The notes below the pieces were generated by a model that saw only the letters and a list, made by a program, of their open reading frames with translations, did no database searches and was not told the DNA's origin. A program made the position numbers and the translations under genes. Below are positions 1 through 64,000 of a DNA stretch of 64,000 bases, one piece after another. Position 1 is the first letter of the stretch; each line of letters begins with the position of its first letter. Source of the stretch: Cellulophaga lytica DSM 7489 (GTDB taxonomy: Bacteria > Bacteroidota > Bacteroidia > Flavobacteriales > Flavobacteriaceae); NCBI RefSeq assembly GCF_000190595.1, contig NC_015167.1:1415501-1479500 (forward strand), in the 5' to 3' direction.

Positions 1-1316
1 CCAACAACTCCCGGTTTAACCTGGTTTGCTTTTACTTCTAGTGTATTTAAAAGTCCAAATAGTAAGTCAGACTTAGGAAAGCTTATATCGTTATTTAACT
101 TAGAGAAATCTGCTGTAATATCTAAAAAGTTAGCGCTTTTAAAAATCGCTGTTTTAGGATTATTTTTAGTAGTAGCAAACAAGCTTGTTTTTGTTGCTGA
201 TGACACATAAAAATTATAAATAGGTAACGCAGTAAATACACCTTGTTCTATAGCGCCTTGTTCTTGTAAATAAGCTGGTAAACCATTTTTATTTACACCT
301 AAATTTACATACATTTTTGGCACCTCTTTTTCTTGTATCGTTTTCTTTTCTACTTTATTAAAATTATCATCATAATCATATGTAATAATAGTGTCTTGCT
401 GTTTGGTTTTACCACTTACTACCAAGCTAAAAAAACCATTACTGTACTTTGCAATACTATCTATCTGTAAATTACTTTTTTGTAAAAAAGAGCTATTTTT
501 AAAGGTTGATATAAAGTCTTTCTTGTGATTTTCATCAGCAAAACTATAATCTAAATACATTTGTAAAGAAGCATTTGGCACACTATTTACTGTAATTTCT
601 TTTGAAAAAACTGAAGATTTATCAACTTCTAATTGTCCGGATACAGCTAGTTTTCCATCTTCAAAATTTAAACCAATTACACTTGTTCCTTTTAGGTATA
701 CAACATGGTCTTTGGCATTTTTTAATTGCTCAATTAAGTTATTGTTTTTATCTGTAATCAACTTTTCATCTACCAAAACATCTGTAAAAACGGCAGAAAC
801 CTTTGTAATATCTATTTTACTTGGTGTAGCCGCAATTGCAAGGTTTTTAGAGCTCCAAGCTATACAAACTTTAGATTTTTCTAATACTGCGTATTTATAA
901 CCTTCTGCATCTTGTATTTTACCTTTTTTATTTTTTATGTACTCTTTTACATATGCATTAAAACCTGTAAAATTATCTATTGGAAATGTAGAAAAAACTG
1001 TATTGTCTACATTATTAAGTGTATATAAAACTACAGTATATGGTTTTAAGTTAATGCCCTTATCTAAGGTAGAATATTTCTCTTTTTTACTACTTGAAAA
1101 TGATATATTATCATAATAAAACTTAGGTGAAGATAGCGCATCTAAAACCAATGTTTCTTGTATACCATGCAAATCTATTTTAACAACAGCATCTGCATTT
1201 TTGTGCACAACTCCCAATAAGGATGATGTGTTGTTTATAAATTTATAGCCCCAATAAACTATACCTAAAAGTATAATTATTGGGACTACTATTTTTACTA
1301 TTTTTTTTAAACGCAT
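1..1316 (-). CDS. DUF4836-like envelope protein, 3' end cut by window edge
   Basis: Reading down from an ATG at 1316 gives an open frame of 438 codons that runs off the left edge, so the C-terminus is missing. The N-terminus has a few lysines and then a hydrophobic segment (about residues 8-23), a membrane anchor or uncleaved signal. The body contains a segment beginning ITYDYDDNFNKVEKKT that closely resembles TYDYDENYNRIPIEKT in the next gene, so the two are paralogues. The start lies 12 bases after the stop of that gene, which suggests one operon read from about 3963 leftwards. Function is unknown; an envelope-anchored role is inferred from the signal and neighbours. Confidence 0.75.
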   Translation of the reverse strand, partial: MRLKKIVKIVVPIIILLGIVYWGYKFINNTSSLLGVVHKNADAVVKIDLHGIQETLVLDALSSPKFYYDNISFSSSKKEKYSTLDKGINLKPYTVVLYTLNNVDNTVFSTFPIDNFTGFNAYVKEYIKNKKGKIQDAEGYKYAVLEKSKVCIAWSSKNLAIAATPSKIDITKVSAVFTDVLVDEKLITDKNNNLIEQLKNAKDHVVYLKGTSVIGLNFEDGKLAVSGQLEVDKSSVFSKEITVNSVPNASLQMYLDYSFADENHKKDFISTFKNSSFLQKSNLQIDSIAKYSNGFFSLVVSGKTKQQDTIITYDYDDNFNKVEKKTIQEKEVPKMYVNLGVNKNGLPAYLQEQGAIEQGVFTALPIYNFYVSSATKTSLFATTKNNPKTAIFKSANFLDITADFSKLNNDISFPKSDLLFGLLNTLEVKANQVKPGVV

Positions 1317-1328
1317 ATTGCTTAAAAC

Positions 1329-3269
1329 TTAGTCTATAAATGCATCTATAAAATTAATAAAGTATGCTAAGCCATTTTTATGTCCTTCTTCTGGAGTATT
1401 TAAAATAACTTTAGTGCTAGACTTATTCCCCTTTAATTTACCTGTAGTAATTAAAAGATCTTCTGTATTACTAGTTAAAAAGTTAATTTTTCTTTTAAAC
1501 TCTCTTGGCAACTCATTAACTGGTATTTGAGAAATTATATTTTTACCGTTAACATATGCCGCAGAAGTATTTTTGCTAATATTTTTTTTGTGATCACCAC
1601 TTACACTACCTTTAAAACTACCATTTCTAATGGCTAACAACTGGTCTTTAGACGTTGCAAAAAACAACACTCCTTTAGCGTGCATTGCGTATACATTTAC
1701 AGGTACACTTCTTGGTGTGTTAAACTTATAAATACCGTTATCTACCGTCATTTCGTTTTCTTTAACAGCAATATTCATAAGCTTGTTAAAAATACTTTCT
1801 CCGTTAGAAGTGGCCATAAAAATAAAATCTGGTACCGTTTCTTCTTTTGTTTTCTCTATTGGAATTCTATTATAGTTTTCATCATAATCATACGTAGTAT
1901 AGGTTACTTGTTTTTTAGCAATATCATTAACTACAAATAACATATCTCCTCTAACCAATTCACCAACAGCCTCTTCATCTAAAAATACAGATAATAAGTC
2001 TGCTCCAAGTGGTATTGCAGTTGCCATTTCGTTATTTGTAGAGTTAGCAAACATAGACTTCATAAGTTTTGGATACTCTGTAAGCAAACCCTCTGTACTT
2101 GCGTTAACAGACATATAACCTAGCATTTTATCTTGATTAAAATACTTAAAAAAGTCTTTATTCATTTTACCATTATACATAGCCTTAGCGTGTTTAGCCA
2201 TAGCATCACTCATAGTATAATCTATATTTAAAACTGCACTGGTATTGGTAAAATCTAAGGTAGATGACACTGAAGAGTTCCTGTATAACTCCTCTACATT
2301 ATACATACCATATGCATAGTCTGACATTTTATTTGACACCAATTCATTATAAAGATTCATAAAATCTCCTGCCCAAGCGTGTGCCTCAAAGTTTTGCTTT
2401 CCTAAACTAGCAACATAACTTTTGTTACGTAAAATGTTGTTAGATGAATGGTCGCCATTTATAAAAGCTTTTGCCTTTTGTAAATTACGCACTTTTGCTT
2501 TTTGAGTTTTAGCTATTCTTTTTGCTTCTCTTTCTTGGCGTTCTCTTTTGTAACGCTCTTCTCTTTTTTTATAGTAATCATCATTAGAGTATGTTGCATC
2601 TTCGGTAGATTCAATTACCGTCTCTTCAACATCTTCAATTTCTACTTCTACAATTTCAATTACTTCTTCAGCCTCTTCAACTTCCTCAACTTCTACTGCT
2701 TCAACAGCATCTCCTGCGACATCAACAGCAACTTCTACTGCTTCTTCTATTTCTGTAACATCATCATAACTGTAGTAATTATAGTCATCATCTTCGTTTG
2801 TATCTTCAGAAATAACCACAACAAGCATTCTATCATTCCAGGCTACAGTAATGCCGTCATAATTATCTTGCATATAAGTTATATCACCGTCAGTTTTTAT
2901 CTTTTCGGTACTACTGTTATTCTTTTTAATTAGGTTATCAAACCCATTTTTAGAACGTAATGGTATAGCAAAGTAGTTAGAAAAAACACCTTTTTCTGCT
3001 TGTAAAAAATAATATGCACTTGCATTAAAATCTATACCTAAATCATTAAGACTTGTTAGGTCACCGTCTGATTCTCTAGCTAACTCTTTAACCATTTCCT
3101 GTCCTATTTTAGAGTTTTCAAACTCTTTAATAGAAAATAAGTCTGTAACATTACTTCCTTTTATAGTAACAACCGCACTAGAATTGGCGGGTATGTTTTG
3201 TATTAAATCTTGTGCTTGCGCTGTATATGCAGCACAACAAATGGTTAGGCTTAATAGTAATTTTTTCAT
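1329..3269 (-). CDS. DUF4836-like secreted protein with charged insert
   Basis: A 646-residue protein with a signal peptide (about residues 1-20, ending AQAQ) and an early segment IPANSSAVVTIKG typical of DUF4836-like Bacteroidota proteins. The family assignment is from memory of the pattern, not from a search. Residues about 155-224 form a strongly acidic stretch rich in Glu, Asp and Val, followed by a basic Lys/Arg stretch (about 233-266), probably a charged linker or coil inserted into the fold. Its C-terminal half shares motifs with the gene at 1-1316. It starts 4 bases after the stop of the lipoprotein gene at 3274-3963, consistent with co-transcription. Molecular function is unknown. 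Confidence 0.75.
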   Translation of the reverse strand: MKKLLLSLTICCAAYTAQAQDLIQNIPANSSAVVTIKGSNVTDLFSIKEFENSKIGQEMVKELARESDGDLTSLNDLGIDFNASAYYFLQAEKGVFSNYFAIPLRSKNGFDNLIKKNNSSTEKIKTDGDITYMQDNYDGITVAWNDRMLVVVISEDTNEDDDYNYYSYDDVTEIEEAVEVAVDVAGDAVEAVEVEEVEEAEEVIEIVEVEIEDVEETVIESTEDATYSNDDYYKKREERYKRERQEREAKRIAKTQKAKVRNLQKAKAFINGDHSSNNILRNKSYVASLGKQNFEAHAWAGDFMNLYNELVSNKMSDYAYGMYNVEELYRNSSVSSTLDFTNTSAVLNIDYTMSDAMAKHAKAMYNGKMNKDFFKYFNQDKMLGYMSVNASTEGLLTEYPKLMKSMFANSTNNEMATAIPLGADLLSVFLDEEAVGELVRGDMLFVVNDIAKKQVTYTTYDYDENYNRIPIEKTKEETVPDFIFMATSNGESIFNKLMNIAVKENEMTVDNGIYKFNTPRSVPVNVYAMHAKGVLFFATSKDQLLAIRNGSFKGSVSGDHKKNISKNTSAAYVNGKNIISQIPVNELPREFKRKINFLTSNTEDLLITTGKLKGNKSSTKVILNTPEEGHKNGLAYFINFIDAFID

Positions 3270-3273
3270 TCTT

Positions 3274-3963
3274 TTAATTGTTGATTAATTGTATGGTATT
3301 TTCTAAGGTTTGTTGGCCTGTTATTAAAGACAATGCAGGCACACGCATAAATACGGCCTTTTTATTTGGAGCTATTTTAGCACCTGAATTAGAAACACTT
3401 TTTACAGATGAATTAAACCTATAAATTGTTGTGTAACTGGCATCATTAAAAACTTTCTTGTCTTCTGACTTAAGCGAATTGAATTTTCTTTTTATACTAG
3501 CATCATACTTAAAATGCCTCTTAAACTGATGATTAACTTTATTGTATGAAAAATTAGTTGTGCTAAAACTGGTTTTTTCTCTTCTATTTTGGTTGTTAAT
3601 CATTTCTTTAAAAATTGAATTAACATTTGCTACAGATTTAAAATCGCATGCTATAGAAAATATATAATTATCATAATCTACACTTTTTTCTATGTTAGAT
3701 ATGCCTTCTGTTTTTTTTAAGTGATCTACTGCATTTTTAATTGCCAAATCTATATCATCCCTAGAAGGCACCTTATGTCCATTAACACTGTCTAAGAGCA
3801 TTACAGAAGCCAACTTAGATTTACTTTTACTTAGGTTTGCAGTTACCGTTATACGCCCGCTACCGTCTTTATTAAAGCTTATTTCTTCTAAAATTTCAAA
3901 ACAACTTGTACAAAGCAATAATGATGCAAATAAAAGAGTGTAGGTAAATAGTCTTTTTAACAT
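3274..3963 (-). CDS. hypothetical lipoprotein
   Basis: A 229-residue protein with a lipoprotein signal: LLFASLLLCTSC places the acylated cysteine at about residue 21. The mature part begins with FNKDGSGRITVTANL, a beta-strand-like segment seen in small surface lipoproteins, but I do not recognise a named family with confidence. It is the first gene of a probable three-gene unit with the two DUF4836-like genes, from which it is separated by only 4 bases, so a shared envelope role is inferred. No membrane segment is visible beyond the signal. Confidence 0.7.
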   Translation of the reverse strand: MLKRLFTYTLLFASLLLCTSCFEILEEISFNKDGSGRITVTANLSKSKSKLASVMLLDSVNGHKVPSRDDIDLAIKNAVDHLKKTEGISNIEKSVDYDNYIFSIACDFKSVANVNSIFKEMINNQNRREKTSFSTTNFSYNKVNHQFKRHFKYDASIKRKFNSLKSEDKKVFNDASYTTIYRFNSSVKSVSNSGAKIAPNKKAVFMRVPALSLITGQQTLENTIQLINN

Positions 3964-4058
3964 ATAAATTGATATAAATTATAATAGTAAACTGCGTTTT
4001 AACACTAAAATTGCCGTTAACCTAAATTAATTAGTTAGACTACCAATAGCATTATATG

Positions 4059-4817
4059 TTACGCCAAAACAGAAATAATATGAGACCAGTTTAATTTTTT
4101 AGCATAGTCTAAAGCTGTTAAACCGTTACTATCTGTAACATTTTTATCTGCTCCAAGACTCAATAAAATATCTATAGTGGTTTTATTACCAGCTATAGCT
4201 TGCCTATGTAAAACTGTATACCCAGCTTCATCTTTAATTAAAATTTCATCTGGATTTTCTTTAAAGAATTCTAAAAATTTATCTGCAGTATTTACACACA
4301 TTGGATGCTCTACAAGATTTTCAGGGTTTTCTGCTTGGCCATTAACCAACATAATTTTATTAAAATCGCCAAAATCTAAACCCCAAGCGTTATCATGTTG
4401 TTTTCTTTTTTCATCGCTCATACCAGACCTTAAGGTATGTATTGTAAAACCACCGTATGTTTTACCTGATGTTGCAAACATCCAATCGCTTATTTTAGAC
4501 CTACTGCAGCTAACAGTATCACCTTCTGCCACATTTGTTAATTGCATTGGGTTGTTAGCTAAAACGCCAGTTATATTTTCTCCGTCAAAACTTATATTGC
4601 GCACCCACATATGCTCTATAGTTGGTTCACTTTCTCCTTTAAAAGTTTGTTCAAAAGGAAACTTTACAATAGCCAAGTCTAGCCCAGGTATAACTCTTCT
4701 GTACTCCCAGTACATTTCTCTCCAAAAATACTTAAATGTTTCCTGTGCTTTTTTAAAGGCTAATGACATTTCATCATCTTGTTTTACAAAAAATATATTA
4801 TTATCTGAATTACTCAT
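4059..4817 (-). CDS. DUF2314 protein with C-terminal ankyrin repeats
   Basis: The N-terminal part (about residues 10-135 from the chosen start) matches the DUF2314/YegJ pattern: DDEMSLAFKKAQETFKYFW, then a region with GENITGVLANNP. The C-terminal 60 residues form two ankyrin-like repeats (GYTVLHRQAIAGNKTTIDIL, then NGLTALDYAKK). The frame is open to 4880, but I chose ATG 4817 because a perfect TAnnTTTG promoter box lies at 4853-4860, inside the longer reading, and because MSNSDNNIFFV is a more natural N-terminus. No signal peptide, so cytoplasmic. Ankyrin repeats bind proteins; the partner is unknown. Confidence 0.8.
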   Translation of the reverse strand: MSNSDNNIFFVKQDDEMSLAFKKAQETFKYFWREMYWEYRRVIPGLDLAIVKFPFEQTFKGESEPTIEHMWVRNISFDGENITGVLANNPMQLTNVAEGDTVSCSRSKISDWMFATSGKTYGGFTIHTLRSGMSDEKRKQHDNAWGLDFGDFNKIMLVNGQAENPENLVEHPMCVNTADKFLEFFKENPDEILIKDEAGYTVLHRQAIAGNKTTIDILLSLGADKNVTDSNGLTALDYAKKLNWSHIISVLA

Positions 4818-4852
4818 AAGTAGTTTTAATTTTTGTGTAAAGTTATATGCAG

Positions 4853-4860
4853 CAAAGATA
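4853..4860 (-). promoter_or_regulatory. -7 promoter box of the DUF2314 gene
   Basis: On the minus strand this reads TATCTTTG, a perfect match to the Bacteroidota -7 consensus TAnnTTTG. It lies 35 bases before the ATG at 4817 and inside the longer open frame, which argues against the upstream start at 4880. No clear TTTG -33 element was found. Confidence 0.6.
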
Positions 4861-4930
4861 TAGGCATTACACAATAGCAAATACCCTGTAAACCGTGAAA
4901 AGGGATGAGCTAGTTACCACCAAAAAAAAA

Positions 4931-4951
4931 GCTCCGATAAAATATCGGAGC
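4931..4951 (-). terminator. terminator after accC
   Basis: Perfect 9-bp stem, GCTCCGATA (4931-4939) with TATCGGAGC (4943-4951), and a 3-base loop. On the minus strand the stem is followed by nine T residues, so it ends transcription from accC. A shorter T-run on the plus side could make it work in both directions. Confidence 0.85.
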
Positions 4952-4959
4952 TTTTTAAT

Positions 4960-6315
4960 TTATTCATCGTCTTTGCTAGGTTCCATAACAAAATCTTCCA
5001 TAAAGGCTGTGGTATAATTACCTGCCAAATAATCTGGATGATCCATTAATTGCCTATGAAAAGGAATTGTAGTTTTTACGCCTTCAATTACAAATTCATC
5101 TAAAGCACGTTTCATTTTATTAATAGCCTCTTCTCTTGTTTGCGCCGTAGTAATTAGCTTAGCTACCATAGAATCATAATAAGGAGGAATTGTGTAACCA
5201 CTATATACGTTAGTATCTAAACGTACACCGTGTCCGCCTGGTGTATGCAATGTAGTAATTTTTCCTGGAGAAGGTCTAAAGTCATTTCTAGGATCTTCTG
5301 CATTAATTCTACATTCTATAGAGTGCAATTTAGGGTAGTAATTTTTACCAGAAATTGGCACACCACCAGCCACTAAAATTTGCTCACGTATTAAATCGTA
5401 ATCTACTACTTGCTCTGTTATAGGATGCTCTACCTGTATTCTGGTATTCATCTCCATAAAGTAAAAGTTACGGTGTTTATCTACAAGAAACTCTATAGTA
5501 CCAGCACCTTCATACTTAATGTATTCTGCTGCCTTAACAGCTGCCGCTCCCATATCGTCACGCAATTTATCTGTCATAAATGGCGAAGGAGTTTCTTCTG
5601 TTAATTTTTGGTGACGTCTTTGTATAGAACAATCTCTTTCTGATAAATGACACGCTTTACCGTATTGGTCACCTACAACTTGTATTTCTATATGTCTAGG
5701 TTCTTCAATAAGTTTTTCCATATACATAGCACCGTTTCCAAAAGCAGCTGTAGCTTCTTGTACGGCACTTTCATAGAGAGCTTCCATTTTATCTTCAGAC
5801 CAAACAGCACGCATACCTTTACCACCACCACCAGCAGTTGCTTTTATCATAACAGGATATCCCATTTTTTTAGCAACTTTTTTAGCTTCAGCAACATCTT
5901 TAAGTAAACCGTCTGAGCCAGGTATTGTAGGTACACCAGCTTTTTTCATGGTTTCCCTAGCACTAGCTTTATCACCCATACGGTCTATATGCTCGCCAGA
6001 TGCACCTATGAACTTAATGTCATGCTCTGCACATATTTTAGAAAACTTAGAGTTTTCTGATAAAAACCCATAACCTGGGTGTATAGCATCTGCATTAGTA
6101 ATTTCTGCAGCCGCTATAATATTTGGTATTTTTAAATAAGACTCGTTACTAGGAGCAGGGCCAATACATACGGCCTCATCTGCAAACCTAACATGCAAAC
6201 TCTCTTCGTCTGCCTTAGAGTATACCGCTACCGTTTTAATTCCCATTTCTTTACAGGTCCTAATAATACGAAGCGCTATCTCTCCCCTATTTGCAATAAG
6301 TATTTTTTTAAACAT
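4960..6315 (-). CDS. accC: acetyl-CoA carboxylase, biotin carboxylase subunit
   Basis: Biotin carboxylase, the ATP-dependent subunit that carboxylates biotin on BCCP as the first step of malonyl-CoA synthesis. At 451 residues it has the normal length. Visible hallmarks are the N-terminal [18 protein letters not shown], the glycine-rich ATP-binding loop GGGGKGMR (about residue 162), and the ATP-grasp catalytic region with [16 protein letters not shown] (about 288). It lies downstream of accB (66 bases) and fabH on the same strand and is followed by a strong terminator, so it is the last gene of the fabH-accB-accC unit. Confidence 0.97.
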
Positions 6316-6381
6316 CTTATGAAATTTTAAATTTTAATTCTAAATTCTAAAAAACTAAAAGTATTTAGTGTCTAAAATTTC

Positions 6382-6867
6382 TTATGATGGATCTACTAAA
6401 AATAAAGGTTGATCAAATTCTACTGGAGAAGAATCATCTACCAATACTTTAACTATTTTACCTGAAACTTCAGATTCTATATCGTTAAAAAGTTTCATTG
6501 CTTCTATAACACAAAGAACATCTCCTTGCCCAATAGTATCACCTACCTCTACAAATACTGGTTTGTCTGGAGATGGTTTTCTGTAAAAAGTACCAATAAT
6601 TGGCGACTTTATTGTTATGTATTTATCTTCTTTACTAGCTTCTTTTGCTGGTGCAGCATCTGTTGCAGCAGCAGGTGCAGGTGCAGCAGCGGCTGGTGCC
6701 ATTGGTGCTTGCCCCATAGGTATTTGCTGTAAAATAGTAGTCTCCCCACCAGAGTTTAAAGCTCCTGTTCTAATGGTAATTTTAATGTCTTCCATTTCTA
6801 ATTTAACTTCGCTAGCGCCAGATTTTGCAACGAACTTAATTAAACTCTGAATTTCTTTAATATCCAT
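6382..6867 (-). CDS. accB: acetyl-CoA carboxylase biotin carboxyl carrier protein
   Basis: The 161-residue BCCP carries biotin between the carboxylase and carboxyltransferase sites of acetyl-CoA carboxylase. The C-terminal biotinyl domain (about residues 82-160) contains EAMKLFN, whose lysine is the biotin attachment site; the more common form is EAMKMMN. A flexible Ala/Pro-rich linker spans about residues 50-75. It sits between fabH (40 bases upstream) and accC in the usual flavobacterial order, so the three are probably co-transcribed and supply malonyl-CoA and fatty-acid initiation together. Confidence 0.97.
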   Translation of the reverse strand: MDIKEIQSLIKFVAKSGASEVKLEMEDIKITIRTGALNSGGETTILQQIPMGQAPMAPAAAAPAPAAATDAAPAKEASKEDKYITIKSPIIGTFYRKPSPDKPVFVEVGDTIGQGDVLCVIEAMKLFNDIESEVSGKIVKVLVDDSSPVEFDQPLFLVDPS

Positions 6868-6907
6868 AAAAATTAGATTTTGTTTAGTTGTAAGTTTTTA
6901 TTTTGAT

Positions 6908-7903
6908 TTAAGAGTTATAGGCCCATTTTAAGAAAATAGAACCCCAAGTAAAACCACCGCCAAATGCAGCAAATACTAAGTTGTCTCCTTTTTTAAGTTG
7001 ATTTTCGTAATCTGCTAATAAAAGTGGTAATGTAGCAGAAGTTGTGTTTCCGTATTTTTGAATATTCATCATTACTTTAGATGCGTCTAAGCCCATTCTG
7101 TTAGCTGTAGCATCTATAATACGTTTATTAGCTTGGTGTGGAACTAGCCAATCTACATCTTTCTCTTCTAAATTGTTACGTTCCATAATTTTGGCAGATA
7201 CTTCTGCCATATTAGAAACTGCATATTTAAATACGGTTTTACCGTCTTGAAAAACGTAATGTTGTTTATTTTTAACTGTTTCTTCAGATGCTGGTAATAT
7301 AGATCCGCCCGCATCAATTTTTAAGAAGTTACGCCCAATACCATCAGACCTTAAGTATTCATCTTGAAAACCTAAACCTTCTTCATTAGGCTCAAAAAGT
7401 GCTGCACCTGCACCATCTCCAAAAATTATACACGTTGTTCTGTCTGTATAATCCAATATAGATGACATTTTATCTGCACCTATTAATAATACTTTTTTAT
7501 ACCTGCCAGACTCTACATAACTAGTAGCCGTAGACATACCGTATAAAAAACTAGAACACGCTGCTTCTAAATCAAAAGCAAAAGCATTGGTTGCTCCAAT
7601 TTCTGAAGCTACATATGCAGCAGTTGCCGCTACTTGTAAATCTGGTGTTGCAGTACCAACTATAATTAAATCAATATCTGTTGGTTTAATACCTCTTTTT
7701 TGCAGTAAATCTTCAGCTGCTTTAATTGCCATAAAAGAAGTTCCTTTACCTTCTTCTTTTAAAATTCGCCTTTCTTTGATACCTGTTCTGGTGGTAATCC
7801 ACTCATCATTTGTATCTACCATTGTTTCTAACTCCTTGTTAGTTAAAACATAGTCAGGAACATACTTACCCACTGCAGTTATTGCCGCTGATATCTTACC
7901 CAT
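6908..7903 (-). CDS. fabH: beta-ketoacyl-ACP synthase III
   Basis: FabH condenses acetyl-CoA (or branched acyl-CoA) with malonyl-ACP to start fatty-acid synthesis. The Cys-His-Asn triad is present: Cys in EAACSSFLYG, His in VPHQANKRI, Asn in YGNTTSATLP. The frame is open to 7927, but the ATG at 7903 (MGKISAAITAVGKYVPDY) gives the standard N-terminus and 331 residues, so I chose it. It precedes accB and accC on the same strand. A terminator after rpmF (8026-8054) separates it from rpmF and DUF177, so it probably has its own promoter in 7904-8025. Confidence 0.95.
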   Translation of the reverse strand: MGKISAAITAVGKYVPDYVLTNKELETMVDTNDEWITTRTGIKERRILKEEGKGTSFMAIKAAEDLLQKRGIKPTDIDLIIVGTATPDLQVAATAAYVASEIGATNAFAFDLEAACSSFLYGMSTATSYVESGRYKKVLLIGADKMSSILDYTDRTTCIIFGDGAGAALFEPNEEGLGFQDEYLRSDGIGRNFLKIDAGGSILPASEETVKNKQHYVFQDGKTVFKYAVSNMAEVSAKIMERNNLEEKDVDWLVPHQANKRIIDATANRMGLDASKVMMNIQKYGNTTSATLPLLLADYENQLKKGDNLVFAAFGGGFTWGSIFLKWAYNS

Positions 7904-8025
7904 ATATAAGTTTGATTTTTTAATCAAAAATTTTAAAAAAGTCTAAAAATCATGGAAAATTAGTCAATTTTTACGACTTTTTACCAAAACTGGCTTTTTT
8001 TTGACAAAAATTGATGAAAAATAAA

Positions 8026-8054
8026 AAAACCCTCACTTTTACGGTGAGAGTTTT
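8026..8054 (-). terminator. terminator after rpmF
   Basis: Hairpin on the minus strand: AAAACTCTCAC (roughly 8044-8054) pairs with GTGAGGGTTTT (8026-8036) with one mismatch. It is followed on the minus strand by a long T-rich run (8010-8029). It lies just downstream of rpmF, indicating that DUF177-rpmF ends here and that fabH starts a new transcript. Confidence 0.75.
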
Positions 8055-8075
8055 AAATACTGTACAAAAGTAGAA

Positions 8076-8273
8076 TTAAGCTACTGCTTCTTCTGCTTTG
8101 TCAATTAAAATTTGTCCACGGTAGTATAATTTACCTTCGTGCCAGTGAGCTCTGTGATACAAGTGCATTTCTCCTGTTGTTGCATCTTTTGCAATTGTTG
8201 GAGCTACCGCTTTATAGTGCGTTCTTCTCTTGTCTCTTCTGGTTTTTGAAATTTTTCTCTTTGGATGTGCCAT
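8076..8273 (-). CDS. rpmF: 50S ribosomal protein L32
   Basis: A 65-residue protein beginning [17 protein letters not shown], the classic L32 start, rich in Lys and Arg. It is a component of the large ribosomal subunit. The zinc-binding cysteines present in some L32 proteins are absent. It follows the DUF177 (YceD-like) gene by 9 bases, the conserved yceD-rpmF pair, and is followed by a terminator. Confidence 0.97.
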
Positions 8274-8282
8274 TATGAAACT

Positions 8283-8816
8283 TTATTTATCCGTTATTAA
8301 CTTTTTTAATGCGTCCCATCTGGGATCAATATCTTCTTTATTTTCCTTCTCTTCTTTTGGTTGTAGCTCTTGTAGCTTATCTACGGCTTTAGATCTTAAA
8401 GTACCATCCAAAACTCCTGGATGTATTCTTTTAGATGGAACGGCCAATACCAGCATTTCGTATAAATATTGCGAAATATTAACCTGATGTTCTCCGTGAG
8501 GAATTATCAGTATTTCTTCATTCTCATCATTATACTCTTCGCCAAACTTAACTACTAACTCTAATGTAGAGTTTATAGGTTGGTCATAAGCTTCACTAGA
8601 TACGTCACAAAAAACATTTACTGTTCCTTCTGCTTTCATCTCTAGCTCTAACATTGTACTCATTTTGTTTAATTGTACCTCTACATGTATATTGGCATCA
8701 TTAAACTCATTGTACTCAAAAGATTCAAAGAACTTATTGTCTATATTATACTCAAAACTGTGCTTTCCCTGCTTTAATCCAGAAAAAGGAATGGAATACT
8801 CCTTTAGCTTCATCAT
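8283..8816 (-). CDS. DUF177 (YceD-like) protein
   Basis: A 177-residue DUF177 protein. The family is linked to 23S rRNA accumulation in other bacteria and is almost always encoded next to rpmF, as here. The sequence shows KEYSIPFSGLKQGKHSFEY at the N-terminus and FCDVSSEAYDQPI in the middle, where other members often have a CxRC motif; only one Cys is kept. The C-terminal IDPRWDALKKL is typical. Two ATGs are adjacent (MMKLKEY) and either could be the start. A perfect TATCTTTG -7 box lies 44 bases upstream. Confidence 0.9.
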   Translation of the reverse strand: MMKLKEYSIPFSGLKQGKHSFEYNIDNKFFESFEYNEFNDANIHVEVQLNKMSTMLELEMKAEGTVNVFCDVSSEAYDQPINSTLELVVKFGEEYNDENEEILIIPHGEHQVNISQYLYEMLVLAVPSKRIHPGVLDGTLRSKAVDKLQELQPKEEKENKEDIDPRWDALKKLITDK

Positions 8817-8860
8817 AACAACACTATATTTTAAAGTACCAGCCTCGTTAAAGGCGGGTG

Positions 8861-8868
8861 CAAAGATA
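8861..8868 (-). promoter_or_regulatory. -7 promoter box of the DUF177-rpmF unit
   Basis: The minus strand reads TATCTTTG, a perfect TAnnTTTG, 44 bases before the ATG at 8816. It would give a leader of about 38 bases. Confidence 0.6.
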
Positions 8869-8983
8869 TTATTATTTTAATAAAACCCAACTAAAAAATT
8901 GTAAATATATTATTACTTAATAGTTTAGGTATTGTTTTGCCCTGTTTTAGGGCTTAATTTTGTTTAAATCTAGAAAAAATATC

Positions 8984-10036
8984 TTACTCTTTTCTCTTTA
9001 AACGTTGTTTTTTTAACGGATTTTGGGTTAGCTCTGCATATTCTTGCCTGTTTTTAAAGATTTTTAGCGCTGTAAAAACAGCTTCTTTAAATGAACTATG
9101 GTCTGCTTTACCTTTGCCTGCAATTTCATAAGCAGTGCCATGATCTGGTGATGTACGTACTTTTTGCAATCCGGCAGTGTAGTTTACACCTTTACCAAAT
9201 GACAGCGTTTTAAAAGGTATTAAACCTTGGTCATGATAAGCTGCAAGTATTGCATCAAAATTACTATAAGCATCAGACCCAAAAAAGCTATCTGCAGAAT
9301 AGGGTCCAAAAACCATTTTACCCTGATTTTTTAATTCGGTTATTGTTGGCTTTAGTACTGTATCGTCCTCTTTACCAATAACACCATTATCTCCACTATG
9401 CGGATTTATGCCTAACAATGCAATTTTTGGCTTTTGTATGGCAAAATCTGCTTTTAAAGAGTGCTCTATAGTTGCTATTTTTTCTTTTACAAGTTTAGGT
9501 GTAATTGCTTTTGCTACATCTTTAACTGCAATATGGTCTGTTAACAAACCTACTTTTAAAGTACTTGTTACCATAAACATTAAACTATTACCACCTAATT
9601 CTTTTGCTAAATAATCTGTATGTCCAGGAAAGTTAAATTCATCAGACTGTATATTATTTTTATTTATTGGCGCTGTAACTAATACATCTATTTTATCTTC
9701 TTTTAAAGCTTTTGTTGCCGCTTGCAAAGATTTTAGAGCGTATTTACCACTTTCTTCAGTAGGTGTTCCAAACTGTGTCTTTGGTATTTCTTTCCAAACA
9801 TTAACTACATTAATTTTGTTATCTACAGCTTTATCTGCATCAGGTACACCATTGTAATTAATATTTATATTTAGCTCTTTTTTTTGAAAAGAAATGGTTT
9901 TGTTTGATGCAAAAATAACAGGGGTACAAAAATCTAACATTCGGTTGTCTTCAAAAGTCTTTAAAACAACTTCACAGCCAATTCCGTTTAAATCGCCTAT
10001 AGAAATTCCTACCTTAATTTTTTTATCTTCTTGCAT
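8984..10036 (-). CDS. pdxA: 4-hydroxythreonine-4-phosphate dehydrogenase
   Basis: PdxA oxidises 4-phosphohydroxy-L-threonine in the DXP-dependent pyridoxal phosphate pathway. At 350 residues it has normal length. Metal-binding histidines are visible in PGHTDYLAKELGG and AAYHDQGLIPFK, and the conserved GINPHSGDNG is present. The N-terminus IKVGISIGDLNGIG is typical (a PGDPxGIG-like motif with LNG). It is divergent from the riboflavin synthase gene, with 55 bases between the starts, and a perfect TAGTTTTG -7 box lies at 10069-10076 on its strand. Confidence 0.95.
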   Translation of the reverse strand: MQEDKKIKVGISIGDLNGIGCEVVLKTFEDNRMLDFCTPVIFASNKTISFQKKELNININYNGVPDADKAVDNKINVVNVWKEIPKTQFGTPTEESGKYALKSLQAATKALKEDKIDVLVTAPINKNNIQSDEFNFPGHTDYLAKELGGNSLMFMVTSTLKVGLLTDHIAVKDVAKAITPKLVKEKIATIEHSLKADFAIQKPKIALLGINPHSGDNGVIGKEDDTVLKPTITELKNQGKMVFGPYSADSFFGSDAYSNFDAILAAYHDQGLIPFKTLSFGKGVNYTAGLQKVRTSPDHGTAYEIAGKGKADHSSFKEAVFTALKIFKNRQEYAELTQNPLKKQRLKRKE

Positions 10037-10068
10037 AATTCAACTGTATAATGTCTAAATTTACACCG

Positions 10069-10076
10069 CAAAACTA
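10069..10076 (-). promoter_or_regulatory. -7 promoter box of pdxA
   Basis: The minus strand reads TAGTTTTG, a perfect TAnnTTTG, 32 bases upstream of the pdxA ATG at 10036 and within the short divergent pdxA/riboflavin synthase gap. Confidence 0.55.
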
Positions 10077-10091
10077 CTTAATTAAAACGAT

Positions 10092-10676
10092 ATGTTTACT
10101 GGCATTATAGAAACTTTAGGGAAAGTAACCGCATTACGCAAAGAAGAAAGTAACCTACACATTACTATAAAATCTACTTTAACACCAGAGCTTAAAATAG
10201 ATCAGAGTGTTGCTCACAATGGTGTTTGCCTTACCGTTATTGCTATAGAAGATGACACCTACACTGTTACTGCTATTGATGAAACGTTACAAAAAACAAG
10301 TATTGGTGCTTTAAAAGTAAACTCTTACGTAAATTTAGAACGTGCTATGATTTTAGGTACAAGGTTAGATGGCCATATTGTACAAGGGCACGTAGACCAA
10401 ACTGGAGTTTGTACTGCTATTGAAGAAAAAGATGGTAGTGCTGTTTTTAGTTTTGAATACAATGCAGATTATAATAATGTAACTATAGAAAAAGGTTCTA
10501 TTACAATAGATGGTACTAGCTTAACTGTTTTTAACTCCGGAAAAAACACATTTAGCGTAGCTATTATACCTTATACTTTTGAAAACACTGTTTTTAACAC
10601 CTATAAAATAGGCACAGTTGTAAACCTAGAGTTTGATGTAATTGGAAAATATGTTGCTAAACTAATTGCCAAATAA
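10092..10676 (+). CDS. ribE: riboflavin synthase alpha chain
   Basis: Riboflavin synthase dismutates two lumazine molecules to riboflavin and the ribitylamino-pyrimidine precursor. The 194-residue sequence shows the hallmark MFTGIIETLGKV start and two tandem lumazine-binding repeats, each with its signature (NGVCLTV at about 43 and DGTSLTV at about 140); HIVQGHVDQ is also typical. The gene is convergent with the DUF5009 gene, with a single base between them. The symbol follows the ribE/ribC convention, which varies between organisms. Confidence 0.95.
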   Translation: MFTGIIETLGKVTALRKEESNLHITIKSTLTPELKIDQSVAHNGVCLTVIAIEDDTYTVTAIDETLQKTSIGALKVNSYVNLERAMILGTRLDGHIVQGHVDQTGVCTAIEEKDGSAVFSFEYNADYNNVTIEKGSITIDGTSLTVFNSGKNTFSVAIIPYTFENTVFNTYKIGTVVNLEFDVIGKYVAKLIAK

Positions 10677-10677
10677 A

Positions 10678-11763
10678 TTACACTTTTATAAAAATCTTTT
10701 TTCTATAAAGCACATAAGCTAATAGTACGTAAAATGTAACTACGGTTAATGCGTATACTATTGACGAAATTTTTAAAGATATAAACTGATGTACATAGAG
10801 GTTTTTAAATAACCAACCATGAACAGATGTATTTCCTACTTTTATAAGTGCAAATAGCTTAGCTATAAAACTAGATAAGAAAAAAACGGTAATGGCGTTG
10901 GCTCCTGCGTATTTAAAAACACCTCCAAACTTTTTGTTTTTTACATCAGAAAAATAATAAATAACAGCCAAAATAATAGTTGCCCACCCGGCTGTTACTA
11001 AAACAAAACTACTGCTCCACAAAGCCTTATTTATAGGAAAAAACAAATCCCAAATATGACCTGCAGTTAATAAGCTTACACCTAAAAGTAAAAGTATTTG
11101 TGTTTTCTTTTTGTAGGCAGATTTTAAGAGCAAACCAACAAATACCCCTAATAAAGAGGTAGCTATTGCAGGCAAAGTACTTAAAACACCTTCTGGGTCA
11201 TAATCTGTTTTCCACATATGAGATCCCAAAACTTTTAAATCTATAAAATTTGCCCAATTGTTTGGCGCTCTATCAAAGGTAGGAGCAGTACCATTAATAG
11301 GTACAAAACCCATCCATAACCAATACATTATTAAAATAGCAGCGCAAACGGCCACTAGCGCTTTCCAATTTAATTTTATAAACAAAATTGCTGTAAAAAA
11401 GAATACTAAACCAATACGTTGCAATACTCCAGGAAAACGTATATCATTAAAATCTTTAAAAAAAGGAAATGAAAGCGTAAATGCGCCTAAAAACAATCCA
11501 AGACCAATTAGCTTTAAAGACCTTATAACAATTTTACGATATGTTTTTCCTGTTACTTCTTTGGTATGATATGCATAAACTATAGAAATACCTACAATAA
11601 ATAAAAAGAAAGGGAACACTAAATCTGTTGGTGTATAACCGTGCCAATCTGCATGTAAAAAAGGAGCATAAACGCTAGACCAAGTTCCTGGGTTATTTAC
11701 CAAAATCATTAAAACAATGGTAATTCCCCTAAAAATGTCTACAGATACAACCCTATTTTTCAT
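10678..11763 (-). CDS. DUF5009 / HGSNAT-like membrane acyltransferase
   Basis: A 361-residue polytopic membrane protein of the DUF5009 (heparan-alpha-glucosaminide N-acetyltransferase-like, NagX) family. It starts RVVSVDIFRGITIVLMILVNNPG and includes the conserved DWHGYTPTDLVFPFFLFIVG segment, with about ten hydrophobic segments. Members probably transfer acyl groups to sugars at the membrane, but the substrate is uncertain. It abuts the sodium:solute symporter gene with no gap and is probably co-transcribed after it. Such pairs occur beside carbohydrate loci in Bacteroidota, and a PUL begins 2.7 kb away. Confidence 0.85.
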   Translation of the reverse strand: MKNRVVSVDIFRGITIVLMILVNNPGTWSSVYAPFLHADWHGYTPTDLVFPFFLFIVGISIVYAYHTKEVTGKTYRKIVIRSLKLIGLGLFLGAFTLSFPFFKDFNDIRFPGVLQRIGLVFFFTAILFIKLNWKALVAVCAAILIMYWLWMGFVPINGTAPTFDRAPNNWANFIDLKVLGSHMWKTDYDPEGVLSTLPAIATSLLGVFVGLLLKSAYKKKTQILLLLGVSLLTAGHIWDLFFPINKALWSSSFVLVTAGWATIILAVIYYFSDVKNKKFGGVFKYAGANAITVFFLSSFIAKLFALIKVGNTSVHGWLFKNLYVHQFISLKISSIVYALTVVTFYVLLAYVLYRKKIFIKV

Positions 11764-13575
11764 TTACAGAATGTTACTTTTCATTTTATTCCAAGCTTTT
11801 ATTAACAATAAACCAGCCACCAAGGCAATTCCCGTAAATATTAATGCCTTTATTGTTTCACCATAAATCCAATACCCAGTTGCAAACATACATGTGTATA
11901 TAAGTACACAGCCTAATACCATAGCTCCTATGCCAGAAGGAACACTCCATTTTTCATTAGGGTTTACAATATCTATTTTATCTGCTTTAGCATTATCTAC
12001 CACTTTTTTCCAACCCGGTCCTCCAGGTTGTATTTTTTTGTAAAAACTGTTTAATACCTCATTAGACTCTGGCTTAGTCATAAATGTAGCCGCTACCCAA
12101 ATTATAGTTGTTACCAACATTACAAACGGAATCTGAAACCAATCTGGAAAAACTCCTGTATCTACTGCAAAAAGATAGTTTCCTAGCGGAGTAACTTTTA
12201 GTAAGATAGATAAGACTCCTGATGCAAACATTGCTGCAATCTCTGTCCAGGCATTAATTCGCCACCAAAACCAACGTAAAATAAAAATTAGTCCGGTACC
12301 GGCTCCAAACAACAATAACATATCAAAAACCTCCATAGCATTTTGCATTAACAAGGCCAAACAAGCACTTAATACCATTAATACAACAGTAGAAAATCTG
12401 CCAACAGCTACCAATTGTTTTTCTGATGCATTAGGATTTACTTGTTGCTTGTAAAAATCATATACTATATAAGATGATCCCCAGTTAAGTTGAGTAGAAA
12501 TTGTACTCATATAAGCAGCTATTAATGACGCTAACACCAAGCCTAATAATCCGCTTGGTAATTTTGTTAGCATAGCAGGGTAAGCCAAATCATGTCCTAA
12601 TTTATCTGCTGCTATATTAGGAAAAGCTTCTGCTATACTAGCAACATCTGGGTAAACAACTATAGATGCTAAAGCAACTAAAATCCAAGGCCAAGGGCGT
12701 AATGCGTAATGCATAATATTAAAAAAGAAAGTTGCACCAATAGCATGGTTTTCATCTTTTGCAGCCAACATACGTTGTGCAATGTAACCACCGCCACCAG
12801 GTTCTGCTCCCGGGTACCAAGAACTCCACCATTGTACAGCTAAAGGAATAACTAATAAGGTAATTACAGCATTTGTATTGCTAAAATCTGGTAAAATAGA
12901 TAATTTCCCTTTCACATCTTCATGTGTTAGTAAGCTTGTTACTCCGCCTACTTCTGGTAAATTAACCAAATAGTAAGCAGCGCCTATTGCACCACCCATT
13001 GCTACAAAAAATAATAAAAAATCTGTATAAACCACACCTTTAAACCCGCCTAAGGCACTAAACGTAACGGTTATTAGACCTGCACTTACTACGGTTTGCC
13101 AAGGCTCTAGACCTAGCATTATTCCTCCAATTTTTATTGCTGCTAATGTTACAGCAGACATTGTAATTACATTAAAAATAACACCTAAATATATAGACCT
13201 AAATTTTCTTAAAAAACTGGCTGGTTTTCCACCATAACGTAATTCATAAAACTCTAAGTCTGTATTTACATTAGATTTACGCCAAAGCTTTGCGTATACA
13301 AAAACAGTTAGCATACCTGTAATTAAAAATGCCCACCAAACCCAGTTACCAGAAACACCATCTGTTCTAACAATATCTGTAACTAAATTAGGTGTGTCTG
13401 TAGAAAACGTTGTTGCAACCATAGAAAGACCTAGCAACCACCAAGGCATTGTTCTTCCAGATAAAAAATATTCTGATGAGCTTTTTCCTGATTTTTTAGA
13501 AACCACAACTCCAATACCTAAAACAATTGTAAAAAAAACAATGATTAGCGTATAATCTAGTGCACTTAATTCCAT
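11764..13575 (-). CDS. sodium:solute symporter (SSS family)
   Basis: A 603-residue SSS-family transporter with about 13-14 hydrophobic segments. The N-terminus LDYTLIIVFFTIVLGIGVVV, the SEYFLSGRTMPWWLLGLSMV segment and ATTFSTDTPN are typical of sugar or nucleoside symporter-like members. It probably imports a sugar or organic solute together with sodium. It is upstream of the DUF5009 gene on the same strand with no gap, implying translational coupling. The 74-base gap to the divergent TauE/SafE gene must hold promoters for both. The substrate is unknown; a role in sugar uptake for the nearby PUL is inference. Confidence 0.9.
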   Translation of the reverse strand: MELSALDYTLIIVFFTIVLGIGVVVSKKSGKSSSEYFLSGRTMPWWLLGLSMVATTFSTDTPNLVTDIVRTDGVSGNWVWWAFLITGMLTVFVYAKLWRKSNVNTDLEFYELRYGGKPASFLRKFRSIYLGVIFNVITMSAVTLAAIKIGGIMLGLEPWQTVVSAGLITVTFSALGGFKGVVYTDFLLFFVAMGGAIGAAYYLVNLPEVGGVTSLLTHEDVKGKLSILPDFSNTNAVITLLVIPLAVQWWSSWYPGAEPGGGGYIAQRMLAAKDENHAIGATFFFNIMHYALRPWPWILVALASIVVYPDVASIAEAFPNIAADKLGHDLAYPAMLTKLPSGLLGLVLASLIAAYMSTISTQLNWGSSYIVYDFYKQQVNPNASEKQLVAVGRFSTVVLMVLSACLALLMQNAMEVFDMLLLFGAGTGLIFILRWFWWRINAWTEIAAMFASGVLSILLKVTPLGNYLFAVDTGVFPDWFQIPFVMLVTTIIWVAATFMTKPESNEVLNSFYKKIQPGGPGWKKVVDNAKADKIDIVNPNEKWSVPSGIGAMVLGCVLIYTCMFATGYWIYGETIKALIFTGIALVAGLLLIKAWNKMKSNIL

Positions 13576-13649
13576 TTTTTAGTAGTTGGTTAATTAGTAA
13601 AGATATTATTTTTTACAATACTTTTGTCTTTTTTAGCTAAACGCCAATT

Positions 13650-14405
13650 ATGGGTCTATTAATAACAGCAAACATTTCTACAACTGCATGGGTTTTGGCT
13701 TTTACAGCCGTATTTGTAATGGGTGTTTCTAAATCTGGTTTAAAAGGCATTTCTATAATTGTAGTTACACTTATGGCTTTGGCTTTTGGTTCTAAAGCAT
13801 CTACAGGTTTACTTGTACCATTGCTTGTTGTAGGCGACATTTTTGCTGTAATTTATTATAGGAAATATACCCAGTGGAAATACATTTTAAAGTTTTTACC
13901 CTGGATGATTAGCGGTATTTTAATAGGTGTATTTGTTGGTAAAGATTTACCAGAAGCTTCTTTTAAATACTGTATGGGTGGTATTATATTAATTACCGTT
14001 TTGATGATGCTTTGGTGGGATCAAAAAAAATCTAAAAATGTACCAACACATTGGGCATTTGCCGGCTCTATGGGTTTACTTGCTGGTATTACTACAATGA
14101 TTGGTAATTTGGCTGGCTCTTTTTCTAACATCTACTTTTTAGCAATGCGCTTGCCTAAAAATCAGTTTATAGGCACAGCTGCTTGGCTTTTTTTAATTAC
14201 CAATATTTTTAAGCTCCCTTTTCACATTTTTGTGTGGCATACCATTACAAAAGAATCTGTTCTTTTAAACCTAAAACTTTTACCTGCTATTTTTGTAGGC
14301 TTTATTGTTGGCACCATTCTAGTAAAGTACATTAAGGATAAATTTTTCAGAAAAATGATACTAATTCTTACAGCTATAGGTGCTTTGCTAATCTTGCTTA
14401 GATAA
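13650..14405 (+). CDS. TauE/SafE-family permease
   Basis: A 251-residue protein with about eight hydrophobic segments and the TauE/SafE signature (FVMGVSKSGLKG near the N-terminus, GGIILITVLMMLW centrally, and a second half with AGITTMIGNLAG). The family exports sulfite, sulfoacetate or other small anions; the substrate cannot be read from sequence. It is divergent from the symporter gene and lies 66 bases before the PUL regulator on the same strand. A link to sulfite or sulfate handling with the PUL sulfatase is possible but only inferred. Confidence 0.85.
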   Translation: MGLLITANISTTAWVLAFTAVFVMGVSKSGLKGISIIVVTLMALAFGSKASTGLLVPLLVVGDIFAVIYYRKYTQWKYILKFLPWMISGILIGVFVGKDLPEASFKYCMGGIILITVLMMLWWDQKKSKNVPTHWAFAGSMGLLAGITTMIGNLAGSFSNIYFLAMRLPKNQFIGTAAWLFLITNIFKLPFHIFVWHTITKESVLLNLKLLPAIFVGFIVGTILVKYIKDKFFRKMILILTAIGALLILLR

Positions 14406-14471
14406 TTAATTGGTTTTCCTTGTAATAATCTTATATTCATACATAAAATCATTAAGTTTTCTATATCCCCT

Positions 14472-17237
14472 ATGAAAAATTTAACCTCGCTTATTTTACT
14501 TTTCTTTATTAGTTGCTACGTTATTGTTGGACAAAATCTTTTTCCACCTATACACAACTATAAAATATTTGATTACAACGCTGCTAGTAAAAATTGGGGA
14601 TTAGCCACTAATAAAGATGGCGAATTATTTTCTGCCAATAATGCTGGTCTTTTACATTTTAATGGAGAAGAATGGAAACTTAACGCCTTACCTAGTAAAA
14701 CCACCATACGATCTGTTGCTGCTATAGATGATAAAATTTACACCGGTTCATATGAAGAATTTGGATTTTGGAAAAAAGATAGTCTAGGTGTTTTAAAATA
14801 CACATCATTAACACATCTTATAAAAAACCACGTATTTACTAGTGAAGAGTTTTGGCAAATTATACCTCATAACAATGCAATTGTTTTTAGGTCATTTTCT
14901 AAAGTATATGTGTACAAAAACAATAAAATAACGGTAGTTAAAGCAGATATTATTGTTAACAATATTACAAAACACAACAACCAAATTATAGTTGCAGGTG
15001 GTGATGATGGTTTGTTTTATTTAGAAGGTGACACCTTAGAACCTCTTGTCTTAAAAAACAACATTTCTTTTGTAAATAAAACTGTAGTAGATATGGTTTC
15101 TATTAAAGAAGGTTTGTTAATTGGCACCAAATTAAACGGTTGTTACTTAATTAAAAATAATGAAATTAATGTTTGGGGTAGCACTATTAACGACACATTA
15201 AAACAGCATCAGCTTAATAAAATTATGGTGTTAAATCAGCACAGCATTGCTTTTGGCACTATAAAAAACGGACTCTTTTTATACAACAATAACACAAAAA
15301 CCTATAAAAGCATTAATCGCGAAGTTGGACTACAAAACAACACCATTTTAGCTATGGTTGCTTTTAAAAATCAGCTTTGGTTAGGGTTAGACAATGGTAT
15401 AGACCACATTCAACTAGACCACCCAATTACATATTACACAGATTTTACTGGTGTTTTAGGTACTGTTTATGACATTGCTTTGTACAACAACAAAGTATAC
15501 TTAGGATCTAATACTGGTTTGTATTATGTAGATAATGATGTGCTACATTTTGTAAAAGGCACTCAGGGGCACGTTTGGGATATTGCAGTTGTAAACAATG
15601 AGCTCTTTTGTGGACATAATACAGGAACATTTAAGTTAAATAAAGATGGCTTGGTTAAGGTTTCTAATATTTCTGGAGGCTATCAAATAGAGAAAATACC
15701 TGAGGACAAATCATCCTTTTTACAGGGTACTTATACCGGAATAGCAAAATACAGTAAAGATGATATTAACCAATGGACTGTAGAACGATTAAAAGGCTTT
15801 AATTTACCAGTAAAAAAATTGTGTTTTGAAGACGCTAACACACTTTGGGTTGCTCACCCATATAAAGGTTTTTACAAACTAAAATTAAATAGCACCTATG
15901 ACTCTGTAATTAGCTCCAAAGAATATAACGGAAAAAATGCCCCTAATAAATACAATGTAAAACTCTACAATATTAAAAACCAAATTGTTTTTTACAGTCA
16001 GGGAGAGTGGTTTAAATACGATCCTATTTTAGACAAAATTGTAACGTTAGAGGAGTTTAGCTCATTTAAAAATAATGAGTTGTTGTATTATAATGATGAT
16101 CATTTTTGGTTTATTGACAATGAAAACAGTAAAAAAATTACTTATACCAATTTTAAGGAAGACAATATTATTATTGAAAACCAAAGTTTAAAAAAACGTA
16201 TAATACCTGAGGCAGAAAATATTATTAAGGTAAACGACTCTACATTTTATTTTACCCTTGTAGATGGTTACAGTCAAATAAACTTTAACAAGTTAAACAA
16301 TCAGTTAAAAGATAATAATAGGCTACCAACTCCTAAATTAGTGAGTTTTACTGGTAAACAAAACAGTTACCCAATACATACAAAAAACATAACACTGCCT
16401 TTTAAAGATGCTGGTAATATTAGTATTAAAATTGCTTCATCTGGCGTTATGCACCCAAAATATTACTATAGTTTAGATGGCAAAGATGCTCAATTTGCTA
16501 AATTAGATAATGGTTTTATATCGTTTCAAAACTTAAGTCACGGTAGTTACACTTTAGAGGTTTACGGTGTAGGTATTGACAATAAAAAATCTGTTCCAAA
16601 TGTCATTAACTTTACTATTAAAGCTCCTTGGTATTTGTCTGGCCCTGCACTTTTAATTTACTTTTTACTTGTAATAGCCGCCATAATACTTATTAGAAAA
16701 TACAACAAATACAAACTAAACCTTAAGCACAATAAGCTTAAAGAGCGTATGCAAAAAGAGCAAGATGAAAAAATTGCGCTTTTAGAGAAAGAAAAATTAG
16801 CAAAAGAAGTAAAGCTTAAACAAAAAGAATTAGCTAATACTACATTAAATATTGCTAAAAAGAATGAAATTATTTTAGACCTAAAAAACCTATTAACTCA
16901 AAACAAAGATAAATTTCCTAATCAGCAACGTTATAAATCTTTTATGAAAAGGTTAAACAATTCTGTTAACAACAAAGAAGACTGGAAACGATTTGAAATG
17001 AATTTTAAAGAATTGCATAGCGACTTTTTTGAGAATCTTTTAAAAGAATACCCAAAGCTTACTCCTAAAGATTTAAAACTATGTGCTTACCTTAAAATGA
17101 ACCTATCTACTAAGGAAATTGCACCGCTTATGGCTATTACGGTTAGGGGTGTAGAAATACATCGTTACCGTTTACGAAAAAAATTAAATATAGATAGCTC
17201 AGAGAACATATCTAACTTCTTAATCACCTTTAAATAA
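14472..17237 (+). CDS. membrane-anchored Y_Y_Y / HTH transcriptional regulator of the PUL
   Basis: A 921-residue one-component regulator. It has a signal peptide (1-21), a long periplasmic beta-propeller-like region (about 30-620), a Y_Y_Y-type Ig domain (about 640-720), a single membrane helix (about 724-743, GPALLIYFLLVIAAIILIRK), a cytoplasmic coiled coil (about 745-800), and a C-terminal LuxR-like helix-turn-helix (about 855-915, with LSTKEIAPLMAITVRGVEIH). There is no histidine kinase or receiver domain, so it differs from hybrid two-component systems and resembles SusR-type regulators. It lies directly upstream of susC and probably senses an oligosaccharide in the periplasm and activates the PUL. 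Confidence 0.88.
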   Translation: MKNLTSLILLFFISCYVIVGQNLFPPIHNYKIFDYNAASKNWGLATNKDGELFSANNAGLLHFNGEEWKLNALPSKTTIRSVAAIDDKIYTGSYEEFGFWKKDSLGVLKYTSLTHLIKNHVFTSEEFWQIIPHNNAIVFRSFSKVYVYKNNKITVVKADIIVNNITKHNNQIIVAGGDDGLFYLEGDTLEPLVLKNNISFVNKTVVDMVSIKEGLLIGTKLNGCYLIKNNEINVWGSTINDTLKQHQLNKIMVLNQHSIAFGTIKNGLFLYNNNTKTYKSINREVGLQNNTILAMVAFKNQLWLGLDNGIDHIQLDHPITYYTDFTGVLGTVYDIALYNNKVYLGSNTGLYYVDNDVLHFVKGTQGHVWDIAVVNNELFCGHNTGTFKLNKDGLVKVSNISGGYQIEKIPEDKSSFLQGTYTGIAKYSKDDINQWTVERLKGFNLPVKKLCFEDANTLWVAHPYKGFYKLKLNSTYDSVISSKEYNGKNAPNKYNVKLYNIKNQIVFYSQGEWFKYDPILDKIVTLEEFSSFKNNELLYYNDDHFWFIDNENSKKITYTNFKEDNIIIENQSLKKRIIPEAENIIKVNDSTFYFTLVDGYSQINFNKLNNQLKDNNRLPTPKLVSFTGKQNSYPIHTKNITLPFKDAGNISIKIASSGVMHPKYYYSLDGKDAQFAKLDNGFISFQNLSHGSYTLEVYGVGIDNKKSVPNVINFTIKAPWYLSGPALLIYFLLVIAAIILIRKYNKYKLNLKHNKLKERMQKEQDEKIALLEKEKLAKEVKLKQKELANTTLNIAKKNEIILDLKNLLTQNKDKFPNQQRYKSFMKRLNNSVNNKEDWKRFEMNFKELHSDFFENLLKEYPKLTPKDLKLCAYLKMNLSTKEIAPLMAITVRGVEIHRYRLRKKLNIDSSENISNFLITFK

Positions 17238-17290
17238 AGGTTTTTCTGTCATAAACAGCTTAACAATTACATAACACGCAGTACATCATT

Positions 17291-17390
17291 ACTACATCAA
17301 AGTGTTAAAAGTGTATAAAAAACTAGGTTACAATACTACTGCAAACCATACTATTGGCGGTGTGTAGCGTAATTTTTGTGTTGATGTAGT
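17291..17390. promoter_or_regulatory. distant inverted repeat in the susC upstream region
   Basis: ACTACATCAA (17291-17300) has an exact inverted copy TTGATGTAGT at 17381-17390. Both lie in the 232-base gap between the regulator and susC. They could be paired binding sites for the regulator at 14472; this is inference from position only. Confidence 0.4.
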
Positions 17391-17400
17391 TTTTATGTAG

Positions 17401-17418
17401 TTGCTAAAACCTTAGCAA
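17401..17418. promoter_or_regulatory. candidate operator palindrome upstream of susC
   Basis: TTGCTAA (17401-17407) and TTAGCAA (17412-17418) form a perfect 7-bp inverted repeat with a 4-base spacer, 51 bases before the susC ATG. The position suits a regulator site close to the promoter. No perfect TAnnTTTG is present here, which fits a promoter needing an activator. Confidence 0.45.
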
Positions 17419-17469
17419 ACAGCCTCTTTTATTAATTTAGTAAAAATCTAACTCAATTTTTAATGTATT

Positions 17470-20400
17470 ATGAAAATACTCAATCAAATATTATTAATCT
17501 GCTTTATTCTGTTCGGGATGTCTGCCTACGCCCAAGAGAATATAACGGTTAAAGGACAAGTAGTAGACAATAATGGCACACCTTTATTGGGTGCTAGTAT
17601 TATTATTAAGGGTACTACAACAGGAACACAAACAGATTTTGATGGTAACTACCAATTAAACAGCGTTCCAAACAACGGAACTTTAGTTATAAGTTACATT
17701 GGTTTTATCACATCAGAAATTGCTGTAAATAATTCCAATACAATTAATGTAACCTTAGAAGAAGATGCAGAGTCTTTAGATGAAGTTGTTGTAATTGGTT
17801 ACGGTGAAATGAAGTCTAAGGATTTAACCTCATCTATAACCACTGTTAAAGCCGAGGAATTAGCAGCTGTACCTACAGGTTCTGCTATGCAGGCTATGCA
17901 AGGTAAGGTTGCGGGTATGCAAGTAGTAAGTAGCGGTTCTCCTGGGCAAGGACCAACTATTAGAGTAAGGGGTATAGGGTCTTACAACACAGGTGCCTCT
18001 GCCCCTTTGTACGTTGTAGACGGTATGTTTTTTGACAATATAGATTTTTTAAATACAGCAGACATAACATCCATTTCTGTCTTAAAAGATGCTTCTGCAT
18101 CTGCAATTTATGGTGTTAGAGCTGCAAATGGTGTTGTTCTAATAGAAACAAAATCTGGAGCATTTAATAAAAAAGCAGAAATTACATATGATGGCTACTC
18201 TGGTTTTCAGGTAGCACAAAACGTTTTAAAAGTTGCTAACGCAGAACAATTTACAACCTTAGCGTTAGAATCTGGTTCTGCACCAGATGCAGACTATATT
18301 CTAAATGCTATGCAGCGTTATGGTCGTAGTAGAGTTAACCCAAATGTACCTAATGTTAATACAGATTGGTATGATGAAATTATAAGACCAGCTTTAATAC
18401 AAAACCATAGTATTGGTGTAACTGGTGGTAGTGAAGATGTTAGTTATTCTGTAGGGGCTAATTACTTTGGACAGCAAGGTATATTAGACACTAAAAATGA
18501 ATATGAGCGTTTTAACTTAAGAAGTAAAATAGAGTTTAATGCAAACGACTGGTTAAAAGTTGGTGCTAACACGGTAATTAGTAACGCTACTAGATATGAT
18601 GGTGATAACTCTGCTTGGCGTGCTGCTTATTTTGCTGTACCTATTTTACCTGTGTATGATGAGGCTTTAGCTAACGACCCAGATGTTTTCCCTACAAACT
18701 ATGCTAATGCACAAGATTTAGGCTATAGAGGTGGTCAAAACCCTTTTCCCCTTTTAGATTTTAATGAAAACAGAACAAAAATTAGAAATATACTTGCTAA
18801 TTTTTATGCAGAAATAGACTTAATACCTACTAAACTTAAGTTTAAAACTGCATACAACCACAACTACCAAACTCTAGAGTACAGAAGTGTTAATTTACCT
18901 TACTACATTGGCGATAGTTTTCAAAGACCAGATGCTTCATTAACAAAGAGTAACACAACAATATCAAATCAGATATGGGATAATACTTTAACTTATAAAG
19001 AATCTTTTGGTAATCATGATGTAACTGTCTTAGCTGGTACTTCGTTCAGAGATGAATCTTATCAGTTTTTAAGTGCAACAGGATTAAACTTTCCGTTGTC
19101 TGGTGAAGAAGCCTATTATTTAGACCAAGCACAGACTATTGTAGAAAATAGTGTTGGTGATGGTGGTGCAAGAGAATATGGTTTCTCATACTTTGGTAGA
19201 GTATCTTATAATTATGATGGTAAATACCTACTTTACGGAACCTTTAGAGCAGACGGAACTAACAAATACCAAGAAAAATGGGGTTATTTCCCTACAGTTG
19301 GTGCTGGTTGGGTTGTATCTGAAGAACCTTTTATGCAAAACAATGGTGTTTTTGATTTTCTTAAACTACGAGGTAGTTGGGGTAAATTAGGTAATGATAA
19401 TGTTGCTGGCAGTAACGGTTCTATTACTTCTTCTGTAGTTACAACTGCGTTAGGAGACACTATGTTTAGCGGTTTAAACACAGGTAGTGATTTTACTTCT
19501 TTAAAATGGGAGGTTACAGAGGAAACTAACATTGGTATAAATGCTAGTTTTTTAGCCAACAATTTATCTTTAGAGGCAGATTATTATGTTAGAGATACAA
19601 AAGACGCCGTTATCCCTGTACAAAGACCATTAATACCTGGTTCTACCAGACAAAACGTAGGAGAAATTAGAAACTCTGGTTTTGAAATGTCATTAAACTG
19701 GAGTAAAAAAGTATCAGATGATTTTAGTTATAACATTGGCGGTAATTTTTCTACACTTAAAAATGAAGTATTAAGTTTAGATGGTCAACAATATATAGAT
19801 GCTGGCTCAGCAGAATTTCGTCAACGTTCTATAGTTGGTGAACCTCTTTACGCTTTTTATGGTCGCGAGGTTGTTGGCATTTACCAAAATGAAGCAGAAA
19901 TACTTGCAGATCCTGTTGCTGTAGCTAATAACTTAGTCCCTGGCGATTTTAAATACAAAGAAAACGGTGGAGATCCTACTACTATTGATGATGATGACCG
20001 CGTAGTTTTAGGATCTTACTTACCAACATACTCATACGGATTTAACTTTGGGTTTAACTACAAAAATTTTGACTTCACGGCTACTGCTTCTGGTCAAGGT
20101 GGCAACAAAATACTTAACCGTAAAAGACTAGAAGTAATTTTTACTAGTGATACTAACTGGGACAGAGACTTTGCTGTTAATCGTTGGCACGGTGAGGGTA
20201 CTACAAACTCATACCCATCTGCAGCCGCAGTACGTAAAGGGTGGAACCAAAAATTAAACGATTACTACGTAGAAGATGGTGACTACTTTAGAATTCAGAA
20301 CATAACACTTGGGTACACAATTAATAAAAATGGAGAATTAAAAGGTATTCCTAAAACCCGTATTTACCTAACAGCAGAAAAACCATTAACCATATTTGGT

Positions 20401-20496
20401 TATAACGGGTTTAACCCTGAGGTTGCTAATGGTATAGATAACCAAACATATCCTATCCCTGCAGTTTATACAATGGGAGTTAACATTAAAATATAA
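17470..20496 (+). CDS. SusC/RagA-type TonB-linked outer-membrane transporter
   Basis: A 1008-residue SusC homologue that imports oligosaccharides across the outer membrane using TonB energy. Visible parts are a signal peptide (1-21), a carboxypeptidase-regulatory-like domain (about 24-100, VKGQVVDNNGTPLLGASI), a TonB-box-like DEVVVIGYG (about 105), the plug (about 115-220, RVRGIGSYN, PLYVVDGMFF, SVLKDASASAIYGVRAANGV), and a long beta-barrel. It is followed after 5 bases by the susD gene, so the two form the usual SusCD pair. Expression is likely controlled by the regulator just upstream. Confidence 0.97.
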   Translation: MKILNQILLICFILFGMSAYAQENITVKGQVVDNNGTPLLGASIIIKGTTTGTQTDFDGNYQLNSVPNNGTLVISYIGFITSEIAVNNSNTINVTLEEDAESLDEVVVIGYGEMKSKDLTSSITTVKAEELAAVPTGSAMQAMQGKVAGMQVVSSGSPGQGPTIRVRGIGSYNTGASAPLYVVDGMFFDNIDFLNTADITSISVLKDASASAIYGVRAANGVVLIETKSGAFNKKAEITYDGYSGFQVAQNVLKVANAEQFTTLALESGSAPDADYILNAMQRYGRSRVNPNVPNVNTDWYDEIIRPALIQNHSIGVTGGSEDVSYSVGANYFGQQGILDTKNEYERFNLRSKIEFNANDWLKVGANTVISNATRYDGDNSAWRAAYFAVPILPVYDEALANDPDVFPTNYANAQDLGYRGGQNPFPLLDFNENRTKIRNILANFYAEIDLIPTKLKFKTAYNHNYQTLEYRSVNLPYYIGDSFQRPDASLTKSNTTISNQIWDNTLTYKESFGNHDVTVLAGTSFRDESYQFLSATGLNFPLSGEEAYYLDQAQTIVENSVGDGGAREYGFSYFGRVSYNYDGKYLLYGTFRADGTNKYQEKWGYFPTVGAGWVVSEEPFMQNNGVFDFLKLRGSWGKLGNDNVAGSNGSITSSVVTTALGDTMFSGLNTGSDFTSLKWEVTEETNIGINASFLANNLSLEADYYVRDTKDAVIPVQRPLIPGSTRQNVGEIRNSGFEMSLNWSKKVSDDFSYNIGGNFSTLKNEVLSLDGQQYIDAGSAEFRQRSIVGEPLYAFYGREVVGIYQNEAEILADPVAVANNLVPGDFKYKENGGDPTTIDDDDRVVLGSYLPTYSYGFNFGFNYKNFDFTATASGQGGNKILNRKRLEVIFTSDTNWDRDFAVNRWHGEGTTNSYPSAAAVRKGWNQKLNDYYVEDGDYFRIQNITLGYTINKNGELKGIPKTRIYLTAEKPLTIFGYNGFNPEVANGIDNQTYPIPAVYTMGVNIKI

Positions 20497-20501
20497 GACT
20501 T

Positions 20502-22052
20502 ATGAAACTGTATAAAAAACATATATCACCTCTACTTATACTAGCATTTATTGCATCAGTATTTGTTGGGTGTTCAGACAAGTTAGATGAGCCACAGGAA
20601 AACAACAACTTTGCTGGTGGTACAGATTTTACAAAAACCGAGGATATGATATTGTCTATCATTGGTGTTTACGATGCTTTTCAATCTCGTGGATGGGAAC
20701 AACCTTTATTAATTTCTGTTCGTGGAGACGATGTTAATGCTGGTGGTTTAGGTGACCAACAAGATTTTGCTGAAACTGACCTTTTTAATTATAACAAAGA
20801 TTATTGGATGTACAATTCTCTTTGGGAAAACGTATATGTAGATGTTATTACAGCACATACAGCTATGGAACAAATAGCACGTTACCAGGAGTTTGCAGAT
20901 GCAGACGGTATTGATAAAGGAAACCAATACATTGCAGAAGCTAAAGTTTTAAGAGGAATGATGTTGTTTCAAATTTCTCAGGTTTGGGGAGATATTTTTA
21001 TTCCAGAATCTTCAGACACTGGCGCCCTTTTAAACGTTACAGAGTTACCTACTAAGGATGAGGTTATGCAACATATATCTAACCAGATGGATGAAGCAAT
21101 TTCATTTTTACCAGACGCAAGACCTAATGAGCGTATAGATATCCCTGGAGGGGTTACAAAATATACTGCTTTAGCTATAAAAGCATTGGCTAACCAAGAA
21201 CTTAAAAATTACCAAGAAGTTGCTGCTGCAACCGGACAAATAATTAACTCTGGTAAGTTTAGTTTATTTACAGATTATTATGAGCTTTTTAAAACTCCTG
21301 GTAAATTAAGTGATGAGAGTATTTTAGATTTACAATATTCAGATTTTGGACAAGGTGAAGGTGATAGAGAAGGACATTTGTTTGCTCCTTATGGCCCGCA
21401 AAACTGGACTCCGGCTGTTACTGGTGCTGCATCTGGCTGGGGTTTTTATGAGCCTAGCTTAAAATTTATAAAATTTATGTTAGACCGTGGAGAAGCTGTG
21501 CGTTTAGAAACTAGCGTACTATTTACAGATCGCGGTATTGCAGAGCTTCAAACAGATCCAAATTACGCTACTCTACCAAGTTTTGTAAAAAACACAACCA
21601 GAGATGGTGATGTTATAAACGACTATTCTAGAGCCCTATTTTCTAGTGGTAAACACTATTTGCCATCAAACCAATTAATAGAAGGCAGAACAGAATACGG
21701 TAGTAACAAAAACTACAATGTTATACGTTATGCAGAAATTTTATTAATGTATGCAGAAGCCATTACACAAGGAGCAACAGCAACATCTATAACTGCAGAT
21801 AATGCTGTAAACTTGGTAAGAGAAAGAGCTGGTATGCCATCTCTTACTGGTGTAACATTAGACAATGTAATAGATGAAAAATTTGCCGAACTGGGTATGG
21901 AATGGGGCAAGCGCTATTACGATATGGTTAGACTAGGCAGATTTAGCGAGCTAAACTATGACGGAAGAACATTTTCTGAAGACAAGGTTTACCTTCCTTA
22001 CCCACAACCACAGGTAGACCAATTTCCAATTTTAGGAAACTCATCAAACTAA
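20502..22052 (+). CDS. SusD/RagB-type surface glycan-binding lipoprotein
   Basis: A 516-residue SusD homologue: lipoprotein signal with the cysteine in FVGCSDKLDEP, then an alpha-helical TPR-like fold with typical segments (EAKVLRGMMLFQISQVWGD, YAEILLMYAEAI, and ERAGMP). It forms a lid on the SusC barrel and binds the glycan outside the cell. It starts 5 bases after susC and is followed by the LamG lipoprotein after 13 bases, so all are probably one transcript. Confidence 0.97.
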   Translation: MKLYKKHISPLLILAFIASVFVGCSDKLDEPQENNNFAGGTDFTKTEDMILSIIGVYDAFQSRGWEQPLLISVRGDDVNAGGLGDQQDFAETDLFNYNKDYWMYNSLWENVYVDVITAHTAMEQIARYQEFADADGIDKGNQYIAEAKVLRGMMLFQISQVWGDIFIPESSDTGALLNVTELPTKDEVMQHISNQMDEAISFLPDARPNERIDIPGGVTKYTALAIKALANQELKNYQEVAAATGQIINSGKFSLFTDYYELFKTPGKLSDESILDLQYSDFGQGEGDREGHLFAPYGPQNWTPAVTGAASGWGFYEPSLKFIKFMLDRGEAVRLETSVLFTDRGIAELQTDPNYATLPSFVKNTTRDGDVINDYSRALFSSGKHYLPSNQLIEGRTEYGSNKNYNVIRYAEILLMYAEAITQGATATSITADNAVNLVRERAGMPSLTGVTLDNVIDEKFAELGMEWGKRYYDMVRLGRFSELNYDGRTFSEDKVYLPYPQPQVDQFPILGNSSN

Positions 22053-22065
22053 AAAACTAAACGCT

Positions 22066-23790
22066 ATGAAAAATTTAAAATATACAATAACCTGTTTGGT
22101 TTCTGCATTATTTTTCTATTCTTGTGACCAAGGTATAGATAACATAACGCAAGTAGCTGCAGGTGCAGATGAAACTGCGCCAGAAGTTAAAATAAATTAT
22201 CCTACAGAAGGCACAAAAATTAAAGTACTAGACATTGTTACTTCTATTGTAATAGATTTTGAAGTTACTGATGATATAGAAGTTGCCTCTATAAATGTTG
22301 CCATAGATAATAATACAATACAATCTTTTACAAGTTTTAAAGACTATAGACGTGTTTTAATAGATGATTTAGTTTTTGATAATTTAGTTGATGGCACACA
22401 TAAACTAACAATTACCGCAACAGATTTAGAAGGTAAAACCACTGAAGCCTCTGTAAACTTTGAAAAAGAACCTGCCTATACACCATTGTTTGCCGGAGAA
22501 ACCTTATATATGCCTTTTGATGGTGATTATATAGATCTTATTGGCTTACAAGCAGCAACTAAAGTTGGTAACCCTAATTTTGCTGGAGAAAGTGTTGTTG
22601 GCACCAATGCATATGCAGGCGCTACAGATGCATATTTAGAATATCCTACAGACGGTTTAATTGGCGGTACAGAGTTTAGTGCTTCATTCTGGTACAAGGT
22701 AAATGCAACCCCAGACAGAGCTGGTATTTTAATTATTGGTGATGATGCAGAAGACCGTTTTCAAGGTATAAGATTATTTAGAGAAGGTAACGGCGCTGAG
22801 CAAAGAATAAAAGCTAATGTAGGGACAGGAGCAGGAGAAAGCTGGAATGATGGTGGCGTTATAAATGTTGCAGAACAAGAATGGATATATATTACACTTG
22901 CCGTTTCTGCTACCAAGAGTACTATCTTTTTTAATGGTGTTGCAGTAAATACTGCAGATTTGGCAGCACCTGTAGATTGGACAAATTGTAATACTGTTAC
23001 AATTGGTGCTGGTGGAGATACTTTTAGTTACTGGGACCATAAATCAGACAAGAGTGCTATTGATGAGCTACGTTTCTTTAACAAAGCACTTACTGATAGC
23101 GACATAGAAAATATGATAAACGTTACTAACCCTTATACAGGTGTTTATGATGGAGAAATGTTCTACGCTGCTTTTGATAACGACACAAAAAATAAATTTA
23201 CGGCTCAAGAGGCTACCGTAGTTGGTTCTCCAGGATTTGCAGATGAAAGTGTTATTGGTAGTAACGCCTTTGCAAGTACTACAGATTCTTATATAACTTA
23301 TCCTGCAAATAACTTATTAAGTGGCACAGAGTTTAGCGCAACATTCTGGTATAAAGTAAATGCAACCCCAGACAGAGCAGGAATTTTAGTTATTGGTGAT
23401 GATGCTGATGATCGTTTTCAAGGACTAAGGCTATTTAGAGAAGGTAGTGACACAGAACAAAGAATTAAAGCCAATATTGGTATCGGAACTAATGAAAGCT
23501 GGAATGATGGTGACATTATTAACGTTGCAGACCAAGAGTGGGTATTTGTAACCTTAGTTGTTTCTGCTACAAAAAGCACTATTTATTTTGATGGTGTTGC
23601 TGTTAATTCTGTAGACTTAGCTGCTCCTATAGACTGGACAGGTTGTGACCTTATAACAGTGGGTTCTGGTGGTGAAACATTTAGTTACTGGGATCATAAA
23701 TCAGATAACAGTGCTATAGACGAACTACGCCTATACAACAAAGCACTTTCACAACAAGAAATACAGTCTATTAGAGACGCAGATTTATAA
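22066..23790 (+). CDS. surface lipoprotein with Ig-like domain and two LamG repeats
   Basis: A 574-residue protein with a lipoprotein signal (cysteine in LFFYSCDQG). An N-terminal Ig-like domain (about 38-140) precedes two LamG/concanavalin-like domains (about 145-350 and 362-570). The two are closely similar: both contain FWYKVNATPDRAGIL and DTFSYWDHKSD or ETFSYWDHKSD, about 660 bases apart, so the gene has an internal duplication. In the SusE/F position after susD it is likely a surface glycan-binding protein that presents substrate to SusCD. No catalytic residues are evident. Confidence 0.85.
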   Translation: MKNLKYTITCLVSALFFYSCDQGIDNITQVAAGADETAPEVKINYPTEGTKIKVLDIVTSIVIDFEVTDDIEVASINVAIDNNTIQSFTSFKDYRRVLIDDLVFDNLVDGTHKLTITATDLEGKTTEASVNFEKEPAYTPLFAGETLYMPFDGDYIDLIGLQAATKVGNPNFAGESVVGTNAYAGATDAYLEYPTDGLIGGTEFSASFWYKVNATPDRAGILIIGDDAEDRFQGIRLFREGNGAEQRIKANVGTGAGESWNDGGVINVAEQEWIYITLAVSATKSTIFFNGVAVNTADLAAPVDWTNCNTVTIGAGGDTFSYWDHKSDKSAIDELRFFNKALTDSDIENMINVTNPYTGVYDGEMFYAAFDNDTKNKFTAQEATVVGSPGFADESVIGSNAFASTTDSYITYPANNLLSGTEFSATFWYKVNATPDRAGILVIGDDADDRFQGLRLFREGSDTEQRIKANIGIGTNESWNDGDIINVADQEWVFVTLVVSATKSTIYFDGVAVNSVDLAAPIDWTGCDLITVGSGGETFSYWDHKSDNSAIDELRLYNKALSQQEIQSIRDADL

Positions 23791-23825
23791 TAAATACATT
23801 TTTAGTTTTTAGTTAATTCATTTTT

Positions 23826-25163
23826 ATGAGATTATTTTTAGTAGTATTGGCTGTTGCATCCTTATTAACAGGATGCAACAACAAGCCAAAAAAAATTCAA
23901 AAACAAGTTTGGACAGATGAAGCTTTACTGGACTCTGTACAAAAACAAACGTTTAACTATTTCTGGGATGGCGCAGAGCCTGTTTCTGGACTAGCTAGAG
24001 AACGTATACATTTAGACAGTATTTACCCAACACACCATAAAGACATTATAACTATTGGCGGTTCAGGATTTGGACTAATGACCATTGTTGTTGGTGCAGA
24101 ACGTGGCTACATTACCAAAGAAGAAGCTTTATCTAGATTTGAAAAATCTGTAGATTTCTTAGAAAAAGCAGATCGTTTTCATGGTGCATGGCCACATTGG
24201 TTAATGCCTAGTGGCAAAGTTGCTCCCTTTAGTCAGTATGATGATGGTGGAGATTTAGTAGAAACTGCCTTTTTAATTCAGGGTTTATTAACTGTAAAAG
24301 AATACTATGCAAATGGCGGTGAACGTGAACAAAAACTAGTTGCTAAAATTCAGAAACTTTGGGAAGAAGTAGAGTGGGATTGGTACACAAAAGGAGAAAA
24401 CACCTTATACTGGCATTGGTCTCCTAATGTAGCCTGGAAAATGAATTTCCCTGTTGGTGGTTACAATGAAGCATTAATAATGTACATATTAGCTGCTGCA
24501 TCACCAACACACCCTGTATCTAAAGAGGTTTATGATAAAGGTTGGGCTCTAAATGGGCAAATTGCAAAAGACACTGTTTATTATGGTTTAGAAACAGAGC
24601 TTAATCATTATGAGCATGATGCATCTCCTGTTGGTCCGTTATTTTGGGCACATTATTCATACTTAGGTTTAAACCCTAAAGGATTAACAGATGCCTATGC
24701 AGACTATTGGAAACTAAATGTTAATCACGCTAAAATACACTACAGACACGCCGTAGAAAATCCAAATAAGTATAAGGGTTATGGCAAAAACTTATGGGGG
24801 TTAACATCTAGCTATTCTGTAAAAGGCTATGCTGGCCACAGACCAGATAACGACTTAGGTGTAATATCACCAACAGCAGCATTATCTTCTATGCCATATA
24901 CACCAAAAGAAAGTATGCAGTTTTTACGCTATATGTATACAGAGCAAGATTCGCTTGTTGGTAAGTATGGCCCTTATGATGCTTTCAGCTTAGAAAACAA
25001 CTGGTCTTTACCTCGTTATTTGGCCATAGACCAAGGTCCAATTCCTGTAATGATAGAAAACTATAGAACAGGTTTATTATGGAATTTATTTATGAAAAAC
25101 AAAGACTTACATAAGGGGTTAGAAAAACTAGGTTTCTCTACAACGCACAAAAATGACAATTAA
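23826..25163 (+). CDS. GH144-like glucanase lipoprotein (glucoamylase-type domain)
   Basis: A 445-residue lipoprotein (cysteine in LLTGCNNK) whose body matches the glucoamylase-like Pfam family that includes glycoside hydrolase family 144. Landmarks are QTFNYFWDGAEPVSGLARER, GGSGFGLMTIVVG, DDGGDLVETAFLIQGLL, WDWYTKGENTLYWHWSP, and AIDQGPIPVMIENYRTGLLW near the end. Characterised GH144 members cleave beta-1,2-glucan, either internally or releasing sophorose from an end. Its 3' end overlaps the next gene, a paralogue, by 11 bases, so the pair is translationally coupled. Probably surface or periplasmic. Confidence 0.88.
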   Translation: MRLFLVVLAVASLLTGCNNKPKKIQKQVWTDEALLDSVQKQTFNYFWDGAEPVSGLARERIHLDSIYPTHHKDIITIGGSGFGLMTIVVGAERGYITKEEALSRFEKSVDFLEKADRFHGAWPHWLMPSGKVAPFSQYDDGGDLVETAFLIQGLLTVKEYYANGGEREQKLVAKIQKLWEEVEWDWYTKGENTLYWHWSPNVAWKMNFPVGGYNEALIMYILAAASPTHPVSKEVYDKGWALNGQIAKDTVYYGLETELNHYEHDASPVGPLFWAHYSYLGLNPKGLTDAYADYWKLNVNHAKIHYRHAVENPNKYKGYGKNLWGLTSSYSVKGYAGHRPDNDLGVISPTAALSSMPYTPKESMQFLRYMYTEQDSLVGKYGPYDAFSLENNWSLPRYLAIDQGPIPVMIENYRTGLLWNLFMKNKDLHKGLEKLGFSTTHKNDN

Positions 25164-26535
25164 AAATAGTCTTTTTACAACATTACTTATACTTGTAATT
25201 ATCTCGTGCAAAAGCGGAGATGATTACGAGTATACTCCAATTGAATTTCCTACTGATGACGATCCAATTTCTACACCTACAATAACTGATGAGGAGCTGC
25301 TAGATATTACACAGGCTGAAACCTTTAAATATTTTTGGGATTTTGCTGAGGTAAATTCTGGCGCAGCAAGAGAGCGCTACCATCCTAACGACCCAAGTAA
25401 TAGTGAATACACAGTTACAACAGGTGGTACAGGTTTTGGTATTATGGCACTTATTGTGGGTATAGAAAGGGGTTTTATTACCAAGGAAGAAGGTATAGAT
25501 CGTTTTTCCAAAATTCTAGATTTTTTAGAAAAATCAGATCGTTTTCACGGTGCTTGGCCACATTGGATTAATGGAGAAACTGCTAAGGTTATGCCTTTTA
25601 GCGACTTAGACAACGGCGGAGACTTGGTAGAAACTGCCTTTTTATCTCAAGGTTTAATTTGTTTAAAGGAGTATTTAAAAAATGGCTCTGATAAAGAAAA
25701 AGCTATAGCAGCAAAAGCAGATGAGCTTTGGAAAGGTGTGCAATGGGATTGGTATACAAACAATGAAAATACACTATACTGGCATTGGAGCCCTAACAAC
25801 AATTTTGCAATAAACCTAGAGCTAAAAGGGTATAATGAAGTATTAATTGCTTATGTATTAGCTGCTGCTTCACCCAATTATTCAATTTCTAAAGAGGTAT
25901 ATACAAACGGTTGGGCATCTAACGGTTCAATTGCATCTACTAACACAAAGTATGGGTTTCCTATATTGGCTAAACACGCTGGCAACCAAGAATATGGCGG
26001 GCCTTTATTTTGGGCTCATTACTCCTACTTGGGCCTAAACCCTAAAGGATTATCAGACGAGTATTTAAATTACTGGAACGTAAACACTAATCACGCTAAA
26101 ATAAATTACAGCTATAGTGTAGAAAATCCAAAGCAATTTAAAGATTATGGAAAAGATTGTTGGGGTTTAACAGCCAGTTATACAAGAAATTCAGACGGTA
26201 CAATTGGGTATAATGCTCATAGTCCGTCTAATGATACTGGAGTCATCTCGCCAACAGCAGCAATTAGTTCTTTACCGTATACACCAACAGAATCTATGCT
26301 GGCATTGCATTATTTCTACAAAAATAAAGATAAGTTGTTAGGCCCTGCTGGGTTTTATGATGCGTTTAGTCCGGAATATAATTATTGGGTTGCAGAACAG
26401 TATTTAGCTATAGACCAAGGACCTATTTTACTTATGATAGAGAATTACAGAACCGGACTTCTATGGGACTTATTTATGCAAAATACCGATGTAAAAAATG
26501 GTTTAGACAAGTTAGAATTTAGCTATACAGAATAA
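25153..26535 (+). CDS. second GH144-like glucanase lipoprotein
   Basis: A 460-residue paralogue of the preceding gene, overlapping it by 11 bases. The lipoprotein cysteine is in LVIISCKSG. It conserves QAETFKYFWDFAEVNSGAAR, GGTGFGIMALIVG, DNGGDLVETAFLSQGL, WDWYTNNENTLYWHWSP and AIDQGPILLMIENYRTGLLW. The order of motifs equals that of the first copy, which shows tandem duplication and divergence. A division of labour, one endo- and one exo-acting on beta-1,2-glucan, is plausible because both modes are known in GH144, but sequence alone does not tell which is which. Confidence 0.88.
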   Translation: MTIKNSLFTTLLILVIISCKSGDDYEYTPIEFPTDDDPISTPTITDEELLDITQAETFKYFWDFAEVNSGAARERYHPNDPSNSEYTVTTGGTGFGIMALIVGIERGFITKEEGIDRFSKILDFLEKSDRFHGAWPHWINGETAKVMPFSDLDNGGDLVETAFLSQGLICLKEYLKNGSDKEKAIAAKADELWKGVQWDWYTNNENTLYWHWSPNNNFAINLELKGYNEVLIAYVLAAASPNYSISKEVYTNGWASNGSIASTNTKYGFPILAKHAGNQEYGGPLFWAHYSYLGLNPKGLSDEYLNYWNVNTNHAKINYSYSVENPKQFKDYGKDCWGLTASYTRNSDGTIGYNAHSPSNDTGVISPTAAISSLPYTPTESMLALHYFYKNKDKLLGPAGFYDAFSPEYNYWVAEQYLAIDQGPILLMIENYRTGLLWDLFMQNTDVKNGLDKLEFSYTE

Positions 26536-26592
26536 AAAACATCAATCTAAAAGATAAAAAATACCCACCACGGGAAATAAAAATTACAGCAT

Positions 26593-28857
26593 ATGAAAAA
26601 AACAAACCTACTACTAATACTCACATTTTGCAGCACCTTTTTGGCTATTGGGCAAACAAAAGTTCCTTTTATAGAAGACTTGCTTGCTAAAATGACTATA
26701 GAGGAAAAAATTGGACAACTAAACTTGGTAACACCTGGCGGAGGTATTGCTACAGGTTCTGTTGTAAGTAGTAACGTTGAAGAAAAAATTAAAGCCGCCA
26801 AAGTTGGTGGTATGTTTGGTATATCTGGACCAAAAAAACTAAAAATAGCACAAGACTTTGCGGTAAATGATACACGTTTAAAAATTCCGTTATTCTTTGG
26901 TTCTGATGTAATACATGGGTACAAAACAACTTTTCCTATTCCGCTTGCAACAGCATCTAGTTGGGATATGGATTTGATTAAAAAAATGGCAGAGACCGCT
27001 GCATTAGAAGCAACTGCAGATGGTATAAACTGGAACTTTTCTCCTATGGTAGATGTGGCGCGTGATCCTCGTTGGGGTAGAATTGCTGAAGGTGCTGGTG
27101 AAGATCCGTATTTAGGTTCTGCAATAGCAAAAGCAATGGTGCACGGCTACCAAGGAAACAATTTAACTGCTAAAAATACAATGTTAGCCACGGTAAAACA
27201 TTTTGCACTTTATGGTGCTGCAGAGGCTGGTAGAGACTACAACTCTGTGGATATGAGCAGAACAAAAATGTTTAACCAATACTTACCTCCTTATAAAGCT
27301 GGTATAGATGCCGGTGCAGCAAGTATAATGACTTCTTTTAATGATGTAGATGGCATACCTGCAAGCGGTAACAAATGGTTACTTACAGACTTATTACGCA
27401 AAAAATGGGGGTTTAAAGGTTTTGTGGTTTCAGATTACACTTCTGTAAACGAAATGATTGCTCACGGGCTTGGAGATTTACAAGATGTATCTGCATTATC
27501 TTTAAAAGCTGGTTTAGATATGGATATGGTTGGCGAGGGTTTTTTAACTACACTTAAAAAATCTTTAGATGAAGGCCGTGTTACAGAAGAAGAAATTACC
27601 AATGCTTGTAGAAGAATTTTAGAAGCTAAGTATAAACTTGGCCTTTTTGATGATCCGTACAAGTATATTGATGCAAAAAGACCTAAAAAAGACATTTTAA
27701 CCAAAAAGAGTAAAACATTAGCAAGGGAGGCTGCTAAACGCTCTTTTGTACTTTTTAAAAACCATAATAACATACTACCACTAAGTAAAACAGCTAAAAT
27801 TGCGTTAGTGGGGCCTTTAGCAAATAACAAAAATAATATGCTGGGTACTTGGGCACCAACAGGAGACCCGCAATTGTCTATTCCTATTTTAAACGGATTT
27901 AAAAACGTTGCTTCTAAAGCCAAAATAACATATGCTAAAGGTGCAAATATTACAGATGATACTGAGTTAGCTAAAAAAGTAAATGTTTTTGGAACACGTG
28001 TAGATATTGACAAAAGGTCATCTGAAGAACTTTTGCAAGAAGCATTAGACCTTGCTAAAACATCAGACGTTGTTGTTGCCGTTGTTGGTGAAGCATCAGA
28101 AATGAGTGGTGAAGCTGCAAGTAGAACAGATATTTCTATTCCTAATAGTCAAAAAAGATTAATACAAGAACTTGTTAAAACAGGCAAACCGGTTGTTTTA
28201 GTATTAATGAGCGGTAGACCGTTAACTATTGAAGAAGAATTTAATCTTCCTGTTAGTATTCTTCAAGTTTGGCACCCTGGTATAGAAGCAGGTAATGCCG
28301 TTGCTGATGTTATTTTTGGTGATTATAATCCGTCTGGTAAACTAACAGCTACATGGCCAAGAAACGTTGGACAAATTCCTATTTACCATAGTATAAAAAA
28401 TACAGGTAGACCAGCTCCTTCTCCTGCTTTTGAAAAATTTAAAAGCAATTATTTAGATGTTAAAAATGCGCCTTTATTGCCTTTTGGTTACGGACTTAGT
28501 TATACCAGTTTTAAGTATTCTAACATCAACCTATCTAAAAAAGAAATTGCTCAAGGAGAAGACGTAACAGTATCTGTTACAGTAAAAAACACTGGTAATT
28601 TTGATGGTGAAGAAGTTGTGCAATTGTACTTAAGAGATGTTGTACGTAGCATTACACCTCCAATGAGACAATTAAAAGGATTTAAAAAAGTATTCTTAAA
28701 AAAAGGAGAGTCTAAAACTGTAGAATTGGTACTTACTGCAGACGATTTAAAGTTTTACAATAGTACTTTAGATTTTGTTGCTGAACCAGGAGATTTTGAA
28801 ATATTTGTAGGGACAAATTCTAACGCCCAATTAAAGGCTACTTTAACCCTAAAATAA
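26593..28857 (+). CDS. GH3 family beta-glucosidase
   Basis: A 754-residue GH3 enzyme with signal peptide (1-20), a TIM-barrel domain (about 25-370, with the nucleophile Asp in GFVVSDYTSVNEM), an alpha/beta sandwich domain (about 390-610, with HPGIEAGNAVADVIFGDYNP), and a C-terminal fibronectin-III-like domain (about 645-750). It removes glucose from oligosaccharides in the periplasm. Next to two GH144-like enzymes it probably acts on sophorose and longer beta-1,2-glucooligosaccharides; a GH3 enzyme with that activity is known from a Bacteroides beta-1,2-glucan locus. It is separated by 57 bases from the GH144 pair. Confidence 0.95.
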   Translation: MKKTNLLLILTFCSTFLAIGQTKVPFIEDLLAKMTIEEKIGQLNLVTPGGGIATGSVVSSNVEEKIKAAKVGGMFGISGPKKLKIAQDFAVNDTRLKIPLFFGSDVIHGYKTTFPIPLATASSWDMDLIKKMAETAALEATADGINWNFSPMVDVARDPRWGRIAEGAGEDPYLGSAIAKAMVHGYQGNNLTAKNTMLATVKHFALYGAAEAGRDYNSVDMSRTKMFNQYLPPYKAGIDAGAASIMTSFNDVDGIPASGNKWLLTDLLRKKWGFKGFVVSDYTSVNEMIAHGLGDLQDVSALSLKAGLDMDMVGEGFLTTLKKSLDEGRVTEEEITNACRRILEAKYKLGLFDDPYKYIDAKRPKKDILTKKSKTLAREAAKRSFVLFKNHNNILPLSKTAKIALVGPLANNKNNMLGTWAPTGDPQLSIPILNGFKNVASKAKITYAKGANITDDTELAKKVNVFGTRVDIDKRSSEELLQEALDLAKTSDVVVAVVGEASEMSGEAASRTDISIPNSQKRLIQELVKTGKPVVLVLMSGRPLTIEEEFNLPVSILQVWHPGIEAGNAVADVIFGDYNPSGKLTATWPRNVGQIPIYHSIKNTGRPAPSPAFEKFKSNYLDVKNAPLLPFGYGLSYTSFKYSNINLSKKEIAQGEDVTVSVTVKNTGNFDGEEVVQLYLRDVVRSITPPMRQLKGFKKVFLKKGESKTVELVLTADDLKFYNSTLDFVAEPGDFEIFVGTNSNAQLKATLTLK

Positions 28858-28866
28858 AAGATACAA

Positions 28867-29796
28867 ATGCCTAATTATTTAACTTTTTTACAACGTGCTA
28901 CTTTTTTAATATTAATTGTACTTACAACTACTATTGGTTATGCACAAACAAGGTATACGCAAAAAGTGTTTTCAGACATTAAGGTGAAAACCTATAGCTA
29001 TGCAGATACTTTAAAGTTAGATTTTTATAGCTACAAAAAAGATACAGTTACAAACAAACCTTTACTAATTTTAGTTCACGGAGGCGGTTTCAGTGGGGGA
29101 AAACGCAACAATCCGTTAGAAATAAAATTTTGTGAAGATATGGCAAAAAGAGGCTACGCTGTAGCCTCTATGAGCTATAGATTGGTGCGCAAAGGCAACT
29201 CACTTGGTTTTGGATGTAATTGTCCGGCAGATCAAAAAATAGAAACATTTGTATCTGTATCTAGAGATATTATTAAAGCAACACAGTTTTTAATTGATAA
29301 GAAAGGTAAATTAAAATTTAATCCAGAAAGCATAATACTTGTTGGTAGTAGCGCTGGCGCAGAAGCTGTTTTAAACACAGTATTTATGAAGAATGAATAC
29401 ACCTTTAAAAAGTTGCCTTATGCTACTATTAAATACGCAGGAGTTATCTCTTTTGCAGGTGCTATAGTTAATGCAAATTACATTACTAAAAATACAGCTA
29501 TACCAACAATGCTTTTTCACGGAGCTAAAGATAATATGGTGCCATACGCAACTGCACCTCATCATTTATGTGAAGAAAATAAACCTGGTTTTATTATGCT
29601 AGATGGCTCTTATACTATTGCAGAAAAATTAGAAAAATTAGATGTTGCACACACACTTGTAAGTGACAAAGATGGCAACCATAACTGGGCTAACATCCCC
29701 TATAGTTACACCAACCTTATTGCCAAGTTTATTACAGAAAGTGTTTTAGAAAAACAAAATATACAAAGCACAATTAAAGTAAAGCACAAAAATTAA
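28867..29796 (+). CDS. secreted alpha/beta-hydrolase, probable carbohydrate esterase
   Basis: A 309-residue protein with a signal peptide (about 1-26). The oxyanion-hole motif HGGGFSGGKRNN (about 71), nucleophile elbow GSSAGAEA (about 160), Asp in HGAKDNMVP, and a late His in DGNHNW give a complete catalytic triad. This fits the BD-FAE-like carboxylesterase group. In this PUL it may remove acyl groups (acetyl, succinyl or similar) from the glycan before the glycosidases act; that substrate is inference. It starts 9 bases after the GH3 gene and is followed after 2 bases by the sulfatase. Confidence 0.85.
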   Translation: MPNYLTFLQRATFLILIVLTTTIGYAQTRYTQKVFSDIKVKTYSYADTLKLDFYSYKKDTVTNKPLLILVHGGGFSGGKRNNPLEIKFCEDMAKRGYAVASMSYRLVRKGNSLGFGCNCPADQKIETFVSVSRDIIKATQFLIDKKGKLKFNPESIILVGSSAGAEAVLNTVFMKNEYTFKKLPYATIKYAGVISFAGAIVNANYITKNTAIPTMLFHGAKDNMVPYATAPHHLCEENKPGFIMLDGSYTIAEKLEKLDVAHTLVSDKDGNHNWANIPYSYTNLIAKFITESVLEKQNIQSTIKVKHKN

Positions 29797-29798
29797 TT

Positions 29799-31436
29799 AT
29801 GTTTAAAAAGGAGTTTTATATTGTAGTTTTATTAGTATTTGCTATTGGTTGCAAACAAAAGAAATCTCCAGAAAAGCAAACAAAAAAAAGACCTAATATT
29901 ATTTATATTATGTCTGATGATCATGCAGTACAAGCCATTAGTGCATACAACCACCCTATTAGTAAATTGGCACCAACGCCAAATATTGATAAAATAGCTA
30001 CAGAAGGCGCAATTTTTAATGGTAGTTATGTTACCAATTCTATTTGTGGGCCAAGCAGAGCCGTAATATTAACCGGTAAACACAGCCATATAAATGGATT
30101 TAGGCAAAACGGAGATCATTTTGATGGAAACCAAGAAACATTGCCGAAAATTTTAAAAAAAGAAGGATACCAGACAGCCCTAATGGGCAAATGGCATTTA
30201 CATGATTACCCACAAGGTTTTGACGATTGGAAAATTCTTGTAGATCAAGGTAATTATTACAATCCAGATTTTATAATTAATGGTGATACAACCCGTGTTC
30301 AAGGCTATGCTACAGACTTAATTACTGCAGATGCCATAAATTGGTTAAAAAATAAAAGAAAAGATAGTGTTCCGTTTTTTTTAATGGTACAACATAAAGC
30401 TCCGCATAGAAATTGGATGCCAGCCTTACGCCATTTAAATAAATACGATTCTGTTTCTTTCACTTTACCTACTTCTTATTTTCCAGAGTTTAATAATCAA
30501 AAAGCTAGCAGAGCTCAATTACAAACCATTTATAATGATATGTATGAAGGGCACGACTTAAAACTATCTACTGGTATTAATAAAACCAAGCTTGCACATA
30601 ACCCTTGGACCACTGATTTTGATAGAATGACAGAGACTCAGAGAGCTACTTGGGACAGCGCTTATTTAGCAAAAAACAACGCTTTTTATGAGGCAGATTT
30701 AAGTAATGAAGAAATAGCAATTTGGAAAGGTCAAAGGTACTTACAAGATTATATGGCAACCATAGCAGCTGTAGATGAAGGTGTGGGTGAAATTTTAAAC
30801 TATTTAAAGACGAACAATTTAGATGAAAATACTATTGTAGTATACACTTCTGATCAGGGTTTTTATATGGGTGAAAATGGTTGGTTTGATAAGCGTTTTA
30901 TGTATGAAGACTCTTTTAGAACACCTTTACTTATAAAATATCCCAAAGCCATACAACCAGGTACGCAAATTAATGCTTTAGTACAAAATTTAGATTATGC
31001 ACCAACAATTTTAGACTTTGTTGGCATACCTAATAAAGCAAAAGATATGCAAGGAGTATCATTTAAGGGCTTATTAAATGGTTCTGTTAACGAGAGTGAT
31101 TTTAGAGACGCTATTTATTATCACTATTACGACTATCCTGCTTTTCATATGGTAAAAAAGCATTACGGTATTAGAACAAAGCGCTATAAGCTTATTCATT
31201 TTTATGATGATATAGATAGTTGGGAATTTTACGATTTAGAAACAGACCCTAAAGAGCAAAACAACCAAATAAATAATGCAGCGTATACCAAAGAAATTAA
31301 GTTAATGCATACAAAGCTTAAACAGCTTCAAAAAGAATATAAAATAACTAATAAAGAGTTTACAAAAGCCAAAAAAGAAGACGTAGACAAGGCATACAAG
31401 CAATTTAAAAAGTTAAGAGGAACACCCATAAATTAA
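29799..31436 (+). CDS. S1-family sulfatase lipoprotein
   Basis: A 545-residue sulfatase with a lipoprotein signal (cysteine in VFAIGCKQKK). The formylglycine motif is complete: CGPSRAVILTGKH (about residue 79) in the CxPSR form, modified by a maturase encoded elsewhere. Metal ligands are visible in IMSDDHAVQAI and near SDQGFYMGENGWFDKR. The C-terminal DUF4976-like tail (about 440-530, YHYYDYPAFHMVKKHYGIRT, DLETDPKEQNN) is typical of glycan sulfatases. It closes the PUL operon, so its substrate is probably a sulfated or otherwise esterified form of the same polysaccharide. Confidence 0.92.
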   Translation: MFKKEFYIVVLLVFAIGCKQKKSPEKQTKKRPNIIYIMSDDHAVQAISAYNHPISKLAPTPNIDKIATEGAIFNGSYVTNSICGPSRAVILTGKHSHINGFRQNGDHFDGNQETLPKILKKEGYQTALMGKWHLHDYPQGFDDWKILVDQGNYYNPDFIINGDTTRVQGYATDLITADAINWLKNKRKDSVPFFLMVQHKAPHRNWMPALRHLNKYDSVSFTLPTSYFPEFNNQKASRAQLQTIYNDMYEGHDLKLSTGINKTKLAHNPWTTDFDRMTETQRATWDSAYLAKNNAFYEADLSNEEIAIWKGQRYLQDYMATIAAVDEGVGEILNYLKTNNLDENTIVVYTSDQGFYMGENGWFDKRFMYEDSFRTPLLIKYPKAIQPGTQINALVQNLDYAPTILDFVGIPNKAKDMQGVSFKGLLNGSVNESDFRDAIYYHYYDYPAFHMVKKHYGIRTKRYKLIHFYDDIDSWEFYDLETDPKEQNNQINNAAYTKEIKLMHTKLKQLQKEYKITNKEFTKAKKEDVDKAYKQFKKLRGTPIN

Positions 31437-31462
31437 AAAGTCGGTGCATACACACCGACTTT
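31437..31462 (+). terminator. terminator after the PUL
   Basis: AAAGTCGGTG (31437-31446) pairs perfectly with CACCGACTTT (31453-31462) around a 6-base loop. It lies 1 base after the sulfatase stop and about 100 bases from the end of the convergent symporter gene. The T-run is short (TTT, then AAACTG). Confidence 0.7.
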
Positions 31463-31565
31463 AAACTGACTTAAATTAGATTAATAAAAGAACAATTAAT
31501 CTAGCGCAAATGTTACTGTTTTTAAAGTCTTAAATGTTAATTTAATATCAATGTTGCATTAACAA

Positions 31566-32741
31566 TTACGCGCTAACCTCATCTTTATTTACTATTTTAT
31601 TTACTATTAATGCAATTGCGCCATCACCAGTTATATTTGCCGCTGTACCAAAGCTATCCATTGCAATATAAAGCGCTATCATTAGCGCTTGTGCCTCTGC
31701 ATTAAAACCTAACATTGTTTGTAATATACCTACAGCAGCCATAATTGCACCACCAGGAACTCCTGGAGCAGCAACCATAGCTATACCTAACATCATTACA
31801 AAACCAGCAAACATTGTAAAGTTAAAATCTAAACCTTGCATAAGCATAAGTGCTACTGCACAAGCAACAATTTTCATTGTACTACCCGCTAAATGTATAG
31901 TAGCGCAAAGTGGCACAACAAAATTAGCAACCTTAGGAGATACGCCATTTTTTTGTACTTGCTGTAATGTAACTGGTATGGTAGCAGCAGAAGATTGTGT
32001 ACCCAAAGCTGTTAAATATGCAGGAGCCATATTAAGCAATGCTTTTAATGGATTTTGCTTGGTTATTGCACCAGCTATAATAAACTGTACTAACATTAGT
32101 AAAAAGTGCATTATAAAAATAATTCCTATAATTTTTAAAAACACACTAAGTACAGACTCTACCTGACCGTTATAAGCAATGGCAGAAAAAATACCTAAAA
32201 TATATAGTGGTAATAAAGGAATAATTACCTTTTCTATCACCAGCATTATTATTTTTTGAAAATCGTTAGCTACCTTTTTTAAACTACTCTCTCCTTGCGT
32301 TGCTAATCCTAAACCAATAACAAATGCTAACACTAAAGCAGACATTACATCTAACACAGGTAGAATTGTTATGGAAAAAAACGGACTTAATTTTTCTACA
32401 CCTTCACCAACATTTTGTACTGTTTGTGCTTCTATAAACGAAGGAAAAAAACCAGATGCTACAAAGTAGGTTGAAAACCCAGAAAACAACGTAGACCCAT
32501 ACGCTATAGCAGCCGTTATAACTAATAGTTTACCAGCTCCTTTGCCTAAATCTGCAATAGCTGGCATAATTAATCCTAAAATGATTAACGGTATTGCAAA
32601 GCCTAAAAACTGACTAAAAACAGCTTTAAAAGTGTTAAATAACCTATTTACAGATTCTGGTAAGTACAACCCAATTAAAATACCTAAAATAATTGCAATA
32701 AATACTTTAAATAATAGGTTTGAAGTAATTTTTTTAAGCAT
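31566..32741 (-). CDS. dicarboxylate/amino-acid:cation symporter (DAACS family)
   Basis: A 391-residue protein of the sodium/proton-coupled dicarboxylate or amino-acid symporter family. It has about eight membrane helices and re-entrant loops; the serine-rich hairpin LTALGTQSSAATIPVTLQ (about 245) and the later GTAANITGDGAIALIV (about 370) are characteristic. The N-terminus FKVFIAIILGILIGLYLPE is typical. It is monocistronic: a perfect TATATTTG -7 box lies 28 bases upstream, and the PUL terminator lies beyond its 3' end. Substrate (glutamate, serine, C4-dicarboxylates) is undetermined. Confidence 0.93.
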   Translation of the reverse strand: MLKKITSNLLFKVFIAIILGILIGLYLPESVNRLFNTFKAVFSQFLGFAIPLIILGLIMPAIADLGKGAGKLLVITAAIAYGSTLFSGFSTYFVASGFFPSFIEAQTVQNVGEGVEKLSPFFSITILPVLDVMSALVLAFVIGLGLATQGESSLKKVANDFQKIIMLVIEKVIIPLLPLYILGIFSAIAYNGQVESVLSVFLKIIGIIFIMHFLLMLVQFIIAGAITKQNPLKALLNMAPAYLTALGTQSSAATIPVTLQQVQKNGVSPKVANFVVPLCATIHLAGSTMKIVACAVALMLMQGLDFNFTMFAGFVMMLGIAMVAAPGVPGGAIMAAVGILQTMLGFNAEAQALMIALYIAMDSFGTAANITGDGAIALIVNKIVNKDEVSA

Positions 32742-32769
32742 AGCCTAGTTTTTATGTTTGTAAAAAACA

Positions 32770-32777
32770 CAAATATA
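32770..32777 (-). promoter_or_regulatory. -7 promoter box of the DAACS symporter
   Basis: The minus strand reads TATATTTG, a perfect TAnnTTTG, 28 bases upstream of the start at 32741. Confidence 0.6.
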
Positions 32778-32846
32778 GCCTAAGTAAGCTAGTCACTAAT
32801 TTATAATAACAGTTACTTATTAACTAGTTAGGTTTATAAACTAGAG

Positions 32847-33926
32847 TTAATCTAAAGAAAAAGAAAAGTCGTTATAACTTTCTGTGCTCCATGCTAAGTG
32901 CTTTGTTGCTGGTGATGCTGCAAAAAACGGAGAAAACGTATGCACTTTTACCGTTTTATTATCTGGTAAAAATTCTAAAATTCGTAACCAACCGTCTCCA
33001 CCATTACCTTGCCACCCGCCACCCATAGCTTGAGCGTTAAATGCCATTTGACTCACTTTTTTACCTCCTTTATTTTTGTCTACTTTAAAGCCCACGTGAG
33101 CTTTAAAATCATCTGCACCACCAATATGACCAGAAAAGACTAGTTGTATGTTTTTAGATGGCTCTACTAATTTCTTCCAAACTGCCTCTCCGTAGTTAGC
33201 ATCTTTTACAGGATAATTCTCTTTTTCTATACGCTGGTTTTTAGCGTTTAAGTAGGAGTGTGTAAGTACTGCAACTGTATGGTTTTTGTACTTATCCTCA
33301 TCTACCACATTTTTTGCCCATTGTACAATAGTATCTCTTGGTGCAAACTCTAAGGTCATAAATAAAAATTTACGCCCGTTAGGCGCTGTAAAATCAAAAG
33401 CTGCGTTTTCTAAACTTGGGTGACCGCCAGCATTTTTTGCAGCCGCACTTAGTAACTTATAATTAGCTTGGTTTTTATGTGCCGGAAAATACGTATTGTA
33501 GTTAGATCCTCTGTGTTCTACACCTTTGTATCCGTAATCATGGTTACCTGCAGCCAACACATAAGGTACTTGCCCATCTAACCTACCAAACATTCTAGAC
33601 ACAGCCATCCATTGTTGTCTGCTTGTTTGGTTTCCGTTTTTTCCATTTGGTACAATCATATCGTTTTGCTCTACCAAATCCCCGGTACACAATACCATTT
33701 TAATATTTAGCGAATCTACGTTTTCACTTATCCAAGCCGTCATTAAATCTAAAGTGCCTTGGTTGCGTTGGTACTTAACGTAATTTTGGGTATCTGGCAC
33801 CAAGATTAAACTCCAAGAGTTTGGGTTAGATAGTTTTGGTGCTTCGTATTTTTTTTGGGCTATAATAGATTGTTGGGTTGTAAAAAGTAACAACGCTACT
33901 ACTATAAACTGGTAAACCTTTTTCAT
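32847..33926 (-). CDS. secreted metallophosphoesterase
   Basis: A calcineurin-like metallophosphoesterase. Metal-binding motifs are visible: LVPDTQNYVKY (first Asp), CTGDLVEQND (GD), AAGNHDYGYKG (GNHD), VLTHSYLN and SGHIGG (late histidines). I chose ATG 33926 (MKKVYQFIVVALLLFTTQQS), which gives a clean signal peptide; the longer reading from 33947 adds only seven residues before the lysines. Periplasmic or secreted phosphatase or phosphodiesterase of unknown substrate. It is a single gene on the minus strand, facing away from the 34-kb intergenic region. Confidence 0.9.
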   Translation of the reverse strand: MKKVYQFIVVALLLFTTQQSIIAQKKYEAPKLSNPNSWSLILVPDTQNYVKYQRNQGTLDLMTAWISENVDSLNIKMVLCTGDLVEQNDMIVPNGKNGNQTSRQQWMAVSRMFGRLDGQVPYVLAAGNHDYGYKGVEHRGSNYNTYFPAHKNQANYKLLSAAAKNAGGHPSLENAAFDFTAPNGRKFLFMTLEFAPRDTIVQWAKNVVDEDKYKNHTVAVLTHSYLNAKNQRIEKENYPVKDANYGEAVWKKLVEPSKNIQLVFSGHIGGADDFKAHVGFKVDKNKGGKKVSQMAFNAQAMGGGWQGNGGDGWLRILEFLPDNKTVKVHTFSPFFAASPATKHLAWSTESYNDFSFSLD

Positions 33927-34060
33927 ACAAGTGTAATTATTTATCAACCTTAAAAAAATTGATTGTCTTCTTTTATTTTAGTCATCAAAAATAACTGAAA
34001 AATTACTTTTGGAATCTATAAAACAAATTATATAAAGTTAACTTAATATTAAAAAAGGAG

Positions 34061-34068
34061 CATATTTG
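34061..34068 (+). promoter_or_regulatory. -7 box upstream of the structured RNA candidate
   Basis: CATATTTG matches TAnnTTTG except for the first base. It predicts a start at about 34074-34076, exactly where the predicted fold of the RNA begins. Confidence 0.45.
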
Positions 34069-34074
34069 TAAAGT

Positions 34075-34247
34075 GTCAACCTAAAAAAATAGCTCCCCAT
34101 TACAGATTTCCGTAATACTTTATTTAACGCAAGTTATAAGTTTGCGTTGTTATTATTTTATTGGTAACAATTAGTAAGGTAATAGGTCTGCTTGCTAATG
34201 CGGTAATGGGGGAAGTTATCCAAATTAGTAGGTAAGACCTTTTCTTT
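34075..34247 (+). ncRNA. candidate structured small RNA, possibly 6S-like
   Basis: Within the 394-base gap 33927-34320, hand pairing gives a closed, branched fold. Closing stem: GTC 34075-34077 with GAC 34236-34238, CCTA 34080-34083 with TAGG 34229-34232, TAGCT 34090-34094 with AGTTA 34214-34218 (one G-T pair), and CCCCATTAC 34095-34103 with GTAATGGGG 34203-34211. Inside are hairpins 34126-34132/34142-34148 (AACGCAA/TTGCGTT) and 34171-34178/34191-34198. A -7-like box ends 6 bases upstream and a T-rich run (34240-34247) follows. The next gene has its own promoter, so this would be a free RNA of about 165-170 nt. Length and closed-rod layout recall 6S RNA, but identity is unproven. Confidence 0.5.
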
Positions 34248-34290
34248 ATGTATTTATTTATTTCTGTATTTTATTGTAAGCTAAATAATG

Positions 34291-34298
34291 TAAGTTTG
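34291..34298 (+). promoter_or_regulatory. -7 promoter box of the DUF1508 gene
   Basis: TAAGTTTG is a perfect TAnnTTTG, 22 bases before the ATG at 34321. A TTG lies at 34274-34276. It separates the gene from the RNA candidate upstream. Confidence 0.6.
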
Positions 34299-34320
34299 TA
34301 TTTTTCTACGCACAACCAAT

Positions 34321-34668
34321 ATGACTAAACCATACTACGAGATTAAGAAGACCATTACTAATGAGTACTACTTTAATTTAAAAACTAGTGAAGGAGAAAT
34401 AATACTATATGGCGAGGTTTTTAAAAGTTTAGAAGAGTGTAAGCAGCAAATTATTTTTATAAAACAATATGCTTATGACTATGATTACTACCATAGTAAA
34501 TTAACAAAAGATAACAAACACTACTTTTATTTGTATTTAAATGAAGATACGTTGCTAGGCAAAAGCAATACATACAATACAGAAGAAGCAAAAGAACTAG
34601 GCATTGCATCTGTAATGCTATATGCAACAGTGGCTACAATTAAAAATTTTAGTGAGGAAGAGGAGTAG
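34321..34668 (+). CDS. DUF1508 (YegP-like) protein
   Basis: A 115-residue protein made of two DUF1508/YegP-type repeats: YYFNLKTSEGEIILYGEVF with EECKQQIIFIKQYA (about 12-57), then HYFYLYLNEDTLLGKSNTY with EEAKELGIASVMLYA (about 67-104). The family is small, soluble and of unknown function, often stress-linked. The usual RFxLKAxNGEIIL motif is conserved in the first repeat and degenerate in the second. It has its own promoter box and is convergent with the RtcB-family gene. Confidence 0.8.
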   Translation: MTKPYYEIKKTITNEYYFNLKTSEGEIILYGEVFKSLEECKQQIIFIKQYAYDYDYYHSKLTKDNKHYFYLYLNEDTLLGKSNTYNTEEAKELGIASVMLYATVATIKNFSEEEE

Positions 34669-34700
34669 GTTGTGCACCTAATTTTATACCTCCGTATAAA

Positions 34701-34728
34701 ACCTCTCCTAATTTTAATTCAGAGAGGT
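34701..34728 (-). terminator. terminator after the RtcB-family gene
   Basis: ACCTCTC (34701-34707) pairs with GAGAGGT (34722-34728); on the minus strand the stem is followed by TTTTAT. A second perfect inverted repeat, TTTTATAC/GTATAAAA (34682-34689/34694-34701), lies next to it. Together they separate the convergent RtcB and DUF1508 genes. Confidence 0.6.
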
Positions 34729-34733
34729 CTTAA

Positions 34734-36155
<1,422 letters not shown>

Positions 36156-36213
36156 CTACAAATAACCTTTACTAAGGTCTTAATTATGATTCCGGTACAA
36201 ATATTAGCCCTAC

Positions 36214-36234
36214 CTACGCAATCATTTTGCGTAG
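36214..36234. promoter_or_regulatory. candidate WYL-regulator operator
   Basis: CTACGCAA (36214-36221) and TTGCGTAG (36227-36234) form a perfect 8-bp inverted repeat with a 5-base spacer, midway between the divergent RtcB and WYL genes and 37 bases before the WYL start. Position and symmetry fit a binding site for the WYL protein controlling both genes. Confidence 0.5.
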
Positions 36235-36270
36235 TTAAAAAAAAGTTATATTTTTCTGTAAAAATATTTT

Positions 36271-37284
36271 ATGTCCGTTAACAAAAATGCTTTAATTAGG
36301 TATAAAACAATTGATAAGTGCCTTCAAAATAAATACCGTAAATGGACATTAGATGGCTTAATTAATGCATGTTCTGATGCACTTTATGAATATGAAGGAA
36401 GAGAAATTAACGTTAGCAAACGTACTATACAATTAGATATACAAATGATGAGGAGTAATAAGCTAGGTTATAATGCTCCTATAGTTGTTTATGATAAAAA
36501 ATTTTACAAATATGAAGATGAAAACTTTTCAATAACAAATATACCATTAAATGAAAATGATATGAATGTGTTATCTGAAACTGTTCAAATGCTAAAACAA
36601 TTTAAAGATTTCTCTCTTTTTTCAGAACTTGGTGGAATTATACAGAGATTAGAAGATAAAGTATATTCAGAAAAAACGCATCAATCTTCAATTATTCATT
36701 TAGATAAAAATGAAAAACTAAAGGGATTAGAACATTTAGACTCTTTATACCAAGCAATTCTTAAAAAAATAGTTCTTCGAATAACATACCAATCTTTTAA
36801 TGCTCACAAGCCATCTAAAATTATTTTTCACCCCTATATTTTAAAAGAGTTTAATAACAGATGGTTTTTAATTGGAAAAAGTAATAAATCAAATAAAATA
36901 GTAACATTTGCTTTAGACAGAATTATTTCTATTGATTTTGATACAACTACTACTTATAATATAATAAATTTTGATGGAGATAATTATTATAAAGATGTGA
37001 TTGGAGTAACAGTTAATAACAAAAGAGCTGAACGTATACAATTTTGGGTAGATAAAAAAAATGCTCCTTACGTAAAAACCAAACCTTTTCACAAATCACA
37101 ACGAATTATAAAGGAAACAGATAATGGAATTATTTTTAACATTTTTGTCAAAATAAACTTTGAATTGGAAAGACTTATTCTAGGTTTTGGAGATTCCATA
37201 GAGGTTATAAAGCCTAAAAAATTAAGGGATAAAATACATTCAAAACTAATAGCAGCAAATAACCTTTATAATCAACAAGAATAA
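36271..37284 (+). CDS. WYL-domain transcriptional regulator
   Basis: A 337-residue regulator with an N-terminal winged helix-turn-helix (about 10-75, DKCLQNKYRKWTLDGLINAC and SKRTIQLDIQMMR), a middle WYL domain (about 155-225, with ITYQSFNAHKPSKIIFHPY and NRWFLIGKS) and a C-terminal WCX-like region (about 240-330). WYL domains often bind nucleic acid or nucleotide ligands produced by damage. It is divergent from the RtcB-family ligase with 157 bases between starts, so it most likely senses RNA or DNA damage and controls the ligase, and possibly itself. Confidence 0.9.
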   Translation: MSVNKNALIRYKTIDKCLQNKYRKWTLDGLINACSDALYEYEGREINVSKRTIQLDIQMMRSNKLGYNAPIVVYDKKFYKYEDENFSITNIPLNENDMNVLSETVQMLKQFKDFSLFSELGGIIQRLEDKVYSEKTHQSSIIHLDKNEKLKGLEHLDSLYQAILKKIVLRITYQSFNAHKPSKIIFHPYILKEFNNRWFLIGKSNKSNKIVTFALDRIISIDFDTTTTYNIINFDGDNYYKDVIGVTVNNKRAERIQFWVDKKNAPYVKTKPFHKSQRIIKETDNGIIFNIFVKINFELERLILGFGDSIEVIKPKKLRDKIHSKLIAANNLYNQQE

Positions 37285-37290
37285 AAAAAA

Positions 37291-37310
37291 CCTTTACATT
37301 TCTGTAAAGG
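37291..37310. terminator. bidirectional terminator, WYL gene / tRNA
   Basis: CCTTTACA (37291-37298) pairs perfectly with TGTAAAGG (37303-37310) around TTTC. The plus side is followed by CTTTTGTTT, the minus side by a run of eight T, so it can end both the WYL gene and the tRNA transcript on the opposite strand. Confidence 0.75.
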
Positions 37311-37324
37311 CTTTTGTTTGCTTG

Positions 37325-37398
37325 TGGTCCCACATGGGCTCGAACCATGGACCCCCTGATTATGAGTCAGGTGCTCTAACCAGCTGAGCTATAGGACC
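37325..37398 (-). tRNA. tRNA with CAU anticodon (Met elongator, or Ile2)
   Basis: On the minus strand a full cloverleaf can be drawn: acceptor GGTCCTA/TGGGACC, D-arm GCTC/GAGC, anticodon stem CCTGA/TCAGG with loop CTCATAA (anticodon CAU at 37362-37364), a variable loop, and T-arm CATGG/CCATG with TTCGAGC. The discriminator is A and the CCA tail is not encoded. A CAU anticodon means elongator Met or lysidine-modified Ile2; it is not initiator-like (acceptor starts with a G-C pair). I favour Met. Confidence 0.9.
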
Positions 37399-37472
37399 CG
37401 CATTTTGCGGATGCAATATTACTATTTATTTTGTTACAATCCAAAAGAACATTGCAGTTATATTTACTTTTT

Positions 37473-37886
37473 TTATTCTGCCACAGTTGGTGCTTCTTGG
37501 CAAAGCTCTATTAATGTGCCATTTGTACCCTTTGGGTGTAAAAAAGCAACTAATTTATTATCTGCTCCTTTTTTTGGTATTTCGTTTAAAACCACAAAAC
37601 CTTCAGCTTTTAAACGTGTAATTTCTGCTACAATATCATCTACAGCAAAGGCTATATGGTGTACACCCTCTCCTTTTTTTGCTATAAATTTTGCTATAGG
37701 GCTATCTTCTTTTGTAGCCTCTAACAACTCTATTTTATTTGGTCCTTGCATAAAAAAAGAGGTTTTAACACCCTCAGACGCCACTTCTTCTTCTTTGTAG
37801 CTTGGTATACCCAGCAATTTTTCAAACAAAATATTAGATGCTTTTAAATCTTTAACCGCTATTCCTATATGTTCTATTTTTTGCAT
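37473..37886 (-). CDS. mce: methylmalonyl-CoA epimerase
   Basis: A 137-residue glyoxalase-fold (VOC) protein that interconverts D- and L-methylmalonyl-CoA in propionate metabolism. Metal-binding residues are visible in KIEHIGIAVKDL, EGVHHIAFAVDDI and NGTLIELCQ. It is upstream of the tRNA on the same strand and divergent from rbfA. Flavobacteria typically have this gene for propionyl-CoA breakdown together with methylmalonyl-CoA mutase, which is not in this window. Confidence 0.95.
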   Translation of the reverse strand: MQKIEHIGIAVKDLKASNILFEKLLGIPSYKEEEVASEGVKTSFFMQGPNKIELLEATKEDSPIAKFIAKKGEGVHHIAFAVDDIVAEITRLKAEGFVVLNEIPKKGADNKLVAFLHPKGTNGTLIELCQEAPTVAE

Positions 37887-37942
37887 AATTTATCTTTAAA
37901 AATATAAATGCTAAAATTACAACAATTAATCTTTTAGCTAAT

Positions 37943-37958
37943 ACCTAGGATACTAGGT
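37943..37958. promoter_or_regulatory. small palindrome between mce and rbfA
   Basis: ACCTAG (37943-37948) and CTAGGT (37953-37958) form a perfect 6-bp inverted repeat with spacer GATA. It lies about 30 bases upstream of the rbfA -7 box and could be an operator, or chance. Confidence 0.25.
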
Positions 37959-37988
37959 TAAGGTATAGGAGTCTAATAATATAAATTG

Positions 37989-37996
37989 TACTTTTG
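37989..37996 (+). promoter_or_regulatory. -7 promoter box of rbfA (leaderless)
   Basis: TACTTTTG is a perfect TAnnTTTG only 4 bases before the rbfA ATG at 38001. With the usual distance to the start site, transcription would begin at or within one or two bases of the ATG. Confidence 0.55.
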
Positions 37997-38000
37997 CCCC

Positions 38001-38393
38001 ATGGAAACTCAAAGACAGAAAAAAATAGGAGGCGTAATACAAAAAGATATCGCAGATATCTTACAACGCGCAGTGATTGATGGTGGTTTGCGTGGTACAC
38101 TTATATCTGTTTCTAAGGTGGTTGTTACTACAGATTTATCTATAGCTAAAGTATATATTAGTATTTTTCCGCATAAAAATGCAGATGAGCTTTTAGAAGG
38201 TATAAAATCTAACCAACCATTAATAAAGCATGAGCTTGCTCAACGTACCAAAAACCAATTGCGTCGTGTACCAGAATTGTTATTTTTTATAGACGATTCT
38301 TTAGAGTACATAGACGGTATTGAAAAATCTTTAAAGGGAGAGGATAACCCTATAGAAAATCCAGATTTACTAGAACGCAGAAAAAAATCTTAA
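38001..38393 (+). CDS. rbfA: 30S ribosome-binding factor A
   Basis: RbfA helps the 30S subunit mature and process 16S rRNA, notably in the cold. The sequence shows the family start METQRQKKIGGVIQKDIADI, VSKVVVTTDLSIAKVYISIF and the KH-like segment RVPELLFFIDDSLEYIDGIE. A TTG at 37986 extends the frame by five residues, but the ATG at 38001 is the natural start (130 residues). A perfect -7 box ends 4 bases before this ATG, predicting a leaderless mRNA. It is followed after 2 bases by the LolC/E-like permease. Confidence 0.95.
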   Translation: METQRQKKIGGVIQKDIADILQRAVIDGGLRGTLISVSKVVVTTDLSIAKVYISIFPHKNADELLEGIKSNQPLIKHELAQRTKNQLRRVPELLFFIDDSLEYIDGIEKSLKGEDNPIENPDLLERRKKS

Positions 38394-38395
38394 GA

Positions 38396-39604
38396 TTGAA
38401 TTTTCCGCTATACATCGCTAAGCGTTATGTACGTTCTAAAAGCAGTCAAAACGCTGTAAACATTATCAATTTTATTACATTTTTAGTAATTGTTATTGGT
38501 TCTGCAGCGCTTTTTATTGTATTATCTGGCTTTGCCGGATTAAAAACATATAGCCTTAGTTTTAGTGAAAGTTTTGACCCAGATTTAAAAGCTTCTCCGT
38601 TAACCGGAAAATTTATATCGGTTTTACCAGAACAAGAAACCAAATTACAAAATATAGACGGTGTACTTTCTTTTTCTAAAGAACTAGAAGAAAAGGTATA
38701 CTTTTTACATAATGAAAAAAGTCATATTGGCTATATTAAAGGTGTAGATAGTAACTACAATAAAGTTACAAGCGTAGATAGTACCTTGTACTTTGGCGAG
38801 TGGTTACTAGATAGCCAAAGAGGTGTAGTAGGTATTGGTATTGCAAATTTACTAGGGCTAACGGTTAACAATTACAGGAGTCCTTTGCAAATATTAGTAC
38901 CCAAACCAAAAAAAGGTGCGGTTAACCAAGGCGGATTTAATAAAACACCCTACAACCAGCACAATGTTGTAGTTAGTGGTATGTATAACGTAGCAGAGGA
39001 CTTAGATAAAAAATACCTTTTTACAAGTTTACCTGTAGTTCAAAAATTACTAGAGAAAGACAGTTTACAGATTTCTGCTATAAATTTTAAGGTTGATGGA
39101 ACTAAAAATATTAACAGTATCAAAAAAGAAATTGCTGCTGTTTTTAACCAAAATGTAGTTTTAAAAGATAGGCAAGAGCAAAATAGCACGTTACACCGTA
39201 TGCTAAACACAGAAAACTTGGCTACATACCTAATTTTTACATTAGTGCTTATAATTGCCTTATTTAATGTTGTAGGCGCTATTATTATGATGATTTTAGA
39301 TAAAAAAGAAAACTCTAAAACATTATACTACCTAGGAGCTACTATTAAGGAGTTGCGCAAAATTTATTTTGTACAAGGCACACTTGTTACCAGTATTGGT
39401 GGTTTGGTTGGTGTTTTTATTGGATCATTACTAATATGGTCTCAACTAGCTTTTGGTTGGCTAAAAATAAACGCTTTTTTAGCTTACCCTGTAGAGTACA
39501 AAATACTAAATGTTGTAATTGTACTAGCTACTATTATTGTACTAGGATTAATATCTGCTAAAATTGCAAGTAGCAGAATTAGCAAAAAATTAATTACACA
39601 ATAA
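38396..39604 (+). CDS. LolC/LolE-like ABC transporter permease
   Basis: A 402-residue FtsX/MacB-type permease with one N-terminal membrane helix (about 22-46), a periplasmic domain (about 50-265) and three C-terminal helices (about 275-400, with MMILDKKENSKTLYYLGAT). This is the layout of LolC/E subunits that release lipoproteins from the inner membrane. The frame begins at TTG 38396, two bases after the rbfA stop; no closer ATG exists, and LNFPLYIAKRYVRSK is the usual flavobacterial N-terminus. The ATPase partner is not in this window. Confidence 0.85.
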   Translation: MNFPLYIAKRYVRSKSSQNAVNIINFITFLVIVIGSAALFIVLSGFAGLKTYSLSFSESFDPDLKASPLTGKFISVLPEQETKLQNIDGVLSFSKELEEKVYFLHNEKSHIGYIKGVDSNYNKVTSVDSTLYFGEWLLDSQRGVVGIGIANLLGLTVNNYRSPLQILVPKPKKGAVNQGGFNKTPYNQHNVVVSGMYNVAEDLDKKYLFTSLPVVQKLLEKDSLQISAINFKVDGTKNINSIKKEIAAVFNQNVVLKDRQEQNSTLHRMLNTENLATYLIFTLVLIIALFNVVGAIIMMILDKKENSKTLYYLGATIKELRKIYFVQGTLVTSIGGLVGVFIGSLLIWSQLAFGWLKINAFLAYPVEYKILNVVIVLATIIVLGLISAKIASSRISKKLITQ

Positions 39605-39716
39605 AAAATAAAAACACTTCTTTTTGGGTCTCTACCCAACAAAACGTTGCACCTAATTCTAACTGTTAAGAGATTAAATTAAACAATTAAAAGTGCCAAT
39701 TATTTAATGCTTTGGA

Positions 39717-40709
39717 TTAAGAAAACTGGTGATCACCAAACTTATCTAAAACCTCATCAAAAGCAGCAAAAACATCTACAGAATCGTCACTAGTTACCAT
39801 TTTCATACGGTACTGTTTAAAATCTGGTATTCCTTTAAAGTAGTTGGTATAATGCCTACGGGTTTCAAAAACACCTAGCTTTTCACCTTTCCAATCTATT
39901 GCCATTTGTAGATGTCTACGGGCAGCTTCTACGCGCTCTTGCATTGTTGGTGGTGCTTTGTGTTCTCCTGTTTTTATAAAGTGTTTAACCTCATTAAAAA
40001 ACCAAGGGTAGCCAATACTTGCTCTACCAATCATTGCGCCATCTAAACCATATTCATCTCTCATTTTTACAGCAGCTTCTGGAGAGTCTACATCACCATT
40101 ACCAAAAACAGGAATATGCATACGTTGGTTATTTTTAACCTGAGCAATTGGTTTCCAATCTGCATTACCTTTATACATTTGCACACGTGTTCTGCCGTGT
40201 ATAGCTATTGCTGCACAGCCAACATCTTGTAAACGTTCTGCAACCTCAACAATTTTAATAGAATCTGTATCCCAACCCAAACGAGTCTTTACTGTAACAG
40301 GTAATTTAGTGTGCTTTACCATTGCATCGGTAAGCTTAACCATTAAATCTATGTCTTTTAAAATACCAGCACCAGCACCTTTGCTTACTACCTTTTTTAC
40401 AGGACAACCAAAGTTAATATCTATAATATCTGGGTTAGATTTTTCTACAATCTCTACAGAGCGTAACATAGAATCTAAGTTTGCGCCAAAAATTTGTATA
40501 CCTACAGGTCGTTCTTTCTCATAAATATCTAATTTCATAACGCTTTTAGCTGCATCACGAATTAAACCTTCTGATGAAATAAACTCTGTATACACCACAT
40601 CTGCGCCCTGTTCTTTGCACAAAGCTCTAAATGGTGGGTCGCTTACATCTTCCATTGGTGCTAACAACAACGGAAATTCTGGTAACTGTATGTCTCCTAT
40701 TTTTGGCAT
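39717..40709 (-). CDS. dusB: tRNA-dihydrouridine synthase
   Basis: A 330-residue Dus-family flavoenzyme that reduces uridine to dihydrouridine in tRNA. Visible parts are the FMN-barrel start LPLLLAPMEDVSDPPFR-like segment (about 13-30), the catalytic Cys region FGCPVKKVVSKGAGAG (about 99), VTVKTRLGW, AIHGRTRVQMYKG and GNGDVDSPEAA. It is DusB-like in length and motif. A perfect TAAATTTG box lies only 4 bases upstream of the ATG on the minus strand, again predicting a leaderless mRNA. It is convergent with the permease gene. Confidence 0.93.
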   Translation of the reverse strand: MPKIGDIQLPEFPLLLAPMEDVSDPPFRALCKEQGADVVYTEFISSEGLIRDAAKSVMKLDIYEKERPVGIQIFGANLDSMLRSVEIVEKSNPDIIDINFGCPVKKVVSKGAGAGILKDIDLMVKLTDAMVKHTKLPVTVKTRLGWDTDSIKIVEVAERLQDVGCAAIAIHGRTRVQMYKGNADWKPIAQVKNNQRMHIPVFGNGDVDSPEAAVKMRDEYGLDGAMIGRASIGYPWFFNEVKHFIKTGEHKAPPTMQERVEAARRHLQMAIDWKGEKLGVFETRRHYTNYFKGIPDFKQYRMKMVTSDDSVDVFAAFDEVLDKFGDHQFS

Positions 40710-40713
40710 TTGG

Positions 40714-40721
40714 CAAATTTA
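40714..40721 (-). promoter_or_regulatory. -7 promoter box of dusB (leaderless)
   Basis: The minus strand reads TAAATTTG, a perfect TAnnTTTG, with 4 bases between it and the ATG at 40709. Confidence 0.55.
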
Positions 40722-40839
40722 CAACATATCCGTTACCTAAAAAACAGAAAACATTCTATCTTAACCCTATATCTTTAGAAATTAATAACCTTACGTCTTA
40801 GGAGTATATACCATTGGTAGTTTTTAAACATAAAAAAAA

Positions 40840-40863
40840 CGGAAATCCAGTTAAGGAAATCCG
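40840..40863 (-). terminator. terminator after the OmpA-family gene
   Basis: On the minus strand CGGATTTCC (40855-40863) pairs with GGATTTCCG (40840-40848), with a central 2x2 mismatch, and is followed by a run of eight T. It lies about 35 bases after the OmpA-family stop. Confidence 0.65.
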
Positions 40864-40898
40864 CTTTAATAATTATAGTTGTTAGCTAGTGTTATTGC

Positions 40899-41729
40899 TT
40901 ATTCGTTAGAAGCCATTAGTGCAAAAAACTTATCTATGTTAGGTAAGATTACAATACGTGTTCTTCTATTTTTAGCTCTATCTTCTTTAGTATCGTTAGA
41001 CGCTAAAGGAACATAACTACTTCTACCAGATGCAATTAATTTTTCTGGAGCTACGTTATATTTAGTTTGTAACTTACGTACAATAGATGTTGCTCTTAAT
41101 ACACTTAAATCCCAGTTATCTGTTACTTTAGGAGTGCTTATAGATCTAGAATCTGTATGCCCTTCTACCATAACCTCTATACTAGGCTCAGAGTTAATAA
41201 CGTCTGCTAATTTTTGTAAAATAGCGTCTGCTTTGTTGCTTACATTGTAGCTAGCAGTGTTAAATAATAACTTATCAGATATAGAAATCATAACAACTGT
41301 ATCATCAATATCAATTGCAATATCTTCATCTTCATTTAAGCTATTTGTACCAATAGATTTTTTTAAGTTGTGAGACAATGCCAAGTTCATAGAATCTTTA
41401 AGTGTTTTAGCACCCATTAATTGTTCTGGACTAACATTTTTTAACGTCTCGCGCATTTTAGCTTTAACGTTATTACTAATAACTGCACCATCTGCAGAAA
41501 TTAATTTTGCATCGTTATCTTCAGTTAATGCATTTATTTTAGAATTATAATCAGCAACTCTTGCTTCTATTTTAGCAAACTTAGCTTCTAACTCTTCTTT
41601 TTCTACTGCAGTCTTGGTTAATTGACTTTTAGTTTCACCGTGAGCTTGTTGTAATTCTACATATTTCTTTTTTGAAACACATGATCCTAATAAAACTACC
41701 GCAGTTAATGCTAATGATATTTTCTTCAT
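40899..41729 (-). CDS. OmpA-family peptidoglycan-binding lipoprotein
   Basis: A 276-residue outer-membrane lipoprotein (cysteine in VVLLGSCVSKKKY) with a coiled-coil segment (about 25-75) and a C-terminal OmpA domain (about 145-265). The OmpA signature is complete: LLFNTASYNVSNKADAIL, VEGHTDSRSI, and NRRTRIVILPN with the peptidoglycan-binding Asp and Arg. It probably links the outer membrane to peptidoglycan. It is monocistronic, followed by a terminator, and divergent from lepA across a 301-base gap. Confidence 0.9.
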   Translation of the reverse strand: MKKISLALTAVVLLGSCVSKKKYVELQQAHGETKSQLTKTAVEKEELEAKFAKIEARVADYNSKINALTEDNDAKLISADGAVISNNVKAKMRETLKNVSPEQLMGAKTLKDSMNLALSHNLKKSIGTNSLNEDEDIAIDIDDTVVMISISDKLLFNTASYNVSNKADAILQKLADVINSEPSIEVMVEGHTDSRSISTPKVTDNWDLSVLRATSIVRKLQTKYNVAPEKLIASGRSSYVPLASNDTKEDRAKNRRTRIVILPNIDKFFALMASNE

Positions 41730-42030
41730 AATTTATGTTTTGTTCTGCAATAGATACGTAGATAAGATTAAAATAGATTTTTTATTTTAAAAATTCTTAT
41801 CTTAATGACTGATAATAAAGCACTTAAAATCTAAATTTTTTAACAAAAGTTGCTGTTAAATTTAAAACCATTGCGTTAAAACAGTGTAAAATCAGCATCG
41901 AAAAAGAAGAACTAACACATTTTATATGGTTTATAATTAAAAATTGTAATTAATTTTAGATGTGCTTTAAAATTAGACCCTTATAACCTGTAAAATATAA
42001 ACTATATTTGCAGCTACTTTAGTACTATAT
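41730..42030. other. divergent intergenic region, OmpA-like gene / lepA
   Basis: AT-rich 301-base gap between divergent genes. It contains the perfect lepA -7 box at 42003-42010. I see no open frame of note, no long inverted repeat and no RNA-like fold here. Confidence 0.6.
42003..42010 (+). promoter_or_regulatory. -7 promoter box of lepA
   Basis: TATATTTG, a perfect TAnnTTTG, 20 bases upstream of the lepA ATG; the leader would be about 14 bases. Confidence 0.6.
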
Positions 42031-43827
42031 ATGAAGAATATTCGAAATTTTTGCATTATTGCACACATAGATCACGGTAAAAGTACCCTAGCAGATAGAC
42101 TTTTAGACTATACTGGTTCTGTAACAGATCGTGAAAAACAAGATCAACTTTTAGATAGTATGGACTTGGAGCGAGAACGTGGTATTACCATAAAATCGCA
42201 CGCCATACAAATGGACTTTGAATACAAAGGAGAAAAATTTATTTTAAATTTAATAGATACTCCTGGCCACGTAGATTTTAGTTACGAGGTGTCTAGATCT
42301 ATTGCTGCTTGTGAAGGTGCTTTATTAATTGTAGATGCTGCACAAAGTATACAAGCACAAACCATATCTAACTTATATCTTGCTTTAGAAAACGACTTAG
42401 AAATAATTCCGGTTCTTAATAAAGTAGATTTACCTAGTGCAAACCCTGAAGAAGTTACAGATGATATTGTAGAACTTTTAGGTTGTGCTCCAGAAGATGT
42501 TATACACGCAAGTGGTAAAACTGGTTTTGGTGTAGATAATATTTTGGCTGCTGTAATAGAACGTATTCCTGCACCAGTTGGTAATGTAGACGAACCTTTA
42601 CAAGCCTTAGTTTTTGACTCTGTTTACAACCCTTTTAGAGGTGTAGAAACATATTTTAGAGTTATTAACGGTGAAATTAAAAAAGGACAAAAAATAAAAT
42701 TTGTAGCTACAGATAAAAGTTACTTTGCAGATGAAGTTGGTACCTTAAAACTAAACCAAGTTATTAAACAAAGTGTAAAAGCTGGTGATGTGGGTTACTT
42801 AATTACGGGCATTAAAGATGCGCGTGAGGTTAAAGTTGGTGATACTATTACAGATTCTGCCAACCCAACTATAAACCCTATTGATGGTTTTGAGGATGTA
42901 AAACCTATGGTATTTGCTGGTATTTACCCAGTAGATACAGATGAGTTTGAAGAATTGCGTTCTTCTATGGAAAAATTGCAATTAAATGATGCCTCTTTAG
43001 TATTTGCACCAGAAAGTAGTGCTGCTCTTGGTTTTGGTTTCCGTTGTGGATTTTTAGGAATGTTACATATGGAGATTATACAAGAACGTTTGGAGCGCGA
43101 GTTTAACATGACGGTTATTACTACAGTACCTAACGTTAGTTACTACGCATTTACGCGTAAAGACCCAGATACTCCGGTTATTGTTAATAACCCTACAGAT
43201 TTGCCAGACCCATCTAGCATAGACCGTGTAGAGGAACCTTACATAAAGGCAACCATAATTACAAAATCAGACTTTGTGGGTAATGTAATGTCTTTGTGTA
43301 TAGAAAAACGTGGACAAATTACAAACCAAACGTATTTAACACCAGAGCGTGTAGAGCTGTCTTTTGATATGCCACTTGCTGAAATTGTTTTTGATTTTTA
43401 TGATAGATTAAAAACGGTTTCTAAAGGATATGCTTCTTTTGATTATACGCCAATTGGTATGCGTACCTCTAAATTAGTACGTGTAGATATTTTATTAAAT
43501 GCACAACCAGTAGATGCCTTATCTGCCTTAATACACGCAGATAATGCTGTACATATTGGTAAAAAAATGTGTGAAAAATTAAAAGAATTAATTCCAAGAC
43601 AACAGTTTGATATTCCTATACAAGCGGCTATTGGAGCAAAAATTATTTCTAGAGAAACAACAAAAGCATTACGTAAAGATGTTACTGCAAAATGTTATGG
43701 TGGTGATATATCTAGAAAACGTAAACTTTTAGAAAAACAGAAAAAAGGTAAAAAACGTATGCGCCAGGTTGGTAACGTAGAGGTACCACAAGAGGCGTTT
43801 ATGGCGGTATTAAAACTTAACGATTAA
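42031..43827 (+). CDS. lepA: elongation factor 4
   Basis: LepA/EF4 is a translational GTPase related to EF-G that acts on stalled or misassembled ribosomes. At 598 residues it is full length. The P-loop [15 protein letters not shown] (about 10), switch [14 protein letters not shown] (about 75), NKVDLP (about 131), and the LepA-specific C-terminal domain (about 490-598, ending [19 protein letters not shown]) are all visible. It is a single gene with its own -7 box and a downstream bidirectional terminator. Confidence 0.97.
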
Positions 43828-43849
43828 TACCTATTACTTTATATATAAA

Positions 43850-43873
43850 AACCTTCATTAAAAAATGAAGGTT
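43850..43873. terminator. bidirectional terminator, lepA / response regulator
   Basis: AACCTTCATT (43850-43859) pairs perfectly with AATGAAGGTT (43864-43873) around four A. It is followed by a T-run on the plus strand and preceded by an A-run, so it serves both lepA and the convergent regulator gene. Confidence 0.85.
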
Positions 43874-43880
43874 TTTTGTT

Positions 43881-44644
43881 TTACTTCTCTAGCCACTTTC
43901 TAAACTCTGATGTGGAAGATGTGCTAGTCATTACTTTATCTTTTACACCAACCATTTTTAGTAGTAAGCGATTTTTAAAATGACTTTCTATATTGTCTAT
44001 ATAGTCTATACTAATTATTTCACTTCGGTTTATTTTAAAAAACTTTTTTGGATGTAACTGCTGGTGTATGGTTCCCAAATTAATGGAAATAGTATGCCTT
44101 TTTCCTTTTGCATCTGTAGCAACACAAAAATCTCCTGAAGCTTCTATTGTACTAATTTCTGAAACACTTAACAGCTGTATACCGTTTGCTTTTTTTATTA
44201 CAAATCTTGTTTTATAGTTGTTATGTTCTTCTTGTAACGCAATTTTAAGGTTTGTAAGTGTTTGGTAGATAGCGAGTTATAGTCTCCTTTATTAAATAAT
44301 GCTTGGTATTTTTCTAGCGCCTTTTTAAAATCTAACTGCGTGTATGGTTTTAAAATATAAGCAATACCATTTGTATTAAATGCCTGAAAAAGATACTCGT
44401 CATGCGCAGAGCAAAATATAATTGGGGCATCTATATTAACCTCATTATAGAGATCAAAAGATACACCATCTAAAAGCTGAATGTCAGACAAAATAATATC
44501 ATATGCATTACTCTCTAAAAAAAGTTTACCTTCTGCATTAGACCTTGCCCAGTCATACCCAACCTCATCATTAAAATAGTCTTTAACAAAAGAAACTAAT
44601 TTTTGAAAAGCTGGTATTTCATCTTCTAAAATTAAAATTTTCAT
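43881..44644 (-). pseudogene. LytTR-family response regulator split by a frameshift
   Basis: Two frames together make one normal response regulator of about 254 residues. The first (44198-44644) encodes the receiver domain (MKILILEDEIPAFQKL, phospho-acceptor Asp in IILSDIQLLDG, Lys in ILKPYTQ) and ends with an unrelated tail LRYKKNITTIKQDL. The LytTR DNA-binding domain continues in the -1 frame, open from about 44240 (ALQEEHNNYKTRFVIKKANG) to 43881 (SEFRKWLEK). The switch falls at a run of four A on the minus strand (44243-44246); adding one A restores a single frame. It sits 5 bases after the LytS-like kinase gene, so the kinase partner may be uncoupled, or the base may be a sequencing error. 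Confidence 0.8.
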
Positions 44645-44649
44645 CTACT

Positions 44650-45660
44650 TTAATTATCTTCAATTAATTTAATTACCGGAATAGAAACCGAAAATTCTTT
44701 ATCCGTATTTATAATAATTACCTCTTTATCAGATAGTAATTTATATCGAGCTTTTAAATTATCTATACCTATACCAAAAGATTCGTTTTTAGGTATTATA
44801 CTAGATTTAGTATTACTTACTTTTAAAGCGTTTTCCTCCACACAAATTACTGTTTTTATACTAACACCTGCACTAGGTTTGTTATGCTTTACAACATTCT
44901 CTAACAAAGCTTGTATAGCTCCTGTGGGTATAAATTTATCGTTTATAGTTGTTTCTTTTTCAATTTTAAAATCGTAATCGTTACCAAAGCGCGTTTTTAT
45001 TAGAAACATATAGTTTTCTGCAAGTTGAATTTCTTCAGACAACTCCATCACTTCTGCATCTTTTGTTTTTATTAAATACCTGTATATTAATGACAAACGA
45101 TTTATGTATTCTTTTGCTCTTTGAGTATCACTATCTATTAAAGAATCTAATGTATTTAAGTTGTTAAATAAAAAATGAGGATCTATTTGTGAACGTAATA
45201 GTTTAAGCTCGTTTTCTTTTTGTTGTTTTTCAAACTTTAACAATTGGTTTTGCCCTTCATAGAACTTTTTAGTAAGCAATAATGCAAAAGGAAAAGCGGT
45301 TTGTAAACTACCTCTGTCTATCATTTCTATAACAAAATCTAAACCCTTTGGAAACTTACTCCAATCATTATCTCCTGTCCAGAAGCCAACTACATTTTGA
45401 ATTCCCGTTAAAACAACCAAGATAAGTATACCCAAGAAAGCAAAAAGCACATACTTTTTTTCTTTTACAAACTTTGGTATTAGCCAAAAAACAAACAAGA
45501 AAATAATACCACAGATGGTAATTAAATCTACTGGAAAATCTATAAGATATTCCCTAAGCATAGAGTCGTTTTTATAATATTCTCGTCCTTGCAAAGAAAA
45601 AGAAACTATAAAATAAACTACCATAAGTAGTATATCTGATTTGTTTATTTTCTTGTTCAT
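44650..45660 (-). CDS. LytS-like sensor histidine kinase
   Basis: A 336-residue kinase of the His_kinase/LytS group. It has about four N-terminal membrane helices (about 10-140), then a short coiled coil and the phosphorylation motif LLRSQIDPHFLFNNLNTLDSL (split across about 153-173). A HATPase domain follows (about 230-330, with ALLENVVKHNKP as the N box and GIGIDNLKARYKLL as a G box). It signals through the LytTR regulator 5 bases downstream, which is frameshifted here. It follows the outer-membrane receptor gene by 15 bases; all three are likely one operon. Confidence 0.9.
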   Translation of the reverse strand: MNKKINKSDILLMVVYFIVSFSLQGREYYKNDSMLREYLIDFPVDLITICGIIFLFVFWLIPKFVKEKKYVLFAFLGILILVVLTGIQNVVGFWTGDNDWSKFPKGLDFVIEMIDRGSLQTAFPFALLLTKKFYEGQNQLLKFEKQQKENELKLLRSQIDPHFLFNNLNTLDSLIDSDTQRAKEYINRLSLIYRYLIKTKDAEVMELSEEIQLAENYMFLIKTRFGNDYDFKIEKETTINDKFIPTGAIQALLENVVKHNKPSAGVSIKTVICVEENALKVSNTKSSIIPKNESFGIGIDNLKARYKLLSDKEVIIINTDKEFSVSIPVIKLIEDN

Positions 45661-45675
45661 TAAACAGTTGGTGTA

Positions 45676-48030
45676 TTAGTTATTATCATCAATTCTGTTT
45701 TGTTCTTCTTTGGATGAGTTTTCTCTATTTTTCTGCTTACCATATCTAGATCCAAAACTGTAAGATACTCTTAATTGTACATTTCTTCTAGACTCGTTAC
45801 TTTCTACATCTGCATTAAGGTTGTTGTAATTAATTTTACCAACAAAACCTCTGTTTAGTATTTTATTTAATCCAAAATTTACCTTTAACCTATCATCTAA
45901 AAAAGTTTTACCTAAGGATAAATCTAAACCAGCAAACCAGTCTACATCCATACCACCATCTAATGCACCAGTACCGTAGTTACCGCTTATTTCTGCATTA
46001 ATTTCCCAAGGAAGCTCATAACTAGCTTGTGTAAACCAAATAAGGCTCCATTTGTCTAAATTTAGGTTATCTGGTGCAGACTTTAATTTGTTGTAATTTA
46101 CAATAAAACCCGTAAAACCATCTACACCCTTTATAAAGCTTAAAGGCCCAAACAACCTAAAATTCCAGTTTTCTTTTTCTGTTAAATTAATTGTAGTTCT
46201 ACTAATTTCTGCTGTCTCTGTGTTTTGAGATATGTATTGAAACATTGCATCTTTAGTACCGTTGTAAGCAATGGTAAAAAATGGCTGCCCATCAAAAGTT
46301 AAATTAAATTGATAATTATTTGTAAATGATGGTTTTAAGTTTTCATTACCAACGTCTGATGATAACGGATCATAATACGTTACAAATGAGTTTAATGTAC
46401 TGTAACTTGGTCTACTAATACGGTAACTATAAGCCACGTTAGCACTTAAGTTTTCGTTTAGTTTTTTACTTACAGATGCACTAGGGAACAGTTTAGATAT
46501 TTTACGTTCTCTACTTTCATTTGTGGTGCTAGAGGTTCCTTTTGTGTTACTATCTTCAAAACGTAAACCTCCAGAAAAAGACCAATCTCCGCTTGTAATA
46601 TTTAGTTTAGAATACACTGCAAAAATATTTTCTTCTACTAAAAACCGATTACTAGCATCTTCATCAAAAACAAATTCACCATTAGTATCTTCACTAAAAG
46701 ACATTAAATCACTATCTGTGTCAACATCTGCATATTTACTACCTAAACTTAGTTTAAAGTCTTCTGTAAACTGTTTAGAATAATCTATCTTATATGTTTT
46801 TATTTGATATTCTCCGTCTTGTAAATAACGTTGATTTGTATAGGGTACAGTGCTGCCCTCTAATGAAGATATTGTATTAATATTATCATTAGTATAGTCT
46901 ACAAAATTAAAATCTGCTGTTAGTTTTTGTGTTTCTGTTTTATACTCGTAATATGGATTAACATTAAATACTGTTTGATCTCTGTTAAAACTATTTTGTG
47001 ATAGTAAATAATCTGTAGTATTAGCAGTAGTAATTATGTTGCTACTTTTAGAGTTACGGTCAGAGTCTGTAGTAATGTTTCTAACACCAACACCAATGCT
47101 GTGTTCATCTGTAATGTAATAATCTAAACTAGCACTAGCCCTTAAACTTTGCGGGTTATAAGGTTCTATTGTAGCTTGGTCATATGTGGCGTCTTCTACG
47201 GTTCTTTTAATAAACAAATCTTCTCTCCAGGTAGGACTAGAATACCCTGCACTTGCCTGCCAATTTAGTTTGTTTATATAACTACCAATAGATGCGCTTG
47301 TACCATATTCTACACCTTCATCTTCACCTACCCAGCCAACAATAGTACCGTGTGTACCAAGCTTTACATTTTTCTTTAAAATAATATTTAATATTGGTCC
47401 AGAACCAGCAGCATCAAACTCGGCACCAGGTTGCTCTATCATTTCTACTTTGGCTATGTTATCTGCAGGCATATCGCGCAGCAAAGTGTTCATATCCATA
47501 TAATCTGTAGTTTTACCATTAATTAATATTCTAATATTGCTTTGGCCTGCGTAGCTTATACCATTATTGCTAACAATTATACCAGGTACACGTTTCATTA
47601 CATCTTGTAAGTTAGAATTTAACATTTCTGAATTTTCTAAATCTACAATAAGCTTTTCTGCTGTTTGCCTAATAACTGGTCTTTTACTTTTAACAACAAC
47701 CTCGTTTAAAGATTCTGCTTCTTCTTGTAGTTCAAAGTCAAAAAATTTGTCTGCTGTTAATGTAAATGCTTTAGATGTTTTAGTTTTAAAACCAAGCATA
47801 GAAACCTCTAAATAATAACTGCCATTTTTAACACTGTTAAACGTGTATATCCCTTTTTTGTTTGATATTGTACCTTTTACAACCTCTTTAGAAGATTGGT
47901 TGTATAAAATTACGTTTGCATATTCTAAAGGTACTGTGTTCTCTGTAATAGTACCAGAGATTGTGTTTTGTGCCTGGACACTTAGTATGCCTAGTAATAA
48001 AATAAAAATAGTTTTTGTTAATGTTTTCAT
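45676..48030 (-). CDS. TonB-receptor-like outer-membrane beta-barrel protein
   Basis: A 784-residue outer-membrane protein with signal peptide (1-20), a carboxypeptidase-regulatory-like domain (about 22-105), a plug-like region (NSNLQDVMKRVPGIIVSNNG, IRILINGKTTDYMDMNTLL) and a beta-barrel of the OMP_b-brl_3 type. It ends with a hydrophilic tail after RVSYSFGSRYGKQ. Its ligand is unknown. It is the first gene of the receptor-kinase-regulator unit, an arrangement in which the receptor may be the regulatory target or a partner in sensing. Confidence 0.88.
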   Translation of the reverse strand: MKTLTKTIFILLLGILSVQAQNTISGTITENTVPLEYANVILYNQSSKEVVKGTISNKKGIYTFNSVKNGSYYLEVSMLGFKTKTSKAFTLTADKFFDFELQEEAESLNEVVVKSKRPVIRQTAEKLIVDLENSEMLNSNLQDVMKRVPGIIVSNNGISYAGQSNIRILINGKTTDYMDMNTLLRDMPADNIAKVEMIEQPGAEFDAAGSGPILNIILKKNVKLGTHGTIVGWVGEDEGVEYGTSASIGSYINKLNWQASAGYSSPTWREDLFIKRTVEDATYDQATIEPYNPQSLRASASLDYYITDEHSIGVGVRNITTDSDRNSKSSNIITTANTTDYLLSQNSFNRDQTVFNVNPYYEYKTETQKLTADFNFVDYTNDNINTISSLEGSTVPYTNQRYLQDGEYQIKTYKIDYSKQFTEDFKLSLGSKYADVDTDSDLMSFSEDTNGEFVFDEDASNRFLVEENIFAVYSKLNITSGDWSFSGGLRFEDSNTKGTSSTTNESRERKISKLFPSASVSKKLNENLSANVAYSYRISRPSYSTLNSFVTYYDPLSSDVGNENLKPSFTNNYQFNLTFDGQPFFTIAYNGTKDAMFQYISQNTETAEISRTTINLTEKENWNFRLFGPLSFIKGVDGFTGFIVNYNKLKSAPDNLNLDKWSLIWFTQASYELPWEINAEISGNYGTGALDGGMDVDWFAGLDLSLGKTFLDDRLKVNFGLNKILNRGFVGKINYNNLNADVESNESRRNVQLRVSYSFGSRYGKQKNRENSSKEEQNRIDDNN

Positions 48031-48159
48031 GACTGTTGATTATGATTGATGCCATAAATGTATAATAACTAATATATTACAGAAACTATTTTCTGATAAG
48101 TTGGGATAAAATAAGGTTAAACCCTATTTTTTTAGTGACCAATTGTAACTTGCATAAAC

Positions 48160-48192
48160 AACAAAGGCTTTCTGTAACAGAAAGCCTTTGTT
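48160..48192. terminator. long hairpin terminator after the antiporter
   Basis: A 15-bp perfect stem, AACAAAGGCTTTCTG (48160-48174) with CAGAAAGCCTTTGTT (48178-48192), and a 3-base loop TAA. It lies between the antiporter stop (48212) and the receptor start (48030). The minus side continues TTGTTGTTT, so it ends the antiporter transcript. Confidence 0.75.
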
Positions 48193-48211
48193 TTAAAAAA
48201 ATATGTACTTT

Positions 48212-50065
48212 TTATTCTTCTTCAGTAATATCTGCGTGTTTATCTACATCTAACATTTTACCTAAATAAACAAGCTCATACCCTTCTGTAATATCTGTAA
48301 AAGATTTACTAAACGATGGTATAATGTGCAACTCACCATCTGGAGATTTTAAAAATATAGGTATTATACTTTCATCTGCCTTGGTAATTTCAATTAAACC
48401 TTCATAATGGGTTTGGTCTTTTAGTTTTATTTCATGTATTGATGGATATTTACGTGCAGCCTCCATTAACTTAATAAAATCATCTGTATGAGAAAACAAA
48501 CCTTCTTTAGGGTTGTTTTGTGGATCGTTCATTTCATCTGTATTTACCAGTCTAAATGAACCGTTTTCTCCAAATTGCTTTTCAAACTTTTTTACTGCAA
48601 AGTTGTTAATGTCTGAGTTTGCTGTTAATGCCATAACGTAACCCATATCACTCAACTCTATATTATCTGTTAAAGAGTCTGAATAAATATTGGCACTAAT
48701 AGCATCTATACCTAATTTTTTTGCTTTGCTAATATTAGTTTGGTTATTGTCTATTAATACTACATGCCTGTTGTGTTCTTTTAAATATTGGGCTATTAAC
48801 CTAGACAATTTAGAGGCTCCTATAATTAAAATACCTTCAGATCTTTTTAAGAAAACACCAACAAGTTTGGCAAACATTCTTGCTGTGGTTGCATTAAGTA
48901 AAACCGTACCTAATACAATAACAAAAACCAAAGGAGTAATATAATCTGCCCCAGGGACACCCTTAGAAAATAATTTAGAACCAAATAACGATGCTATACC
49001 AGCTGCTACAATACCTCTTGGACCAACCCAACTTATAAATAATTTTTCTTTTAGTTGAAGATTAGATCCTCTTGTGCTTAAAAATACACCAAGCGGCCGT
49101 ACAACAAATACAATAACTGCAAAAAGAATTAAAGTACCCCAGTTAAAAATAAGTTCTAAATCTGCTATGTTTATGTTAGCAGATAACAATATAAATAAAA
49201 TAGATATTAGTAGTACACTTAAAGATTCTTTAAAGTAAAGTAACTCCTTAATATTAGGTAAGTCTGTGTTACCCATTACCATCCCCATTACCACTACGGC
49301 TAGTAAACCAGATTCATGTGCAAAAACATCAGACATTACAAATACAAGTAATACTACAGATAATGATACTACATTAAGCAAATAATGAGGTATAAAATTA
49401 CGTTTTACTGCTGCTGTTAAACCGTGTGCAAACGTAAAACCAAAAGTAGTACCAAATAAAAGTATTTTACCAAACTCTATTAAAGCAGTAAAGGTAAAGT
49501 CTCCACCACCACCAACACTAATAAACTCATATACCAAAACGGCAACTAAAGCACCAATAGGATCTATTAAAATACCTTCCCATTTAAGAACTGCAGAAAT
49601 ATCTTTTTTTAAAGGTATGTTTCTTAAAATTGGAGTTATAACCGTTGGACCAGTTACTATAATTAATCCTGAAAATAAAAATGAAATAGACCAACTTAAC
49701 CCTAAAATATAATGAGCAGCAATACCTGCACCAAAAAACGTAACCACAGAACCTATAGTTATTAACTTAGAGATTACAGGACCTATATTTTTAATCTCTG
49801 ATCGTTTTAAAGTTAAACCACCTTCAAACAAAATAATACTAATTGCAAGAGACACAAAGTAATACAAACTATCACCAGGAAAAAGTCCTGTTTTTCCGTT
49901 CCAAATTGGCTCTATAATTTTACTGCTGTCTTCTGTAAAAAGTGTGGATATTGGCCCCACTATTAACCCTATTAAAATTAAGGGTAAAATTGCAGGTAAT
50001 TTTAATTTCCAAGCAAACCACTGCGCTAGTATTCCTAGTATTATAATTCCGGCTAATTCCAGCAT
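48212..50065 (-). CDS. cation:proton antiporter with TrkA-type regulatory domains
   Basis: A 617-residue protein: an N-terminal CPA-type sodium/potassium:proton exchanger (about 1-395, about 12 helices, with conserved VGPRGIVAAGIASLFGSKL) and a cytosolic TrkA-N Rossmann domain (about 400-520, starting EGILIIGASKLSRLIAQYL) followed by a TrkA-C-like tail (about 540-610). The glycine-rich nucleotide loop has Ser and Leu at usual Gly sites (GASKLS), so binding may be altered. It probably balances cytoplasmic pH or cations under nucleotide control. It is divergent from the universal stress protein gene. Confidence 0.9.
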   Translation of the reverse strand: MLELAGIIILGILAQWFAWKLKLPAILPLILIGLIVGPISTLFTEDSSKIIEPIWNGKTGLFPGDSLYYFVSLAISIILFEGGLTLKRSEIKNIGPVISKLITIGSVVTFFGAGIAAHYILGLSWSISFLFSGLIIVTGPTVITPILRNIPLKKDISAVLKWEGILIDPIGALVAVLVYEFISVGGGGDFTFTALIEFGKILLFGTTFGFTFAHGLTAAVKRNFIPHYLLNVVSLSVVLLVFVMSDVFAHESGLLAVVVMGMVMGNTDLPNIKELLYFKESLSVLLISILFILLSANINIADLELIFNWGTLILFAVIVFVVRPLGVFLSTRGSNLQLKEKLFISWVGPRGIVAAGIASLFGSKLFSKGVPGADYITPLVFVIVLGTVLLNATTARMFAKLVGVFLKRSEGILIIGASKLSRLIAQYLKEHNRHVVLIDNNQTNISKAKKLGIDAISANIYSDSLTDNIELSDMGYVMALTANSDINNFAVKKFEKQFGENGSFRLVNTDEMNDPQNNPKEGLFSHTDDFIKLMEAARKYPSIHEIKLKDQTHYEGLIEITKADESIIPIFLKSPDGELHIIPSFSKSFTDITEGYELVYLGKMLDVDKHADITEEE

Positions 50066-50168
50066 AATTTATTTTTTTTGAAAAATAGCATTTTAATTTT
50101 AAAAAGCAATTTTAACCTGCAAATAAGTTTTGTTATATAATTGTGCTATCTTGGGCTAAATTTAGCTT

Positions 50169-51047
50169 ATGATATATAAAAATCGTCCTTTTAAAACGAT
50201 TCTTTTTGGATTTGCTTTTTCTCCAAAATTAGAGATAAATATTTTGGAGACTACCAGAATTGCTCATTTTTTTAAGGCTAAATTAATATTGCTTCATGTA
50301 GGTGCTAAAACACCAGAAAAAGAAGCAAAAATTACAACTATCTTAAACCAAACAGCATACAAAAATTTAGATATAGAAGTAAAATGGGAAAAAGGTGATC
50401 CTATTACTGTTATTACTACTGCTTGTAAAACTAGCAACATAGATTTGTTAATTATTGGAGCTTTACAAAAAGAAAAAATATATCAATTTTATGTAGGTTC
50501 TATTGCGCGTAAATTAACACGTAAAGTTTGCTGTTCTGTACTGCTACTTATTAAGCCTTCTAAAGAACGTATACCCTGTAAAAGCATTGTTGTAAACGGC
50601 TTAGATGCGCCGGATACGCCACTTACTATAAATGCTGCTTTTTATATTGCTAACGCACTTGGTGCACCACAGCTAACAATTGTAGAAGAAATTTTGCAAA
50701 AAAATATTCAGGTAAGTGTACAGGATGATAAAACACTGAAAAAAGCAAATATTGTTAAAGAGCGATTAAAACACCGAGAAGAACAAAGGGTTAGAGAAAT
50801 TGTAAAAGATATTCCTGATGCTTGTAAAGAAGGAATAAAAGTAAAAAACCAAGGTATTTTTGGCAAAAGAGGCTACTCTATTGGCCATTATGCAGAAATT
50901 GTTAGGGCAGATTTATTGGTAATGAATGCTCCGTCTAAAACAGGAATTTTAGATCGTATTTTTCCGCATGATATAGAATATATTTTATCTGATTTACCAA
51001 CAGATTTATTTATAATACGTAATCGATTTGACTCCGAAAACAAATAA
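50169..51047 (+). CDS. universal stress protein, tandem Usp domains
   Basis: A 292-residue protein with an N-terminal Usp domain (about 8-140, with LILLHVGAKTPEKE, DLLIIGALQKEKIYQFYVGS and the CSVLLLI strand) and a second, more divergent Usp-like half (about 150-285, ending DLFIIRN). Usp proteins bind ATP or AMP and act in stress. Its 3' end overlaps the SulP transporter gene by 20 bases, so the two are translationally coupled and the Usp protein may regulate the transporter. It lacks a signal peptide. Confidence 0.85.
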   Translation: MIYKNRPFKTILFGFAFSPKLEINILETTRIAHFFKAKLILLHVGAKTPEKEAKITTILNQTAYKNLDIEVKWEKGDPITVITTACKTSNIDLLIIGALQKEKIYQFYVGSIARKLTRKVCCSVLLLIKPSKERIPCKSIVVNGLDAPDTPLTINAAFYIANALGAPQLTIVEEILQKNIQVSVQDDKTLKKANIVKERLKHREEQRVREIVKDIPDACKEGIKVKNQGIFGKRGYSIGHYAEIVRADLLVMNAPSKTGILDRIFPHDIEYILSDLPTDLFIIRNRFDSENK

Positions 51048-53238
51048 AACAAAAACGTTTGTAAGCGCACTACCAAAGAATATTTTTTCTGGCTTTGTAG
51101 TTTCATTAATAGCATTACCCTTAGGGTTAGGTTTGGCACTTGCCAGTGAAGCACCTCCAATTTCTGGTGTTATTGCTGCCATTGTAGGTGGTTTTATAGT
51201 TTCTATTTTAGGTGGCTCTAATGTTACAATTACTGGACCAGGTAATGGTATGGTAATTGTTTTATTAAGTGCAATTTATACGTTAGGTGAAGGCAATTTA
51301 TACCAAGGATATTTATTTACACTTGCTGCTATTATTGTTTCTGGATTTGTTATGATTTTGCTTGGCTTTTTAAAAATGGGCAGATTGGCAGATTTTTTTC
51401 CTGCATCTGCTATAGAAGGTATGCTAGCTGCTATTGGTATTGGTATTTTATCTAAACAGTTTCATATTATGTTAGGTAATAATAATGTTAGCGGTAATAT
51501 TGTTCCATTAGTACTAAAGTTTCCGTTTGCAATACAAAACCTATGGTTAACAACAAATAGTAGTATTTTAGCCGCAGCTGCCATTGGCGTAATTAGTTTG
51601 TTAATAATGGTTTTTTATGCCAAAATAAGAAACAAATATTTTCAATTAATACCTGCTCCTATGTGGATAATTGTATTGGTTGTAAGTTTAAGCTATGTAT
51701 TGGCTGGTATAGGTGTTAATTACCCCTTAACCGAAGATTTTTTAGTAAAAATACCTGCAGATGTTACCTCTAATTTGGCATTCCCAGATTTTTCAAAAGT
51801 ATACCAACCTAACTTCATTATAGCTGTTTTTTCTATTACCTTAATAGCAAGTATAGAGTCTTTACTTAGTATAAAAGCTGTAGATAAGTTAGATACATTA
51901 AATAGGCGCTCTAATGTTAATAGAGATTTAAAGGCTTTAGGTGTAGCCTCTATTGCAAGTGGGTTTTTAGGCGGTATAAATGTTGTAACAGTAATTGCAC
52001 GTAGCTCTGTAAACGTTAATAACGGGGCAACAAACAGGTCTGCCAATTTCTTTCAGGCATTTTTTTTAACGGCATTTGTACTTCTTTTTCAAGAGCAATT
52101 ACGTAAAATACCTTTAGCTGCACTTGCAGCTATATTAGTTTATACAGGTTATAAGCTTGCTACACCAAAAACACTTCAAAAAATTGCTAAAATTGGTAAA
52201 GAGCAAATAATTATATTTTTAGTTACCCTTTTAACAACACTATTTACAAATTTAATTACAGGTATTAGCGCTGGTATTTTAATAACGTTTATTATACATA
52301 TTATACTTAACAAAAGTTTTACGCTGTTTTTTAGTAACTTACTAAAACCTAACATACTAATGTATAAAGAGCCAGACGGTGGTAACTTTTATATTAGTGT
52401 AAAATACTTTTGTAGCTTTTTAAATTTTTACAAACTAAAAAACAAACTAGATGCCATACCAGAAGATAATATTGTGGTTTTAGATTTTTCTATGTGTAAT
52501 TTTGTAGATCATACTGTTATGGAAGGTTTAGAGGGCTATGTAGATACCTTTAGTAAAAAAGGGGGTAGCATTGAGCTTATTGGACTAGATAAACATGGTA
52601 CCGACTCTGCACACCCATTTGCAATACGTAAAATTCTTCCGTTTGCTACAAAATTAACTCCTGTAGAGGGCAACCTTACTAAAAGGCAGTTGTTACTAAA
52701 AAATACAGCTTCAAATTTTAAATGGGACTACATACCAGAGAAAAATAAAAATGCAGATTTTTTAACAAATTTTGTTTTCTTTAAAAGTAGAGAAATACGC
52801 TATTTTTATAATCAACTTAAAGCAAAAAACAATAAAGTTGCTCTTATGGATGTAGAGTTTACTGAAGGTGCATTTATAGCAAGAGAAGTAATAAAAACAA
52901 CCGTTTTACACATAAAATTAGATAGAGAAGTACCTGTTTTTACTTTAGATAAAGAAGGTCTTATAAAGTACTTGTATAGCTTAGCTGGCTTTAAAGAGTT
53001 AAATATAGAAAATCATCCAGATTTTAATCGTAGGTTTTACCTTAGTGGAGAAAAACCAAAGCAAATACAACAGTTATTTACAGATGAACTTATTCTATTT
53101 TTAGAAAGTAATCCTTATTACCACATAGAGTGTAACGGATCTGCTCTACTAATTATTAAAAAAGAACGATTATTAAGTGTACAAGAAGTAAAAGCAATGC
53201 TATATTTTGGCAAGCAATTGCATCAAATTTTACAATAA
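51028..53238 (+). CDS. SulP-family anion transporter with extended C-terminus
   Basis: A 736-residue SulP transporter: about 11-14 membrane helices (about 15-430, with VVSLIALPLGLGLALASEA and GGSNVTITGPGNGM), a STAS domain (about 445-560, with NIVVLDFSMCNFVDHTVMEG), and an additional C-terminal domain of about 160 residues (about 580-736). Substrate may be bicarbonate or sulfate. The start is TTG at 51028, inside the end of the universal stress protein gene; no suitable ATG exists before the first helix. The extra domain is unusual for SulP proteins and is treated as a finding. Confidence 0.88.
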   Translation: MTPKTNKTKTFVSALPKNIFSGFVVSLIALPLGLGLALASEAPPISGVIAAIVGGFIVSILGGSNVTITGPGNGMVIVLLSAIYTLGEGNLYQGYLFTLAAIIVSGFVMILLGFLKMGRLADFFPASAIEGMLAAIGIGILSKQFHIMLGNNNVSGNIVPLVLKFPFAIQNLWLTTNSSILAAAAIGVISLLIMVFYAKIRNKYFQLIPAPMWIIVLVVSLSYVLAGIGVNYPLTEDFLVKIPADVTSNLAFPDFSKVYQPNFIIAVFSITLIASIESLLSIKAVDKLDTLNRRSNVNRDLKALGVASIASGFLGGINVVTVIARSSVNVNNGATNRSANFFQAFFLTAFVLLFQEQLRKIPLAALAAILVYTGYKLATPKTLQKIAKIGKEQIIIFLVTLLTTLFTNLITGISAGILITFIIHIILNKSFTLFFSNLLKPNILMYKEPDGGNFYISVKYFCSFLNFYKLKNKLDAIPEDNIVVLDFSMCNFVDHTVMEGLEGYVDTFSKKGGSIELIGLDKHGTDSAHPFAIRKILPFATKLTPVEGNLTKRQLLLKNTASNFKWDYIPEKNKNADFLTNFVFFKSREIRYFYNQLKAKNNKVALMDVEFTEGAFIAREVIKTTVLHIKLDREVPVFTLDKEGLIKYLYSLAGFKELNIENHPDFNRRFYLSGEKPKQIQQLFTDELILFLESNPYYHIECNGSALLIIKKERLLSVQEVKAMLYFGKQLHQILQ

Positions 53239-53279
53239 TGTTAACATAATTTAGCGCATTATAAACATTTTAGTTTACC

Positions 53280-53287
53280 TAATTTTG
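53280..53287 (+). promoter_or_regulatory. -7 promoter box of the MBL-fold gene (leaderless)
   Basis: TAATTTTG is a perfect TAnnTTTG, 5 bases before the ATG at 53293. It predicts transcription starting at or very near the start codon. Confidence 0.55.
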
Positions 53288-53292
53288 TAAGT

Positions 53293-54153
53293 ATGAAGAT
53301 TTACCCAATAGAAACAAGCAATTTTAAGTTAGATGGTGGTGCAATGTTTGGCGTTGTTCCAAAATCTATTTGGACCAGAACAAACCCAGCAGATGCTAAT
53401 AATATGATAGATATTGCTGGCCGTTGCTTATTAATAGAAGACGGCAACAGACTTATACTTATAGATACTGGTATGGGTAACAAACAATCTGATAAATTTT
53501 TTGGCTACTACTACATGTGGGGAGACCATACTTTAGATAACTCTTTAAAACAATTAGGTTTTAGTAAAGATGATGTCACAGATGTATTTTTAACACATTT
53601 ACATTTTGACCATTGTGGTGGTTGTGCTGTTTGGAATAAAGATAGAACTGGTTTTGAAGTAGCTTTTAAAAATGCAACATTTTGGACTAATGAAAACCAT
53701 TGGAACTGGGCAACAAAACCTAATGCACGTGAAAAAGCATCGTTTTTAAAAGAAAACATAATGCCAATGCAACAAAGCGGGCAATTAAAATTTTTAAAAC
53801 CTAACCAGCATCAATTTGAAGCTGAGTCTGAGCTTGGTTTTGGTATTTTTTATGCAGATGGCCATACAGAAAAACAAATGATACCACACATACAATACAA
53901 AGGTAAAACACTAGCTTTTATGGCAGATTTATTACCTACAGTTGGCCATATACCACTACCTTATGTTATGGGTTTTGATACTAGACCTTTATTAACATTG
54001 TCTGAAAAAGAACTATTTTTAAACACTGCTGCAGATAATAATTATTACTTGGTACTAGAGCATGATGCACACAACCAAGTTTGTACTGTAAAACACACAG
54101 AAAAAGGAGTAAGATTAAATGAGACTTTTACCTTTAATGAGCTTTTTAATTAA
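53293..54153 (+). CDS. MBL-fold metallohydrolase
   Basis: A 286-residue metallo-beta-lactamase-fold protein with the zinc motif THLHFDHCGG (about 98-107), a later His in YADGHTEKQMIPH (about 196), an Asp in FMADLLPTVGH and a final His in LVLEHDAHNQ. No signal peptide, so cytoplasmic. The family includes lactonases, glyoxalase-II-like and other hydrolases; the substrate cannot be assigned. It is downstream of the SulP gene (54 bases) with its own -7 box. Confidence 0.88.
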   Translation: MKIYPIETSNFKLDGGAMFGVVPKSIWTRTNPADANNMIDIAGRCLLIEDGNRLILIDTGMGNKQSDKFFGYYYMWGDHTLDNSLKQLGFSKDDVTDVFLTHLHFDHCGGCAVWNKDRTGFEVAFKNATFWTNENHWNWATKPNAREKASFLKENIMPMQQSGQLKFLKPNQHQFEAESELGFGIFYADGHTEKQMIPHIQYKGKTLAFMADLLPTVGHIPLPYVMGFDTRPLLTLSEKELFLNTAADNNYYLVLEHDAHNQVCTVKHTEKGVRLNETFTFNELFN

Positions 54154-54237
54154 GCGTATAAATTACGCTCTACACCATTTATAAAGAAATTACTAAATTC
54201 ATCAAAATAATAAATACACAAATTAAATTAACATAAT

Positions 54238-55878
54238 ATGAATATCAGACTATCAAAATCTGTTTTAAGCTTATCAGCTGTAGCCCTAATAATGGCTAGT
54301 TGTGGCTCTGCTCCTACCTTGGTTTCTACTCCTGTAGAAAACATAGATGCTTTGCCTTTAAAAGTATCAGAACTTACAGAGCAACAAAAACAAAACTGGG
54401 GTCATGCAGATCTTGCTACAGACACTATACCTGGAATGAGTGTAGATAAAGCCTACAAAGAACTTATTGGTAATAAAAAAGGAACCAAAGTTATTGTAGC
54501 AGTTATGGATTCTGGAATGGATTTAAACCACGAGGATCTTAAAAATGTTTTATGGACAAATAAAAAAGAAATTCCTGGTAATAACATTGATGATGATAAC
54601 AATGGTTTTATTGATGATGTTCATGGATATAACTTTTTAGGAGACTCTTATAATGAGCAATTAGAAAGCGCAAGAATTGTAAGGTTAGGTCTTGGTGATG
54701 CTGCATTACAAGCAAAAGCTAAGGCAGAAGTAGAAGCAGACTATGCTGAAGCTTTAGCTGGTAAACAAAGATATGAACAAATTTTACAAGCTGTAAAAAA
54801 TGCAGATGAAGCTGTTAAAAAAGAACTAGGTAAGGATAGCTATACTAAAAAAGATTTAGCTGGTATTACTGCTAAAGACGAAGCTATGCAACGTAACTTA
54901 GCAGTGTTAAACCAAATGTATTCTTTTAGTGCTTCTATTCCTGAAGCTATAAAAAGTATTACTGGTGGTATTACATACTTTACAGACCAAGTAAACTACA
55001 ACTTAAATAAAGATTTTAACGGAAGAAAACCAGTTGGAGACAATCCTTACGATATTACAGATACAAAATATGGTAATGGTAACCCAATGAACACTGTAGA
55101 TACAGAAAGTCACGGTACACACGTTGCTGGTATTATTGCTGCAGAGCGTAACAATGGTAAAGGTGCTAATGGTGTTGCTAATAATGTAGAGTTAATGAGC
55201 ATTAGAGCTGTACCAAATGGAGATGAGTATGATAAAGATATTGCCTTAGGTATACGTTATGCTGTAGATAACGGAGCTAAAGTTATAAACGCTAGTTTTG
55301 GCAAGGCATACTCTCCTAAAGCAGAATGGGTATATGAAGCTTTAAAATATGCTGCAGAAAATGATGTACTTTTTGTACACGCAGCTGGTAATGATGGTGC
55401 TAATTTAGACGATTATGAAAATCACCCTAACTACCCTAATGACCAAATTAAAAATGGTGCAGAATTTGCAGATAACGTAATAACAGTTGGTGCTTTAGCT
55501 AACAAATACGGATCTACAATGCTTGCAGATTTCTCTAACTACGGTAAAATAAATGTAGATGTTTTTGCACCAGGAGCAGAAATTTATTCTACTGTACCAG
55601 GTAGCAAGTATGAGTTTATGGGTGGTACATCTATGGCTTCACCTGGTGTTGCTGGTGTTGCTGCTGTAATTAGATCTCAGTATCCTAAATTAACTGCTGC
55701 ACAGGTTAAAAAAATAATTATGCAATCTGGTATTGCAACTAAAACTAAAGTGGTTATTGGTGGAGATCCATCAAACAACAATACATTAGCTAATATATCT
55801 ACATCGGGTAAAATGGTAAACTTATACAACGCACTTTTATTAGCTGAAAGCGTTTCTAAAGGAAAAGTAAAATTATAA
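54238..55878 (+). CDS. S8 family (subtilisin-like) serine protease lipoprotein
   Basis: A 546-residue protease with a lipoprotein signal (cysteine in IMASCGSAP). The catalytic triad is complete: Asp in AVMDSGMDLNHEDL (91), His in TESHGTHVAGIIA (about 297), Ser in GGTSMASPGVAG (about 465). The gap of about 200 residues between Asp and His contains an inserted alanine- and lysine-rich helical segment (about 140-230), longer than in a plain subtilisin. It acts at the cell surface or periplasm. It is followed after 2 bases by the M1 peptidase, so the two are one operon. Confidence 0.92.
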   Translation: MNIRLSKSVLSLSAVALIMASCGSAPTLVSTPVENIDALPLKVSELTEQQKQNWGHADLATDTIPGMSVDKAYKELIGNKKGTKVIVAVMDSGMDLNHEDLKNVLWTNKKEIPGNNIDDDNNGFIDDVHGYNFLGDSYNEQLESARIVRLGLGDAALQAKAKAEVEADYAEALAGKQRYEQILQAVKNADEAVKKELGKDSYTKKDLAGITAKDEAMQRNLAVLNQMYSFSASIPEAIKSITGGITYFTDQVNYNLNKDFNGRKPVGDNPYDITDTKYGNGNPMNTVDTESHGTHVAGIIAAERNNGKGANGVANNVELMSIRAVPNGDEYDKDIALGIRYAVDNGAKVINASFGKAYSPKAEWVYEALKYAAENDVLFVHAAGNDGANLDDYENHPNYPNDQIKNGAEFADNVITVGALANKYGSTMLADFSNYGKINVDVFAPGAEIYSTVPGSKYEFMGGTSMASPGVAGVAAVIRSQYPKLTAAQVKKIIMQSGIATKTKVVIGGDPSNNNTLANISTSGKMVNLYNALLLAESVSKGKVKL

Positions 55879-55880
55879 TT

Positions 55881-57740
55881 ATGAAAAAATTATTAATAGC
55901 AGGGATAGCAGTGTTTACAACATTGCTTTCTCCTTTATCTGCACAAAATAGTCCGTATTGGCAACAACACGTTGATTATTCTATGGAGATAGATATGAAT
56001 GTTGAAAACTACCAGTATGATGGAACACAAAAATTGGTATACACAAACAACTCACCAGATGAGCTAACACGTGTGTATTACCATTTGTATTTTAACGCTT
56101 TTCAGCCAGGTAGTGAAATGGATGCCCGTTTACATAGCATTTCAGATCCTGATGGAAGAATGACGGATAAAGATAAAAATAGCAGAATTGCTACTTTAAA
56201 AGAAGATGAAATTGGCTTTATTAAGGTTTCTTCATTAAAACAAGATGGTGTTCCTGTAAAATACAGTGTAGAAGGTACTGTTTTAGTAGTAGAATTGGCT
56301 AAGCCAATTGCTGCTGGTGCTAAAACAACTTTTGATATGGTTTTTAAAGGCCAGGTTCCTGTGCAAATACGTAGATCTGGTCGTAATAGCAAAGACGGTG
56401 TGTCTTTATCTATGACGCAGTGGTACCCAAAATTAGCTGAGTATGATTTTGAAGGTTGGCACGCAGACCCATACATTGCCAGAGAATTTCATGGTGTTTG
56501 GGGAGATTTTGATGTAAAACTTACAATAGATAAGGATTACGTTGTTGGTGGTACAGGTTATTTACAAAATGCTAATGAAATAGGACACGGTTATGAGGCT
56601 CCTGGAACTAAGGTTAAAAAGCAACGTGGTAAAAAATTAACATGGCATTTTAAAGCACCTATGGTACATGATTTTATGTGGGCAGCAGATCCAGATTATA
56701 TTCATGATACGCTACAAGTAGAAAACGGACCATTATTACACTTTTTATACCAAGGTGATGATGCTGAAATTAAGGCAAACTGGGAAAAAGTACAACCTAA
56801 AGCTGCAGAAATGATGCAGTTTTTTAGCAAAAATATTGGTAAATACCCATACAAACAATACTCTATTATACAAGGTGGAGATGGTGGTATGGAGTATGCT
56901 ATGAGTACATTAATTGCTGGTGGTAAAAAATTCGGTAGCCTTGCAGGTACAACTGCTCATGAAATGGCACACTCTTGGTTTCAGCACGTATTAGCAACTA
57001 ATGAAGCTAAACACGAGTGGATGGATGAAGGATTTACAACATTTATTTCTTCATTGTGTATGAATGAGGTAATGGATCAGAAAAAAGATAACCCTTTTGA
57101 AAGATCTTATGGAAGTTATTACTACCTAGTAAAATCTGGAAAAGAGCAACCACAAACTACACACGCAGACCGTTACCATGAAAATATGCCTTATAGTATT
57201 GCTGCTTACAGTAAAGGATCTGTATTTTTATCACAATTAGGCTATATTATTGGTCAAGAAAACTTAATGAAAACAGTACGTAAATACTATGAAGATTTTA
57301 AGTTTAAGCACCCAACACCTAATGATATTAAAAGAACAGCAGAAAAGGTATCTGGTATGGAGCTAGACTGGTATTTAACAGACTGGACACAAACAACTAA
57401 TACAATAGATTATGGTATTAAAGAAATTACAGAATCTAATAACAGCTCTACAGTAGCTTTAGAAAGAATTGGTTTAATGCCAATGCCTTTAGATATTTTA
57501 GTTGTTTATGCAGATGGTACTAAAGAAACATTTTATGCTCCTTTGCGTATGATGCGTGGTGAAAAAGAAAACCCATATACAGATTTAAAAAGAACTGTAT
57601 TACCAGATTGGCCTTGGGCAAACTCTAACTACAGCTTTACTATTAACAAACCAAAAGCAAGTATTAAAGCAATTGTTATAGACCCATCTAACCTTATGGC
57701 AGATATAAATAAAGAAAATAACGTTTATCAGGCAGAGTAA
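55881..57740 (+). CDS. M1 family metallopeptidase
   Basis: A 619-residue gluzincin aminopeptidase-like enzyme with a signal peptide (1-21). The zinc site is complete: HEMAHSWFQH (HExxH, about 360) followed by the glutamate in HEWMDEGFTTF. The exopeptidase motif appears as GGDGGMEYAMSTL (about 333) in place of GAMEN. It likely trims peptides in the periplasm or outside, together with the S8 protease 2 bases upstream. A strong terminator follows. Confidence 0.92.
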   Translation: MKKLLIAGIAVFTTLLSPLSAQNSPYWQQHVDYSMEIDMNVENYQYDGTQKLVYTNNSPDELTRVYYHLYFNAFQPGSEMDARLHSISDPDGRMTDKDKNSRIATLKEDEIGFIKVSSLKQDGVPVKYSVEGTVLVVELAKPIAAGAKTTFDMVFKGQVPVQIRRSGRNSKDGVSLSMTQWYPKLAEYDFEGWHADPYIAREFHGVWGDFDVKLTIDKDYVVGGTGYLQNANEIGHGYEAPGTKVKKQRGKKLTWHFKAPMVHDFMWAADPDYIHDTLQVENGPLLHFLYQGDDAEIKANWEKVQPKAAEMMQFFSKNIGKYPYKQYSIIQGGDGGMEYAMSTLIAGGKKFGSLAGTTAHEMAHSWFQHVLATNEAKHEWMDEGFTTFISSLCMNEVMDQKKDNPFERSYGSYYYLVKSGKEQPQTTHADRYHENMPYSIAAYSKGSVFLSQLGYIIGQENLMKTVRKYYEDFKFKHPTPNDIKRTAEKVSGMELDWYLTDWTQTTNTIDYGIKEITESNNSSTVALERIGLMPMPLDILVVYADGTKETFYAPLRMMRGEKENPYTDLKRTVLPDWPWANSNYSFTINKPKASIKAIVIDPSNLMADINKENNVYQAE

Positions 57741-57762
57741 AATCTTCCTTTTAACTACCAAT

Positions 57763-57799
57763 AAAAATCCGTTTAGAGCTTTGCTTTAAACGGATTTTT
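57763..57799 (+). terminator. terminator after the M1 peptidase
   Basis: AAAAATCCGTTTA (57763-57775) pairs perfectly with TAAACGGATTTTT (57787-57799); the inner bases extend the stem around a short T loop. A T-rich tail follows on the plus strand. Confidence 0.85.
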
Positions 57800-57855
57800 A
57801 TTTTCTAACCTAACTATTAATAAACCAATAAGACTTATAAATAATAACTTTATAA

Positions 57856-57863
57856 TACCTTTG
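57856..57863 (+). promoter_or_regulatory. -7 promoter box of rnpA
   Basis: TACCTTTG, a perfect TAnnTTTG, 70 bases upstream of the rnpA ATG, just after the M1 peptidase terminator. Confidence 0.5.
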
Positions 57864-57933
57864 CTCTTTAGTAAAGATGTGCAGTTGCGTTAAACACTCA
57901 TTTTTATCAAACTAAATAATTAATACATTTTTA

Positions 57934-58344
57934 ATGTCTACCCAAAAACAACAAAATACTCCTAATTTTAAATTTCCTACCAAGGAAAAATTAAAAAGCA
58001 GAAAGTTAATAGGAGAATTGTTTGCAGACGGCAAAAGTGTATCTAGCTACCCAGTAAAACTAATATACTTGCCTTGCAGCTTACAAAATACACCCTTAAA
58101 AGTAGGTGTTTCTGTACCTAAACGTAATTTTAAAAGTGCTGTAGACCGTAATAGAATTAAAAGATTATTACGAGAAGGTTACAGACTTAACAAACACGTA
58201 ATTTTTAACAACATAGATAAAGATTTTGCGTTACTATTTTTATACCTTGGTAAAAAGATGCCAGATTACGCTGAAATAGAGAAATCTGTTGCAGAGGTGC
58301 TTGCCAAATTTTATAAGAAAGTAAACAATGAAGAACGTATTTAA
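57934..58344 (+). CDS. rnpA: ribonuclease P protein component
   Basis: A 136-residue basic protein, the protein subunit of RNase P that matures tRNA 5' ends. The RNR-type signature is present: VSVPKRNFKSAVDRNRIKRL (about 68-87), then RLLREGYRLNKH. The N-terminal FPTKEKLKSRKLIGELFADGK is typical. Its end overlaps the start of the S41 protease by 17 bases. In many Bacteroidota rnpA lies apart from rpmH, as here. Confidence 0.95.
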   Translation: MSTQKQQNTPNFKFPTKEKLKSRKLIGELFADGKSVSSYPVKLIYLPCSLQNTPLKVGVSVPKRNFKSAVDRNRIKRLLREGYRLNKHVIFNNIDKDFALLFLYLGKKMPDYAEIEKSVAEVLAKFYKKVNNEERI

Positions 58345-59956
58345 AAAAAGAATAATAATTCCGGTTTTTGCCGTTTTTATTTTAATAGGAGCCAGCGGTT
58401 TTAAAGGCGATTTTTTTGAAATAGCAAAACAAATTGAAATTTTTACTACGCTCTTTAAAGAGTTAAATATGAATTATGTGGATGAAACCAATCCTGCAGA
58501 ATTAATGGATAATGCCATTAAAAATATGCTAAATGGTTTAGATCCTTATACTCGTTTTTTAAATGAACAAGATGTAGAAGCTTACCGTATTAATAATGCT
58601 GGTAAATACTCTGGTATTGGTGCTACCGTACGTACTTACAAAGATAAAATGCTAATTATAGAAGCCTATAAAGACCTACCTGCAGATAAGGCTGGTTTAA
58701 AGGCTGGTGACGAGATTATTAAAATTGGCGATACAGATGTTGCAACTTTTAAAGATGATGCAACAGAGCTTCTTAAAGGTGCTAGTAACACCGGTGTTAG
58801 TGTTGTTTATAAAAGACAAGGTAAAACAAACACTACAACTATTAACAGAGAAGATATAGAAGTAGATGCTGTGCCATTTTACAAAATGGTAGATGAAACT
58901 ACGGGTTACATTGTTTTAACTAAATTTAACCAAAAGGCATCTTCACAAACAAAAGAAGCTTTAGTAAACCTAAAAAATGAAGGTGCTAAAAAAATTATAC
59001 TAGATTTAAGAGGAAATCCAGGTGGTTTATTGTCTGAAGCTATAAATGTTACCAATTTATTTGTTCCTAGAGGAGAACTTATTGTAACCACAAAATCTAA
59101 GGTTAAAAAGTTTAATAAAACATACAAAACTAGAAATGCTCCGGTAGATACAGAAATACCTTTGGTAGTACTTGTAAATGGTTCTAGCGCATCTGCTAGT
59201 GAAATTGTTTCGGGTAGTTTACAAGATTTAGACAGGGCTGTAATTGTTGGCGCTCGTAGTTTTGGTAAAGGTTTGGTACAAAGGCCTCTTAAGCTTACGT
59301 ATGGTACGCAATTAAAAGTTACCATTTCTAGATACTATACTCCTAGCGGAAGATGTATACAATCATTAGATTATTGGCATAGAGATGAAAACGGTAAAGC
59401 CGTAAAAAATACTAAGTTTAATGAGTTTAAAACCAAAAACGGACGTAAAGTACAAGATGGTGGTGGTGTTTTACCAGAAATACAAATTGCTGCTGCTAAA
59501 ACAAACTCTTTAACAAAAGCACTTATTGTTAACAATGTTATTTTTGATTTTGCTACAAACTACTACTACAATAATAAAGTAAATAGTATTGCAGATTTTA
59601 ATTTAACTGATGCAGATTTTGCAGATTTTAAAGAGCACGTAAACGCCTCTAATTTTTCATTTGAAACCGATACAGAAAAAGCATTAACGGCTGCTATAAA
59701 TAGTAATGACAACGCCATTTTTGGTGAAGAAATTCAGGATAAATATAAAAGTCTTTTAGTAGATATCAATAAAAATAAAATTAAAGCTTTAGATAAGTAC
59801 AAAGCACAAATTGTAAAAAATATTGAAGACGAAATTGTAAAACGTTATTTTTACAGAGATGGTTTGTATGAGTATTACTTATCTCATGACGATGCTATTT
59901 TAACAGCAACAGAATTGCTTAATAACGCTACTAAATACAATGATTATTTAAAGTAG
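58328..59956 (+). CDS. S41 family carboxyl-terminal processing protease
   Basis: A 542-residue periplasmic protease (signal or anchor about 8-25). It contains a PDZ domain (about 90-165, with YSGIGATVRTYKD and DLPADKAGLKAGDEIIKIG) and the S41 core (about 170-345). Catalytic Ser lies in LVNGSSASASEIVSG (about 285) and Lys in GARSFGKGLVQ (about 315). A C-terminal domain of about 150 residues follows. It overlaps rnpA by 17 bases, so the two genes are coupled, a recurring flavobacterial order. Confidence 0.93.
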   Translation: MKNVFKKRIIIPVFAVFILIGASGFKGDFFEIAKQIEIFTTLFKELNMNYVDETNPAELMDNAIKNMLNGLDPYTRFLNEQDVEAYRINNAGKYSGIGATVRTYKDKMLIIEAYKDLPADKAGLKAGDEIIKIGDTDVATFKDDATELLKGASNTGVSVVYKRQGKTNTTTINREDIEVDAVPFYKMVDETTGYIVLTKFNQKASSQTKEALVNLKNEGAKKIILDLRGNPGGLLSEAINVTNLFVPRGELIVTTKSKVKKFNKTYKTRNAPVDTEIPLVVLVNGSSASASEIVSGSLQDLDRAVIVGARSFGKGLVQRPLKLTYGTQLKVTISRYYTPSGRCIQSLDYWHRDENGKAVKNTKFNEFKTKNGRKVQDGGGVLPEIQIAAAKTNSLTKALIVNNVIFDFATNYYYNNKVNSIADFNLTDADFADFKEHVNASNFSFETDTEKALTAAINSNDNAIFGEEIQDKYKSLLVDINKNKIKALDKYKAQIVKNIEDEIVKRYFYRDGLYEYYLSHDDAILTATELLNNATKYNDYLK

Positions 59957-59968
59957 AATAAAACAATA

Positions 59969-60451
59969 ATGAATAAGTTATCATTTGAAATAAATAACTC
60001 ATTACAATTTTATAAAAAATTAGAAGAAGATTATAGTGATTATATTAAAAATAATCTTTCCTCAAGATTAGCAATAAATTGTGCATTAACATCTTGGCAT
60101 CTATCAGATTGGATTTATAATGAATATAAGTTTGATAAAGAATTTCAAAATATTTTTGAGTTTCAAAAGTCATTAAAAGAAATGTGTGGAGAATTACAAG
60201 TAATGCACGATATTTCAAATGGAACTAAACATTTCTTCTTAAATAAACATAAACCAAAGGTAGAAAATACAGAAAAACATATAGGACCTTTTGACAGTAC
60301 ATTTGGTCTTACTTTTGATAAAACATACTTAAAAGTAGAAATGAAAAATGGCGAAATATTATCTTTTGAAACTATATTAAAAAAAGTTTTACTTTTTTGG
60401 AAAGATTATCTAGCAAACCTATCTAAAATTGACAAAAAATCTACTAATTAA
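59969..60451 (+). CDS. hypothetical, possibly HEPN-like helical protein
   Basis: A 160-residue soluble protein with no signal peptide. The first 95 residues are predicted helical by composition, with LAINCALTSWHLSDWIY (about 34-50) and MHDISNGTKHFFL (about 78-90). This pattern recalls a family of small HEPN-like proteins seen sporadically in bacteria, but I cannot confirm it. It lies 12 bases after the S41 protease and 2 bases before the DUF4442 gene, so it is embedded in that operon. A toxin, nuclease or defence role would be speculation. Confidence 0.6.
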   Translation: MNKLSFEINNSLQFYKKLEEDYSDYIKNNLSSRLAINCALTSWHLSDWIYNEYKFDKEFQNIFEFQKSLKEMCGELQVMHDISNGTKHFFLNKHKPKVENTEKHIGPFDSTFGLTFDKTYLKVEMKNGEILSFETILKKVLLFWKDYLANLSKIDKKSTN

Positions 60452-60453
60452 CT

Positions 60454-60987
60454 ATGTCCATTTACCAAAAAATGGCCAGTATTGGTCAAAAACTATTTTC
60501 TAAACACATTTTGTTTAAATACGGATTTAATTATTCGCCTATGTACAAAAGAAGTACTGGTAAAATAATTGAAATTACTAAAGATTTGCTACACGTTAAA
60601 GTGAAAATTCCTATTAGTTGGAAAAACAGAAATTATGTAAATTCTATTTTTGGTGGTAGTTTGTTTTCTGCTGTAGACCCAATACCTATGATACAGTTGT
60701 TGTATTTAATTGGGGATGATTATGTGGTTTGGGATAAAGCTGCAGATATACGATTTAAAAAGCCTGCCAAACAAAATGTTTATGCAGATTTTAGATATAC
60801 TGAAGAAGAACTACAAGATATTAAAAACCGCATTGACACAGAAAACGAAATTGAGGTTAAAAAAACTACCGAAATAAAAAGCGAAGATGGTACTACTACC
60901 TTTTGCGTGGTACATAAAACCATTTATGTAGCCAACAAAGAGTTTTACAAGCAAAAAATGAAAAATAGAAAGAAACAAAAGGCGTAA
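60454..60987 (+). CDS. DUF4442 hotdog-fold thioesterase-like protein
   Basis: A 177-residue DUF4442 protein, a hotdog-fold group related to acyl-CoA thioesterases. Conserved features are VKIPISWKNRNYVNSIFGGS (about 48-67), SAVDPIPMIQLLYLIG and VWDKAADIRFKKP. No acidic catalytic residue of classic thioesterases can be assigned. Last gene of the plus-strand run from rnpA; a bidirectional terminator follows 23 bases after its stop. Confidence 0.85.
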   Translation: MSIYQKMASIGQKLFSKHILFKYGFNYSPMYKRSTGKIIEITKDLLHVKVKIPISWKNRNYVNSIFGGSLFSAVDPIPMIQLLYLIGDDYVVWDKAADIRFKKPAKQNVYADFRYTEEELQDIKNRIDTENEIEVKKTTEIKSEDGTTTFCVVHKTIYVANKEFYKQKMKNRKKQKA

Positions 60988-61010
60988 CATTTGTTTATAT
61001 AAATAAAAAA

Positions 61011-61040
61011 GAGACCTAAAATATAGTTATTTTAGGTCTC
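61011..61040. terminator. bidirectional terminator, DUF4442 / NlpC-P60
   Basis: GAGACCTAAAATA (61011-61023) pairs perfectly with TATTTTAGGTCTC (61028-61040) around TAGT, with T-runs on both outward sides. It serves the two convergent genes. Confidence 0.9.
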
Positions 61041-61064
61041 TTTTTTTGGTGTATTCTACACACT

Positions 61065-62270
61065 TTACTCTATAAAAAGTGCTGCATTTTTAAGTTCTAA
61101 AATGGCTTCTGTATTTTGGTGTAACATGCGGTTACTTTGTAAATATCTGTTTAAATTAAACTCATCAAAATTAGTAGCGTTTTTATCTATACTACTAATA
61201 TGTACACGGCCAGAAGAATGTATAAATTGGTTGTTACCAATCCACATACCAACATGTACTACTCTTTGTTTGGTAGAATCTGTTGCTGGTCTTCCAAAAA
61301 ACAATAAATCACCAACTGCTAGCTTACTAAAATCTTTATCTTTATCTACTACTGTACCTGCGTTTACTTGTTGTGATGCATCTCTTGGTAACACCATACC
61401 ATTTAAAAAGTATATTGTTTTGGTAAAACCGCTACAATCTACTCCTTTACTAGATGTGCCTCCCCATAAATACGGCAAACCCATTAATTGTTTAGATGTT
61501 GCTACTAAAGATTCTTGTGTTGGGTTTAATGCTCCCAACCAACTATTATACGTTTGTGCTTCATCTTTTTTAACAAAAGCAATTCTACCATCTGGGTATT
61601 TTACTTGGTAAAATAGACCTTTATCAGCAACCAATTCTAAAATACTACCAGCTACTAAATCTGAAACAGTTTCTTGACCTGTTGTTGATGCGTAAGAAAA
61701 GCCTGTAATATTAGTGTATATTATTTTTTCAGTTGCTTTCCAGGTTTTAAAATCATCATTTTTTAAAATTTCTATACCACCTTTATCTACCCAAGCCAAA
61801 TAATTGTCTGGTGTTTGTATAAGATACCAATCGCCATCATTTTTATACACTTTTACTGGTGTACCTAAAATTGCTTGTGTGGCAAGTTCTTGTGAGTGTC
61901 CTGCTTTACTTCTTAAATTGGCAACAGAAATTTTTACAATAGCCCAATTGCTATTTTTAAATTCTGCTGTTGGTAGTAACTGTATACTGTCTATATATTC
62001 AATTTTAGCCTCATTTAGCTTTGTTTTAAGCTCGTTTACAGCTTTTGGTAGGTTGGTTTCACCTGTTAGTACATATTGTTTGTCTGCAGCTTTAGAATCA
62101 ATATTAAAAAGAGCTACACGCTTATCTGGTGCATACTCTTGTTTTACTTGGTTTACATATTCTAAAACAGGATTTTCTGCTTCTGTAACTACTTCATTTT
62201 TACAACTACCTAAAACCATTAATAATATAAGGGCTATAAATGGTATTTTAGAATTGATTTTCTTCATCAT
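61065..62270 (-). CDS. NlpC/P60 peptidoglycan hydrolase lipoprotein with SH3 domains
   Basis: A 401-residue lipoprotein (cysteine in MVLGSCKNE). Two bacterial SH3-like domains (about 110-170 and 185-245) precede a C-terminal NlpC/P60 cysteine peptidase domain (about 260-385). The catalytic Cys is in SKGVDCSGF, the first His in RVVHVGMWIG and the last in FIHSSGRVH. It probably cleaves the gamma-D-Glu-diaminopimelate bond in peptidoglycan, acting at the outer membrane inner face. It starts MMKK, so either Met could be used. A terminator follows it. Confidence 0.92.
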   Translation of the reverse strand: MMKKINSKIPFIALILLMVLGSCKNEVVTEAENPVLEYVNQVKQEYAPDKRVALFNIDSKAADKQYVLTGETNLPKAVNELKTKLNEAKIEYIDSIQLLPTAEFKNSNWAIVKISVANLRSKAGHSQELATQAILGTPVKVYKNDGDWYLIQTPDNYLAWVDKGGIEILKNDDFKTWKATEKIIYTNITGFSYASTTGQETVSDLVAGSILELVADKGLFYQVKYPDGRIAFVKKDEAQTYNSWLGALNPTQESLVATSKQLMGLPYLWGGTSSKGVDCSGFTKTIYFLNGMVLPRDASQQVNAGTVVDKDKDFSKLAVGDLLFFGRPATDSTKQRVVHVGMWIGNNQFIHSSGRVHISSIDKNATNFDEFNLNRYLQSNRMLHQNTEAILELKNAALFIE

Positions 62271-62408
62271 TATAAACGTATTTATTTGGATGAGTGAAAT
62301 TATGAAAATTTTATTTTAATGTAGACAAAATGAACATTGTAATGTTAATAACTACGTTAAAGTACTGTTAATCAGTATATAAATTAGGAAATTAAAGTTT
62401 ATTTTATT

Positions 62409-62795
62409 ATGTTGATAACTATGATAGAGACAGATAAAATTGAAAATACAGCGTTTATAAAAAAATCAATTGGCTATTTAGAATCTAGAGGGTTTACTAA
62501 TATTAAGGCTGATGTAACTGATTGTGAAATTCCTAAGTCATACATTAGAAAAAGTACTGGCGATAAGGTAACACCAGATATTGTTGCTATGAAAAATGGA
62601 AGAAAGTATTTTTTTGAAATAAGTTTAAAGTCTGATAAACCTAAACTTTTAAAATCTAAATGGCTGTTTTTAGACACTTTAAGTAGAATGAATTCTAACA
62701 GATTTAGAATTATTACCACTAAGGGACATTTTAAATTTACAGATACAATGTTAGAAGATATAAACCTTACCAATAAAACACCTATAAAAATTTAG
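62409..62795 (+). CDS. hypothetical protein with a PD-(D/E)xK-like motif
   Basis: A 128-residue soluble protein. The segment VTPDIVAMKNGRKYFFEISL (about 56-75) resembles a restriction-endonuclease-fold core: Pro-Asp, then a strand ending Glu-Ile-Ser-Leu-Lys rather than the usual ExK. Pro-Asp and Glu are kept, but the ExK lysine is shifted by one or two residues, so activity is doubtful. A second ATG at 62421 is an alternative start. Its stop overlaps that of the convergent acetyltransferase gene by 4 bases. No operon partner. Confidence 0.6.
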   Translation: MLITMIETDKIENTAFIKKSIGYLESRGFTNIKADVTDCEIPKSYIRKSTGDKVTPDIVAMKNGRKYFFEISLKSDKPKLLKSKWLFLDTLSRMNSNRFRIITTKGHFKFTDTMLEDINLTNKTPIKI

Positions 62796-63232
62796 TGTTT
62801 GTACATTACCATATGTGGTATACCATCTTCCAAATATTCTTCACCATCTTCTTTAAAGCCTAAATTGTTATAGAATTTTAAAAGATATTTTTGAGCAGAT
62901 ATTTTTATGGTAGTTTGTTGTAAATGTTCTTTTACAGCAGCTATAGATGCTTCCATAATACTATAACCGTATTTATGTTGCCTTTCAGATTTTTTAACTA
63001 CTACCCTACCAATACTAGCCTCTTTAAAATAATCTCCTGGTTTAAAAATACGTGTATAAGCTACTAATTTATCATTTTTAAAGCCTAAAACGTGTAGAGC
63101 ATTAAAATCTTTACCATCTATATCTTGGTAAACGCAATTTTGTTCTACAACAAAAATCTCTGATCTAAGTTGTAGAACTGCGTATAAGTCTTTTGTAGTA
63201 AGCTCATTAAAGCTTTTAACACATACAATCAT
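62792..63232 (-). CDS. ElaA-type GNAT N-acetyltransferase
   Basis: A 146-residue GNAT-family acetyltransferase closest in pattern to ElaA: LYAVLQLRSEIFVVEQNCVY at the N-terminus, HVLGFKNDKLVAYTRIF, and the acetyl-CoA-binding strand ASIGRVVVKKSERQHKYG. The C-terminal FYNNLGFKEDGEEYLEDGIP completes the fold. Substrate unknown. It starts 8 bases after the rpiB stop on the same strand, so it is probably co-transcribed with rpiB. It is convergent with the hypothetical gene at 62409. Confidence 0.9.
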   Translation of the reverse strand: MIVCVKSFNELTTKDLYAVLQLRSEIFVVEQNCVYQDIDGKDFNALHVLGFKNDKLVAYTRIFKPGDYFKEASIGRVVVKKSERQHKYGYSIMEASIAAVKEHLQQTTIKISAQKYLLKFYNNLGFKEDGEEYLEDGIPHMVMYKH

Positions 63233-63240
63233 TTATTGTA

Positions 63241-63672
63241 TTATTTGCAAGCTATTTTTTCTACTCTGTTTTGATGTCTTCCACCAGCAAATTCTGTATC
63301 TAAAAACGTATTTACCATTTCTAATGCTTGTGGTAAAGAAACAAAACGTGCAGGTATACTTAATATATTAGCATTGTTATGCTCACGTGTTAAAGAAACA
63401 ATTTCTTTAGTCCAGCATAAACCAGCTCTAACATTTTGGTATTTATTGGCTGTCATAGACACACCATTACCACTACCACATATAAGGATACCAAAATCTA
63501 CTTTTTTTGTATCTACATCTGCTGCAACTGGGTGCACAAAATCTGGGTAGTCTACACTATCATTACTATCTGTACCGTAGTTAGTTACTTCTATACCTTT
63601 AGATTTTAAAAGTTCTAATACCGCAAATTTATACTCTGTACCGGCGTGGTCATTACCTATAGCTATATGCAT
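63241..63672 (-). CDS. rpiB: ribose-5-phosphate isomerase B
   Basis: A 143-residue RpiB that interconverts ribose-5-phosphate and ribulose-5-phosphate. Family motifs are intact: HIAIGNDHAGTEYK at the start, YGTDSNDSVDYPDF, the catalytic Cys in LICGSGNGVSMTANK (about 70), and LTREHNNANILSIPARFV. It starts a short operon with the acetyltransferase. A perfect TACTTTTG -7 box lies 27 bases upstream. Confidence 0.95.
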   Translation of the reverse strand: MHIAIGNDHAGTEYKFAVLELLKSKGIEVTNYGTDSNDSVDYPDFVHPVAADVDTKKVDFGILICGSGNGVSMTANKYQNVRAGLCWTKEIVSLTREHNNANILSIPARFVSLPQALEMVNTFLDTEFAGGRHQNRVEKIACK

Positions 63673-64000
63673 TATATTGTTTTTTGTAGTTTTACATTAC
63701 AAAAGTACAAATACCATTGTATATCCTATTCTAAAATTGTTAATAAATACAAACCCCCATTTTTACATACATTTTTGATAGTATCACATACAACTAACAA
63801 GTTGTTCACAACACTTTAATAACTATACAAAACATAAATTTTGTTTTTCGTAAAAATTGTTGCATTATAGCTTAGAATTTCTTCAACCAAATCTATTTTT
63901 TACTTTTTAGATAAAAGATATTAAGACTATTGTTAATAATGTAAACAATTTTTTAGCCATAAATTATTAAAAATTTGTTGTTAATAGAAGTTGTTAATAA
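63673..64000. other. gene-free AT-rich region at the right edge
   Basis: These 328 bases hold the rpiB promoter box but no gene. They are strongly AT-rich and contain several TTGTTAATA-type repeats (about 63738, 63931, 63979 and 63991) and one TTGTTCACAA. No stable fold was found. It is probably an intergenic region before a gene beyond the window. Confidence 0.5.
63700..63707 (-). promoter_or_regulatory. -7 promoter box of rpiB
   Basis: The minus strand reads TACTTTTG, a perfect TAnnTTTG, 27 bases upstream of the ATG at 63672. Confidence 0.55.

Follow-up and report, generated by a model that had tools for sequence, protein, structure and literature searches.

A nine-gene PUL of Cellulophaga lytica, probably for a 6-O-sulfated beta-1,2-glucan, with an S1_11-like sulfatase

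PULs that combine GH144 and sulfatase genes have been described in marine Bacteroidetes, and an unknown sulfated polysaccharide was proposed for them (Lapebie et al., 2019; PMC6499787), while a cluster of Maribacter dokdonensis 62-1 holds GH3, two GH144, susCD and sulfatase genes (PMC8072126). In the endo-beta-1,2-glucanase CpSGL, mutation of D135, D139, E142 or E211 strongly lowers activity and D400 is dispensable (PMC12102758), and the S1_11 sulfatases covered by a review act on GlcNAc-6S/GlcNS-6S or L-Gal-6S (PMC10154612). Here, we describe a locus in a window of 64,000 nucleotides (the whole stretch of DNA analysed) from Cellulophaga lytica DSM 7489 that is of the type reported in 2019, combining GH144 with a sulfatase at a SusC/D locus and leading to the same inference of a sulfated polysaccharide, and that has the same core gene set as the Maribacter cluster. 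These two descriptions contradict the statement of an earlier note on this DNA that no sulfatase-containing beta-1,2-glucan PUL was known. The passage of Lapebie et al. (2019) on such loci names neither a sulfatase subfamily nor a sulfate position and lists no exceptions, and the passage on the Maribacter cluster mentions no esterase and no sulfatase subfamily (PMC8072126). What is new here beyond the 2019 loci is the S1_11 assignment, the inferred O6 sulfate on terminal glucose and six clade-specific residues, together with the spread of the clade beyond Flavobacteriaceae, its members away from GH144 and a relative of known structure (PDB 9s03). The host is likely marine, since marine kin are among the named loci.

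Gene content of the locus

Nine ORFs, all on the + strand, fill positions 14472-31436 of the window and make up one PUL, with a SusC/SusD pair, co-directional glycan enzymes and a regulator:

14472..17237, + strand, regulator with Y_Y_Y and GerE (LuxR-type) domains (Pfam)
17470..20496, + strand, SusC-type TonB-dependent transporter (TIGR04056, 828 bits)
20502..22052, + strand, SusD-type lipoprotein (Pfam SusD)
22066..23790, + strand, lipoprotein with Big_7 and two Laminin_G_3 (LamG) stretches (Pfam; signal by eye)
23826..25163, + strand, GH144 beta-1,2-glucanase homologue A (PF10091, 264 bits; lipoprotein-like signal by eye)
25153..26535, + strand, GH144 beta-1,2-glucanase homologue B (PF10091, 263 bits)
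26593..28857, + strand, GH3 beta-glucosidase, BglX-like (NF011678, 915 bits against a cut-off of 666)
28867..29796, + strand, alpha/beta-hydrolase, BD-FAE family esterase (PF20434, 75 bits, cut-off 26.8)
29799..31436, + strand, S1_11-like sulfatase (Sulfatase and SGSH_C domains; lipoprotein-like signal by eye)
31437..31462, - strand only in the scan, terminator-like hairpin of 11 pairs abutting the sulfatase stop

Neighbouring genes are 2-57 bases apart, except for 232 before susC and an 11-base overlap between the two GH144 genes. Many genomes have a comparable set of genes, so the cluster is not a product of chance. ORF calls and Pfam/NCBIfam matches agree with the earlier note on a one-strand PUL of regulator, SusCD, LamG lipoprotein, two GH144-like enzymes, GH3, esterase and sulfatase; its single terminator, less certain than claimed, would be the hairpin at 31437-31462, which the scan placed on the - strand only. 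Judged by position, the hairpin may end the nine-gene operon too, serving both sides. The TauE-type gene at 13650-14405 was rejected as a member because two congener loci that lack the sulfatase, L140 and L142, also have its cluster on their upstream side.

The LamG lipoprotein is a probable surface glycan-binding protein, and the GH3 protein has PDB kin in 3u48, 5tf0, 9urf and 5xxl. Both GH144 proteins are covered over their full length by PF10091 and are homologous to CpSGL (5gzh), with 60% identity for homologue A and 57% for homologue B; the latter carries, by eye, a lipoprotein-like signal followed by acidic residues. Residues D139, D143, E146, E215, F273, Y335 and D402 of homologue A correspond to D135, D139, E142, E211, F268, Y330 and D400 of CpSGL, and homologue B keeps the same seven (7/7). 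These matches bear out the GH144 assignment, for which the earlier note had proposed an HMM check, and make a beta-1,2-glucan backbone the likeliest target; unlike the endo-acting CpSGL, either enzyme may act in endo or exo mode. PF10091 matched only these two GH144 genes in the genome at E 0.001, and this search of the one family gives no support to cyclic-glucan synthesis by the genome.

The sulfatase, its clade and its linkage to GH144

The sulfatase has a sulfatase domain and the formylglycine motif C-x-P-S-R (C83-G-P-S-R87). PF03781 has five matches in the genome, a family broad enough that they are no proof of a formylglycine enzyme. The leading relatives of the sulfatase by sequence and fold are 9s03, BT4656, BT3177, an Akkermansia sulfatase and BuS1_11, with identities of 48% to BT4656 (5g2v) and 47% to BT3177 (7p24), and by these nearest relatives it is S1_11-like. 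K131, H133, D352, Q353 and K365 are invariant in its clade and in outsiders. H203, D364 and R366, invariant in S1_11, are by our choice of residues likely the His/Asp/Arg triad of O3/O4 recognition. BT4656 and BT3177 share the fold, the catalytic motif and H203/D364/R366 with the window sulfatase, but lie outside the GH144-linked clade and differ from it at positions 245, 249, 250, 270, 274 and 449.

A tree of 112 sulfatases places every GH144-linked row (39/39) in one clade of 46 (support 96), which contains neither BT4656 nor BT3177 and none of the 20 S1_11 paralogues tested, 15 of which come from genomes without GH144. Paralogues were placed by the tree because the clade holds rows at 52-56% identity, so that 53% identity fails as a criterion for lying outside it. 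Conservation within the clade is 95-100% at Y245, Y249, E250, W270, F274 and F449, and the six-residue set is complete in 0/20 paralogues. One sulfatase-like gene (L137) was rejected as a clade member, with 33-37% identity to 9s03, BT4656 and BT3177 and an end branch of 8.1, and was left out of the clade, the residue comparison and the 112-row tree. PDB entry 9s03 ('Putative sulfatase') belongs to the same clade as the window sulfatase and matches, at 99.8% identity, a protein of Mariniflexile fucanivorans that sits in a GH144 locus (L046); its PDB row has SGPSR in place of the CGPSR of the window sulfatase, and our literature search recognised no publication on it. A search of plasmid records gave 25 matches at E 1e-100, all below 60% identity.

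Within the family sample, the clade sulfatase was found in 43/299 genomes, every one of which has GH144 (43/43), in 42 of them no more than 19 kb away on one contig. Together with the single clade, these counts uphold the earlier claim that the sulfatase belongs to the GH144 system. GH144 loci can do without it, because 27/75 GH144 genomes show no clade sulfatase, an absence that is incomplete since re-scoring for missed members took up to 22 candidates per genome (a first search cut of 1e-200 had missed five, as partial matches). Two congeners retain the locus without the sulfatase gene. The first gene-content contrast covered 41 of the 43 sulfatase-positive genomes, including one with the sulfatase on another contig (G032); the other two (G313, G213) were examined later. 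Fisher and hypergeometric values for the linkage and the contrasts were calculated with no adjustment for relatedness of the genomes. Comparing 46 sulfatase-positive with 27 sulfatase-negative GH144 loci, a contrast that ignores kinship between genomes and includes some negative loci cut by contig ends, the SusD type of the window occurs in 31/46 against 6/27, the LamG lipoprotein cluster in 35/46 against 6/27 and alpha/beta-hydrolase genes in 37/46 against 12/27, and the presence of at least two GH144 genes per locus is associated with the sulfatase.

GH144-linked clade sulfatases outside Flavobacteriaceae were found in Candidatus Margulisbacteria, Proteiniphilum, Sphingobacterium and Flammeovirga. 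Beyond the previously described marine loci, linked loci also occur in records of Proteiniphilum, Margulisbacteria and Sphingobacterium (L060, L062, L064), which we take to be non-marine. Clade members away from GH144 include a second copy in one genome (G160) beside GH16, GH31, GH92 and GDPD genes, one with no recognised PUL-type neighbour (G636) and one in L061; in L186 and L187, a divergent regulator and further genes separate the sulfatase from the rest of the locus.

Proposed glycan and alternative readings

Gene families, catalytic residues, linkage and co-occurrence make it fairly probable that the PUL serves a beta-1,2-glucan with 6-O-sulfate, and probably an ester, on glucose. SusD and the LamG lipoprotein would bind the glycan at the surface, one GH144 lipoprotein would cut the chain, SusC would import the oligosaccharides and the second GH144 enzyme would shorten them. 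The S1_11-like sulfatase would then take the O6 sulfate off the terminal non-reducing glucose, since the exo-acting GH3 would be stopped by it; acyl groups would be stripped by the esterase, and GH3 would free glucose. For this scheme we infer the linkage of the real substrate, the O6 sulfate on glucose, the localisation, the order of steps and the ester. Where the earlier note had proposed acyl and sulfate groups, the sulfate is favoured by the clade sulfatase tied to GH144, and the acyl groups, suggested by the alpha/beta-hydrolase genes alone, have the weaker case. The parts of the literature searched held no report of a sulfated beta-1,2-glucan. More tentatively, and with somewhat more doubt than belief, we suggest that the GH144-linked S1_11 clade could be an undescribed D-glucose-6-O-sulfate exo-sulfatase, marking a real 6-O-sulfated (esterified) beta-1,2-glucan eaten by Bacteroidota and Margulisbacteria in the sea and elsewhere. 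Many flavobacteria seem equipped for a glycan with no isolation report found, which leaves part of the aquatic carbon cycle unaccounted for. As a direct tool, the locus opens both the substrate and the position of the sulfate to bench tests, through the GH144 pair, a sulfatase clade with its own conserved residues, the 9s03 structure and congeners that naturally lack the gene and can serve as controls.

The food could instead be a branched heteroglycan, only part of it beta-1,2-glucan, with sulfate, esters and other sugars. Sulfatase-positive loci do more often contain GH43 (25/46 against 6/27), GH2 (11/46 against 1/27), GH97 (7/46 against 0/27) and EEP or metallophosphoesterase genes (20/46 against 4/27), counts again blind to genome kinship and affected by negative loci cut at contig ends; apart from the esterase and sulfatase, the enzymes of the window PUL are all GH144 or GH3, and we consider this reading unlikely. 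Somewhat less likely still is a sulfatase with the ordinary S1_11 activity on GlcNAc-6S that serves another glycan and adjoins GH144 by linkage of convenience. Its closest characterised kin, BT4656 and BT3177, share the invariant H203, D364 and R366, and unlinked clade members exist, but the clade-specific residues differ from those of both enzymes, the linkage recurs in all four groups outside Flavobacteriaceae, and the nine genes hold no hexosaminidase family match beyond a weak general GH3 model. The earlier note had held that a subfamily with a defined, unrelated substrate would count against its reading; this applies by half, S1_11 being best known for GlcNAc-6S and L-Gal-6S, yet the GH144-linked clade stands apart from the characterised GlcNAc-6S enzymes.

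We regard as very improbable a bacterial periplasmic or cyclic beta-1,2-glucan on which the S1 enzyme would act at phosphoglycerol or a similar charged group. OPGs bear succinate, phosphoglycerol and phosphoethanolamine (PMC11842490), and related loci contain phosphoesterase genes (EEP, metallophosphoesterase, GDPD). Nothing found points to the cyclic periplasmic glucans that the earlier note had suggested as food, and the PUL has no phosphodiesterase family match except a sub-cut-off PF01663 match of the sulfatase, which against this reading has the C-G-P-S-R motif, invariant K131, H133, D352, Q353 and K365, and the S1_11 fold.

Gene content and enzymes of the PUL

The nine genes from which the earlier note had read a PUL for a substituted beta-1,2-glucan are present, all on the + strand, in the order regulator, susC, susD, LamG lipoprotein, GH144-A, GH144-B, GH3, esterase and sulfatase. 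The terminator proposed after them stood in part: a hairpin lies directly 3' of the sulfatase gene, but the scan calls a terminator on the - strand only. Window features are as follows.

14472-31436, +: PUL of nine genes
29799-31436, +: sulfatase, last gene of the PUL
32847-33947, -: metallophosphoesterase-family gene, downstream of the PUL, adjoining a dicarboxylate symporter gene
51028-53238: gene of the sulfate permease family, 20 kb downstream of the PUL

Assignment of both enzymes to GH144 was borne out, with the Chitinophaga pinensis endo-beta-1,2-glucanase CpSGL (PDB 5gzh) as the best match or at most 0.2 bits off the best. GH144-A and GH144-B share 60% and 57% identity with CpSGL, respectively, and both keep its D135, D139, E142, E211, F268, Y330 and D400. 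According to PMC12102758, mutation of D135, D139, E142 or E211 in CpSGL causes drastic activity loss, and D400 is dispensable for activity. Judged by sequence, the pair are putative beta-1,2-glucanases, endo or exo; the window genome (one contig, 3.77 Mb) has no PF10091 match beyond them.

The earlier note knew of no sulfatase-bearing beta-1,2-glucan PUL, and here the literature corrects it. One paper describes marine organisms whose GH144 PULs also carry a sulfatase gene, and proposes an unknown sulfated marine polysaccharide (Lapebie et al., 2019; PMC6499787); another describes a Maribacter cluster with the same core gene set as the window PUL (PMC8072126). The PUL type is therefore already known.

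Linkage of the sulfatase to GH144 and phylogeny

GH144 occurs in 13 of 18 genomes of the window's genus, and sulfatase orthologues (at least 69% identity) in 8 of the 18, always on the GH144 contig and at most 9 kb away. Of 299 sampled Flavobacteriaceae genomes, 75 exceed the cut-off for GH144. The sulfatase reaches E 1e-200 or better in 43, every one of which also carries GH144; the two lie 0.9-18.2 kb apart on one contig in 42 genomes and on separate contigs in the remaining one, a draft. Five further GH144 loci hold sulfatases of the window's clade below this cut, giving 48 of 75. The hypergeometric value for co-occurrence is 8e-32, assuming independent genomes, which these are not. As a control, a search of 60 among the 222 family genomes lacking any PF10091 match yielded S1_11 paralogues (44-53% identity) in 15 and no match at E 1e-120 in the remainder. 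Across the phylum sample, matches at 1e-165 occur in 13 of 395 genomes; outside the family, G576 (55% identity) has GH144 within the 20 kb examined, G347, G468 and G589 (51-53%) have none there, and the match in G593 lies at a contig end.

Among the matches listed, 32 of 80 named loci contain GH144. A quick tree of 91 sulfatases placed 39 of 40 GH144-linked and five unlinked sequences (no GH144 in the same locus) on one side (support 90), and 43 unlinked sequences with the characterised GlcNAc-6-sulfatases BT4656 and BT3177 on the other, with L137 separate on a very long branch. A second tree of 112 sulfatases omitted L137 and included 20 paralogues (one from each of the 15 GH144-free genomes and five from the window's genus; a second, weaker paralogue of G019 was left out). 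It recovered a clade of 46 (support 96), 39 linked and seven unlinked, with none of the 20 paralogues inside. The clade includes members from Candidatus Margulisbacteria (L062), Proteiniphilum (L060) and Sphingobacterium arenae (L064), whose habitats we take to be non-marine, and thus probably reaches beyond the sea.

The unlinked members are the five already seen in the first tree (L034, L038, L055, L056 and L061) and copies from G160 and G636. For L034, L055 and L056 a contig end is close by, and the 10 kb flank may truncate L038; L061 (Stakelama flava), with no GH144 within 10 kb either side, is so far a real exception. G160 has two clade sulfatases, and the unlinked one (L185, 9123-10829) sits in a separate SusD-type locus among GDPD, GH16, GH31 and GH92 genes, possibly for another 6-sulfated glucan; no PUL-type neighbour was recognised beside the G636 copy. 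L186 and L187 place the sulfatase on the far side of a divergent regulator and further genes; the regulator-adjoining gene in both is >99% identical to its homologue in L183.

Sulfatase class and putative substrate

The window sulfatase carries the motif C83-G-P-S-R and is S1_11-like by sequence and predicted model (pLDDT 87.4): among characterised enzymes it is closest to BT4656 and BT3177, both S1_11 (Foldseek TMq 0.84 each; 48% and 47% identity). The nearest PDB sequence overall is 9s03, 'Putative sulfatase', which shares 99.8% identity with a Mariniflexile fucanivorans protein over 544 residues; the gene for that protein (L046:10001-11644) is part of a locus that also has two GH144 genes, GH3 and an esterase. 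The solved 9s03 chain reads SGPSR, versus CGPSR in the window, as in an inactivated variant. Among the papers listed for Mariniflexile fucanivorans and sulfatase, no title was about the 9s03 protein, and a wider search, mostly by title and with few subscription papers, found neither enzyme work on the sulfatase nor isolation of the glycan.

Comparison of 44 clade members with 43 outsiders revealed 106 near-invariant positions common to both, including H203, D364 and R366, the presumed O3/O4 triad of S1_11 sulfatases (triad described in PMC10154612). Conservation of Y245, Y249, E250, W270, F274 and F449 is 95-100% among clade members versus <20% among outsiders. All six occur in the unlinked G160 and G636 copies, and not one of the 20 paralogues has the full set. 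These clade-specific residues suggest one substrate common to the clade, unlike GlcNAc-6S, and together with the beta-1,2-glucan enzymes they point to O6-sulfated terminal glucose as the putative target. One sulfatase match (G018:C13:697766-699391) contains one in-frame TGA.

Loci with and without the sulfatase

Two genomes of the window's genus match across the sulfatase position at 83-84% identity: in G004 (L140) the aligned stretches are window 28510-29808 and 31436-31566, and in G012 (L142) 28514-29797 and 31426-34009. At that joint the sulfatase gene alone is absent, whether through loss here or gain in other congeners. Both loci differ from the window elsewhere, with a shorter LamG protein (367 residues) in each and one extra esterase gene in L142. 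G001, G009 and G016 also have GH144 without the sulfatase; at the joint compared, G001 and G009 show no match to the window downstream of the GH3 gene.

Gene content was contrasted between 46 GH144 loci with a clade sulfatase and 27 without. Loci with the sulfatase more often have at least two GH144 genes (43/46 vs 8/27), a LamG protein (35/46 vs 6/27), the window's SusD type (31/46 vs 6/27), any esterase (37/46 vs 12/27), GH43 (25/46 vs 6/27), GH2 (11/46 vs 1/27), GH97 (7/46 vs 0/27) and EEP or metallophosphoesterase (20/46 vs 4/27). No clear difference was found for SusC (39/46 vs 18/27), the regulator (14/46 vs 13/27) or the Abhydrolase_2-type esterase alone (31/46 vs 12/27, p 0.08). The sulfatase so accompanies a locus type, and from the same contrast many relatives seem to handle a glycan more complex than that of the window PUL. 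Phosphodiesterase-type genes (GDPD, metallophosphoesterase, EEP) lie within GH144 loci at L052:7204-7986, L060:5137-6138, L062:2208-3179 and L044:13768-14607.
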